Position numbers and translations under genes: made by a program. Below the pieces are notes generated by a model, which saw only the letters and a list, made by a program, of their open reading frames with translations, did not search any database and was not told the origin of the DNA. 64,000 nucleotides of DNA from Cladopsammia gracilis. Its lineage: Eukaryota > Cnidaria > Anthozoa > Scleractinia > Dendrophylliidae. The stretch covers positions 1,083,501 through 1,147,500 of the forward strand of contig JAJGOT010000195.1 of assembly GCA_022457155.1 (NCBI GenBank). Reading direction: 5' to 3'. Every line of letters begins with the position of its first letter. Within the stretch, counting starts at the first letter, position 1. Shown piece by piece: positions 1-64,000 of this stretch.

Positions 1-292
1 AATAAATAAATAAATAGTAGTGCAGCTCAAGCAAAAGATGTAATCTCTGTCTTAAGGAAAAATTATTAATCATTTGCCGCCCTGACCTGTCATCACTTAA
101 TAAACGTAACGAACTTGTATCTTCTTGCCGTCACCGTAACAAAGCGTTGCTATGTAACAACTAAACATCCGAGCATTCAAATTTTGTATATAAGCGATGG
201 TTATGTTTATTCTTTAATAAAATCCCCTGAAGAGTGAGCAATCACGAAACAGGCTTGTAGGGATACAAGTGTAGTCTTTTTCCTGTTTTAAA

Positions 293-296
<4 letters not shown>

Positions 297-375
<79 letters not shown>
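297..375. repeat. (TA)n microsatellite
   Basis: An uninterrupted TA dinucleotide run lies in the intron just before the first visible GBP exon. The run ends at a TTCAG that serves as the probable splice acceptor. Confidence 0.97.
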
Positions 376-378
<3 letters not shown>

Positions 379-379
379 G

Positions 380-573
380 TATACTTAAGCGAGAAGAACA
401 TTCGTTTTACCATAGGTCCTGTTTGTGTGGTTACCATCGCTGGGCCATGTAGGAAAGGCAAGTCTTATCTATTAAGCAAAGCTTTTGACCAAGGCGAAGT
501 GTTTCCTCTTGGACATGAACTCGACCCTGAAACCATGGGGATATGGATGTGGATTGTACCAAACAAATTTAAG
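380..573 (+). CDS. GBP-like exon: P-loop and switch I
   Basis: The exon follows a TTCAG acceptor and ends at AAG|GTATTT, phase 0. It encodes the hydrophobic beta strand CVVTIAG, then GPCRKGKS (Walker A with the GBP-type arginine), then GIWMW preceded by the switch-I threonine. The start of the gene is upstream of the window. Confidence 0.85.
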
Positions 574-3500
574 GTATTTTTTTTTATGTATTTTTACCAA
601 TTTCCTGGCTTTTGTATATATTTTTGCAGTTGAATATTTCATTGCCGCTACTAACTTCATATTTTAGTTGCGCGGACTTTCATATAAAAAAAGAAAATTA
701 CTGTTTGATGTGGCACTTTTTCATTGCAGGATTCCAATGGCCAGGAATTCACAGTAGTTTTGTTGGACTCAGAAGGAATCAATGCCGTGACCAGTGGTGG
801 TTCTGATGATCACTGTATATTCACTTTGTCCATTTTACTGGCGTCAGTGTTGATCTACAACTCAGCTGGTGTGCCGACCAGGACTGATCTTGATGGGTTG
901 CAGTATCTTTTGACTGTAGAGTGAAACTCTCCTTAATCTATTGTGTTAAAAAATAAAATGAAACTCAACTGGGGAATAGACCACCTTCAGAATCAACATA
1001 CGAAACTGGGACCAAGAGGACGAACTACCAACTTTCAAATGGGAAAAGATGGGAAGGGAATTTTTCATATTTACCAGAGGGTCTTACCCAGGTACACCAG
1101 TCGAGTGACAATTTTCAGATTTTGTTAAATTGACAAATAATTTTGCTAGTACATTACTATTTAAGTGACAGTATAATAGGAAATACTATTTTCAATTATA
1201 AGTAGGCCTCGCATTTATATGCTAAAGATCACCTTAAAGGGCTACTACGATCAAATTTTTGATTTTCTTTTTTTACATTTTCGTGTACTATTAGACTTCC
1301 TTACTCATCTTGCCAAATTTCAATTCATTAGGCACATCAGAAGTCATTTAATTTTAACATTTATTTCCGAGAATTTACGGCCGCCATTAAAAAACCTTGT
1401 TCCAAGGCTTGGTTGCGAATGGGAGAAAGTGACGTAAAAGACTCAAACATACCTCACGGGTTGAAATTATAATAACAATAAGTGTTGAAAATCACGCGAA
1501 AAGCAACAAAAACTTTAGACTCGTTCTTCGTGCAATTTTCTATGCTGATTGTTATTATAATTTCAACCCGTGAGGTATGTTTGAGTCTTTTACGTCACTT
1601 TCTCCCATTCGCAACCAAGCCTTGGAACAAGGTTTTTTAATGGCGGCCGTAAATTCTCGGAAATAAATGTTAAAATTAAATGACTTCTGATGTGCCCAAT
1701 GAATTGAAATTTGGCAAGATGAGTAAGGAAGTCTAATAGTACACGAAAATGTAAAAAGAATGAAAATCAAAAATTTGATCGTAGTAGCACTTTAAAGTAG
1801 GGGATGTTGCCCGTCAGGAAAATGGTTCTATTTATCATGATGTTTCGTGATTCATGTCCCTTGCACCATTTTTATTTATTCATTCATTCGGTATCGGGTA
1901 CCCATGATTAGCCACAGATGGTTTTACCATCATGATTATAACGAGAGCGCCATTTGAGAAAAAGAAAGAAATTAAAACGTTTTTCTTAACTCAATGTTTA
2001 TAACTAACTCAATGTTTATAAGCCACATAGCAAAGTTGTCACACCTTATTCAAATACGATCGACTGATCAACCAGAAACTCCTGCCAGAGTGGACGAGGA
2101 AGACTCTGCACTTTTCTTCAAGTCGTTTCCAATATTTATTTGGTTGTTAAGGGATGTTGTTCTTTCACTTCCTGAACAGTGCTTTAATGTGAAAGAATAT
2201 TTTCTTTCAACGGTAAATACATTTTTTTAAACTAATATACCGAAGTACGTTCTTATTTCGACTTAATTATTTTTCTCGTTACGGTTTTTATACATGCAAA
2301 CATATTTTTAGTTGGATCCCTATATATTTTAACAGGGTTATTTAAAGCGGATGATTATTAAAATCTCTGTGGGCAAATCAAAACCAAAGGTACCGGTGTT
2401 CACAACTCTGAATAAAGTAGTTATAAAAATGTCTCTTCTACTACACTTCCCAAGTACTTTTTCCCTATCATTTTTCTATTTATTTCTGATATAAAAAATT
2501 TAAGAAAATCCAAAAATCAACTTTTTCTGTCATTTTCCTGAGAATCCCTGTTATCCATTCTTTAAAATAAAGGGAATTCAAGACCTAATTAATTCTTATG
2601 ATTTTTTGTATTATTGGTATTTTTTGAATTTTAGAAAAATTTTTTAAAACGGGAAATAAATATAATTTATACGACAACTCTTGTTTGTATCGTTGTTTTT
2701 CTATTTATTTAAGTAATAAAAACAAGTATTAAAAATTATTTCATAAATTTAATGTCTTTTTTAATACTTAAAATTTTTTCTGTATATTATTTAATTATTT
2801 AAGTGTTAAAATTTAATAGATATCTAAACTAAAAAAAAATTCAATATCTTAAAAAAATTATAAAACCTAATGAAATCTTGATTTGCTTTATCTTAAAGAA
2901 ATTATAAGCTCGCCCTTCGGGCTCGCGGGATTCTCAGGAAAATGACAGAAAAAGTTGATTTTTGGATTTTCTTAAAATTTTTATATCAGAAATAAATAGA
3001 AAAATGATAGGGAAAAAGTACTTGGGAAGTATAGTAGAAGAGACATTTTTATAACTACTGTATGGGTGATGGATTTTTGATGTAGTGGGAATAAAAAAAA
3101 TAATTTAAAAAAAAATTATTTAAGTTAAACTAATAACTACTTACGTCTTAAACTTTTTAATGTATTTCTTTTCAATCTTCGATGAAGTAGGTGTTAATTC
3201 TATCATTTCTTGATCTAAAAGTTTCATATCAGATATAAATTTCTGATAATCGAATTCACCACCTCTCATTGCTGTTCGTAAATTAGTCAATACTTTTTCA
3301 TAAGTTGTAAATCCAAATTTAACCATGTCTAATTTACCTTTGTAATTTTTCATTTCATGATATGTTTTTAATGTTATTCCAGCTCCAGTTAAAACACTTA
3401 AAATAATAGGGTTTAAGGTTATTCCACCTGTTATTATACCAACTGAAGCTAGTAACACAGACGAAATATTCATAATATAATTTATTTTTTTATATTTACT

Positions 3501-6500
3501 TTGGCTGTTTTTATATATCCATGTTTTTTTATGATAAAAAGAGTATAAATCCTTTAATTGTTGGATTTTCTCAAGATCTAAAGTTGAAGAAATATGATTG
3601 AATTCGAATATATCTTTTGGTTCTTTGTGTCTTAATGATTTTATTCTTGTGATTGGCATTTTATTTATAATATTTATAATAAACTTTTACTGAATACAAG
3701 AGTAAATGTAATATTGTTAACATTTACAATTTGATCAGTTCCCCTTTTATTAATCGCAATCCAAAAATGACTTGTTCGAGTTAATGGAAAATTGATATCT
3801 CTAAAATATTGATAATCATTTCCATTAATTGAAGACAAACTTTTTGTATTTCTACTATCAGATACTTTTAATGTTATATAAAAATATCGACTTGAAATAT
3901 GTAATTCAGTAAAGAAACAATCTATTGATTCCAATTTACAATTGAATGGTATATATAAAGAAGTTGATATTGAATTGAAAAATAGATGGTTATTTGATTT
4001 TGATTTATCAAAATAAGCAGTTATAAAAAAATAAGATCTTAATGATTTCAAAAAAGCTAAACTAACAGGTTGATCGTCTTTTGTTGGATTTTTAATACTA
4101 ATATCATGATTATTCATATTAATGTCTGTTTCCATCACCATTTTCTGATTTTCAAAAATAAAAGGAGAATCATAAACACTTGATTCAACATCATTAACAT
4201 AATTTTTTACACCATAAATAATCAAATAAGCTTGTGCTTGTACTAATGGTGTAGTTTTTGATGCATCACAATGTAAATCAACAAAAAAATATTCAGGTGG
4301 GGAAATTTTATATTTATGCATATGAATAATAGATCTAGTATATCCTTCTTTTTGAAAAATTTTTGTTGATTGTTGATTAATATTTAAACTTGATGAAGTA
4401 GCATTAACACTAACATTATCCATAGTAACAGGAAAAAATTCTATACATATAGTATATTCTCCTTCTGGTATTTTATACATATTAAAACTTAATCTGGAAA
4501 CATATTTTTGATCAAAATTTATATGAAGAAGTAAATCATAAGCTTTTTTGTTAAATATATGAGGACTTCTTGCTAAATCATTAATTCCAGTTACAGTAAT
4601 ATTATTTTCTGATGAACTTTCATTAACATTTTCCATTAAATATCTGAATTCATCTTTTAGATAAGATGTTGATGAGATATGAGATTCATCTACATATTCT
4701 TTAGTTGCAGCTTCTTTTTTATCTTCAGGAGATGCTAAATTAGTAATCTTTTTACCACTCATATTTAGATCAACATTTGTAGGATTACTTAATTTATGAA
4801 GATCTAATTGATGTATTTGACTATTTATTTTTACAGTTTCTTGATCTACATATTGTTTATTAGCTGCATGTTTATAATATGTAGGAATTGCTAAATTTGT
4901 AATCTTTTTATTATCCATATTTAGATCAATATTTGCAGGATTACTTAATTTAGTATCTACATATTCTTTATTTGCAACTTCATGATCATATGTAGGTAAT
5001 TTTGATAAATTAAATATTCTATGATTATCCATATTAATATCAGCACTCATTGGTGACACTTCTAATCGTGATAAGAAAATATTCTTTACATCATTATAGG
5101 AAACTAAACTGTTATAATTTTGTGTTAAATGACTAAAAGTTTGTTGTTTGCTTTGTATAATATTATAAGCTTCTTTCAAATCAATATTAGCACTTATATT
5201 TTGCGTATGAGGAATTCCACTAATTCTTCCATCAACATATGCTTTATTAGCTGCATCTTTATCACTTCTTGGAGTTGTTAAATTTATTATTCTTGTGTTT
5301 TTTGCATCATAATATCTACCTCCATTTAATGTTAAAAAAATACTTTTCCCATAAAACAAAGGAAAAGCATCATTATCACCTGCTGTTTGAACATTTGTTA
5401 TAGCATGATAATTCATATTTAGATGATCTTGCATTGGATTTTCTTCTTTACGATTTAAGAAAATATTATTTGCATCATCATAAGAAATTAAATTATTTTG
5501 ATTTGTTTGTAAATCATTATAACTTTGAGGTTTACTTTTCATAACATTGTAAAGATTTTTCATATCTATGTTTTTAATAACCTCATGAGTATGAGGAGGA
5601 GCATCGGGATGATAATTCTTCAAAGTAGCCACATTCACAGCTGATGTATCATCATTCACATCTGTATCCATATTTGTAATTATTTTTCTATTCATATTGA
5701 TTCCACCAGGAGAAATTAATTTATTTCCTCTTAAATCAAGATCACCAGTCATATGAGTTGTTCCATCTAAGTTTAAAAAGTGTGTTTTAGCAGTACCATA
5801 ATTAATAGCATCCTTTAAATTTACTGGATTAGCCACATTTACTAATTTTTTGTTTTGAATATCATAATCGCCTGAAGAAGTTAATTTAAAACCAACACCT
5901 GGTAATCCTGGTTGTACTTGAGTTGTTTTATAAATACTAGATTCTGATAATAAACCATTTGAGTAACTCATATTTTTTTATTTTAAAATTATATAATATC
6001 ATTAAAATTTTTAAATATTTCTTTCTTTGGTTTATCAATATATAAAAAAGAATAAGGATCTTTTGTAGCTAATCTATATTTCTTTTTATCAACATTATTT
6101 TCACGACATATCATAGAAATTTCATTATTACTTGGAAATTCATAAATACAAAAATGAGAACAATTTAGTCGTATATCTTTTGGTGTTTTGTAATAACTTT
6201 GTGAAAGATAAATAACACTACAATTTTTATGCCTTCCATTAATAAAATAATCAATCAGTGGTTTTTGATTTTTTTCACAAACAAAATCATCAAATATGAC
6301 TATTTTTTGGTTATCATCTGTTAATTCAGAAACTGGTAAAATTTCATCATTACTAGGTTCTATAACTTCATAACCTGCTTCTTTATTAATTGATTTTTTA
6401 AATTTTCTTAATAAATACTTATATTTTGGTTGTTCTAAATTTTTAGCATATAAATATATCTTATCATAATATAATAACCTAAGAATCATATCTAGTAAAA

Positions 6501-9500
6501 CATTTGTTTTTCCAGAACCTGAAGGACCACAAATAAGCATTCTAAAACTTTGATCTGGCATAAAATCATGTAATTGCTTAAAATTAGAAATTAAGTCATC
6601 ATCTAGATCATAGTTTGGTATTTTCATTTTATTTTAAATATAGATAATTTTAAAAAATAATACAATCATAATAATAAAAATGAGTTTATTGAAATGGAAA
6701 GAACTTGCTAAACAAAAATCTGAGTTGGGAAATAAAATCAATTTAGTTCATGATACAATAACAAATAAAAAATTAGGTGAAGAAACAAGTCAATTAGGAT
6801 ATGAAAAAATGTTCCAACCTATAACATCAAAATTAGATAATTTAAATATTGGTAATTTAGATGATTTAAATATTAGTCATTTAGCACCAACAAGAAAAAG
6901 CAAAGTATCAAAAAAGAAAAAGATTGGTAAAGAAAAAACAGATATTGATTATTATCCAGAAGTAGATCCATATGAAGAAATGGATATAGAAGGTTTAATT
7001 GATGAAGATGAAGAAATACCATTAGATTTAGGTGATGAAGTTTCCCCACAAGAAGAAAAACAATTACCATTAGATATAGATCGTCAATTATCTACTATAT
7101 TAGAAGAACAAGAAGAAATTGAAGATGATGCTGATGAAGAACCTCCACCAGAATATACACCTGGTGATTATTTGGAAGAAACACAAAGAAAAGCTTTGTA
7201 TGAAAAAGAAGTATTTAAAAAAAATGGTTTACCTATTATTGAAGAAAATATTGACAAAATACCATATGAAGAATTACTTAAAATTTGGGATGATAAAGTA
7301 CAAGAGTTAGGGAATGAGAAAAGAAAATTGACAAATTTAATAAAAAAAATGGAAAAAGATCCTGAAACTAAAGATTCTCAAGTTTTAAAAATTATCGAAA
7401 AGTAAGAAATACACAAGAAAAACATAGTAATCTTAATTATGCAAAGAAGAGATAAATTTAAAAAAACTGGTCAAGGACTTAAAACAAAAAAAGGTGGAAA
7501 TGTAACATTTTATAACGATCCACAAGAACTTCTTAAAAAACTTGAATTAATTGTAGGGTTCTATTATAGCTGGTAATACAAATATTGAAATGTATAACAT
7601 TGGAATTGCAATTTTAGACATCCTTTTGAAAACAAAAGTAATAAATAAATCTCAACATGAAAAGATTTATAAAAATTATTTTAAACAATAATATATTGTT
7701 ATTATAAAATGGATAGAGAAATAGTATTATCATCATATTCTGTTAAAACAGAAAATGGTAACAAACCTGAAAATTTCACAACAAAATTTAGTAAACCAAT
7801 TGTTTTAGACAACAACTCACAATATGTAATTGGTCTTAATCGTGTTATTAATATGAGTTTTACATGGTTTAATATAAATGCTGATTATAAAAATCAATTA
7901 ATCAAATACAGTTCTGATAATGGTAGAACATTTCATGATATTAGTTTTCCAGGTGGGGTTTGGAATTATGTTTATATTAATGCATTTATTAAACACATAA
8001 CTGTTATAAAAGAATCTGGAAAAGAAGATGTATATCCAATTAGTCTTATTTTTGATGAAACAACTTTTAGAGTAACAATAAGATTGAAAGAAAATTATCA
8101 ACTGGATTTTACACAAAGTAATTTTTATGAATTACTAGGATTTGATAAGAAAATTTTAAAAGATAAAATAAATGTAGGTCCTAGAGTTCCAAATTTAAGT
8201 CAAGATACAGATATTTTAAATATACATTGTGATTTAATTAATGATTCACTTGTAGATGGTCAAGATAGTGATATTATTTATAGTTTTTCTACTTCTGTTT
8301 TAAGACCATCATTTAGTTTTACTCTTGAACCAAAAAGAATTACTTATAATCCAGTAAATAAAATTATTATTCAACTGCACTCAGTAGAGTACAAATAACA
8401 CCCAAAACGAGTACAAATATCTCACGGTATTTGTACTCTAGAAGACCGGTTTCACCGGTTTTTCACAAACGTCACTTCGAGCATTAGTCTTACGTAAGCG
8501 GTGAAAAAATGGCTCAAATTGTTCCCAAACTAGAACGGACAAAACTGAGAAAAACTACTGAGAAAAACTGACGGGATCTATTGACGTTTTTACCCAAACA
8601 AATCCAAACAATTATGCGTTTAATCACACAAAGTCTTTCTTCGCTGTACAAAAAGTACACGCGATCAAACAACTACACGACTGACAATTCGTCATCATTT
8701 TTTTTTTAATAAAGCGCGCGCGCGCTGACAAACAAGTTCAAATAGCGCGCGCACGACAACCTTGAAAAAGTAAGAAAGATTAAAACGGTGTTTATGACTA
8801 AGTTGAATAATAAATATCTTATTGGACGGTTTAGTGTGTAGTATCGTGGGATATTTTTACTCATCTCTTGTATTTTGACTCGCCCTACGGGCTCGCCAAA
8901 ATACAGCGAGACTCGTAAAAATATCCCACGATACTACACACTAAACCGTCCAATAAGATATATATACTATTAATAGTATAAGAATTTACATTACAGATGG
9001 AAAAAGAAGATTAATTGACCTCAATGGGGCAGATACATCTTTTTCATTATTGTTGAAAAAAATAATATAAATCTAATAATAAAAAAATGAAATCTTACGA
9101 ATTTTCTCGTTTTTATAATCCAAAATTGGGTAAATTTATGTATAAACATAAAGGTAATGGTATGGTTGTTGATAATATTTTAAAACCAATGAGAAGTGTT
9201 ATGTCAACTGTTTTCAAAAAATTTGTTAAACCTGTAGCTAAAAAAGCATTAGAAGCAGGGATTTCTCATACTGGAGAAAGAATAGGTAAAAAGATTTCTG
9301 AAAAATCTGGTGATTTAATAATGAAAAAATTAGGAAACATGAGAATAAACACTCCTAAAAAAACAAGACAAACAATACCAAAAACACTCCTAAAACAAGA
9401 AGAAAATACTGACATGATATTAAATAGATTAATAACTGGTAATGGAATAAAAAAATAAAAAAAATTATATAATCTTATAAAATAAAATATGGCTTTCAGA

Positions 9501-12500
9501 TCAAGTGAATATTTACAAAGAAATGAAATGATAAGATTTCAATTAGATGATGTGATTAGAATTCCAGCTAATACTCAACATCAAGTTAAAACTGGTTATA
9601 AATTCACAATTAATGATAGATCAGCATTTTACGATTGGTATAACGCATATTTTGAAGTAGATTTTGAACTCCAAAAATTAGCAGATGGTGCTGGTTATGC
9701 TGCAGCTGATAGAATTACAGTTTTAAATGGTTCACATAGTTTAATTAATCATATCATGCTTAAATCTGCAGGTAAAATAATTTATGATACTAATAATTTA
9801 CATAAAGTTACTTTTGTTAAAAATTTGTTAGAATATTCTGATGATTATAGCAGATCAGTAGCTAAAAACAGTTTCTGGTATTTAGATACTAATGCTACAA
9901 CAGCTGATACTAATTCAGGGTTTGAAGCGAGACGAATACAGACACAAGCAGTTAATAATGATGGTACTGGAGGTCTTAAAACCATTAATACTATTATACC
10001 ATTAAATAGATACTCTTTCTTTGAAGAACTTGAAGATAAGATGCTTGTACCTATGCAATTACAATTCAACATTGAACTTCAAAATGATGATGAATTAATT
10101 CATAAAGCTAATGCTGCTGCTGCTGGAAGAGTTGTTGTTACAAAATTTTTACTTTGGGTACCAAAATTAACACCTAAAGATTCTTTATATGATAAATTTG
10201 TTACTTCATTCATGAAAGAAACAAAATGGAAATATTTAAGGGAAATGTATGAATCATCAGCTCCTACACGATCATCAGGATTTTTTCAAATATCAAGCAG
10301 TATTGATAATATTAAGCATATTTTTGTTTACTTGAAAAGAACAAATCCACCTAATAATAATCAAGCTGAAGATAATCCTTATCTTATGAATACTTACAAA
10401 TTGAATGCAGCTGATGCTAATTCTCACTTACAAAACTGTAGATTGGAATATGGAAATGGAGTATTTTATCCAGAAACAGAATATGATAGTGAAGGTAAAG
10501 TAAGAATATTCAATGATGTAATGTCATATGCAATGAGGAAAAATGATTATAATACAGGAACACAACTTAATTTAGCTAATTATAATTCTCTATATGGTTT
10601 GATATATTTTGATCTTACATATCAAGCAGAAAAAATTACTAGAGATCCTAAACAATTAATATTCAGATATACTTTAAGCAGAAATGCAACTGCTGATTTT
10701 AATGTTCATGCTATAGTTTTATATGAAGAAATGGTGAAAATTGATAAAATTGGAAATGAATTAGTAATTGTATAAAATTAAAATTATAAAAATTATATAA
10801 TCTAATAATAAAATTAAAATGACAACTTATCATCCATACAAAATAAATTTATCTGATAATCAAAAAAAGAAACTTGCAAAAGCATATAAAACAAACACAC
10901 CTTTAACATTTAGATTAAAAAATAATCAAACAAGTGGTAATGATGAATTACTATTAACAACTAATCAAATTAACAAAATTAAAAAGGCTAAATCATTAGG
11001 AAAAGGAACAGACATCAAGATATCAAAAACACAAATTAGAAAAGTAATGAGACAGGGAGGAAGTTTATTTAGTAGTATTATTCCATTAGCTCGTACTTTT
11101 GCACCAACTATAGCTAAAACACTTGGATTATCAGCTCTTGCTGGTTTAGCAAGTGAAGGAGCAAGTCAAATTGTTAAAAAGATAAGTGGTAATGGTCAAA
11201 TAGGTGGGTTTTTTAATACCACAAGATAAAATAAAAAAACTCATTGAAAATAAAAATCTACTTACAAATAAACAAAAACAAGACATATTAAACGCTATTC
11301 AATCTGGAGGTAAATTAGTGATAAAACCAACTAAAAAACAATCTGGTGGATTATTAGGTACATTACTAGCTAGTATTGGTATACCTCTTGCTATTGAGGC
11401 TTTTAAAAAAATTACTGGAAAAGGAGCACCAAGAGTAGGTAGACCAAAAGGAAAAGGAGCACCAAGAATAGGAAAAGGAGCACCAAGAATAGGAATGTAT
11501 GAGCCTCCTCCACCTTTTATAGGACAATGGGGAAAAAATACTATTGGTATGGGAAAAAAAAAGTCAAAAAAAAACTACGAAAAAAGGAAAAGGTCTTTTA
11601 TTAGGGAAGGACAGTCCATTCAACAGCATTCCAATTCTCGGAACAATATTATAAAACCAAAATTCATAAACAAACCATTAAGTAATATTGATTTAATGAA
11701 ATGGATAAAATACTTAAAAATTCCAAATTTCAAAGGTATATTTTCAAGAGATGAAAAAATGTCTATTAATCATAGTCCATGTATAATAAATCTTGATTCA
11801 TATGAAAACGTTGGAACTCATTGGGTTTGTTGTGTGAAAAGTCATGATAATAAATTTATATGGTATTTTGATAGTTTTGGAATGGGTTATCCTGAAGAAT
11901 TTAAAAAAAGTAATGATAAACCAATAATTTACAACTCAAATCAATATCAAAATATTAAAAGTGTTCTTTGTGGTTATTATTGTCTTTATTTTCTTCATCA
12001 ATGGTCAATGAAAAAAGATTTTTATGATATACTAAAACCATTCAGTTTAAGTGATACTATGTTTAATGAAAGATTTATTAAAAAATACTTTGAATAAATC
12101 TTTTTTATAACAATGATTGTTATAAAAAATCAAATATATATATTTCCCTTTATCAATCCTTTTAATATTCCAAGTTTTTTCTTTATTTTCAAAACTAAAG
12201 TAATTATCTTTAATAATCTTTTATCTTCATTAAAATTAGTATAAACAATATGATCAAATATGCATTCTATCATTTCATTTAAGTTTTTTATTTCATTCTC
12301 TATAAATACAGATCTACTACTTTCTTCCATTTTTTATTTTATATTTATATAATCTTAATAATAAAATGAAATCTTATTGTGTGAAAGAAAAAAAACAAAC
12401 TGATTGTGTAGAACCTAGTGGATATAAAACAACAAAAAATGGAAGATTAATGTTTTTCTGTAAATGTGCTTCTTGTGGAATAAAAAAAACACGTTTTGTT

Positions 12501-15500
12501 AAGAAACAGGGAAACTAATTCAGCCTTCTTCTTCACAAACATCACCTCTCAATATATTAGAAGGAGAAGGCTTTGGTGAATTAGCATTAACAGGTTTAAC
12601 TCATGCTTTACCTTGGTTAGGTAAAAAAACAGTTGAAATGGGACGATATGGAGCAAGTGAATTAATGAGAAATAAAAACATGCAAAAAAAAGCATTAGAT
12701 TATACTTTAGACTACGCAAAACCATTTTTACAAAAAACAACTTCAGATATGATGGATCAACTAAGTACTAAAATAAGACCAAAATTAAGATATAAAACAA
12801 ATAGAAAAGATTTAGACTTTCAAGGAGGTAGTGTAGATATTCATAGCCTCATTGGAAAATTGCCAAAACCAAAAGGTGGTTGGACTCCTGGAGAATACAA
12901 GTATATGGGACCGTATAACCCTTTGAATGAACAATTAAGATATGATCCTGAAACAGGTGAAGTATTAGAATGGATGGTTAAACCATATAATAAAGTAGAT
13001 GAAATTGCTGCTTATCATGATATATGTTATGATATGGGAAAAAATAAGAATGAATGTGATAGGCAAATGGTTAAATCTTTAGATCAGATTCCATACGGTG
13101 AAATACCGAAATGGGGACAAACAGCGAGATTTATTATAAATGCTAAACAAAATCTTGGTTTGGGTTTACCAAAGAAAACAAAGAATACAAAATCAAAAAA
13201 CGTAAAACGGCGTTGAGTAATAGTGATTGGACTCAACAATTAGCCGATGAATTACATAAACCAATCACTAGAAACTTTTTAAAGAGAACTGTAATATCAA
13301 ATGGGATTGATGAAATCTGGGCTGCAGATTTGGTTGAAATGCAAAAGTTTAGTAAATGGAATAAAGGAATAAATTATTTACTGATGGTAATAGATATTTT
13401 TAGTAAATATGGATGGATTGAACCATTGAAAAACAAAAAGACTGAAAGTGTTAGTAAAGCATTTGATGATATATTTAAAAAAAGTAAACGTAAACCAAAA
13501 ATGCTTTGGACTGATAAAGGTTCTGAATTTATCAGTAAACATTTCAAGGACCTTCTTGAAAAGAATAAAATCAAATTATATCATACAGAGAATGAAGAGA
13601 AATCAAGCATTGTTGAGAGATGGAATAAAACAATGAAAAACAGAATGTTTAAGATGTTTAGTGTAAATAACAATACTGTTTATTGGAACATCCTTGATAA
13701 ATTAGTTAATGATTATAATAAAACAAGACATTCTAGTATTAAAATGACTCCAATTCAAGCTAGTAAAAAAGAAAATGAAGAAAAAGTTTATGCTAATTTA
13801 TATTCAGATTTAATTTATTTGAAACCTGGAAAAATAAAATTTAAGGTTGGAGATTTCGTTCGTATATCAAAATATAAGAGACCTGTATTTGATAAAGGAT
13901 ATACTCCAAACTGGACAGAGGAAATATTTGTGGTTAATGAAATATTAAACACAAAACCTATAACATATAAAATTGTTGATTTAATGGGAGAAGAAGTAAA
14001 AGGATCTTTTTATGAAAAAGAGTTACAAAAAACAAAACAAGAAATATATAGAATTGAGAAAGTATTGAAACGAGACACCAAGAAAAAGTTAGCTTTAGTT
14101 AAATGGAGTGGATATCCTGTCAAGTTTAATTCGTGGATTCCTTTGAGTGATTTAAAAGATTTTTAATACTATTGTAGTATTAAAAAATTGTTTCAAGCGA
14201 CATAAAAAAAAGCCCTTAAAAGGGCAAATACTTTTTTTCCAGTCTAAAACAAATCCTGTGAATTACTTTCTTCCTCGACTTCATCTTCGTCATCACTTTC
14301 TTCATTAATCATTAATAATGATTCTCTTGGTTTCAATGGTCTAACATAAACTTCATGAACTTTAACTTGAATACATTTTACTAATTTGGAAATATAAATA
14401 CTCTCAATTATCAAAGCTAATTTCACTTTACAATATTGATTAAGATATTCAAATGGATCAACACTCTTTTGACCTTTAGTTTTAAATAAAGATAGAATTT
14501 TATTAGATTTTTCTGAATATATAAGTTTTGCATATAAAACTGGTGAAACACTTTTATCAATTTCTGTTTTAGTTCTTCCTTTTTTATCAGTGTATTCTTT
14601 CTTTTTATAATATAAAATTTGAGATAAATTTTGAGATTCTTCAACACCAATTGTATCTTCAAGATGGTTATAACAAAGTTGTTGAATATTTTCTAATGTT
14701 TTAAAAAAAGTTTTTTCTTCTTTTGTTGGATCTTTTTCTTTTTCCCATAAACAAACAGGAATTGTATATCCAACTAATTCTTGCGATTCTTGATTCTTTC
14801 TTTCAGATACACCAAAACTAAAAAGTAAAGGTGTTTCAATTATAAGAGGACCTTGCTTACCATTAGGATAAGATGTTTCGATTTTAATACGATGATATTT
14901 CATCTTAGAATTCTTGACTTTATATTGTTTGGCTTCGTTAAAAATTAGATTTTCTTTAGAAATGTTTTCGGGAGATGTAAGTTGCATTTTATTATATATA
15001 AATATTTTTTTTAAATTATTTTTTTTTTAAAAATTATAAATTTCAGCATAAAAAAAAGCCCTTAAAGGGCTAAATTTTTTTTTAATCAGAATCAGAATCA
15101 GAATCATGCCAAATTACATTAAGAGGTTCTTTTACTTCTACAAAATATTCTTCAAAATCTTCAAGTATATTTCTTATTTGTATAAATATTTTTTCATGAT
15201 CTTTTTCTAAAGAGAAATATTTAATATTTTTTTTCTGGAACTTCAAAATATAATACATTTCTATATCTTTTTTGTCTTAACATAATACTTCTAATAATAT
15301 CATAAGATAAATATTTAGAGTCTAAAAATTCAGATAACTTGCTATGATTAAGAATTCTAAAATGACGTTTATATATTAATGAATAAAAAGTATCTTCAAA
15401 ATCATCTGATACTTCAAAATCATCTGGTACTTCAAAATCATCAATAAACTTATATAAAACTTTTCTTTTATATTCTTCTTTCATTAAATATTTTCTCATA

Positions 15501-18500
15501 TATTTTATTTCTTTTCTTATTCTATTTAATAATTTCTTCTCTATTTCATTATTTCTTTTACTTTCCTTATATATTTTTTTTATTTCTTTCAATTTTAAAC
15601 TGTTATCTGATATAATTATATCTTCAACTTCCTTCTTTCTTAACTCATAAAATCTTTGATAATTTATAAATATATTGTGAAAATGAAGATCAATCATATA
15701 CATTTTACCATATAATATTTTATCAGCATATCTTATGCCAAAAAGATTTATGGAATTGCTTTGTATTGCGTATTATTAGATTTGCTTTGCGAAGAATTCA
15801 TTTTTTATTTTATATAAATATTTTTTTTAAATTATAATTTTTTTTTTTTTGCTACAACTTAATTTCTTTTTTAACTAATTCCCACCATTCTTCATAAAAA
15901 GCTTTTGTTGCTTCTGAAAGTTTTAGTGGTAATATTTCATCAACATTACTATAACCTAGAATAATTAAAATCTTTTTTATAATGAAAGTAATATTAATGA
16001 TTCTCTTTCTTTCAAATTGTGTATTTAATTTCGTAATTAAATTTGCATTATCAATTTTATAAAGTATTTCATTAATCTTAGAAATATCATTTTTATGTCA
16101 AAAGTTTTTTGTATTTCATTGATCTTTTTCTTAAAAAAATACTTTCTTTGATATACTGATTTTTTTCTATAACAACATCTTTCCCAATCAAATACACCAA
16201 CTTCATAATTTAATATTCTTTGAATTTCAAGTCCACAATCACAACAAACTTCAGCATAATCAATAATTTCTTTATTCTCATGTTTACATTTTTCATATAT
16301 TGGAATATTTCTTTTTTTCTTTTTTTTGATTTTACTTTTGTCATAAGATTTTAATATGGAAGAATATAATTTAATCTCTTCTTCTGTATACATATTTAAT
16401 CTTTTATTTTTTTAAATTTTTCAAAATTTTTAAATTTTTCAAATTTTCTCTTTCATAAAATCTTTCTCTCTTATACCTTTTATATCTAAGTTCTTCATCA
16501 AAATCTTCTATTAAAAAAAATCTTCTTATATATATAAATAAAATATCTTTTTTTGTGAAATCAATCATTTTATTTTATATTATTTTTTTTTTATTTTTTT
16601 CAGGTCTCAAAGCTAAAGTATTAATTTTATTTTCACAAATCAGTCTTTTATCATCATTTGCTGATAATGCTACCTTATTCATTTTCATTGAATAAATTTC
16701 ATGATTTTTACTTCTAATTATATTCATTTGTCTCATTTCTTCTTTTTCTGAGAATAAACATGTTTTGTAGTCTTCAAATGTTATTTCCTTTTTAATAACA
16801 TTTTTTTTAATTCCTTTACATTTCTTAATTTCTTCATCATCAACCTTAAAAGAATAAAGCTTAGGTCTTAGACCAACAAAATGCGTTATTTGACTACCAC
16901 AAACTTCATCTTTAAACATTCCTATTACTTTCTTATTAACTCCTGTTTTTATACCAGATACATGTTTTTCTGGATAATCACTTGTATCAAACTTCTTTTT
17001 TATGTCTTTCTTTATATCATCATAAAAATCATCTGTATGAATTTCATACATTAATGAATCTGTATCTGTAAAAAGTAACTCAGCTTTATTAGAATATTTT
17101 TTTCTTATATAATTATAGTGAAAATCATACATATGTAATTTAGATAAATCAAGAATAGCTTGACCAACATAAATAGGTTTATTAAAATATATTTCTGTCT
17201 TTTTCATATGAACTGCTATTAAATTCTGATCAAATATTGTTAAACGATCAAAATTAGGTTTTGATACTAATTTTTTAGCAATTTTTTTATTATTTACTAT
17301 TTTAATATTTTGTCTTTTTCTTATATTTTCTATTGTTTTTCCAAATACAGAATTATTCATTAATTTAAAAAAGTCTTTTTCAAAGGAATTTTTAGATTGT
17401 TTTCTTAATTCTGTATTCTTTTCTATATAAGGTTTCATCCAAGTAGATTGATAAAATGTTATTCCTCTATGTACTTTTGCTAGTGTAAGTCCTAAATCTA
17501 AACATTGTTTAAGATTTCTATAATGAATTATATAATTCTTTTTAGTATAAAAATTACCAACAAGTTTCTCAACTGAATCAAACTTTAATCTTTCTACAGC
17601 AAGTGGATAATCATTATGATCTTTCCATAATTCCTTTGGATATTTAAGATCCACTTCAAATATATAACCATGATTTGTAATTTTCTTTTCTAATATTTTT
17701 AATACACTTTGTACTGTAAGATCTTTCATCCATTTAAAACCATGAGTTGGAAGTCTTTGAAACATTGCATAACCATAAAGATTATTAGCATCAAGATATG
17801 AAATAAATTTTGATTCTTTCTTTGGATTATAATTTTTCATATATTTATTGTTTGCTTTTGAATATCTTTTTGATATATGTGTAATTCCACCTCTAATTCC
17901 TTCATCAAACATCATTAACATATCATAATCATGTAATAATTCAAGACTTTGATTTGTTTCTTTAAGACAAGCATCCCAAGCTAATCCAGGAGATGTATAA
18001 TAATGAGCTGGATCTAAATTATAATGTTTCAAGCATGTTTTTCTAAAGTTTTCAAAAACATCAGCTAAAAGTAATACATCAGTCTTAAGATATAAATCAT
18101 GATAATCTTTAATGGTTTTACAATTAAATTGTGTCCAAATCTTTTGTGCATGGTGGTAGTCATCTTCTGAAATATCTTCATTGTATAAATGTGAATAAAA
18201 GTCTTCTTTTGGTGGTAATTTAGTTTCTTTAAATTTTTCTAGAGAATTTACATAATCATAAGGATATACCCCTTTTCTTAGTAATAAATCTATATTATTT
18301 TTATAATATTTTTTTACAGAATAAAAATCATCAGGTTGTAAATTTTTAACGAGGTTTCCTAAAGAAGTTAATAAAAATTTAAATGAATCAATAAAACGTA
18401 TTTCAAAAGTAAATATTTTTATTTTTTCTCCATCATTTTTTTCACCAACTTTAATTTTCTTAGAAAATGATATATATTTCTCTTCTGTTTTAGGAATAAA

Positions 18501-21500
18501 AGTTAATTCTTCACCTTCTATTTTCGCTAATTCTTTAATAAAAAGATGTGAATCATAACCTTGAAGATTATGAAATATTACAGGAATTATTTTAGGTTTT
18601 CTACAATTAATATTACAAATATTATGAGCAGCTCCTCTATATTTCCCAGTAAAATGACAATGATCTCTAACTTTACTATATTTTTTATCATCTCTATTGA
18701 GTGAAATAAAAGGTTTTTCACAAATATGACAAATTTTTGAATTATTAAACTCTTTTTTATCAGAATCCGTAAATATCATCATTCTTGAGAAAGTATAAAA
18801 ACTAAAATTAATTTGTTCTACTATTTTTTTTAGTTTTTCTACAAAAATTATTGCAATATTTTCATCTTCTTTTTCCTTTGTATAAATAATAGGATTAGTT
18901 TCAAATATTCTATCCACTCTTTCATCAAAATCAAAAGATTTAATATAAATACAAAATCCACAAGGTTCGTGTTTTTGATATTCCATTGTATAAGAAAAAT
19001 TTGGATCCGGTTCACAATTATTCATTGGTTTTGTAAAACATTCAAAATCAGCATAAATAACAAAAGGAAAAGGTATTTTATAATTAAAATTTTTAAAAAA
19101 TGTAAATGAGTTTTTAGGAGGCATTTTTATTGCGGCTGTGGTATTATTACTACAAAATATAATGTGTTTCTTTAAAAGATCCTCTTTTGTAAAATGAGAC
19201 AAACATTTTTTACAATAATATTTTTTTAAAGTATTTTCAGAAACTTGTTTACTTACTAATCTTGAAAAATTTTTAATAAAAGTATAATGTGATTTTCCAT
19301 TGTCTTCATAAAGAAATAAATCTATTGAATTATTACAATCTTTATCATTCATTCTTAAAGGATAAAATTTATTATTATCATTAATTGAAAAAACATTTAT
19401 TCCTGGAAGACTTGGATTTAGATTTTCGAACTTTTTTATATCTGTTAATTTTACTGGAAATTTAATACCTTTAAATTTAAGATCATTTTCATATTTTTTT
19501 AAATCTGATATTCTTTGAGGTTGACCAATTTTAGATGGATGTAAATACCTTAAAATACACCACATGAAACATTTATTATCTTTTTTATTTTCTAAATTTA
19601 CTATAGCTTGCTTTTTTGAAATAAAATCAGGAAGTTTAATATATGAAGAACCTTTCATAGGTTTATATCTTACAATATGAATTTCTAATGATAAAACCTC
19701 TCTAAAATACCAACCTGAACCATTTTTTAGATAAGTTGAAATTTTATTAAGAATTTTTTGAAATATTTTAATTAAAATCTCTTTAATACGGGAACCTTCA
19801 AGATTAATATGTATTCCAGAATGAAAATAAGCTTTATCTGTAATAAATTTAGTTATTTTTTCATCAAACTCCACTTTTTCCATTAAACAAACTAATATAA
19901 AACTAAATTTAATATTTCTATAATTTTTAAGAAATTCTTTTAATTGTGAAATTTTTTCTATAAAATAATCTTTAGGAAATATATTTGGAACCCCTTCAAT
20001 AACATATTTTTCAGCAAAATTACTAAGAGCAGATTTTTCAAATTTAATTCCAACTTGGTATTCTTTCATTGCTCTTTCAAGTGCTTTCTTTAAATATTTT
20101 GGTGTATCTTCTGGAATTTTTCTATTTTTTATACATTCTTTAAAATAATCATCAAATGTTTTTTTATTTGATTTAATTGTCTTTTTTTTGTATCTAAGTT
20201 TTAGTACTTTATTTTTCTTTGATTCATATTCTTTTGCTTTCTTTAATTTTTTTATTTTTCTTTTAAGAGATTTTACTTTCTTTTTAGGTTTTGTTTTCTT
20301 TATTAGTTTTGTTTTAGCTTTTTTAATATTTTTTCTTTGTTTTTCTATTCCCATAATTTCATTAATCAGTTTTTGTTTCTCTTGATTTTTATAATCTGAA
20401 TATTCTGTTTTTAATTTAGTTTGTTTATCTTTTTTTATATTCTTTAATTCTTCAATTGAAAGATTAGTTAAATCTTTTAAAGACATTCTTTTTTATTATA
20501 TGATTATATTTTTTTTAAATCCAAAATTTTTTTTTTCTCTACACAAAAAATTATAAATTTCAGCATAAAAAAAACCCCAAAAATGGGGCTAATAAGATAA
20601 TTCACTTTTAAAATAATCAAATACTTCTTCTGCATCAATACAATAATTTCCATAATCTTCATCATAGTCTTTTTCTGGTCTTTCTCCTATAATATTAATT
20701 TTTATTTTTTCTTGAAATTTATATAAAATTTTCTTTACACTTTTTATCTCTTTACAATTTGATAAATATCTATTTGTTAAAAAACAGGCAATATTACCTG
20801 AACAATAAAAAAGATCATGAAAAACTAAAGTATCTATTTCATCATCATCTCTATCATAAAAAGATCTATCAAAATCTAAAATCAAATCTGGAAGTTTATT
20901 CAACTCTGTATTATTTTTTTAAAATTTTTTCTTAATTCTTCTCTAAAAAAATCCCAATCTTGACCAAGTATAAGTTTTCTTAATATTTTAAAGACTTTTA
21001 AAAAAACTTTATCTATATTTTCATATTTTTCTTGTAAATTTAATATTGATTCTGGATTTTTCTTTATGATTTGGTTTGTATCTGGCTTTGCGTTCATTAT
21101 TTTATTATATATAAATATTTTTTTTTAAATTATTTTTTTTATTCCCACTACATCAAAAATCCATCACCCATACAGTAGTTATAAAAATGTCTCTTCTACT
21201 ATACTTCCCAAGTACTTTTTCCCTATCATTTTTCTATTTATTTCTGATATAAAAATTTTAAGAAAATCCAAAAATCAACTTTTTCTGTCATTTTCCTGAG
21301 AATCCCGCGAGCCCGAAGGGCGAGCTTATAATTTCTTTAAGATAAAGCAAATCAAGATTTCATTAGGTTTTATAATTTTTTTAAGATATTGAATTTTTTT
21401 TAGTTTAGATATCTATTAAATTTTAAGACTTAAATAATTAAATAATATACAGAAAAAATTTTAAGTATTAAAAAAGACATTAAATTTATGAAATAATTTT

Positions 21501-23232
21501 TAATACTTGTTTTTATTACTTAAATAAATAGAAAAACAACGATACAAACAAGAGTTGCCGTATAAATTATATTTATTTCCCGTTTTAAAAAATTTTTCTA
21601 AAATTCAAAAAATACCAATAATACAAAAAATCATAAGAATTAATTAGGTCTTGAATTCCCTTTATTTTAAAGAATGGATAACAGGGATTCTCAGGAAAAT
21701 GACAGAAAAAGTTGATTTTTGGATTTTCTTAAATTTTTTATATCAGAAATAAATAGAAAAATGATAGGGAAAAAGTACTTGGGAAGTGTAGTAGAAGAGA
21801 CATTTTTATAACTACTGAATAAAATATCTTTGATCACATAACCCAAATTTTGTGAAAATTCCATTGTTTCAAAATCACACCAATTACTCATAGACGCGAT
21901 CAACATCTCGTTACGTATTTTATAGATTCGGGAAATCGTTGCAATGGTTGCTAATGTTTTTATGGATGTCAATCATGTAAGCTTACGTTTATTTTGCTTC
22001 ATGTGTCCATGGTATTTCAGTATCATGTTTTAAATTGTGATTTTTAGGAACTGTGCTGAAAAATTACGAATAACTTAGACCCAGATCTTACTCACTGACT
22101 TGTTAAGAATACCAGGTCAAACAGGCAATGACCAAAATGCTCTGTACATCACTTTTAACAGTTAGTGTTCGCCGTTACCGAAACAGATTAATTTCTCTTT
22201 CATAATCTTCCTTTCTGTAGTGTTTAAAGGGCCTCCAACTATAAGGGTCTCCCTTGTAACTGAGAACTGAATATTGAAAACAAAACTCACTGATAAGTAT
22301 TTCTACTTCATGCTTCAATACATTATAACCTTAGGTTTTTAAACACACCTCAGAAGCAAAAAGCAATGAATCAGATGACATAGCAAAGAGTATCCTGAAG
22401 TATTTCCCGGAGTTTCATGCGTTTAAACTGCGTCCACCATCGTCCGATCCAGATGTTGTATCAAACCTCAACGAAAAAGAGTTCAGTGAGGTTAACAAGT
22501 TGTTTGTTTGGGGAATCGATGGCTTCAAGCGAGTGCTAATGTGCAAGCTTTCTCCGAAGCGCAGTTTCAATGAAGCTGAGTATGTTACTGGGGAAGGTGA
22601 GCTCAATCTCTTCTCAGTCATATTTAACAGTATGCGTGACCCACGTTGAAAAATGTTGCAAAGCCGGTGTAAATTTGCCGATACTTACATCCTCTTCCTT
22701 AGTATAAACCGAATACGAAAAGTGTAAAGAAATCATTTTTTATCTGTCCATCACGTTTTACCTTCCATTAGTATTTAAGTTTATTTTAATTTTACTTATT
22801 TTGTTACAAATTGTTATATCGTTAAAGTTTATTGTGGAATACCCGGCTGAAAACTAGCTTTGAAGCTAAGTGTATTTCCACTTTACCCAGCCCCAAAGTG
22901 GAGTTTTCAGACTTTTAAATTGTAACTAGGAGTACAATTGTTAAAGAGTATATTTTCTAAATTTTGTTAACCTAAATTAAGATTTTGTAAATCCCAGTCC
23001 CAATAGACCTATTTCATAATGGCGGCCGATTTATTTATTCTTTTATATGTATGTTAATTAGCCTCACTGGCCTCATTTTAAAGTAAAAATTCCTTTGAAT
23101 TTTGCACATGTTACCGAGGCCAGTGAGGCTAATTAACGTACATATAAAAGGATAAATAAATCGGCAGCCATTATGAAATAGGTCTATAAGATGATTTTAA
23201 TTTGTAATTATTATAAATAAGCATTATTATTA

Positions 23233-23279
<47 letters not shown>

Positions 23280-26200
23280 TATTATGTATGTATGTATGTA
23301 TGTATGTATTGGGATAGCATTTGTTGTGTAAAACCTTATTCCAAGAAAGTCGAGAAAATCGTTTCACTTATATGGCATTCCAACTCGCCAAGAAATTTAT
23401 CTCTAATGCAACTTTTTATAAACTTTTACTGCGTTAATTAGCCAAAATTAATTAGTTGAATGAGAAGTGTTTTGCTTAATACCCGTCTATTTGTCATTTT
23501 CCTCATTAGGACTTGCCGAATTGGTGACCACATACGTAGCTCAGCTGAATAATCCCGGAACAGTTGTAAATGTTGAAAAAACTTGGGACAACTTTGTCTC
23601 CACAAAATGTACCACCGTGAAAGCAGCTGTATTAGGAACGTATGACGACGCAATGAAGTTACAGATGGAGGGCAAAATGCCGTGCGAAAGTGATGTTATT
23701 CATTTGGCCCACCAGACAGCGTTTGATGAAGCCTTGAACCTGTTTCAAGAAGAGACGTTCGGCATTTCTACAGCAAATGTGGAAAAATATCTAAAGGAAA
23801 TAACGGTAATTGTATCATTCAACGATAGTAAAATGAATTTCGGATTATAAGTAGTAAGTTATAGCGATCTTAAAAGAGAAAACTAGTTGCTAGAAAGTGG
23901 TATAGCCAAGAAGATTTGAAATAAATTGGTTAAATTCGGAACCGGCAGTTAGTTATTGATATTTCAACAAATGAAATCAAAACTACGTTTTCAGCTGCTT
24001 GGTTAACACGAGTTGTGGGGGCAGTACGCAGCTTTTACAAGGTCTTCTCTGATTTGCTGAGAAAACAATAGAACAAACAACACAACGATGCCTAACAATA
24101 GACCCTAGACCTAAAAACAATAGAGCTGCATGATATACAGGTCCAATGAAATTAGAGGTTGTAAAGAGCTGCGTGGTATCTGGAGTTGTGTATGTTTATA
24201 TCAAGCAAAAAATCGCCAAATACTCGTGGAGTTTTAAGTTAGACAATATCCTGATTATCCGATTGCTATCATGTCACTTAGTCACCCATATGCAGTCTCT
24301 CTTACTAGTACTACGACCTTCCTTACGAAAATTGAGAGACAAGCAGAAACCTCATTCCCAAGACCTCTTCAGTATAAAGACCATGGCAAAAAAAGAGGTG
24401 ATGTGACATTTTTTGAAGGGTAAGCAGGGCCGCAGGTTGCATGAGGCGAACCGAGGCACTTACCTAGGCAAAAATAAAATTTTGAATAAAGGTACAAGCA
24501 TTGGATTTCTATTGTAAGAGGCTATGCATAAAAAGAATGAAAGAAGTGTTATTTAAATTGTAACCTGGGAAAACGCTATGGTTTCTATCGACTGACTATT
24601 TCGAAGAAAAATTAAAATGTACAGATAGTTTATTTCCTCAACAGGATTATACGGAATGTAGTTTAAAACGCTGGCAACAGGAAAACAGCAACATTACTAA
24701 GGAGAACTGCCACAAGCTGCTGATTGAATTGAAACAACAACACCTCGACCCAATTTTAACTCGTTTGAGAGGACGAGATGCGGTTCAAGTTTCTTTTTCA
24801 GAAATCAAGGAAGGTTATGCTGCCATCGAGAGGGACTTCTTGTCTGGAGCCAAAGGAGCTGCAGATGCTTGTGCTCTGATGTACTCCGATATTTCAAAGC
24901 GTGAGCAATTTTTGATACCAATGTTTTTCTAAGGATGTTTAATACCTTGATTTTAGTACCTGTAGCCTTAAACAGCATATATATTCTGAATAGTCCGTGT
25001 TTTTCTTTAAACGCTGTTACGTACTTTGAAATTTATTGTTACACTAGTTAGTCTTTTTAAGGTGGCTCCTAATAGTTTAACCCTATTCAGCCTGGGCTTT
25101 TTTTTGAGTTTCTGAGCCTGGGGGGAGGGGGGGCACATTGTGCCCCCCCCCCCCCGTCGTAACTTCAAGAACATTAAGGCTATGACAATGAAACCTAGAT
25201 GGTACATAGCACGTCCAAAACTGTCACCTTTGCGGTCCGCATAATGGAACGATGACGTCATATGACGTAGTTATTAGGTAATTAGTTATGCGGCCGCCAT
25301 CTTGGATCCGCCATCTTGGATTTCTGAATTTTTTCAGAACCTCTTAAAAACCGTCCAAATTCACCCAAAATTAATAAAAACCAATAAATAAACGCTAAAT
25401 GACGTAAAAATATAAAAGTTACACCAATAAACATTGTTTTTCTTCATTCAAAGGTATAAATATGCAAATTTCAAAAAACATGGCTGTCAAAATCTTGTTG
25501 CCATGGAAACATTAAGTCACGTGATCAAAAAATTGTCATATGAAATTGTTGCCAGATAAATTTTAGGAAAAGTCACAAAGTTTGATGGCGTTTGCATACA
25601 TATTAAGGAAGTTATGAATGTTGAAAGTTAGCGCGGGCACTTTGTGCCCCCCCCCCCTCCCCCCCTCCCACAGGCCGAATAGGGTTAAACATTCCCATCA
25701 TGATACATCTATGATATTCAATCACAGCTACACCAGTAAAGTTAAGAGAAAACGTTTAGTACAGGTTTGTAAACACTTAACCAGTTAACAAATTTAGGTG
25801 GCTACGACATCAAAATTTGTTACCATGGCAACGTCAAAAGAGGCCAAAAAGACCCCATTTTCAACCTTTTGAGGCTAATAACTTCAAAACCGCTCGGTGA
25901 AATTTTTTGATTTTTATATATTTTCGTCTTATAAACATAACAAACATTTGCGTCAATTTTGAAAAAAAAATCTGTACATAGGATTCAGAGATATGTCATT
26001 TTAACATAAAGTTAAGGTAGCTCTGAGCTCTATGTACAGAATTTTTAAAAACAGTTTCTCTTGCCGATTAAACAAAAATATATCGAAAACAAAAACTTTC
26101 ACCGTGTAGTTTATGTTATTAGCCTCAAATGGTCCAAAATAGCGTAATTTTTTTACCTATTTTTGCGTTGCCATGGCAACGAAAGTTAACGTCATTTGGA

Positions 26201-28322: not shown

Positions 28323-28364
28323 GCCACACTATATAAAACATTAACTTTTCAGCTTTTGTTAAAA

Positions 28365-28634
28365 TATAGACTGCGAGCAGTCTCTCTTTTTCGATCCTAC
28401 GTATCGTTTACAGCATTATCGTTTGCGGTCCTTTGCAGATTTTGGTTCTCTTTTTCGGCCCGCGCTACTCGCCGCTCGCCGCTCGCCGCTCGCCGCTCGC
28501 CGCTCGCCGCTCGCCGCTCGCCGCTCGCCGCTCGCCGCTCGCCGCTCGCCGCTCGCCGCTCGCACATCACGCTATTTATTTGCGTTCGTCCCTACTGACT
28601 TTAGCGGAAAAGAGAGACTGCTCGCAGTCTATCT
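28365..28634. mobile_element. Fold-back element with GCTCGCC minisatellite core
   Basis: The ends TAGACTGCGAGCAGTCTCTC and complement enclose about 13 copies of the 7-bp unit GCTCGCC (28470-28562). Three units equal 21 nt, so all frames read as the same peptide repeat; those ORFs are not genes. Confidence 0.75.
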
Positions 28635-28651
28635 TGACACTTTAATAAAGT

Positions 28652-28754
28652 TTATGTATGTATGTATGTATGTATGTATGTATGTATGTATGTATGTATG
28701 TATGTATGTATGTATGTATGTATGTATGTATGTATGTATGTATGTATGTATGTT
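28652..28754. repeat. (TATG)n microsatellite
   Basis: About 25 tandem TATG units. Confidence 0.95.
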
Positions 28755-28809
28755 AAAATACAGTTAGTGGAGTAGTCTTTGCCCTCCAAAAATACCACTT
28801 GACATTTAA

Positions 28810-28890
28810 CCAGCCCCGTAGCTCTAGTGGTCAACGGTAGAGCGTCCGACCGTCAATATTGCGAAATTTCTTCGAATCGTGCTACCTATT
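28810..28890 (+). repeat. tRNA-like, probable tRNA-derived SINE fragment
   Basis: CCCCGTAGCTCTAGTGGTC resembles a D-arm/A-box and TTCGAATC resembles a T-loop/B-box. The anticodon stem does not pair well and there is no acceptor closure, so it is not a functional tRNA. Confidence 0.35.
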
Positions 28891-31086
28891 ACTGTCCTAC
28901 CTATTACTGTCCTACCTGTTACTCTTGCTCTTGTTGCATGACTGAAAGTTGTATTTGCCATGTTTCTCTTAGAGAAAATGGTTTTCCTTTTTTTTTTATG
29001 TTAGGCTGAATTTCGTTTCTGTTCATTGTCTAAGCGAATTTTGTAGAAAAACATTACAAAGAGGTGACAAACAGTTATGGGAGATTAAACCTGCAATAGC
29101 ACTTTTATAAATAAATATAAAATATCAGCAATTTTAGTTGTTTTAGAACAAGGACAATAAACTTGATAAATTCAATTTTAGTTACGGTCAAGTCTTTGTT
29201 ATTTATTCTTGTTTTATGTTTACAACTGCATGATAACAATAATTTTAGATTACAAACTGCTTTTCTCAGACGTCATAACAAATGGCCCAAAGCTCAGCTA
29301 TGATATTTTTTTCATGCTGTCAACTTTAGATCTAGATATTTTTTTTGCTTTTAAAGGCTTAATTTAGATGGCAGGTGGGAAGACGAATTCATTTTTCTGT
29401 AGAATATAGGATTGCGATCTCGTCCTTAAGTAGATCAACTCACCTTTCTTCAACGCATTTACGTAAAAAATAAACCGAAAGGAACTATTGAAATGGTAAT
29501 TAGTGATATTCAGATCAATTTTTCATCACACCACTAACACTTAACACATTCCGCTTGAGCAAATACAATTGTAAATATTTGTGAACAAAGTCGAAAAGTT
29601 GATAAAAAACGTCGACTCCTCTTCAATTCTTCGTGTGAGGCTGCGAGCGTTAATGGGGTTACACGTCAAACCGAGAAATGAATGGATTTGTTATTTCGGG
29701 TGTTCTTGGTGTTGCGGAAGCCATTGTTGGTTAGCTTTTGTGTTGTGGTGTGGGTATTGTTCAGTGTCTTTTCAATCTTTTGTTTTACGTCATTTGGGGA
29801 TCGCACCATCCGCAACACCAAGAAACTACCGTTATTTCTTAACTCGGTCAGTTTAACAACAAATATGGGTAAGGTCAACCGGTCACAAATGGACCTATAA
29901 GAAGAGTGATGGAAATTCTGCTTTTTGTATCCTCCATTGCCAAAACTATATCCCCAATCAGATCATCTTATAAAGGTGTACTGCTAGGTGAGTAAAAATA
30001 AAAAAATAAAAGCTACTCATGCCTTTACTTTTGTACATATGGCGTTATGTAGATGTGCAATTTTCATGTTAAGTAGTGCTAGAAGTTAAACATTAGAACA
30101 AAATCAGATGCATACGTTCAATTGAAAAGGATGGTGACTATCAGCGAGCATGTTAGATACCTGTTGACTCCGAGCTTGTAATTAGTCGATGCACTATAAT
30201 TCAGCGAGAAAGGCTAGAGATTTTAATATTGAAGCATCAAATAAACGGTTAACGTCATCAGCAATATTTCACAATTTCCTCATTTTTATTTTCTTTTTCC
30301 TGGGAAAAATACATTTCATAAATACAACTGATTTTTTTTGTATAACTTAATTATAAATATTTTAAATAGAAAAAGGACCTTAATAATTAAAGAGGCTATG
30401 TCAAGAGGAACATAATGATGTTTGTTGAAAACTGCCGTATAACATGACTAATAAGTATACCTTCATTAATGCGCAAAATATTCTTTGAACCTAACAATAA
30501 AAATTATATACTGTGAATTCTTGGAGGGATCCGGAGAACGAACCACATGCCAGCCACTTTCTTTCGATTTTTCAAAGACTAACGCGGAAAGACTAGATTG
30601 TTAAATGGAGTCGGCTACATGTTTTAAGTTGCAATACATTTCAATCCTTGTCATCCGCTGCTAAAAACACACATTAGCCAGCCAGATTAGTAGTTCCAGT
30701 GGATTTAGACCATTATTTTTAGATTCCCTTCGATACAAATATGTCTTATGTCTTTTCAAACTGATACTAAAATCTGGTGACATTACTCCTTTAACATACT
30801 AAACTTGAAGGATGCAACTGAAACAACTAGTATACATGTTAGTTAATTGTCTCATAGCTTACGGCATTTGAGGAAATAGACCTATGTTCTTTTGGACACC
30901 TACCGGAAAATGTTTCAAGTTTAAATTTCCTATGCCCAATTTACAATTATGTGAGCTGTTTGATTATTTACATGGGTAAAAGTACCTGTATATTAAAACA
31001 AGACTAGTTTTACCGAATATGTACATTTTTAAGAGATAAATTACTACTGCGCTATTCTGGATTTTCGTCACTACCCAACGTCGGTT
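28891..31086. other. Intergenic stretch, mostly featureless
   Basis: Apart from the MITE 29703-29824, no gene, RNA or clear repeat is seen up to the GPCR stop at 31087. Confidence 0.5.
29703..29824. mobile_element. MITE with TTCTTGGTGTTGCGG ends
   Basis: A 122-bp element with inverted ends TTCTTGGTGTTGCGG/CCGCAACACCAAGAA. A second, inverted copy of nearly the same sequence is at 54365-54488. Confidence 0.75.
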
Positions 31087-32049
31087 TTAGTGCTTGTACG
31101 ACATTCGCTTAATTGCTTCCATGACTTCTCTGGTGCGCCAAATGAATACAAGTGGATGTAAAGACGTTGTGAGAAAAACAAATGTAACCATGAAGGTGTA
31201 CATGATTTTTGCATGTTCTAGCTTTTCCGTGCAGACATATTCTTTGCAGAAACTGACAATAGTCGTTGGAACATAACAAACCGCAATTAAGGCAATAATA
31301 AAGGAAACGGTATAAGCGTACTTCTTAAATCGCGCAAAGTCAAAGAGATTTCTTTGAGAGCTGTCTGGGGAAGTCGAAAGCCTCTGTTGTTTAATTTGGA
31401 TTTGATGTCGTCGAACTAGCAAGAGAATTTTTAGGTAAACTGTCACGATAGTAAAAAGATAGGCAAAGTTAAATGACTTGGTGATGAAAAGAAACGTCTC
31501 GCTTGTCACCCAGAATCGTGTGATAGTCATTGCAATGGAAATGATCAACGCCGTGAGAACTGCTATGGTAATGCGTTCCTTCGTTACTATCTCCTTGTAC
31601 CGCAGATGAAGATGGAGAGACAAATATCGATCAATCGTCATGAACGTTAACATCGCAAAAGATGCATTTAGCGCAGTCTGCGAAGAAAACTCGTAAGCAA
31701 ACCGGGCACCGCAGTATATTTTAAAATTTGTCGTCATTTCAGCCGCCTTAAATACCACAAATGCCGGCCCTGCAAAAAATCCCAAAAGCAAGTCACAAAA
31801 GGCAAACCATCCCAGCAGAATGTATTCCGGTGTATGAAGTGACGTTGTTTTCCAAATTGCAAAGACGATGATAAAGTTACCAATCGAGGAGCATAAAGCG
31901 AAGAACAAGTTTAGAACACAGGCGATAATGTTTGCAGTAAGAGTCGCCGTACTCATAAAGATAGGAGCTGTGAAATAAAAGCATGTCACCGAGGAAATCT
32001 TGTCATCTTCAAGCGAGAATGTAGGGGAGCCGTCCATGCTTTGCCACAC
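31087..32049 (-). CDS. Class A GPCR, melanocortin/adenosine (MECA)-like
   Basis: 320 aa, single exon, seven hydrophobic segments: TM1 about 38-64 with the GN motif (SSIGNFIIVF), TM2 72-98 with CDLL aspartate, TM3 108-132, TM4 155-176, TM5 186-207, TM6 240-265 (CYVP in place of CWxP) and TM7 278-300 (HPLVF replacing NPxxY). The TM3 end is IDRY, followed by LRYKEIVT. The second extracellular loop is very short and has no cysteine, as in melanocortin-type receptors, so the usual TM3-loop disulphide is absent. Predicted plasma-membrane receptor; ligand unknown. Confidence 0.85.
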   Translation of the reverse strand: MWQSMDGSPTFSLEDDKISSVTCFYFTAPIFMSTATLTANIIACVLNLFFALCSSIGNFIIVFAIWKTTSLHTPEYILLGWFAFCDLLLGFFAGPAFVVFKAAEMTTNFKIYCGARFAYEFSSQTALNASFAMLTFMTIDRYLSLHLHLRYKEIVTKERITIAVLTALIISIAMTITRFWVTSETFLFITKSFNFAYLFTIVTVYLKILLLVRRHQIQIKQQRLSTSPDSSQRNLFDFARFKKYAYTVSFIIALIAVCYVPTTIVSFCKEYVCTEKLEHAKIMYTFMVTFVFLTTSLHPLVFIWRTREVMEAIKRMSYKH

Positions 32050-33668
32050 TACAGTTCAACAAACAATCGACGAAGGCAGATGCTAGATTTATAACGATGG
32101 CGATAGTGCATATCGGCTTATATCTTCCCAGTATATTTTAATGTTCCTCAGGCTGCTCTTGCGATGAGACAGAACGACTGCAAAGCAGATCCACTGTCAG
32201 TCAATCACAATCGACCAACTGATTAACAGGATGTTTTCGATATTAACAACCATAATGTTCAATATTGTATCGTTGATAAAATTGCCGCTCCACAAACCTA
32301 TTTATCATCTGAAACAAAGACAAAGTGTTATATTTAAATGCCGACTTCGTTCAAGATGAGATCTATTTATAAATGTGAAGTCTCTCATGAAATTATTCTG
32401 TTCTTATATGGATTTTTTATCATGTCCGATGCCTGAATTATCTAAAATTGTGATGTCAAAAAATTAACAATAGGTGCATGGAAATAAAAAAAATAACAAA
32501 CAACATCCACAAAGCAGCATACATTTTATACCGTAAATATTTGCCCCATTGATGCCAACGATCATAAACAAACTCCGTTTTCTAAACACAGCACGATATC
32601 GTGCTCACTTACTGTGCGTCTTAATGATCGATTGTATTGATTATTAAAATAACAAAACCTTTATATCTTATGCACCGATCGATGCGTACAACCATACAGA
32701 ATCAAAATGAATGCTTTTTTATCTTGTTAAATTATTTCTACAAGTGATAGAAATATGCAGTTGGCACTAAACACCCCTTACTCTCACACTTAAACGCACA
32801 CAAATTGTCTTGCTGAAGCCAATCTAAACCACTTGTAAATTGTCTTGCTGCAAGGTCAATCTAGAGTGAAGTTCATATTTTCCCCTTTGCGTCATCTGAA
32901 AATATACCAGTCGCGTTTGCCTTGCTATACATAGAATATACAGCACGACAGCTAACGAGTTGATCCGGAGTTAATGCGGTGGGAGTGGGTGTTTGATCTT
33001 AAGCCAAAGAAGAAGTTAAGAGTCTTCAGTATTTTAGGCGGCAGTGCTGACAAACATAGACAAGCCTTGGGTACATAAAATGAACTTAACCTGCCTTTCT
33101 AACGATTCATGGTTGATATATTTTCGGTTATAATTACTTTTTTTGTTGCCCTTTGTTTAAAACTTACTGTTGTTTTGTGGTAAAAAAATTGTATTTTACG
33201 CGATATTGGCCTATTCGTGTAATATTGATGAGATTGCAAAACGTTGGTTTAACTGATGCGGAAGCTTTATTAAGTGAACAGCAGTGGGTTATTAGGGGCT
33301 GAACTTTATGTTTATAGACCAATTTGCTGTTCTAAACGCTTTTCTCCACGCTTGGGTAATGCCTTTAAACTTCGTATTTCTCCTCGTCTCAGATCGAAGT
33401 AATATTTAATTCAGCCGAATTTAAAAGCACATTTCCAGAACAAACCACCGACCAGCGGTTGCACTTACGGGTAAATTTGAAACGGCCAACTTTTCTATGT
33501 ATTTCAGTGCATCTATAATTATTGAATTGTGATTAGCACGGCAGAAGCATGATGTGCCACTGTTGCGCGCGTATCACGATAAAGCTTGAACCGGGTGGCA
33601 CACCCCACCAAAAATTCCGAGGAGTACCCCCCTCCCCCCCACCTCCCCCCAGGTGAACAAATCCCGGT

Positions 33669-33814
33669 ACTAGACTGATTTTCCTCAGACCGTGAAATAG
33701 TTAGTACACTAAAAAAGGTTAGTAGATCTTATTTCCATTGCTTTCTTTTGTGTCTATTTGACTAGTGTACGCTAACTACTAGAAACTGTTTCACGGTCTG
33801 AGGAAAATCATTCT
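33669..33814. repeat. Fold-back, 146 bp
   Basis: TGATTTTCCTCAGACCGTGA and complement at the ends, with inner arms AGTTAGTACACT/AGTGTACGCTAACT. Confidence 0.7.
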
Positions 33815-34348
33815 ATCGCTACCTGGTCAAACAGGTCGTCTAAAAGTATATCCGCGATGTTGGATTAGTGCCTATTCGCATGACTAAATTAGAAAACAAC
33901 TGCTAAAAAAATTATACTTTGGAACTTGTGGGGGATAAAAGGGCAGAAAATACTTCTTTAAAATCTTATTTACTGCTATAAATAGTTATGCACAGTCTAT
34001 GAACGTCAGCAGCAATGTACTTACAGCGGCGACCGCAAGATCAATTCATTTATCAATGCGTTTCTGGTGGCACTTATGAGTCCCTAAGGAAGTGACTTAG
34101 CATTTCTACAGCACGCTGTAAAATTCCGTCAGATACTCTAATCTATACTTATGTAGGATTCCAGAAAGAGAACGGAGCTTTAACTCAGTTTATATTTTTT
34201 TACCGAGACAAGTCATTCAAGCCATTCGTATTCACCTTTCTTTTTCCTTTATTTTCCTTCGTGGCAGTGACGAAAGTTTGCTGAGTGAAGCAGTAGCGTT
34301 TCGCGTCCTCTTTCGACTGGAATGTGTTTGCTACGTCCCCGTAGATTG

Positions 34349-34392
34349 ATAGAAAGGTAATATATTTCGGTTTAATTCAAAACCATTTTCAA
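34349..34392. repeat. Inverted partner of 38704-38748
   Basis: GATTGATAGAAAGGTAATAT...TTCAAAACCATTTT matches the complement at 38704-38748, which is part of a Penelope-like remnant. Probably two Penelope fragments in opposite orientation. Confidence 0.6.
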
Positions 34393-34639
34393 AAGATGGA
34401 CAAGTTTACAAAAGCAAGCGTAGCTTATATATATATTGCAAGTATTGCAAACAACACACGCGTAATATTGTTAGGAATGAAATAAACAAAGCAAAGAGTC
34501 CAAAAAAAGTTCTATGCAAACAATGCCAATTCCTTAGTGGCTTTGATCCCGGTGTTCAGTTTTTTAAAGGGATTCCAAAAAACAAAGCTGATATAAATTA
34601 CTAATTAGTGGTAGTAACTGTCTGGTAAATTTTATGTAA

Positions 34640-35040
34640 AAAGCTTCAGGATGGATAAACTTAAATATTCACTATCTCGATTTGGCGTTAAACTTTGGAA
34701 TGAGATACCTCACTATATTAGAGATCTTCCTAGGAAAAAAAATGTTAAAAACACTACACAATTTGTTACTTGATATTTTACAAAACGAAAATGACTATAT
34801 TGAAACGCCTTTGACAATAAAAAACATTGATTTCTTGTTAAATTCAACAACAATTATTTTATTTATTTAACTATTCATTTATTTTCTCTCAATTCTAAAC
34901 CTCTTAATTGTAAAAAAGAAAATATAACTTTCTCCGTGTACTTTTTCGTTGTTTGCCCGCCTAGAATAGCCTTTGCTAAACGCGGGGAGCTAAAATGTAA
35001 CTTTTTTTTTTTTAATAAAGACTTGTTGTTGTTGTTGTTG
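34640..35040 (+). mobile_element. 5'-truncated LINE copy, 3' end only
   Basis: Encodes the same C-terminal pattern as the downstream LINE (F/LGVKLWNEIPHYIRDLP), with a frame break after the KK run. It ends with AATAAA-like sequence and a (GTT)n tail. Non-functional. Confidence 0.75.
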
Positions 35041-35257
35041 AATTTCTGTTGGTCGTGAGAATTGAAGCATTGCGTAGTATAGCATTGTGGACATCATAAC
35101 AATAATAAATAATAATAAATACATTCAGTTTATATAGCGCTAAAAAAACTATAAAAATATTCTAAAGCGCTGACGTGATGGTTTAGTTCGACATCATATC
35201 TTATGTTGTTGATGGCATCATGTAGATTGTGTATTTCAACAATGTGTCTAAATTGTT

Positions 35258-35400
35258 CACAATAGACTATTTTGCTAATGTTGTGTTCCCAGTGCATCTT
35301 GGGTAGTTCCAGTCCTTTGTGGGGGGGCAAACGACCAGTTTGGCAGGTAATTTGGCCGTTTGCCCCCACAAAGGACTAGAACTACCAAGATGCACTGAGC
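35258..35400. mobile_element. Fold-back element whose right arm is split by a LINE
   Basis: The left arm CACAATAGACTATTTTGCTA...CAAACG is matched by CGTTTGCCCCCACAAAGG...GATGCACTG up to 35395. The remainder of the right arm (GCACTGGGAACACAACATTA...TTGTG) lies at 38528-38565, beyond the LINE. Confidence 0.75.
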
Positions 35401-35498
35401 GTGTGCACTGAGCTGTGCAGACGTGTCTTATGTGCTCCGATCCTAATTTACGAATTCTTCTCTTATCCTGAACCTACATATCCTGAAAATCATTCAGT

Positions 35499-35733
35499 AT
35501 GACGGGTAACGATAAGCTACGAATGGAAAATCAAGCTTTGCGTAATGAAATTGAAGTATTAAAGAATGAACTACAGAAAGTTTCCGACGCCCTGGCAAAG
35601 AATCAAGATGGCCGACACGCTGAGCGCAATATGTGGACGGCTTCTCTAACCTGTTTAATCATGAAAAAAACCTGGCAAGGAATTAATGAACTTTTACACA
35701 GAAGGAAAAAAAATTTAAAAGTCATATCTGCGC
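35499..35733 (+). pseudogene. LINE ORF1-like remnant fused to RT linker
   Basis: Begins with ATG and a heptad-rich helix (about 45 residues), then switches to KKTWQGINELLHRRKKN, typical of the pre-RT linker. It is interrupted at 35734 by the TTAA element. An internal deletion between the two parts is inferred. Confidence 0.6.
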
Positions 35734-36461
35734 TTAAGGTTACAGTGTACCTTCAGATAAAAAATTTATCGAAAATTTTTTTTGGCGTCAAAATAAAGTT
35801 TACAGAATGAACTTTCATTCAAAAAAAAAAATTATCGAAAAATAGTGAAAATTGACGGAGAAATGACGGTATAACTTTTGTGGGCGGAGTTTGTTTATGA
35901 AGCGATATGTTTTTTTAAGCGCTGTTTTCTCAAAGTTAATTTTTCGCTTGTTTGGGACACTTTAAAGAGCTACAACTCAAAGGAAATTTGTTCGATTTTC
36001 CTCAAATTTGGACAGAAGCTAGGCTAACATATAATCAACAAAAACGTGTCGGCGATTTTCTTAATTCCGAAAACTTTTTCGTCAAGAGCCATTTCCGTGA
36101 GATCATTCCAATTTTTTTTCTCCCTTTTTCGAAAATATTATGTAACTTTTCACGTGAATTGAATATAGGAAATCGCCGACACGTTTTTTTAGCGCTTCGT
36201 GTCCGGAAATCCGAGAACAAATCAAATTAGCAAAATACAATAATCGATTTGAGTTATAGCGTTTTAAAGCTGATTCGGACGTTCGAATTCAGACGTCGTA
36301 AAAAATTCGACAATTCATTTTATTACCAAATGGTTTCCATATTTAGATAGCCAGCTGTATAAGCTTTAATTTGATATCTGGGTTTAGGTATATTAAGTTT
36401 AATCTTAAGACGCTAGAGCTGTTATACTGGAGACACCCCCGAAGGTACACTGTAACCTTAA
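35734..36461. mobile_element. TTAA element inside the LINE
   Basis: TTAAGGTTACAGTGTACCTT at the left and its complement at the right. The LINE frame continues on both sides of the TTAA, so this insertion is younger than the LINE. No transposase. Confidence 0.85.
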
Positions 36462-38238
36462 GGATTTTAATAATCGTAACAAAATTGTTAAAGACAGTTC
36501 GCGGATACCTAACATTATTAATGAACACTTTGCAACGGTCGGAAACAGACTTGCTAATAAGTTGCCCATTCCCCCAAAACATCATCTAGACTATGTTGAT
36601 AAGTGCAAATCTTCAACTTCATCCTTCTTCTTCCAACCTGTTTTACCCGAAGAAGTATGGTCAGAAATATTACTTGTACCAAATGATAAATCCTATGGCT
36701 TATACTCCTCACCTGTCAAATTACTGAAATGTTCAAGTGCCGTCATAGCTCCTGTTCTCACAGAGATACTTAATACATCTATCAGATTAGGGACTTATCC
36801 ATCAAAGCTCAAAATTGCTAAAATTACGCCAGTATTTAAGAGTGGTGATGATACGGACGCAAACAACTACAGACCTATCTCTTTACTTTCAAATTTCAAT
36901 AGAGTATTTGAGAAAATAATCTACAACAGATTGATGAGCTATATAAAGAAACACGAATTTTTGTATTCCTCACAATACGGCTTTCGTAAGGAGCATTCAA
37001 CCCAACATGCAATACTGGACATTGTTAATGATATACAGACAAACATGAATCAACGATTAATATCTTGTGGAGTATTCATTGATCTTAAAAAAGCCTTTGA
37101 CACCGTAGATCACGATATTTTGCTTGATAAGCTCAATCACTATGGCTTTCGTTGAATAATTAATGATTGGTTCTCATCATATCTTAAAAATCGCACGCAA
37201 AGAACGCAAGTAGACCATCATATATCAGATAAAGCTGTCGTTGGATGTGGTGTTCCTCAAGGATCAATTCTTGGACCTCTGCGTTTCTTGGTATATGTCA
37301 ATGATATTCACAGATGCTCGAATAAATTTAGATTTTACCTCTTTGCAGACGATACTAACATTCTGTATGCGGACAAAAATTTGAAAGATCTTGAGTCAAC
37401 TGTCAACAATGAGCTACAAAACGTTTGTAATTGGCTGACAGCCAATAAACTAACTCTTAATATTAATAAATCCAACTTTGTAATTTTCCGTCCTTATCAA
37501 AAACGTCTTGCTTACCAACCAAAACTTTGCATATTTGATAATGAAAAGAACAAATTTGTTCATCTCGAGTCTAAAGTTTACATAAAATACCTGGGCGTTC
37601 TTATTGATCAGAATCTCTCCTGGAAATACCACATTGATTCTATTGTTACAAAAATTAGTAAAAATATTGGGCTAATTGCAAATCTACGACACTCTGTACC
37701 TCGACCAATACTACTCAATATCTATAAGTCACTAATTCATCCTTATTTAACCTATGGTCTTGCTGCCTGGGGTCAGGCATGCAAGACCTATCTCAATAAA
37801 ATTCTAATTCTTCAGAAAAGAGCTCTTAGATTACTGTACTTTGCAGACTGGCATGATCATGCAATTCCTTTGTTTCTCGAAGCTAACGTGCTTCCAATAA
37901 CTTTTCTTTATTATGAGTCCGTATCAACCTTAATGCATGATATCAATAATGATAAAGCCCCAGCAAACATGCTCAATTTATTTCAGAAAACGTCTAATAT
38001 TCACTCATACAATACACGATCGTCTACATCTGGAAAATTCTATGTTAAATGTTCCAGACTAGAAATATTAAACAATTCTTTCTCTCGGCTCGGAGTAAAG
38101 CTGTGGAATAAGATACCACGCTATATAACGGATCTTCCTAAGAATGCTTTCAAAAGAGCTCTCCGCAAATTGCTATTCAATATTTTAGAAAAGGAGGATG
38201 ACTATATTCAAATCTCCATGATTATTAATAAAGTATAA
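36462..38238 (+). pseudogene. LINE reverse transcriptase, one in-frame stop
   Basis: The frame is open from 36462 through 38238 except for TGA at 37153-37155. The RT motifs are visible: ITPVFKSGD...NYRPISLLS, YGFRKEHST, FIDLKKAFDTVDH, GVPQGSILGP, catalytic FADDT and YLGVLID. The thumb/C-terminal region ends KLWNKIPRYITDLP. RNase H and endonuclease are not present. A single point mutation in an otherwise intact frame suggests recent inactivation. Confidence 0.88.
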
Positions 38239-38589
38239 GTACATAGATACACTTACTATAGCCAGAGAATCCTTGTCTTAATTCAATTTGATCACTTAAA
38301 TTCTGTGTTTTTATTCATTATTATGTGCAATCTGCAAGGCTTTTCAATAGTATAAGGTTTTTGATTTTGTAGATATTTGTATTTTTCATGTACTTGTTTT
38401 GCCCCGCCCCGATTAGCTTTCCAGCTATTTGCAGGGCAAACAAATCAGTCAACTCTTTCATTATTATACTAATTATACATTGTTGTTGTTGTTTCTTGTT
38501 GAATAAATTGTTGTTGTTGTTGTTGTTGCACTGGGAACACAACATTAGCAAAATAGTCTATTGTGTAGGTGACAGTACATGGATGAGTT

Positions 38590-38750
38590 GTGATCAGTAA
38601 TTCCGTGTTCATCAAGACGGAGTATAAGACAGCGATCCGTTTTGCCGATATAACGCGCTTCGCATCCCGGGCACTGAAGTGTAAATTTGTCTATCGCATT
38701 TAAAAATGGTTTTGAATTAAACCGAAATATTACCTTTCTATCAATCTATC
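38590..38750 (-). pseudogene. Penelope-like GIY-YIG endonuclease fragment
   Basis: The minus-strand translation contains FTLQCPGCEARYIGKTDRCL followed by RLDEH, the CxxC-linked GIY-YIG core (YIG, Arg, Glu) found at the C-terminus of Penelope-like elements. It is a short fragment with no reverse transcriptase nearby. Confidence 0.65.
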
Positions 38751-39066
38751 TCCTCGTTCACAAAATATAGACGGCAAGACTGATCCTAACGCCATTAATT
38801 TTTTTTTTTTTTTTTACTGATCCAGGTCTACAACAGATCCGGCTCCTCTTAACGTCTTGTCGCTGTGGTCTTGCCGTTTTCTAAGTCTATCTCCTCGTTG
38901 TTGACTCAAATATTGAATACCGCAGGATGTTCTTCGTATTTTTTTTTATACTTTATTATTTACACCTGTCGGCTGGAAATGGTTTCTGCTCCAAACGTTT
39001 GAGCTTTAACTAGCGTGGATTTTTTACCAATGGCAAATGTAATATTTGATTAGAAACGGCGTCAAT
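38751..39066. other. Repeat debris
   Basis: Small inverted pair GACGGCAAGAC/GTCTTGCCGTTTT (38768-38880) around a T-tract; nothing else recognised. Confidence 0.4.
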
Positions 39067-39222
39067 AGGCCATTTCCGAGTTTCCTTTGGCCTCTCTATC
39101 AAAGCGAGGCTAGGTGCGAAACCTTTGATATGAAAATGAGTTTTCATACTCATTTTCATATCAAAGGTTTCGCACCTAGCCTCGCTTTGATAGAGAGGCT
39201 AAAGGAAACTCGGAAATAGCCT
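39067..39222. mobile_element. Near-perfect 156-bp palindromic fold-back
   Basis: Two arms of about 74 bp (GGCCATTTCCGAGTTTCCTT and complement) meet at an 8-nt loop TTTTCATA. Very strong hairpin potential. Confidence 0.85.
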
Positions 39223-40090
39223 ATTCGCTGAAAATAGACAGACAAAGCAGCTATCTTTCAAACAAAACCGGCTGAGATTCTTCCAGTGGAGCCAAAATAA
39301 TTTGTTTCCCCGCGCGCTAGACGCGGGTGGCGTGATCAATTACGTCATATCATGATTTGTTCTTTTATAAACAATAGTTCTTGGTCAATGAGCGCGCCAA
39401 AATTTAACAGTTATGGTAAAAAAGGATTAACTTGCCTCCATTATTATGGACGTTCTTGCTGAATTGGTTACCCTGAAATAACGTTTTCTACTGTTTCTGT
39501 AACTTTGTGCCTTCTTCAAAAAAGTTACTTGAAACCTTTCAGTGAATTTCGCTTTTACCATGTTCCATTTTTATCTACCATGACAACATGTGGTCCTGGT
39601 TATTCATAAAAAAAATAATCCTTCATATGAACTAAAGCATCCCATCCATGGGAGGGGAACTGACGAAATTAAGCACCATTTTATGGGGCAATAGAACGGA
39701 TATTTGTTCGTGGCATGTGAGTGAATGACGCTTACATGGCAATCACCTTTCAACACTCGTATTAACCCAAATTTTGGATTTTCGACTAAAATAGCTTTTA
39801 AACAACAGAAAAATAACTTCCCTGTTAAGTCAGTAATGACGGACAACCGAAATAACGGTCACGGTGCAGAAGGGCTCCGTAAAATAATATGCATAGGTTG
39901 CGAATCATTTTGTTTCTGTTAGATTCTACATGTAAACATTTTTTTGCAAAATATACAGCGCAAATTAATGAACCTTTTCCGCACTGAATCTTCAAAAATC
40001 AAATTTTATACAGTCAAAAAGCTGAAAACTGGTACCAGTCATCTTAATTATTGGAGAAAAGAAATATTGGCTTTGTAGGGGCAACGTCAT

Positions 40091-40121
<31 letters not shown>

Positions 40122-40191
40122 TTTTTTATTTTTTTTTATTTATTAATGCCAACTTTAACATAATGGACCATTTTTTTTTTTACATTTTCGA
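39223..40191. other. Intergenic, no gene seen
   Basis: Includes (TTTA)n at 40090-40146. Other short frames lack coding character. Confidence 0.5.
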
Positions 40192-41311
40192 TACTATTCA
40201 CAACACTCGTAATGATATGCGAAAATGAGACACGTGAAAATAACACATTCCTAGCAACTCAGTGCATGCAGGCATGCACTGAGTTGTAAGACTATGGCCG
40301 TGTTTTCACGAGGCGGTTTTTCTCGCTTAACATTCCTGTAGGTAATTTGTTTACTGACCGCGTTAAGCAGCTTAAAAAATTTATGCGTTTTCACGGACAG
40401 AACTTTATTCATTTTTCTTATACCATGCGCGATATATTTTCTTTTGTTAAAACAATAGAAAATTAGAACACAAAAGAACAACAATACAATGCCCTTCTTT
40501 GTTGTTTAATTGCCAACAAGCTTAAGCAACCTGGTTTGGTGGCTTAAATTTAATGAGAATTTTATTGTAGTTCGCCGACTCGCTTAACTTTAAGCGAGTT
40601 GGACAAACAACTGTTTTCACGAGATTTCCGACTGTCACTCGCTCAGCGACTTGAAAAATCGCTCGCGAAAACAAGGCCTATAAATACGTATACGTATATG
40701 CAAGACTATAAATACTGAGTTCAAGCAGAATAACTACTGAGTAAATACTGAGTTCAAGCAGTATAACACTCCTTTCGTGTTTAGTTTTCAGCCAGCGGAG
40801 CAGTAATCTATTTCATAACACTCTTATTCATGCTCAGTTGAGATAAGATATGGGGATAATATTGCTCAGCGGTCTAAGCCAAGCTGGAACAGCTTGGCTA
40901 AGGGTAGCAGTGTTTTATGACCCACACGAATTTTCGGTCAGGGTGGGTGGGTGGGCCGATCCTTCCTTCACTGCTCCGCTGGCTGAAAACTAAGCACGAA
41001 AGGAGTGTTATTCTGCTTGAACTCAGTATTTATAGTCTTACAACACCCTTGTGTACATGCCTGCATGCACTGAGTTGCTAGAAATGTGTTATTCTCACGT
41101 GTCTCATTTTCGCATATCATTACGAGTGTTATGAATAGTGAAGGAAGGATCGGCCTACCCACCCACCCTGACCGAAAATTCGCGTGGGTCATAAAACACT
41201 GCTACCCTTAGCCATGCTGTTCCAGCTTGGCTTAGACCGCTGAGCAATATTATCACTATATCTTATCTCAACTGAGCATGAATAAGAGTATTATGAAATA
41301 GATTACTATTA
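40192..41311. mobile_element. Nested inverted-repeat complex
   Basis: Several arm pairs are interleaved: 40192-40290 with 41033-41135, about 40707-40735 with 41012-41036, and 40797-40975 with 41137-41311. A smaller element 40294-40680 has ends GGCCGTGTTTTC/GAAAACAAGGCC. Probably fold-back elements inserted into one another. Confidence 0.65.
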
Positions 41312-41585
41312 CAGTAAACTACACAAGCAATATTACCGGTTGCGGATGGTGTCAGAATGAAAAGGAATTGTTTAGAGACAATAACCTTTTTTTTAAGTTT
41401 CTCCCTTGCGCTTTGGGAAAATAGAATATAAACTGAGGAAAGAGTTGTTTTTCCTTGTAGGAAGTACTTGATATTCTCCTCTCAGTGTTCTAGGTAGATT
41501 TTGTGTACGAGAAACGGTACTTAGTCGAATACTTATTCATTAGTTTTGACAAAAACACATCAAAATATCATCTTAGTATTGCTCC
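41312..41585. other. Intergenic, nothing recognised
   Basis: No gene or repeat seen. Confidence 0.5.
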
Positions 41586-42208
41586 TTAAGGACGTTCGCG
41601 CGAAAATCTTCTACAAGACAGATTTTTTTCAAACTTATGCTACGGTCTGATAATGAGTTACTGATGTCAGAAATGCACAAAAAATATTGGGGGTCACCGA
41701 ATTGATTTAAGAGATATAGTGTGTAACATGACATGGTGTCCATGGCTTTTAGTTAAACAATATCAAAGATGAATCGCTGGGGAGAAACTATTATATTCAA
41801 ATGTTATCTAAGTGAGCCTGATTCGTAAATAACTCGAACTGTTTTCAACCTTTAAATGAGTTAACCCTTTAAAGAGGGCATTCGGAAACAACATACACCT
41901 GAGATATGAGTGCAATTCGACGTCGCGTGGATAAAAAAATGAAAAAAAAAATCAAACTTCTACAAGACAGATTTTTTTCCTTTTTTCACAAACTGTAGAT
42001 AATCGGTATAAAAGAAAGTGATATATGAAGAAAAAAATAGGGGTCACCGAACATCCAAGAGAGTTAAATCAAAGCAAAGTTAACGCAACGGCTACCATCC
42101 CTTCATGTGAATAGATTTCTTCCTTTGCTCGCGCTCCTGCATGACGTTGCGACATGAATTGCGTGCGCAGTAAGAATGCGCATGAACAATTGGCGCGAAC
42201 GTCCTTAA
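41586..42208. mobile_element. TTAA element with AAGGACGTTCGCGC ends
   Basis: TTAAGGACGTTCGCGCG at the left and GCGCGAACGTCCTTAA at the right. Internally there is a direct duplication of about 350 bp spacing (CTACAAGACAGATTTTTTTC and GGGGTCACCGAA occur twice). No coding capacity. Confidence 0.85.
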
Positions 42209-42569
42209 GGCTGCGATTTCGAAGGCTTCCGAGTGAAATACGAGAGCACTTATCCAACATAATCTAAATACAATTTCTATTGTAATTCCTACCCTCCAGC
42301 TATTGTCACAATGTATGGAAAAAATTATATACGTGACAATTTATCAATTTGACTTAACACTAGGAAATTTTTATAAATATTTCGCGCATCTTCGTAATCA
42401 GAACATTGCTCTTCTTCGAAACTGATAAGCTTCAATGTGTCCATTGTGGCCTTCATATCAATCACCTTACAAAGCTCATTTCGTTTGCTCCAGCTAATGT
42501 AAACCACCACCGAGCCGAAGAAATGTAAGACGTTAAATCAGTTACAGATGTACATGTGTATGATGTACG

Positions 42570-42660
42570 AGGCTTTGATGGCTCATTTGGTAAGAGCGTT
42601 AAACTGGTGACATTAGGTCGCCTGTTCAAACATTGTTTTTTTTTTTTTCTCAATTGCATT
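42570..42660 (+). repeat. tRNA-derived SINE head
   Basis: GATGGCTCATTTGGTAAGAG is A-box-like and CCTGTTCAAACATTG is B-box-like, followed by a T-tract. Pol III promoter spacing fits a tRNA-derived SINE. The acceptor stem is not closed, so it is not a tRNA gene. Confidence 0.45.
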
Positions 42661-42769
42661 GACTTTCTTTAGCACTGCGAAAATCATTTATTCGTTTCCA
42701 AGATTATTTTGATACACTGATAACAAGAAAATGACGATCCAGTCACATTATCTCTGATGAATATGATGT

Positions 42770-43840
42770 TTATAAACGTTCCGTCACTTTTACCTTTCCC
42801 GCGGTATAATATTTGGCCCTTCTGTGCATTGAAAATAAATCCGCTCTTGTTCTGGCCAATCGCCTGTGCCCTGTTGTTAAGTAATTGCCAGTATATACTA
42901 TGTTTGGATTTACCGCTGAACAGGTGTTAGCCAGGATGGACATTGAAGTCAAAGTGACATCTGCAACATTCCTAACTTGAATACTCCTCTTGGGACTCAA
43001 GGAACCACTTCGGAGAAAGCTAAGAATTGCTTTACGGAATTCCTGCATTCTAAATGAATACACAAGTGTGTTCACAAAAGAATTACTATACTGAAGCAGC
43101 TTGATGACGTATACCACTCTATTCGAGGGATATGCACAGTGTTTACAGAAATGAACAATTATAATAATAACTTCAAAGGGCATCCATGTCAAGATGAAGA
43201 TACCAGTAACAACAAGCAAAGTTATGGAAAGTTTCTTATCTCTTTCAACGCCGCGTCGATGCCTTCTTCGATGCTTGATTCGAAACCATAGAGCACTATA
43301 GGCAACGCAAGCAATTGTTATAGAAACCGACAAGGAGATAACTGTTACAATATGAACAACACCGGAAATGACCTTAAAGCGATTACCCAAATAAAGACAA
43401 GATATTGCCACAGCTAACAGCCAGGTAGCCGCCACGGCGATGATGTACCATTTCAGTGGTGTAGAGTGGCGGTATTTCCACGGCCAACCAACTGCGTACA
43501 ATCTTTCTACAGACACGACCGCCAAGGTAAAAACCGAAGTCATGCCAGATGCAATGTCGATAGTATAGTAGATGGTCTCGATAGTTCGACTTTCACTCCA
43601 AAGACTAGGATCTACGAAATGGCAGATGTAAAGTGGCATCGCCAAAGCTCCCACCATCAAATCAGCCACAGCAAGAGAAATGAGAAAGTAGTGGGTTGGT
43701 CTTCGGTTGAGCCTTGTTTTCGTAAAAGCGGCAATCGTCACGGAATTTCCAGCTATAATTGTCAGGGCGACCAAACCAAATATCGTACTCAAGGCAATGG
43801 ACTCTGTCCTGGTAAGAGGAGAGTTCACTGAACTAGACAT
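42770..43840 (-). CDS. Class A (rhodopsin-like) GPCR
   Basis: 356 aa from the chosen ATG (MSSSVNSPLTRTES). TM1 has AGNSVT; TM2 SLAVADLMVGALAMP; TM3 ends SVERLYAV (ERL for DRY); TM6 has FILTWMPFE (W-x-P kept); TM7 is NSFVNTLVYSF (NPxxY with T for P). Cys in HFC and the TM3 area are compatible with the usual fold, but the loop disulphide is uncertain. The frame extends 29 codons upstream into an (ATT)n microsatellite, but a clear splice acceptor (TTTTCTTTGCAG on the minus strand, ending at 43852) precedes the chosen ATG. So the start is 43840 and an upstream 5'UTR exon is expected. Ligand unknown. Confidence 0.88.
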   Translation of the reverse strand: MSSSVNSPLTRTESIALSTIFGLVALTIIAGNSVTIAAFTKTRLNRRPTHYFLISLAVADLMVGALAMPLYICHFVDPSLWSESRTIETIYYTIDIASGMTSVFTLAVVSVERLYAVGWPWKYRHSTPLKWYIIAVAATWLLAVAISCLYLGNRFKVISGVVHIVTVISLSVSITIACVAYSALWFRIKHRRRHRRGVERDKKLSITLLVVTGIFILTWMPFEVIIIIVHFCKHCAYPSNRVVYVIKLLQYSNSFVNTLVYSFRMQEFRKAILSFLRSGSLSPKRSIQVRNVADVTLTSMSILANTCSAVNPNIVYTGNYLTTGHRRLARTRADLFSMHRRAKYYTAGKVKVTERL

Positions 43841-43885
43841 TTCAGATGAGACTGCAAAGAAAATATAAGTCTTATGCGCTTTTCT

Positions 43886-43886
43886 C

Positions 43887-43922
<36 letters not shown>

Positions 43923-44013
43923 TTCAAACAATCTTTATTAACAATTAAAATAACTATTTACAATACATTTAAATTCTAATTACGATAAAATATATAATAA
44001 TATAATAATAATG

Positions 44014-44062
<49 letters not shown>
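43886..44062. repeat. (AAT)n microsatellites
   Basis: AAT/ATA triplet runs at 43886-43922 and about 44003-44060. Confidence 0.9.
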
Positions 44063-45599
44063 TTAGTTCTTAAAAAAACGCATTAACAAGAAGCTCTATG
44101 CTTTTTACAATATGTGAATATATAAGAACCTATACAAATTTAACTACTTAGTTACTTATTTAATTAATACTAATATAGAATTTTATAGAATTTTGAATTT
44201 TTGTTATCAATTATTTCTATTTTTATTTTTTTGTAATTAAGATATCTTTTTTAATTGTGAATAAAGTTATTATTCAAATGACTTTTCCTTAATGTTTTCT
44301 TATGGGTAAATACACACTACATGCATGAAGTCAGTGAATTCGTCGATAGCTAGTGTTATTCTAATATTTCTGCTGCTTAAAGTAGCCGTTAATCTCCAAT
44401 AATTTTCATATACAATAATGACGAAGATTTGTCACCAACACCCAATAATTAAAGACTTTTAAGGTCTGGCTGGAGTTACAGATGACTGTGTAAGATTAGC
44501 CAAAGTGTTTACTCTAAGCCAAAATGTCCCACATTTTTTAACTGTCTGCTGAGAAATGTTAAGTTATTTCTTAACGGATGGCTAATTTTAACTGATACGT
44601 GAAAATGGAGCAACATTAACCGGTTCACTGAAATTTGAACTGTGGTGGTTAGAGAATGTAATTGAGAAATCCTATCACCGCAGTGATCTCCTCCCAACAT
44701 ATAGAGGCTTTAATTAAAATTGCAGTTACAAGAGCATCCCAATGTTAGAGTGGTGGTCACTATTTTAAATCCAGTTGAAATCCTTGGAATTCTTTTCAAG
44801 ATGTGTCTGTTATTGCATTCATAGGGCTCGTCACTACACTGCGAGGAATCATGTCTCCATTTTTATCAATTTCCGCAGTTCATAAATTATTACTTACATA
44901 TATTCAAAGTTGTCATGTTTATTCCTAATATATATGTATATGAGGTCATTACTGATATGGTTTCAACAATGGGGCTCCAATCACTGAGAGTTGATGGAGC
45001 ATATGCATCCAATGTACATCCAACCGGCAACAAGACTGCATTCGTGTATTACCCTCGCGCGCAAACCCGATTTGTCTGAATTTATTTCTCGCGTGGAGTG
45101 ATTTTCACGCGCGCTCGCATTTCGCTCGCTCTACTATCCCTGAGGAAAAAGGAGGACTACTCGTAGTCTATAATAGTACTTGTTATTACATTTTTGTTGG
45201 TATCTCCGCGAAAGCAGCTGTACTCTTGTTTTGTATTTTGTTTCTGTTTTATAGCCTTTTAAGGTGAAACTTAATTTGATAAAACATAGGGACTTCCGCT
45301 CGTTTCAAATTACATTTGCATTTGAGATTGTCTTTTCTAAGATATCACGGACTGGTAAAATCTAATGAAAAAATATCTCTCTCTTATACGAGAACCTCTA
45401 CACAGCAACTGAGTAAGGAAAAATGGAAATAAAATAACTCGATCGACCAGTCAGGGTCAGTTTCACACCCAAAGCGAATTAAAAGTAAGACAAACAATAA
45501 TGGCAAAATATGAAAAACGATGATTGTATGTACTTCTTAAATTTCTTAAACTACTGCAAGATGAAATATTAAATATAAGAACGGTCTCCTAAGGGTGGT
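44063..45599. other. Intergenic, nothing firm
   Basis: Short unsupported frames only. A GACTACTCGTAGTCTATA end at about 45151 resembles ends of the 28365-28634 type. Confidence 0.4.
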
Positions 45600-45609
45600 G
45601 AATGGTATC

Positions 45610-45945
45610 TTCAAAATCGTGGGTCTCGGAAAATTTTGGTGCGGTATCGAAATCTCGGTAGTTTTTATTTGAAGTCTCAAAGTCTCGTTTGGCTGGTGCT
45701 TTTTCTGTCTCGGAGTCTCGGATTTTTTTCCTCAAGGTCTCGGAGTCTCGGATACTTTTGTCAAGAATTCTCATTCTTCATCCTTGTTTGTTGTTTGATA
45801 GGTGAATCGGATATTTTTGGCACTGAGTCTCGGGCTCGGTTTTTTCTCGCATTGGATCTCGCGCTCGGATTATATAACGTTGCTGCGGTCTCGGTCTCGG
45901 ATTTTGAAACAAAAGTCTCGGCGTCTCGGCGAGTCTCGGATTTAC
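45610..45945. repeat. GTCTCGG-rich degenerate repeat
   Basis: The heptamer (A/G)GTCTCGG and close variants recur many times at irregular spacing over 330 bp. It makes artificial Ser/Leu/Arg frames on both strands. Confidence 0.7.
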
Positions 45946-47280
45946 CATTTGCCACCTCTTCTCCTAGGAGCTATTGCTAAGGTTCTGCAATGAGTCAGAA
46001 CATCAACCTCATGACTATTATTCAGTCGAATAGTTTCCATTGTAACAGTTCGGTTTGAAGATCAACACAACTTCCGACAAATGCCCAATGACTTGGCAGC
46101 CGCTAGATATCTGCTTCATTAGAAAAAAAAAATATCTATATGAAAACCTCCGCTGCATGACTTGGCATTCAAACTCGATACAGTGTGGATTTTTTTCTTT
46201 TTTCATCACTTGATTTTTTAACCTACTTATATCGTAAGAAATACAGAAAAAAAGTAATTATACTTTTTATACAAGAATTAAGCAAACGACACCGCCATCT
46301 CGTCGCCTAAATGTGTCTGCTTTTGCCAAAATTAGTCAGGAGTAACAATAGCAAATATAAAACTTACATGTTTTTATCTGTCATACGGCGCAAAGCTATT
46401 TCTCATGATCAAATTCTTCTTTTGAACGTATTTACAGCTTATGTTTTGCTTTGCTAAAACGATATAAATGCCCGGTGTTCTTAGAGATCACAGTGTTAAA
46501 AGCTTGTGGCCGATTGAAATTCAAATTTTATGCTTGTTTTGTTGATAGCACGACCGATAGCACTGGTTTTCCAACACGTCACCCAATTTAATGAACAAAC
46601 ACTTCATTTCTATATGTCATAGAAGTGAAAAATAATTTTAATTTCCCTACCACAAAATGGAAAAAAAAAATGAGGTAATTGTAACACATAAAGATCCTTC
46701 GTTTTTTTTTAATTGTTGTCTTTGCCAATTTCTTTTATGCCTGTTCCATCTTTACAAGAATAAGTGCGAGGAATATATGTGTGAAGACAACGGCAGGATA
46801 ATTTGGAGATTTAAATGGTTTATATGAAAAAACCCAGGAAGTGAGAGGATGCCAAGATACTTATGAAATGCAACATTAACACAAACAATCAAATACTGAA
46901 TGGCATGTTTCTTTCATTGAAGCTGAAAGGCGCGCAACGTATGTATTTTCAAACAAACCATTATAAATCCCAGAAAGATAATTTTTGTCATCAAATATGA
47001 CGCAAATATTTTCTATCTTAAACGAAGTATGTGGATTTTACACTCAGACCTCCAAATTAATTAAATGTATTTCTGGATTTTTCTTTTTTGATATCTTGGT
47101 AGAATTCCCGTGTTTCGTTTTTTCGTTTATTATTAAACGAATAATTATTTAGTTCCTTTGTTCCATTTTTTCTTTTTAATTTCTTCTTTATGATTGTTTC
47201 TTGTTTTGCTTTTCATTCTTTTCAACTGTCAGCTGTTTGACGATACATGAACTTGTGTTGAAATTAAAATTGCATTTCAG
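45946..47280. other. Intergenic/intron, nothing recognised
   Basis: No repeat or gene is recognised except the candidate exon that follows. Confidence 0.4.
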
Positions 47281-47479
47281 CAATGTCTCGTATCAAGTGT
47301 CATCCGTCTATCCGGCCCTTAACCGCCCGAGTCAATCAGCGAAAAAATATGTCAATAGCGCTGCGCACTATTACCAAACATATATAGACCCCCTGCGTGA
47401 CTCAAACACTGAGCTTGCAGACAGTTCAAAGGCTTTGTATGAGTGGTATATCCGCAGTTTGGACATGAAAAATCGATAA
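47281..47479 (+). CDS. Candidate terminal exon of unrecognised gene
   Basis: After TTGCATTTCAG the frame VSYQVSSVYPALNRPSQSAK runs to SLDMKNR and TAA at 47477, with AATAAA at 47510. Codon and residue usage look coding (acidic/polar helix), unlike neighbouring frames. No upstream exon is seen in the window and no family is recognised. Confidence 0.35.
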
Positions 47480-47989
47480 ACGTTTTGTGAGCTTCATGCA
47501 AATATAAGAATAAAAGTCAATGCTACATTGAGCAGTAAAAACAAATTCAAGAAATGAAGAAGTTGGATTAGAATTCAATAAATCATGTGACAATTGAGTC
47601 TGGTGATCCGATCGTCGAACTTACAATAGAAAAATGAGACTAACTAAGGGCCTGGTCGCACTACAGTCAAAAATAAAAATTAGCCCGTGCAAAAATCAAG
47701 GAAAACAAAATAAATCTTTCCGGTGGGACACGCTTTTTGTGGAATGTTTTTGTTTTTATGTCATTTTGCATGGGCTAATTACTCGAGCTTCCGTAAGAGC
47801 GAGAGTCTTAAAATGCAAGCCGTTATTTTTTTCGTCGGTCGCCAAAGGGTCATGGTCCCAGGCGTTCCTAGCGTAGACCGTGGAAACTGAGGACGAGAAT
47901 CGCATCGACGAGCTTGCTATGGCGTTCATTACTGCTCAAAACACTTTGACGACTTTCTAGACGTTCAGACACCTCTAGGACGTCCAGGA

Positions 47990-48545
47990 GGTCATATTAC
48001 AGTGCTAAATATTACGACGTAAATTTTACGACGTAATCTTGGCGAATTCAATATTACGACGTAATATCTCAGACGTTCACAATTCTATTATACGTCTTCT
48101 TAATGTCTCAATAAAGTACGTTGTAAATATGACTAATGACTTGGTACATATTACGACGTAACGTTATCTTCACGGTGAATTGTTACGTTATACGACGTGA
48201 AATTATCACGACGTAAAAAGTACGACGTAAAGTTTTATGTGGTTAAATGTTACGTCGTAAAATACGACGTAAAATTACGACATAAACTTAATACGACGTA
48301 ATAATAATTCGACGTTAAATTTGTTTCATGTCAAGTCGATACATGTCAAGTTACGACGTGATATTTTTTAAAGGAAGAGTACGACGTAAAGTTTTTATGT
48401 GGTTAAATGTTACGTCGTAAAATTACGACGCAAAATTACGACATAAACTTAATACGACGTTAAATTTGTTTCATGTGATATGAACGTGAGTACGACGTAA
48501 AATTTTTATGTGATTAATGTTACGACGTAAAATTACGACGTAAAC
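47990..48545. repeat. TACGACGTAA motif array
   Basis: The 10-mer TACGACGTAA or its complement TTACGTCGTA occurs many times in both orientations with variable spacing inside the Harbinger-like element. Confidence 0.85.
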
Positions 48546-48548
48546 TTA

Positions 48549-48905
48549 ATAAGTTAACGTCAAAGTCTTAATGGGTTAACTTTTACAATGTTTAATAAGT
48601 TAACCTTTTGAATGTTTAATAAGTTAACGTCAAAGTCTTAATGGGTTAACTTTTACAATGTTTAATAACTTAACTACAAAGTCTTAATTGGTTAACCTTT
48701 TGAATGTTTAATAAGTTAACGTCAAAGTCTTAATAGGTTAACTCTTAGAATGTTTAATAAGTTAACTTCAAAGTCTTAATTGGTTAACCTTTTGAATGTT
48801 TAATAAGTTAACGTCAAAGTCTTAATAGGTTAACTCTTAGAATGTTTAATAAGTTAACTTCAAAGTCTTTATGGGTTAACTTTTAGAATTTTTAATATAA
48901 GTTAA
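48549..48905. repeat. About 46-bp minisatellite with GTTAAC
   Basis: About 7-8 imperfect tandem units, each containing AAGTTAACGTCAAAGTCTTA and a second GTTAAC, with two alternating variants (ACGTCAAAG/ACTTCAAAG). Confidence 0.85.
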
Positions 48906-50317
48906 CACGCTAAAGTCTATTAAGAGGACGAGCGCGAGGGGAACGCGCCAAGGGGAGAGCGCGCCCTCGAAATGAATCGGCGCCTGCAAAACAGGCTAAA
49001 GCAAATGGCTTTTGTCTCTGCAAAACAGTTTACCTCCCTGGAAGTCAAGTAAAAAAAAAAAACGGATATGCTGGCTCAATTAATCTACTGTTTATTCACC
49101 CTTAAAAATAAATTTATTTGATACTAATCAATATTAATCTGAACAAGATTTTCCATTCATCAGACAAAATCAACTACATGTATTGTAAATCTAAGTGAAT
49201 GAACCCAAACCAAGAGTCCCTCGTTACTGTCACTACGAGACCTGTATACTGTTGTGCTATCAGAGATCAGTCCTTATGCGAAACGGCTTATGTAAATATT
49301 TGTAACTAATTCAAATCAAGATACAAACTTGGTTTGATGATAACAGAAACATTTTAACGATAAATTAACAACTATTAACCGAAGTGGTGGATATTTACCG
49401 AGCTGCGACATAAGGTCACTTTTTTTATTGGACGTAACAATGTCAAGTATTTATTATGAAACACCACTCAATCTAAGACTTTTCCTTGAATTTTGTTACA
49501 TAACTGAAACTCTGAAATACTGCTCTTTTCAAACCAGATACAATGCTTATTAATAAATAAATATCCTCGAATGGAGTTAATAAGTAAAATACAAAAAAAA
49601 AAAACAATCATAAATGAGGAAAACTCTAACCATATTAGGAATGTAACTCAACAACACTGAAACATACAGACCCAAACACCGTTAGCGGTAGATCCACCTT
49701 AAAAGATGGCATAGTTAATGAGCGTACATTTCGAAACGGGTCGTTCCGCGAACTCAAAGTAGCAAAGGAATCAAATGATTTAGCAAACATCTTACCAGAA
49801 TCAAACCAGAAATCACATGAGTTATCAATGATCAGAAAATGTGGACAGACTGTTACTGCAGACAACAAAAGAACATTGACGAACGTTTCAGGTGCTGATA
49901 ACGACATGATGCAGCGTGAATAAATATATTAACTTCATTTTGAGCCGACTCTCGTCAAAGTGAATGAAGATACACGCAATTGTCGTATTTATGTGACTTT
50001 TGTCATGATTATTACATTTATTATATTTTTGCCTAAATTGAGTACATTATCAGCTATTATTTTTCTATTTGTGCCATTAGGTTTGTTACTTTTGTGTGAA
50101 AATTATATTCGCACGTTGGCAGCAATGTTTGTGTGGTATCAAATAACGTGATGTCAGGCGAATCTGATGTATTAGACAAAGGATCGTTATAATGTGTACA
50201 ACAAAAGCCTGATGTAGAAGGCAAACTCATTCGTTATGAAGTCCCCAAAGAAGCTCGAGTTAACGCTTTAAACAACGTCTTGTTTTTGTATTTGACTGTA
50301 GTGCGACCAGGCCCTAA

Positions 50318-51117
50318 GATACATGCAGAATTCCATAAAAATTCTTAATAAATACATATAAATAAATAAATAGTTTTTCCTTATCTACCCCTGGCAGTGT
50401 TTATAGCACGATAACAAGTGGGTTTTAGCATAAAACATCAGAAACAAATAATTCGTATTAAACATAACATCCTTTGATTACACAAAAATTCGATTGAATC
50501 TAAATATCCATTGTATTGGTTTGTAAGAAAAAACATACTAACTGCATGGGCCTTTACTTTGTTACTTCTTAGGGGACCATTGTGGGGACATTACTAATCG
50601 ATACGGGGCGTTTATATAATTAGGCGTTTATTAACCGGGCTATCATAAAGCTGCCAGGATTATAAATCAGGCGTGTGGCTGAGCGAGATTTTGAAGATAA
50701 GGATTATATGTAGGGTTGAACATGTTATGTTTGTGTGGGAGGGGGCGTTGGGCAATTATGATAAAAAAAGAGTTGTAGACGGTGAGGGGAATTAAAAAAA
50801 TATCTTGTAAAAAAAGTAAAATAAAACTGGTGCACACGATTTGTTGGCAAAAAATGATGTTGAGAAAAGTTTTATAAGCTGCCTGTCCCTTGTTTTATGC
50901 ACGAAATGGTAGATGTTGTTCTTGTTAATGTCGAGTAAACTTAATGTTGATAGTCATGCTAGCTGATAGCAGTCGTCATAGTAGTTTTCAATAGCGGATT
51001 TAGCGTATCTACAACGTTCAATCATAGTTAATAAAGCACAATGGTTAGTAGTGTGTTGAGTGTTTTTGACTTGCTGTAATAAAGAGTTCGGCAGCGAAAG
51101 AGAAGTATGTGTTTGCA
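50318..51117. other. Intergenic, nothing recognised
   Basis: No gene or clear repeat. Confidence 0.5.
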
Positions 51118-51171
51118 TTAACCCTCGGACGTACACGCAAACTTATACCCCCACCGTGGTACAACGGTACA

Positions 51172-51202
<31 letters not shown>

Positions 51203-51643
51203 TGTTGCAACCCCTCCTCCTGGGTTTTTGCGATGTTGCAATATTTCGGAAATATTGTACATGAAATTTTCGCGACACGTTAACTTCGCGATTTTGAGGT
51301 TTGCATATTTCGCGACACCTTAATTTCGCGATTTTGCGAGAATTTTGCATTTTGACTCACTTTAATTTCGCGTTTTTGAGTGAGACACTGTTTGCATTAA
51401 CCCTCGGACGTACACGCAAACTTATACCCCCACCGTGGTACAACGGAGGGGGGGGGGGGGGGGTGTTGCAACCCCCCCTCCTGGGTTTTTGCGATGTTGC
51501 AATATTTCGGAAATATTGTACATGGAATTTTCGTTAACTTCGCGATTTTGAGGTTCGCATATTTCGCGACACCTTAATTTCGCGATTTTGCGAGAATTTT
51601 GCATTTTGACTCACTTTAATTTCGCGTTTTTGAGTGAGACACT
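51112..51643. repeat. Tandem duplication of about 280/250 bp with G-tract
   Basis: Two copies begin GTTTGCATTAACCCTCGGAC and end TGAGTGAGACACT. They differ in length, partly through a G homopolymer (over 20 G in copy 1, about 18 in copy 2). Confidence 0.85.
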
Positions 51644-52654
51644 TTATTTCTTTGTCAATGTTATTTAACATGTCCCTGAATTTGATCAAACAACTTAATC
51701 AACAATGTCCAAATAAACCGAAACGCAACTGATTATGTAAACAGTAACAAGAAAGATGTTCTCACAGTGTATACAAGGCACGGTTTGTAGTTCATGCTTG
51801 AAGGACCAGAACATTACCACAGAATAGTTCAAAATGATTGTTATAAACGTGTGTAATGGTAATAAAGTCGTTTTTTTAATTATTGACATAATGTGCGTCA
51901 CTTAATTTTCGCGTCATGTTATTTTCGCGACATTTAATTTTCGCGTCACTTAAATTTCGCGATTTTTTTTAAATCGCGAAATTCGCGAAATTAACGTGTC
52001 GCGAAAATTTCATGTAATAAGGTACATCTAATAGATAGCCCGCGATGTGCTCTACAAGATAAGGTAGATATTATGGGTTGTAACGCTGCTGGGGGTCCGT
52101 GACGTCATCCAACATGGCCGCCAAGACAGCCGCCATCTTGGATTTTACTAAAAATTCAAATTGCAAATATTGTTTGCTAGAGTTGCAAAATAACATACAA
52201 TTAAACATTTTGATGCTTTTGGTAGCATTTTATATGTTTTTTCGCTGAAAAAGGTGAAAAACACGCATTTTTATTCAAAAATGGCTTGACCACATGTTAC
52301 TTATGACGTTACCAAAGCAACCGGTTGTCGCCAAACTTTACCACAAAGTGCCTAAAGGTGGTCAGACACGAGGGGTCATGTAATATATCAACAACGAGTG
52401 CGAGGGTTTCATCAGGGGTTCCAAACTCCGAGAAACAGATGAAAGCGGCCGAGCGCTTTTATTGTTTCGAGGAGTTTGGAACGCCTGATGAAACCCGAAG
52501 CACGAGTTGTTGGTATAGCTTCTTAAACGAGTTGCCAACTATCATTGTTTGTAAACAATAGCTTTAGAATGTGATAAAAATGGTTTGGTTGGAATGTGCC
52601 ATTTGGGAGTTAGCCAACTTATTACAGTTCATCAAATTCAGTTTCCTGTGCGAG

Positions 52655-53026
52655 ATGGATGAGTCAAGTTCAAGGTTTCGGATTCCCAAAACTTGTGACG
52701 AGGAAAAGGCGTGTGTTATCAATTCTGTTCCGAAATCCACGGTTTACAAGAACAAATGGGCGATACAGATTTTTCGAGAATAGCAAGGCCAAAGAACGAA
52801 CAATTGGGTTTGCACCATTGAGCCAGGCAGAGTGTTCAAAGGTGAATACATTGGTTTGGATGTGCAAGAGTTGACTGAAAGCATTGAAAACATGAATGCC
52901 AAAAGTCTAAACTACTGGCTATGCAAGTTCGTTCAGGATATTGCAAATAAGTCGGGTGGACGATATCCCTCTCGGACGCTTTACAATATTATCTGCGGCT
53001 TAAAACGTTTCTTGGTGGCGCATTAA
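52655..53026 (+). pseudogene. DUF3504/Crypton-like recombinase N-terminal fragment
   Basis: One frame (124 codons) with a single TAG at 52781. It contains VPKSTVYKNKWAIQIFRE and NAKSLNYWLCKFVQDIANK then YPSRTLYNIICGLKRFL, the core-binding-like domain shared by Crypton-derived host proteins (ZMYM/QRICH1 type) and coral recombinase families. The catalytic tyrosine-recombinase half is absent. It lies inside a transposable element, so it is a captured or eroded transposase part. Assignment from recalled domain pattern. Confidence 0.6.
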
Positions 53027-53462
53027 ATCCATTGGCTGTCAGCGATGAAAGGTATCATTGAAAGAGTTAATTTGTTGTTTACAATTTAAGTTTTTGTAAC
53101 TCGTGCTGTTCCTTCCTATAGGTTTGGGACATTCCGCCGAGTTTTGGATTTTAAAGTCGTCATAAATTCTACGAACTGCGATAACATGTGAAACACCCAA
53201 CTATTCTGTTACATTCTTTGAAGGAAATAAAATTTTGTTGTTTGCTTGAGATGTCATTTACTTTAAATTAATTTATTAATGTCATATGATTTTCCGAGAA
53301 TCAGTGGAATTTGGATATTGTATCCAAATCTCTAAAGATTTGGATACAATATCCAAATCTTTAAAGATTTTCATCCAGTTTTTCACTGGGTATCCAAACA
53401 CATGCACGTGATGTGGTATACATGTAGTGATTTGTAGTTGACTTGATGAATTATTAATGAGT

Positions 53463-54003
53463 TTGAGAAGTAGCAGGGACATGTCGCAGCGACATGTAGC
53501 AGCGACAAAAATTTGTGTAGTACACACTGACGGACATGTAGCAGGGACATGCGGCGGGGATATGTAGCAGGGACAAAATCATAGCGCTTTGCACACACAT
53601 GAAAATGTTGCGGGGATATGTCTCAGAGACATGTTGCAGCAACACGTACCCTCATGTGAACTGATACTTTCATAATTATGCAACACCAATTTTGGGGACA
53701 TTTTGTCCCCGCGACATGTCGCACGGAGTTCAACTTGTTGAACTTTATGGGACACGTCGCGGGGACAAAATGTCCCCAAAAATTGGCGTTGCACAATTGT
53801 GAAAGTATCAGTTCACACGAAGGGACGTGTCGCTGCAACATGTCCCTGAGACATGTCCCCGCAACATTTTCATGTGTGTGCAAGCGCTATAATTTTGTCC
53901 CTGCTACATGTCCCCGCTGCACGTCCCAGCTACATGTCCCTCAGTGTGTACTACACATTTTTTTCTCGCTGCTACATGTCGCTGCGACATGTCCCTGCTA
54001 CAT
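53463..54003. repeat. Long palindrome built of GACATGT motifs
   Basis: Two arms of about 265 bp are mirror complements around about 53735 (for example GGGGACATTTTGTCCCCGCG and complement). Motifs such as GACATGT(A/C)GC recur in both arms. Confidence 0.8.
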
Positions 54004-54364
54004 GACCCCTCGTGTCTGACCACCTTTAAGAATAAATGAACAGCTACTGAAAATGGCATGTGCTAATCGTAAATGGTCTTGAAAGTATCGCAGAAAAACC
54101 TTATGGGGGGGTGGCAATCCCCCCCCCCCCCCCCCCCCCCTTCCACCCACCTTGTACGTCCGAGGGTTAACAATTAACAAGAATTATGTAAATTGTTAAA
54201 AAGAAAGTGTGTATTGCTAGTTTTCTATTTAATTTTAAAAAAGGCAATGGCGACATTTAAAGATATAAACAGAAACTAGAAGGTTATGAACTGAACCTAA
54301 AATTAAAAAGGAAATATGAACATAATTAGAAATTTACTTTAATCGTATTGTTAATGTTTGGTAG

Positions 54365-54488
54365 TTTCTTGGTGTTGCGGATGGTGTGATCACCAAATGA
54401 CGTAAAACAAAAGATTCAAAAGACACTGAACAATATCCACACCACAACACAAAAGCTAACCAACAATGGCTTCCTAACACCAAGAAAC
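54365..54488. mobile_element. MITE, inverted copy of 29703-29824
   Basis: TTTCTTGGTGTTGCGGATGG at one end and CCTAACACCAAGAAA at the other; the interior (ACACTGAACAATATCCACAC) matches the complement of the 29703 copy. Confidence 0.75.
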
Positions 54489-54659
54489 CCCTTAATTTTT
54501 GATGACCGAGTCAGAGCATCACTTAGCAAGGTTGGGTTTATCCTGTTGAAAATTCGTTATTGGATGTACTGTATTCGTGAATTCGTGTTTTAGATAAAGA
54601 GCAGTTAAATTGTAAGTTTTGGAATTGTAGTGTTTGTTTGCTTTTCAGTGTTGTTTGTT

Positions 54660-55054
54660 TTAAAGGGAACCTCCATTGTTATAACAATTTGACGTTGAAT
54701 TGTTGGAAATAAATTTCGATTCTTTTAGTAAAAAATAGAAAAGAAATTTCAGTGTACAAAAAAAAAGGATATGAATATCGCCTATTTTTGTTTTTAAACT
54801 TCACGCGCGCCGCCATTTTGAATTTTTATGACGTGTTATGGTTGCCACTATTGCTAAGAATCGACGTTCTTTTGTTTGGAACAATTGGGTAACCAAATGA
54901 CGTCATAAATATTCAAAATGGCGGCGCGCGGGAAATTTAAAAACGAAAATAGGTGATATTCATATCCAATTTTTGTTCCACTTGTTATTTTCAATTGAAA
55001 TTTATTTCCAACAATTCAACGTGAATTTCTTATAACAGTGGAGGTTCCCTTTAA
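54660..55054. mobile_element. TTAA element with AAGGGAACCTCCA ends
   Basis: TTAAAGGGAACCTCCATTG and GTGGAGGTTCCCTTTAA flank 395 bp whose arms are largely complementary. Non-coding. Confidence 0.85.
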
Positions 55055-56487
55055 TTGCGTAATTTTATCGAAAAACAACAGATGGAAAGTTTGAAAAGTG
55101 TGATGGGTTTGTAGTGTCATTGTTTGAATAAGTTGATTTGCGTGTTATTTTTTTTGGCGCTTAGTGTTGGTAAATGAAAAAGGTAAAATAACTATTTGTC
55201 TGTTTGACATAGTGATCTTTATTTTAGGTTAGTATTGCGGGCTTACAAATGGTTGGTTTGAAAACTCATCACAAGACTTTAAATACGTTTTGTGGTAGCT
55301 GAGTTGTCAGATATTTTAAAACATACTCTGCAATTTTTACAATTTTCTTGGCTTTTATATTGTCATCCACTCACTGTTTCCTCTCAATAATAAAAGGAAA
55401 TTTATATCTAAGACACTCACTTTTTTGTCATTCATTTGGCATTCGTTGATCCCTCTGATGACCTTTTTCAAGTGTAGTATTTATATTCTGTGAACGCCGT
55501 TTACATTCATTCCGAGAGTACTTTGTTCATTCAAACTGAAATCTGTTCACCTGCATGGCTGGTGGCAAAAAAAAAAACTTTACCGTCAAAAAATAAACAC
55601 TAGTCATCTTATGTCATGGTATCTTAGCAACATTCCCACCTTAAGTGGATTTTTTTGCCTGCCATGTAAATACGACGGCAAACCCAAACACTCTAAACGG
55701 TTCTTTAAAATGCAAGGAATTCAAGTACTCATCAACGTAATTTTGTTTTGTTCAGGGAATATAATAATTTCCCTACAACTTAGTAATTGTGCGTTCTTTA
55801 TATTGCAATTGAAAGGACTGATGGATGCATTAATTGTTCAGTTTTCATGGTGAAGACTTTGTAGTAAGCCTGTTCAAATCATTCTGTGGATTCTTGCTGC
55901 ATAACACCAGGTATATTTTGTATAATTTAGCTATATCTACTCAATTCTACAATAACGTCGCGAAAAATTTCTAATGCTTAGCTTATTTCATGCCTGGTCG
56001 GATATCGCTGGCTGGCAAAAAGTAATAAAATAAGGATGATCAGGCGCTCCCCTCAAACGAATTATATCATATAATAATTGCTATATTATCCATTATTTCG
56101 CACATAACATTAATTATCGATCAACAAATACCATTTACGAAGAACCACATCTACGCACACACACACGTATCACCCACGATAAAAATTATCATGCATCAAA
56201 TATGAAGCCTTTCTTTTTTAGCAATTTCAGTTTATTGTTTATTTGAAAAGAAGAGAAGAGAGCAAAACTGAATGATGCCAAGCTAAAGAATGCACGAATA
56301 GTGTATAAGAAAATTACACAAGCATATTCTGCGATTTTTTTTTTCATTGAGAAAAGAGGAAATAGAGGACTACTTCCATAATTTAATGGAAATCATGGGT
56401 AATCACTGAGAGCAAACATACCGCCTTAATTTCGGTATTTTTTTTTTATTTTATAATATTTTTGAATGAAAACTAATTACAATACTA
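55055..56487. other. Intergenic, nothing recognised
   Basis: No gene or repeat beyond a short CA run at 56157. Confidence 0.5.
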
Positions 56488-56690
56488 GGAATAAGACTTT
56501 ATTGTTCAAAAATTTGAGGAATATAGCTGTGTTAGAAAGCGTGTAATTGATTTTTTTTGGTTTTCCACACATTTGAATGTCAATAAAACCAACTAAAGTC
56601 AATTTCCACGGAAACATTTCAAGATTGCATACTTTCTAACGCAGCTACATCATTCAAATTTGATGAGTAAAATCTTATTCCTAATACCGA
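56488..56690. repeat. Fold-back, about 200 bp
   Basis: Arms around GGAATAAGACTTT...AGCTGTGTTAGAAAG and CTTTCTAACGCAGCT...AATCTTATTCC. Confidence 0.65.
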
Positions 56691-56970
56691 AAATTTTCAC
56701 TTCCAGATATTAGGAAATATAAGTTTTACCGATATTATTTGACACTGGATTCCCTTACAAACCAACAAGCGCGAGGTCCTCTCTGGATATGATAAAATCA
56801 AGCTAATTTTTGGGTACAATATATAATTAAAGCTTACAATATACCCAGCTATGAAGTTTAGAAAATAAGAACAGCTGCGCAGAAATTGCAGTTGGCTTGA
56901 GGTGACGATATCTTGAATAAGGCAGTACTGGATTGAATTTTTAAAATAGCAATTTTCTTAGAATTTTTCT

Positions 56971-57200
56971 TAAGCCTGGTTTTTATATGTCTGGAAAATC
57001 CTAGACGATCGGGGATTTTACTATTTCCTACCGTCCCCGATTTTGCCGACTTACGAAAACATGAAATTGTGGATATCCCGATCATCTGGAATGGTCGGTG
57101 ACAAATTGTTTAATTCGGGAGCGTTTCCGACATATCGGCAAATTCTGGGACGGTCGGGAAACAGCAAAATCCCCGATCGACATAGAAAACCAGGCTTATG
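56971..57200. mobile_element. Fold-back with TAAGCCTGG ends
   Basis: TAAGCCTGGTTTTTATATGT at the left and ACATAGAAAACCAGGCTTA at the right; the interior arms share GATCGGGGATTTT and complement. A 3-bp TAA/TTA border would fit Harbinger-like MITEs. Confidence 0.65.
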
Positions 57201-58276
57201 CGAGTTGTAAGGATCTGGTTTAGGTTTGATCCACTACAAATAAATCAGTGAGTTACAGAACTTAAACAAGTTGTATTTCGTCTTCCAGGAGGGAATGTAC
57301 ATACTCCAGAACCACCACAATATCAACACCATCTTTAGCCGCACCACAACACTTTACTTCTCTACTGAATTATAACGAAGTTCGTCAATTGGAAATATTT
57401 CTTCGCATATTCTGGTTTATATTGTAGTTTTCAGTGAAATATTTATTTTGGATCTGTTATCAACTCAGTGAATGAATCACTCTTTGCACAGTTTCGATAA
57501 TTTGACTTACTTTATAGAAATGGTACAAGAGACAAAATGCACGAGACATTGCGTATATTAGCATCATCTATAGCACCACACTATTATAATATTAGTAAAT
57601 TTCAAAGAAAATTGTCCAAAATTTCTTTCAATATTCTGTTCAAGAACAGAACTGTTAAATTGTAGTTTGCAGTTAAATATTTGTTGGTTCTGTTATCAGC
57701 CTAGTGAAAGAACAACAAGCCTCTCGTTGCACCGTTTCACTCGTTTATCATATTTTATCAAACTGGTAGTGAAATAATACCATTATTGAATAAAAGGAAG
57801 ATAATTTCTTGCCCATTTCTTGCCCATTTCTTCCACCCTTCTCGCTATTTCTCTCTCTTTCTCTTTCGCATGACATCTTATGTTCACACCCAGCTTTAAG
57901 AACACCAGTTTGATATTTCCTTGGTTCTGGTCATTGATTAAACCATGAATTCACATGCAGCCGTAATCTAAATATGCTTACCTGATACTGGAATACGAAC
58001 CATTAACATGTGAATCATTCGTGAAAATGAATCCTGTTGAAACTCAAAACACAATGGATCTCAAGTATAAATCGTTGCTATTGCTACATTAACAATGCAG
58101 CATGCATTCGAGATCATTCGCTATAATGTTTGGAAGCAACCTATCCGGTAATGAAAGGTTGGAGGTAAAATAGCAACGAAATTATCAGGTTTCTGTGGGT
58201 TAAACGATTTTTACTTTCAATTAAAGAAGGCATTTTTATTGGTGCACCTGTTGTGGTTTAACTTTTGTTTTGGTTT
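57201..58276. other. Intergenic, nothing recognised
   Basis: No supported feature. Confidence 0.5.
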
Positions 58277-58296
58277 ATTGTTTCCCTTTATTTCAG

Positions 58297-58434
58297 ATTG
58301 TGGTAATGAATCTGAGACAAAACAAAATGGTTTGACAAGTTTTAAACCAATAAAAAATTTAAACCACACACCCATTGGTGATTTTAAGACCCCCGTAGAG
58401 AAATTTGAAAATTATTTCTTAGAGCGTATTTAGT
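58297..58434 (+). CDS. Weak candidate terminal exon
   Basis: Follows a good acceptor (CCCTTTATTTCAG) and encodes DCGNESETKQNGLTSFKPIK to TAG at 58432. Residue composition is plausible but there is no family match and no upstream exon. Confidence 0.25.
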
Positions 58435-59525
58435 TATGGTTGACAAACTCACGAAACCGCATCTTTAAAACTTCGTGATAAATACGTAAAAATTTTCGCG
58501 AATTTATGGTGGATATCGTTAACATTATTATTACTAAACATACGAATTTTTTTTTCCAAAATTGTCAATTGTATACTGAATTCCAAATTTAAATGTTGTG
58601 ATCTGTCAATACTTAATTAATAGATACCACGATTGGAAAATTTACGAAAACAATTTGATTCCTCTTCAATCGTGTCTGAGCTTGGCTATTCGTTTTCTTT
58701 ATTATATTCTTTTTATCCACTTTGAAAACAAAAATTGAATCCGGTTCCCAATGAATTCAATGACCATTCCGCCATATTTGAATCCATTTAAGTGAACGTA
58801 TAACCTATAGAGACAAATTACGAATATATTTTGTTTGTTCTCATAAATTAATTCTGAGGAAATTTATCAACAGCATGTGCTCAGTTAACAATTGAAAAAC
58901 AAAAATGGATTATTCACCGATCGAATTTTAGAATAGATAGGAACACAGTAAACTCAACTAGTTTTCTTATCACTCAGATTTGTCCGCAAGAAAACTACTC
59001 AATGTTATATTAATATACAATGTACCTTTAGGTGCCTATTACATGGCAATTTTCTTTCCATGTGTTACTTTGCGTGGTTTTAGGTTTTATGTGTTAAAAC
59101 AAACAATGCGAAACGCTTGGTTTTTGGTCTTAGGGTTTTGCTAATCTCGCTAAAAATGGCTGCAGTTTTACGCCTGGCAAAAGCGCTCATATTACAACGC
59201 CATGACGTCAAAATGTTTGTTAAATGCTATGGAAATTACAGAGAACAAGCTGGAGAGCTGAGAAAAGAGATGGACAATATTATTAATGGTCCAAATCATA
59301 CAGATAGAGCAAATATTCGTACACAGAGGATGTAACGATACCTTGTCTCTTATATGAAAGTAGAAAAATAAAATGGACAAACCTGCGCCGATATCACAAG
59401 TATTTTGTCTTCGTTTAACTCGCGGTAAGTCAACGAGCCATTAAAAAAAAAGTAGTCTAGCCATATTGCTATATGGTATGCAAAAATGAACATGACACTA
59501 AAAGATTTTAGGGACTTCTGACGTA
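58435..59525. other. Intergenic, nothing firm
   Basis: A short frame MAAVLRLAKALILQRHDVKM (59156-59335) is noted but unsupported. Confidence 0.4.
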
Positions 59526-59697
59526 TAGAGTGTTTTCACCCACGTGACCGGCGGCCATATTGGAGTGCCTAAACAATAGGAAATATTTGAATAAGAATAC
59601 AGCTTTAGTCCCATAAGATTCCAATATGGCCGCCATTTCATCATGTTTTTTGGGACACCAATATGGCCGCCTTGACGTCACATGAAACGCTCTATGA
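59526..59697. repeat. Fold-back with TAGAGYGTTTTCA-like ends
   Basis: TAGAGTGTTTTCACCCACGT and complement ACGTCACATGAAACGCTCTA, with GGCCATATTGG/CCAATATGGCC inside. Confidence 0.6.
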
Positions 59698-59849
59698 ACA
59701 AACCAGTTATCCGATCTTGAAATGTTCGTTCCTTGGATATGATAAACAACAGGAAAACAAAGAAGCAGATTGTTTCATAGAACTAGAAAAACCTATTGTA
59801 ATAATTGTCCTTTCAAGTTAGCTGCAAGTACATTTTCATTCTCGTCCGC

Positions 59850-60407
59850 TTCAGCCGATTCGCGCATAATTAACCGCATATAAGCGAGTCTAATTAACAT
59901 CAAATTACCGCATGCAAGCGGTTAAAGTAGGCCCTATTTACCTACTGGGAAATAACGAAAATAGAGCTGATCTGAAACTGGCTTTTTTCTTTCATTTGAA
60001 CATTTTACATAAAGTAAAACTACTTTATTGGAGTAAAAGAAAGAAAAACATCAGAAGGGTGTATGCCTCGAACCCGAGTCGTTTGCTTCATAACTAATAT
60101 CCATATCCACTACACCAACGAGGGCTAGCTGATAGGAGCTGTAATTTTTAACATATTTATGGAGTTACCCATAACCATGTATGAAAGCTAACCGTTTTCA
60201 AATCAGTGCTTAGCCCTAAACACTGCAGATCAGTGCTAAACTGGAGCTGTTTTCTCTTATTTCTGGGGTTCTGTTCTCCTGTACGTCAGTAATATAAAGA
60301 ATATTTCCCAGTAGGTAAATAGGGCCTACTTTAACCGCTTGCATGCGGTAATTTGATGTTAATTAGACTCGCTTATATGCGGTTAATTATGCGCGAATCG
60401 GCTGTCC
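59850..60407. mobile_element. Fold-back with AGCCGATTCGCGCATAATTA ends
   Basis: Arms of about 100 bp (59850-59952 and 60304-60407) are near-perfect complements. The loop carries no gene. Confidence 0.85.
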
Positions 60408-60411
60408 GCTT

Positions 60412-60880
60412 GGCCCTCTTAACCGTCGGAGCCTGAGCGCGAGAACTAAGGTGGCTCTGGGGACCCAGGATTTGATTTGCTAGTCTCAAAACAATAAAAT
60501 CTAAAACGGAAGTAAAAAATCACTGCCGGGAAATTGCGTTAGTGATTATTTTCTGCAGAATTCGGTCCAAAAATCGCTTTGTAGCTTATTGCATTTAAAC
60601 TATTGGAAGGTGTTGGCTTGGGATTCATACTAAGCAGTCATTATGTTGATTTTTCAACGAGGAAGACTGCGTGTTTCAAGTGCTAGAGTTTGTTAATTAT
60701 AAGACGTTTTCCGCTGACCAAACGAAACGAGGGCTCTGGGGACGAGAATGAAGGCATTTCTGCCATTTTTAAAACAACTCTGAGTCCGCGCAGAACAACC
60801 GGAAGCCCTAGATTCTAGGACTTTGAATCATGTGTCTCCGGAGCCACTTGGTTCTCGTGCTCAGGCTCCGACGGTTAGGA
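60412..60880. mobile_element. Fold-back with GGCCCTCYTAACCGTCGGAG ends
   Basis: Arms GGCCCTCTTAACCGTCGGAG...GAGAAC and GTTCTC...CGACGGTTAGGAGGGCC, directly beside the preceding fold-back. Confidence 0.75.
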
Positions 60881-61279
60881 GGGCCGAGCTGCTCTGGAGA
60901 TGACAGTAGTACATTTTGTTTCCTTTATTCGCCATTTCAGTGCTCATGAGGAAGCCGTTGCCTTGTTTGTAGAAGTTCTCGGAAATGAAAAAGAAACAAA
61001 AGCGTCGACATGGGTTGAAATTATAGAAACTAGCTACTCCAATCTTTTCGTAGGCTAAATCGAAAATCAATTTTTGAACTGAACGCTCTTTTTTTTTAAA
61101 TGAACGCATGTCTGAACTTGAACTTGAACTTGTGTTATGTAATGACTCCGTGTTTTCTAGCTAATTTTCTTAAATTTCTTATCCGCACAACTACGCAGTC
61201 AAGAGCACTATAAATTTTAAAATACTTATGATCAGTGTTCTACTTGTCCTTTCTTTTACAACACAGAGAAAAATATCGC

Positions 61280-61430
61280 AAATGATGTACTGTATTGTAA
61301 CATTAAGTGTAAAAATTATTTACATTGGTTAAACAGGAAAGAGAATAGGACATCTTTTACACGAACATCAACGAGAATCTGTAAACCAGTCGCTCGGCAC
61401 TTCAACCTTCCTAATCATTGAAACTAACAC
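61280..61430 (+). pseudogene. Degenerate Penelope-like GIY-YIG remnant
   Basis: The translation shows YIG-stop-TGKRIGHLLHEHQRE followed in another frame by KPVARHFN, the GIY-YIG endonuclease core with an in-frame stop and a frame shift. Confidence 0.5.
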
Positions 61431-61555
61431 GGGATCTTTCCCTACAGCAAAGACACAAGGAAAGTAGAACAAATTTTAAGCAACAATTCTGCCATCAAAT
61501 CGTTATTTTTAAATCCCACGGCATCACGAATTCCCTGATTTCGCTTTTTTTTTTG

Positions 61556-61594
61556 CGGGGGGCGGGGGGGGGGGGGGGGGGTGGAGGGGGGGGT
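61556..61594. repeat. G-rich tract
   Basis: Near-continuous G run with interspersed C, T and A. Confidence 0.85.
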
Positions 61595-61858
61595 GGTTAT
61601 TTGTGCATTTTTAGTATTAAATTAGTATTAATTAGGATTTAATTATTATTAGTATAAAACTTGTGTTAAAATAGTATTAAATTAGTATTAATTAGGATTT
61701 CACTATAATTAGTATAAAATCTGTGTAAAGCGCTTTTGATCATTTTAATGTTAGGTAGCCTACTCACTCTAATTTTTTTTTATCTCCTCCCGCCGCTCCC
61801 CCCTTGCTACCCCACAGCATTTCAGGTTCACGTTCAAGAGAAAGGAAAGTGAATTAGA

Positions 61859-61863
<5 letters not shown>

Positions 61864-61921
<58 letters not shown>
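61864..61921. repeat. (TA)n microsatellite
   Basis: Uninterrupted TA dinucleotides. Confidence 0.95.
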
Positions 61922-61924
<3 letters not shown>

Positions 61925-62290
61925 CTTCGCTCACTGCTTGCAGTTTGAGCACTCTCGTGACTCCACAATGCAACCCAACAATGTGTAACCGTACATCCTG
62001 TGCCCAAGTTCAGGAGTTGCCATAAAGCCATTATGGTAACAACCGGGAGGGCACATTGTATACATAATTGTCTACAATTGAATATCTTAATATAACATAA
62101 TTGTATACAATTGTATACAATTATACAATTCAATTATTGAAGGTGCTGCCTGAGCCAACGAAAGATGTCATACCAAAAGGATCACAATAATGGATTCACA
62201 GTCCGGATTCGGTGGATATGATAACTAACTAGTTAAAAAGACCGAAAATGGACAACTTTTGGTATAAAAATATAAAAACTTAGTTTAAAA

Positions 62291-62317
62291 ACGTTTTGGT
62301 CTCTCGACCTTCATCAG
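62291..62317 (-). ncRNA. Hammerhead-like motif, Penelope-type
   Basis: On the minus strand: CTGATGA box, stem-loop GGTC-GAGA-GACC, then AAAACG where a hammerhead has GAAA-C. One core base departs from consensus. Penelope-like elements are known to carry hammerhead ribozymes in their terminal repeats. Confidence 0.4.
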
Positions 62318-62387
62318 TTATACAGACAAGTTACACATGAGACTTAAATATGGTTACAACAATGACTTAATGTTAAACTACTGATAA

Positions 62388-63378
62388 ATTACGTAACAAA
62401 AATAAAAGCAAAAATTACAACAATAATACAATAATAGAAGTGATAACGAGACTAAATCAAAGGAAAACCACAATTGCCACACATAATACTAATGAACTAC
62501 ATTAACCTAACAAAAGGTATAATAATTAAGAAAAACAATCAAAAATAAATAAAAGTTATGCAATAGCCCTAACTTAATAAGTTTTCCATTCAGGGCTCTG
62601 AACAATCATACAGGCCAATGCCACAAAAAAATCCCTGAGCAGGGTCCTTAAACAATGAGTAATAAATTCCACACTCAGAGCCTTTGAGTGACGAGGCCAG
62701 CACAAAAATAACAAATTCCCGAACGAGGCCCTTGAACGTTAAGACAATTCTACACATTCTAACAGATTTCACTTTTCAATGCATAGACCAAATTTATACA
62801 AACACAAATCAAGACACAGAAAAATTACTTGTCACGAAAGAAGCGTATTGGCGTGCGCAACTATTTTCCCTTTCACCTTTTGGGCTAAATAAAAGACAAG
62901 AATTTCATTCAAAAAATCGTATTCATTACAATTAAATTCAGGGAGGTTTCATCACTAGGTTGTGATTTTCTTATAGTGAATTTTCAGCATAAATTGTTTA
63001 TCGCCTTTTGTAATTGTCTTAACGTTCAAAGGCCTCGTTCGGGAATTTGTTATTTTTGTGCTGGCTTCGTCACTCAAAGGCTCTGAGTGTGGAATTTATT
63101 ACTCATTGTTTAAGGACCCTGCTCAGGGATTTTGTTGTGGCATTGGCCTGTATGATTGTTCAGAGCCCTGAATGGGAAACTTGTTACGTTAGGGCTATTG
63201 CATAACTTTTATTTATTTTTGATTGTTTTTCTTAATTATTATACCTTTTGTTAGGTTAATGTAGTTCATTAGTATTATTTGTGGCAATTGTGGTTTTCCT
63301 TTGGTTTAGTCTCGTTATCACTTCTATTATTGTACTATTGTTGTAATTTTTGCTTTTATTTTTGTTACGTAATTTATA
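62388..63378. repeat. Large inverted repeat, arms about 370 bp
   Basis: The left arm 62388-62762 and right arm 63010-63378 are near-perfect complements (for example ATTACGTAACAAAAATAAAA and complement), with about 245 bp between them. It lies between the two hammerhead-like motifs. Confidence 0.85.
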
Positions 63379-63403
63379 ACAATAAAAATCAACGGTAATA
63401 CAC

Positions 63404-63435
63404 GACGTTTCGACCGTACTTCGGTCATTATCAAG
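63404..63435 (-). ncRNA. Hammerhead-like motif, Penelope-type
   Basis: Minus strand: TTGATAAT, stem II GACCG-AAGTA-CGGTC, then GAAACG. Stem II and GAAA are perfect; the CUGAUGA box is degenerate. It lies downstream of the GIY-YIG ORF on the same strand, as expected for the 3' repeat of a Penelope-like element. Confidence 0.5.
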
Positions 63436-63571
63436 TGAGAGGTGAAATAGAATAGTAAAAATATATATGTACATAGGAAGTGTAAAAAATGTTTGCATGA
63501 AATTTGCAGGTGTAAACGGACAATAAAAATGTTCAAAGAAAACAACTAGTAAAAGGCTAATTAAAAACTAA

Positions 63572-64000
63572 TTAAAAAACCTTAGCACGAATTGAGTCAG
63601 ATTGTACATTGAGAGTAGGTCTCAGTTCGTGAATAAAAAACATCTCATATACGAGGCAGTCAAATTTGTTCGTGCACTTCATTAAGACACTAAAGTTCTT
63701 TGTAAGATCCTTAGGAGCCAAAGAATGTTTGTCGCGAAAATGCTTGCCAATTGACGAAGAAGAATATTTGTGTTCTTCAACACGGTGGTGTAGATGACGG
63801 CGTGTGAAACCAACATAACCTGCATCGCACAGGTCACATTGAAATTTATAAACAAGGCACTGTTGGTTCACAATCGATGGCTTAGCTTCTCGCAATCTGA
63901 GGTCTCGTTCAATCTTCTGGCTGACAAATACAGGTTGTACGGTTATCTGAATCTTCTGACTTAAATCTTTAAGTTGGGCGCGAACAATATCAGCTGATCT
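63572..64000 (-). CDS. Penelope-like element C-terminus, GIY-YIG endonuclease (partial)
   Basis: The frame is open from the window edge to TAA at 63572, so it continues beyond 64000. It shows the linker segment QPVFVSQKIERDLRLREAKP, then CLVYKFQCDLCDAGYVGFTR (CxxC and GYVG, a GIY-YIG variant) and RHLHHRVEEH with the catalytic Arg and Glu. Penelope-like elements encode a telomerase-related reverse transcriptase followed by this nuclease; the RT would lie to the right of the window. No frame break is seen. Confidence 0.8.
   Translation of the reverse strand, partial: RSADIVRAQLKDLSQKIQITVQPVFVSQKIERDLRLREAKPSIVNQQCLVYKFQCDLCDAGYVGFTRRHLHHRVEEHKYSSSSIGKHFRDKHSLAPKDLTKNFSVLMKCTNKFDCLVYEMFFIHELRPTLNVQSDSIRAKVF

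What the first reader, a model, noticed from the sequence alone, without database searches (positions are those of the whole stretch)
2410..21822. Complete 19.4-kb Polinton inserted inside an innate-immune-type GTPase gene
Exact ends, a 6-bp duplication GAATAA and full Polinton gene content sit between G-domain exons of a GBP-like gene. An endogenous virus-like element in a putative antiviral GTPase could alter splicing or dosage, or create a hybrid transcript.
Basis: partly seen in the sequence, partly recalled or inferred. Interest (0 to 1): 0.75.

Follow-up and report, generated by a model that had tools for sequence, protein, structure and literature searches.

The report
Virus-like transposon in coral GBP intron
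A young 19.4-kb virus-like DNA transposon (a Polinton, also called Maverick) sits inside an intron of an immune-type GTPase gene, most likely of a coral or sea anemone; the gene's coding parts around it stay readable, and inside the transposon is a possible pair of ribosomal frameshift signals leading into its integrase.

Summary
A 19,401-bp element (2416-21816) with about 700-bp inverted repeats (2 mismatches, 1 indel) and AGTAGT//ACTACT ends is flanked by GAATAA twice. It lies in one intron of a guanylate-binding-protein (GBP) gene, most likely of a hexacoral. The exons stay open, and 8 of 9 aligned homologues run straight across the junction. Effects on splicing or dosage, and an empty site, could not be tested.

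'Complete' needs correcting: a minor structural gene at 11.0-11.65 kb lies in three frames here, while two relatives carry it in one. The DUF5679, PLA2-like and integrase frames also follow one another by -1 steps.

Two further points. (1) A phage-like fibre gene belongs to a family with conserved anchor and middle parts and a hypervariable head. (2) Both -1 steps carry a canonical slippery heptamer; they rank 1st and 3rd of 87 in-frame heptamers for downstream RNA stability. A tandem frameshift making a PLA2-integrase fusion is possible, but it rests on one copy and was not tested in relatives.

Overall: a new member of a known kind.

The parts
2410..2415 (.). target-site duplication, left copy GAATAA
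21817..21822 (.). target-site duplication, right copy GAATAA
2416..3116 (+). left terminal inverted repeat, about 700 bp; its outer 134 bp recur inverted at 2927-3060
21117..21816 (-). right terminal inverted repeat (end approximate)
3141..3659 (-). 172-aa ORF, no curated family above its cut-off
3674..5971 (-). 765-aa phage-like fibre protein: PF03906 segment, stalk repeats, beta domain at about 441-600, head at about 645-767
5989..6627 (-). A32-type packaging ATPase (PF04665, 4.5e-17)
6680..7405 (+). 241-aa ORF, no family found
7709..8398 (+). 229-aa ORF; minor capsid protein by position only (inference), no family found
9087..9458 (+). 123-aa ORF, no family found
9489..10775 (+). 428-aa major capsid protein, double jelly roll by fold search of a low-confidence model
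10819..11651 (+). minor structural gene, falling in three successive frames here (pieces 11008-11199, 11207-11554, 11613-11651); one frame in two relatives
11495..12097 (+). adenain-like protease, weak matches (PF00770 0.051 to the longer frame; 1avp 0.16) plus motifs read by eye
12366..12518 (+). 50-aa zinc-ribbon-like ORF (DUF5679, PF18930, 5.4e-8)
12509..12583 (+). candidate -1 frameshift signal 1: G GGA AAC heptamer (12509-12515) and a two-part stem-loop (12516-12583)
12503..13216 (+). PLA2-like frame (PF08398, 4.3e-7); first ATG at 12638
13195..13270 (+). candidate -1 frameshift signal 2: A AAA AAC heptamer (13195-13201), 6-nt spacer, pseudoknot (stem 1 13208-13218 with 13231-13237 and 13243-13246; stem 2 13221-13230 with 13261-13270)
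13147..14166 (+). integrase frame: rve (4.3e-12) and chromodomain (1.3e-6); first ATG (13339) lies inside the rve match
14244..14987 (-). DUF2738 protein (PF10927, 2e-31 on the longer frame)
16575..20486 (-). 1,303-aa PolB-like protein; polymerase motifs read by eye, weak Endonuclease_7 match inside
380..2212 (+). GBP exons left of the element (380-573, 730-902, 2023-2212): P-loop, G3 and RD motifs
22335..28322 (+). GBP exons right of the element (22335-22596, 23510-23805, 24645-~24899, 26354-26476, 26927-26974, 28080-28322)

Best explanation
A Polinton of the adintovirus-like kind integrated recently into an intron of a GBP gene of a hexacoral. Shown: the ends, the 6-bp duplication, near-identical inverted repeats, much of the expected gene set, and open GBP exons on both sides. 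Inferred: insertion was by the element's own rve integrase; GBP transcripts splice out the 20-kb intron, so effects on the host gene are mild or nil; the element descends from a capsid-forming virus with an attachment fibre. This copy is probably not fully working, because a structural gene is out of frame, unless that is an assembly error.
For: Ends, duplication and inverted repeats. Gene content. Integrase with C-terminal chromodomain, named as an adintovirus trait in PMC11071296 (passages). GBP exons join in one frame with PF02263 and PF02841; 8 of 9 homologues are continuous across the junction. Named GBP homologues are corals and anemones except one tick.
Against: No profile or PDB match for the PolB-like frame and only weak ones for the protease. 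One structural gene out of frame. The first GBP exon(s) are not in the window. One GBP exon (to about 24899) has no canonical GT donor in phase. No other copy or empty site could be examined.
Confidence: 0.9

Rival explanations
1. The element changes GBP expression (early polyadenylation, exon trapping or a hybrid transcript).
For: A 20-kb AT-rich intron with 66 AATAAA hexamers on the GBP strand within the element.
Against: No coding damage. The hexamer count is of the order expected in 24% GC DNA: the other strand has 62. No transcript data.
Confidence: 0.2
2. The -1 steps between the DUF5679, PLA2 and integrase frames are decay or assembly errors and not programmed frameshifting.
For: A neighbouring gene is out of frame where two relatives are continuous. 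The steps lie in G/A runs, where length errors are common (recalled). Single copy only. The nested fold at signal 2 is unremarkable (z -1.83; 10 of 200 shuffles fold as well). 639 of 127,800 window positions and 9 of 1,629 heptamers on both strands reach signal 2's pseudoknot score.
Against: Both sites are X XXA AAC heptamers in the 0 frame and rank 1st and 3rd of 87 for downstream stability. Signal 1 has z -3.52. 4 of 80,000 shuffles reach signal 2's pseudoknot score.
Confidence: 0.65
3. The Polinton-GBP junctions are an assembly chimera.
For: None found; no reads are available.
Against: Exact duplication next to matching ends, and GBP exons on both sides joining in one frame.
Confidence: 0.02

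Closest known systems
Polinton/Maverick elements (vertebrate Mavericks, PMC8097293; passages seen)
   Same: 6-bp duplication, (AGT)2//(ACT)2 ends, inverted repeats, integrase, ATPase, capsid gene
   Different: Carries a phage-like fibre gene (the terms fiber and fibre-like phospholipase gave 0 occurrences of 'fiber' in that paper's text); one structural gene out of frame; integrase frame without an ATG upstream of the rve domain
Adintoviruses, including a coral one from Stylophora (PMC11071296 and PMC11071308; passages seen)
   Same: rve integrase with chromodomain; a polinton has been described from a coral
   Different: The N-terminal OTU-like domain of PolB was not tested; predicted -1 sites there concern Penton and Hexon-Adenain, not PLA2-integrase
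Fibres of polinton-like viruses of protists (PMC12220804; passages seen)
   Same: bacteriophage-like modular fibres inferred to attach to host cells
   Different: Here in an animal-integrated Polinton family; other domains (PF03906 stalk, variable C-terminal head)
Retroviral gag-pro-pol double -1 frameshift (recalled, no call)
   Same: X XXA AAC heptamers with a downstream stem or pseudoknot, two in series, leading to integrase
   Different: A DNA element with a PLA2-like upstream partner; unproven

Membership tests
Polinton/Maverick | 6-bp target-site duplication | tested here: met
   GAATAA twice
Polinton/Maverick | long terminal inverted repeats with (AGT)2//(ACT)2 ends (PMC8097293, passages) | tested here: met
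Polinton/Maverick | rve integrase | tested here: met
   PF00665 4.3e-12; foamy virus and other integrases in PDB
Polinton/Maverick | A32-like packaging ATPase | tested here: met
   PF04665 4.5e-17
Polinton/Maverick | double-jelly-roll major capsid protein | tested here: met
   Foldseek ranks 1-46 are chains of double-jelly-roll virus capsids; but model pLDDT is 47 and TM-scores are only about 0.2-0.27
[quoted passage not shown]
   1,303-aa frame with motifs read by eye; no polymerase match in Pfam, NCBIfam or PDB
Polinton/Maverick | adenain-like protease | tested here: inconclusive
   PF00770 E 0.051, below cut-off; 1avp E 0.16
Polinton/Maverick | all genes intact (needed only for a working copy) | tested here: not met
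   minor structural gene in three frames
Adintovirus | integrase with C-terminal chromodomain | tested here: met
   PF00385 1.3e-6, residues 301-338 of 339
Adintovirus | PolB with N-terminal OTU-like domain | tested here: inconclusive
   no Pfam match to the N-terminal part
Guanylate-binding proteins | GBP N- and C-terminal domains | tested here: met
   PF02263 1.1e-40, PF02841 3.4e-8
Guanylate-binding proteins | P-loop GxxxxGKS and the further G motifs | tested here: met
   GPCRKGKS, LDSEG and LLRD found in the joined frame
Guanylate-binding proteins | C-terminal CaaX-like box (only some members; recalled) | tested here: not met
   frame ends about 25 residues short; 7 of 9 aligned homologues end in C-x-x-x
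Programmed -1 frameshift signal | slippery X XXY YYZ heptamer in the 0 frame before the upstream stop | tested here: met
   12509-12515 and 13195-13201
Programmed -1 frameshift signal | stable structure a few bases downstream | tested here: inconclusive
   signal 1 z -3.52 but its outer stem starts with no spacer; signal 2 pseudoknot reached by 4 of 80,000 shuffles, nested fold z -1.83
Programmed -1 frameshift signal | conservation in relatives and a fusion product | not testable with these tools
   no related DNA reached; own genome not answered

The most novel reading that the evidence does not exclude
This Polinton makes its integrase by two successive -1 ribosomal frameshifts, from a zinc-ribbon (DUF5679) ORF into a PLA2-like protein and from that into the integrase. 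A small share of integrase is thus built as a fusion to a virion-type protein and carried into the capsid, as retroviruses do with Gag-Pol. That would explain how a capsid-forming DNA transposon delivers its integrase to a new cell.
Probability: 0.33. Interest if true: 0.65.

Novelty: new member of a known kind. Interest (0 to 1): 0.4.

Why it matters
As an insertion it is an ordinary event, though it offers a young, testable allele of an immune-type gene in a hexacoral. The fibre family (3075 homologues found), with conserved anchor and variable head, would fit entry from outside the cell and change of host range in animal Polintons, whose particles have not been observed according to the abstract of PMC8097293 (seen in the listing). 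If the tandem frameshift is real, it gives a simple bench test of how such an element packages its integrase.

Tried and rejected
Related DNA for conservation tests: six scans of viral contigs with the capsid protein, PolB, fibre, capsid alignment, an integrase pattern and the integrase frame and two of genome contigs with the capsid alignment and the integrase frame confirmed no relative. Phage records gave nothing for PolB and two partial matches at 28% identity for the integrase in unannotated records.

The own-genome search was asked ten times in the same form, as the tool advised, and never answered. Copy number, other copies and an empty site are therefore untested. No homologue search was left for the integrase or PLA2 proteins: the three allowed went to fibre, capsid and GBP.

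Rfam: nothing at gathering threshold in 2300-22000. tRNA genes: none in the window.

Considered and rejected: coding disruption of GBP. Programmed frameshifting at 11.2 kb, because two relatives are continuous there; caveat, both are 607-609-aa proteins in which capsid sequence runs into this protein, so they are themselves unusual. Integrase starting at ATG 13339: unlikely, because it lies inside the rve match.

Literature: 'Polinton' with 'ribosomal frameshift' gave 2 papers; a search with Maverick, programmed frameshift, integrase and capsid (any three of four terms, 10 of 87 listed) showed no paper holding both Maverick and programmed frameshift among those listed. PMC11071296 predicts -1 sites in adintovirus Penton and Hexon-Adenain (passages). 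I saw none for PLA2-integrase; these searches do not prove absence.

Full report
What is there. The window holds a 19,401-bp element at 2416-21816 between two copies of GAATAA (2410-2415, 21817-21822). Its ends read AGTAGT and ACTACT, and its terminal inverted repeats run for about 700 bp with two mismatches and one 1-nt indel. It is 24.4% GC against 34-36% outside. A six-base match by chance has probability about 0.0004 to 0.0006. The duplication and ends agree with those given for vertebrate Mavericks in PMC8097293 (passages). Each inverted repeat is itself bounded by an inverted pair: the outer 134 bp recur inverted at 2927-3060 with two mismatches, and likewise at the right end.

Genes of the element. 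Clear by profile: A32-type ATPase and PLA2-like domain, rve integrase with chromodomain and DUF2738 (integrases in PDB), DUF5679. The 428-aa protein at 9489-10775 has 1876 homologues among 5402 candidates. Its model is of low confidence (pLDDT 47), and TM-scores are only about 0.2-0.27, but Foldseek ranks 1-46 are chains of double-jelly-roll virus capsids (iridovirus, Sputnik, PBCV-1, PRD1, Faustovirus, mavirus and others). The PolB-like frame (1,303 aa) is open, but no search recognised it as a polymerase; I name it from motifs read by eye. The protease rests on matches below cut-off and motifs read by eye.

Not fully intact. Relatives P0235 and P0240 carry the minor structural protein in one frame. 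In the window, P0235 aligns in three successive frames (11008-11199, 11207-11554, 11613-11651) and P0240 in two. So this copy has a broken structural gene, or the assembly errs there.

The host gene. Exons 380-573, 730-902 and 2023-2212, then 22335-22596 and five more, join into one open frame matching PF02263 (1.1e-40) and PF02841 (3.4e-8). The homologue search gave 102 proteins among 7,997 scored candidates; the named ones are corals and anemones except one tick, the best named being Porites lobata at 60%. The host is therefore most likely a hexacoral; the species is unknown. In the alignment of the window's protein with 9 homologues, 8 run on across the junction where the element sits; the ninth, P0255, lacks the 18 residues just before it. 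The intron is 20,122 bp now and would be 715 bp without the element and one duplication copy. The insertion is thus intronic, inside the G domain, with coding left open. Whether it alters splicing or dosage cannot be said from sequence. GBPs were detected in the Nematostella response to poly(I:C) (PMC8476169, passages), which makes an immune role plausible but says nothing about this copy.

The fibre gene. The 765-aa protein at 3674-5971 has a T7-tail-type segment (PF03906 2.3e-9) and tail-fibre PHROG matches. The search scored 7,998 candidates, found 3075 and listed 120. I aligned 29 of those 120 with the query. Mean identity to the window's protein is 55% in residues 30-190 (29 of 29 rows), 36% in the stalk (20 of 29 rows with enough letters), 56% in residues 441-605 (29 of 29) and 17% in the head (24 of 29). 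Of 121 proteins (the query and the 120 listed), 10 were dropped for lack of the motif or a short head. The 111 heads fall into groups of 74 and 33 and four singletons, one being the window's own. A conserved anchor with a variable head is what a receptor-binding fibre would show; this is inference. Phage-like fibres are described in protist polinton-like viruses (PMC12220804, passages).

The two -1 junctions. The DUF5679 ORF (12366-12518), the PLA2 frame (12503-13216) and the integrase frame (13147-14166) follow by -1 steps. The integrase frame has no ATG before 13339, and that ATG lies inside the rve match. At the first overlap sits G GGA AAC in the 0 frame (12509-12515), followed by a two-part stem-loop (z -3.52; 1 of 200 shuffles as stable). 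At the second sits A AAA AAC in the 0 frame (13195-13201), a 6-nt spacer and a possible H-type pseudoknot. Its stacking score was reached by 0 of 1,500 and 4 of 80,000 dinucleotide shuffles. Among 87 0-frame heptamers in 18 element frames, the two rank 1st and 3rd for downstream stability. Three of the 87 have 60 or more open -1 codons: these two and a weaker one at 13162 in the same PLA2-integrase overlap.

Against the frameshift reading: 639 of 127,800 window positions and 9 of 1,629 heptamers on both strands reach the second site's score. 5% of all 5,162 codon positions fold as well as the second site, and its nested fold alone is only z -1.83. The outer stem of the first site starts directly at the heptamer. 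The PLA2 protein could start at its own ATG 12638. A neighbouring gene is out of frame. No related DNA could be reached. The sites were noticed by reading this copy, so the tests are after the fact. I give programmed tandem frameshifting 0.33.

Verdict. The finding is real. Its core is an ordinary kind of event, a young adintovirus-like Polinton in an intron of a hexacoral GBP gene; polintons of corals are already known (Stylophora, PMC11071308, passages). The regulatory reading remains untested. The fibre family and the possible frameshift pair deserve follow-up.

Noticed in passing
window 12509-12583 and 13195-13270: Two X XXA AAC slippery heptamers with downstream RNA structure at the -1 overlaps DUF5679-to-PLA2 and PLA2-to-integrase.
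   Followed up: partly
window 3674-5971: Phage-like fibre protein; family with conserved anchor and middle part and a hypervariable head.
   Followed up: partly
window 2416-3060 and 21173-21816: Each terminal repeat is bounded by its own inverted pair of about 134 bp, so the terminal sequence occurs four times in the element.
   Followed up: partly
window 8810-8965: Palindrome inside the element: 58-nt arms, 93% complementary, 40-nt spacer, between the ORFs ending at 8398 and starting at 9087; no other copy in the window.
   Followed up: partly
window 28080-28322: The GBP frame ends about 25 residues before the C-x-x-x end seen in 7 of 9 aligned homologues; unrelated to the insertion.
   Followed up: no
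window 24890-24902: One GBP exon has no canonical GT donor in the phase that the next exon needs; an extra exon or unusual splice is possible.
   Followed up: no
window 1241-1790: Inverted repeat in the GBP intron between 902 and 2023, 92% identical arms.
   Followed up: no
window 36409-38238: Reverse-transcriptase (RVT_1) frame interrupted by one in-frame stop: a decayed retroelement.
   Followed up: no
window 31087-32055 and 42770-43957: Two rhodopsin-type GPCR frames on the minus strand (PF00001).
   Followed up: no
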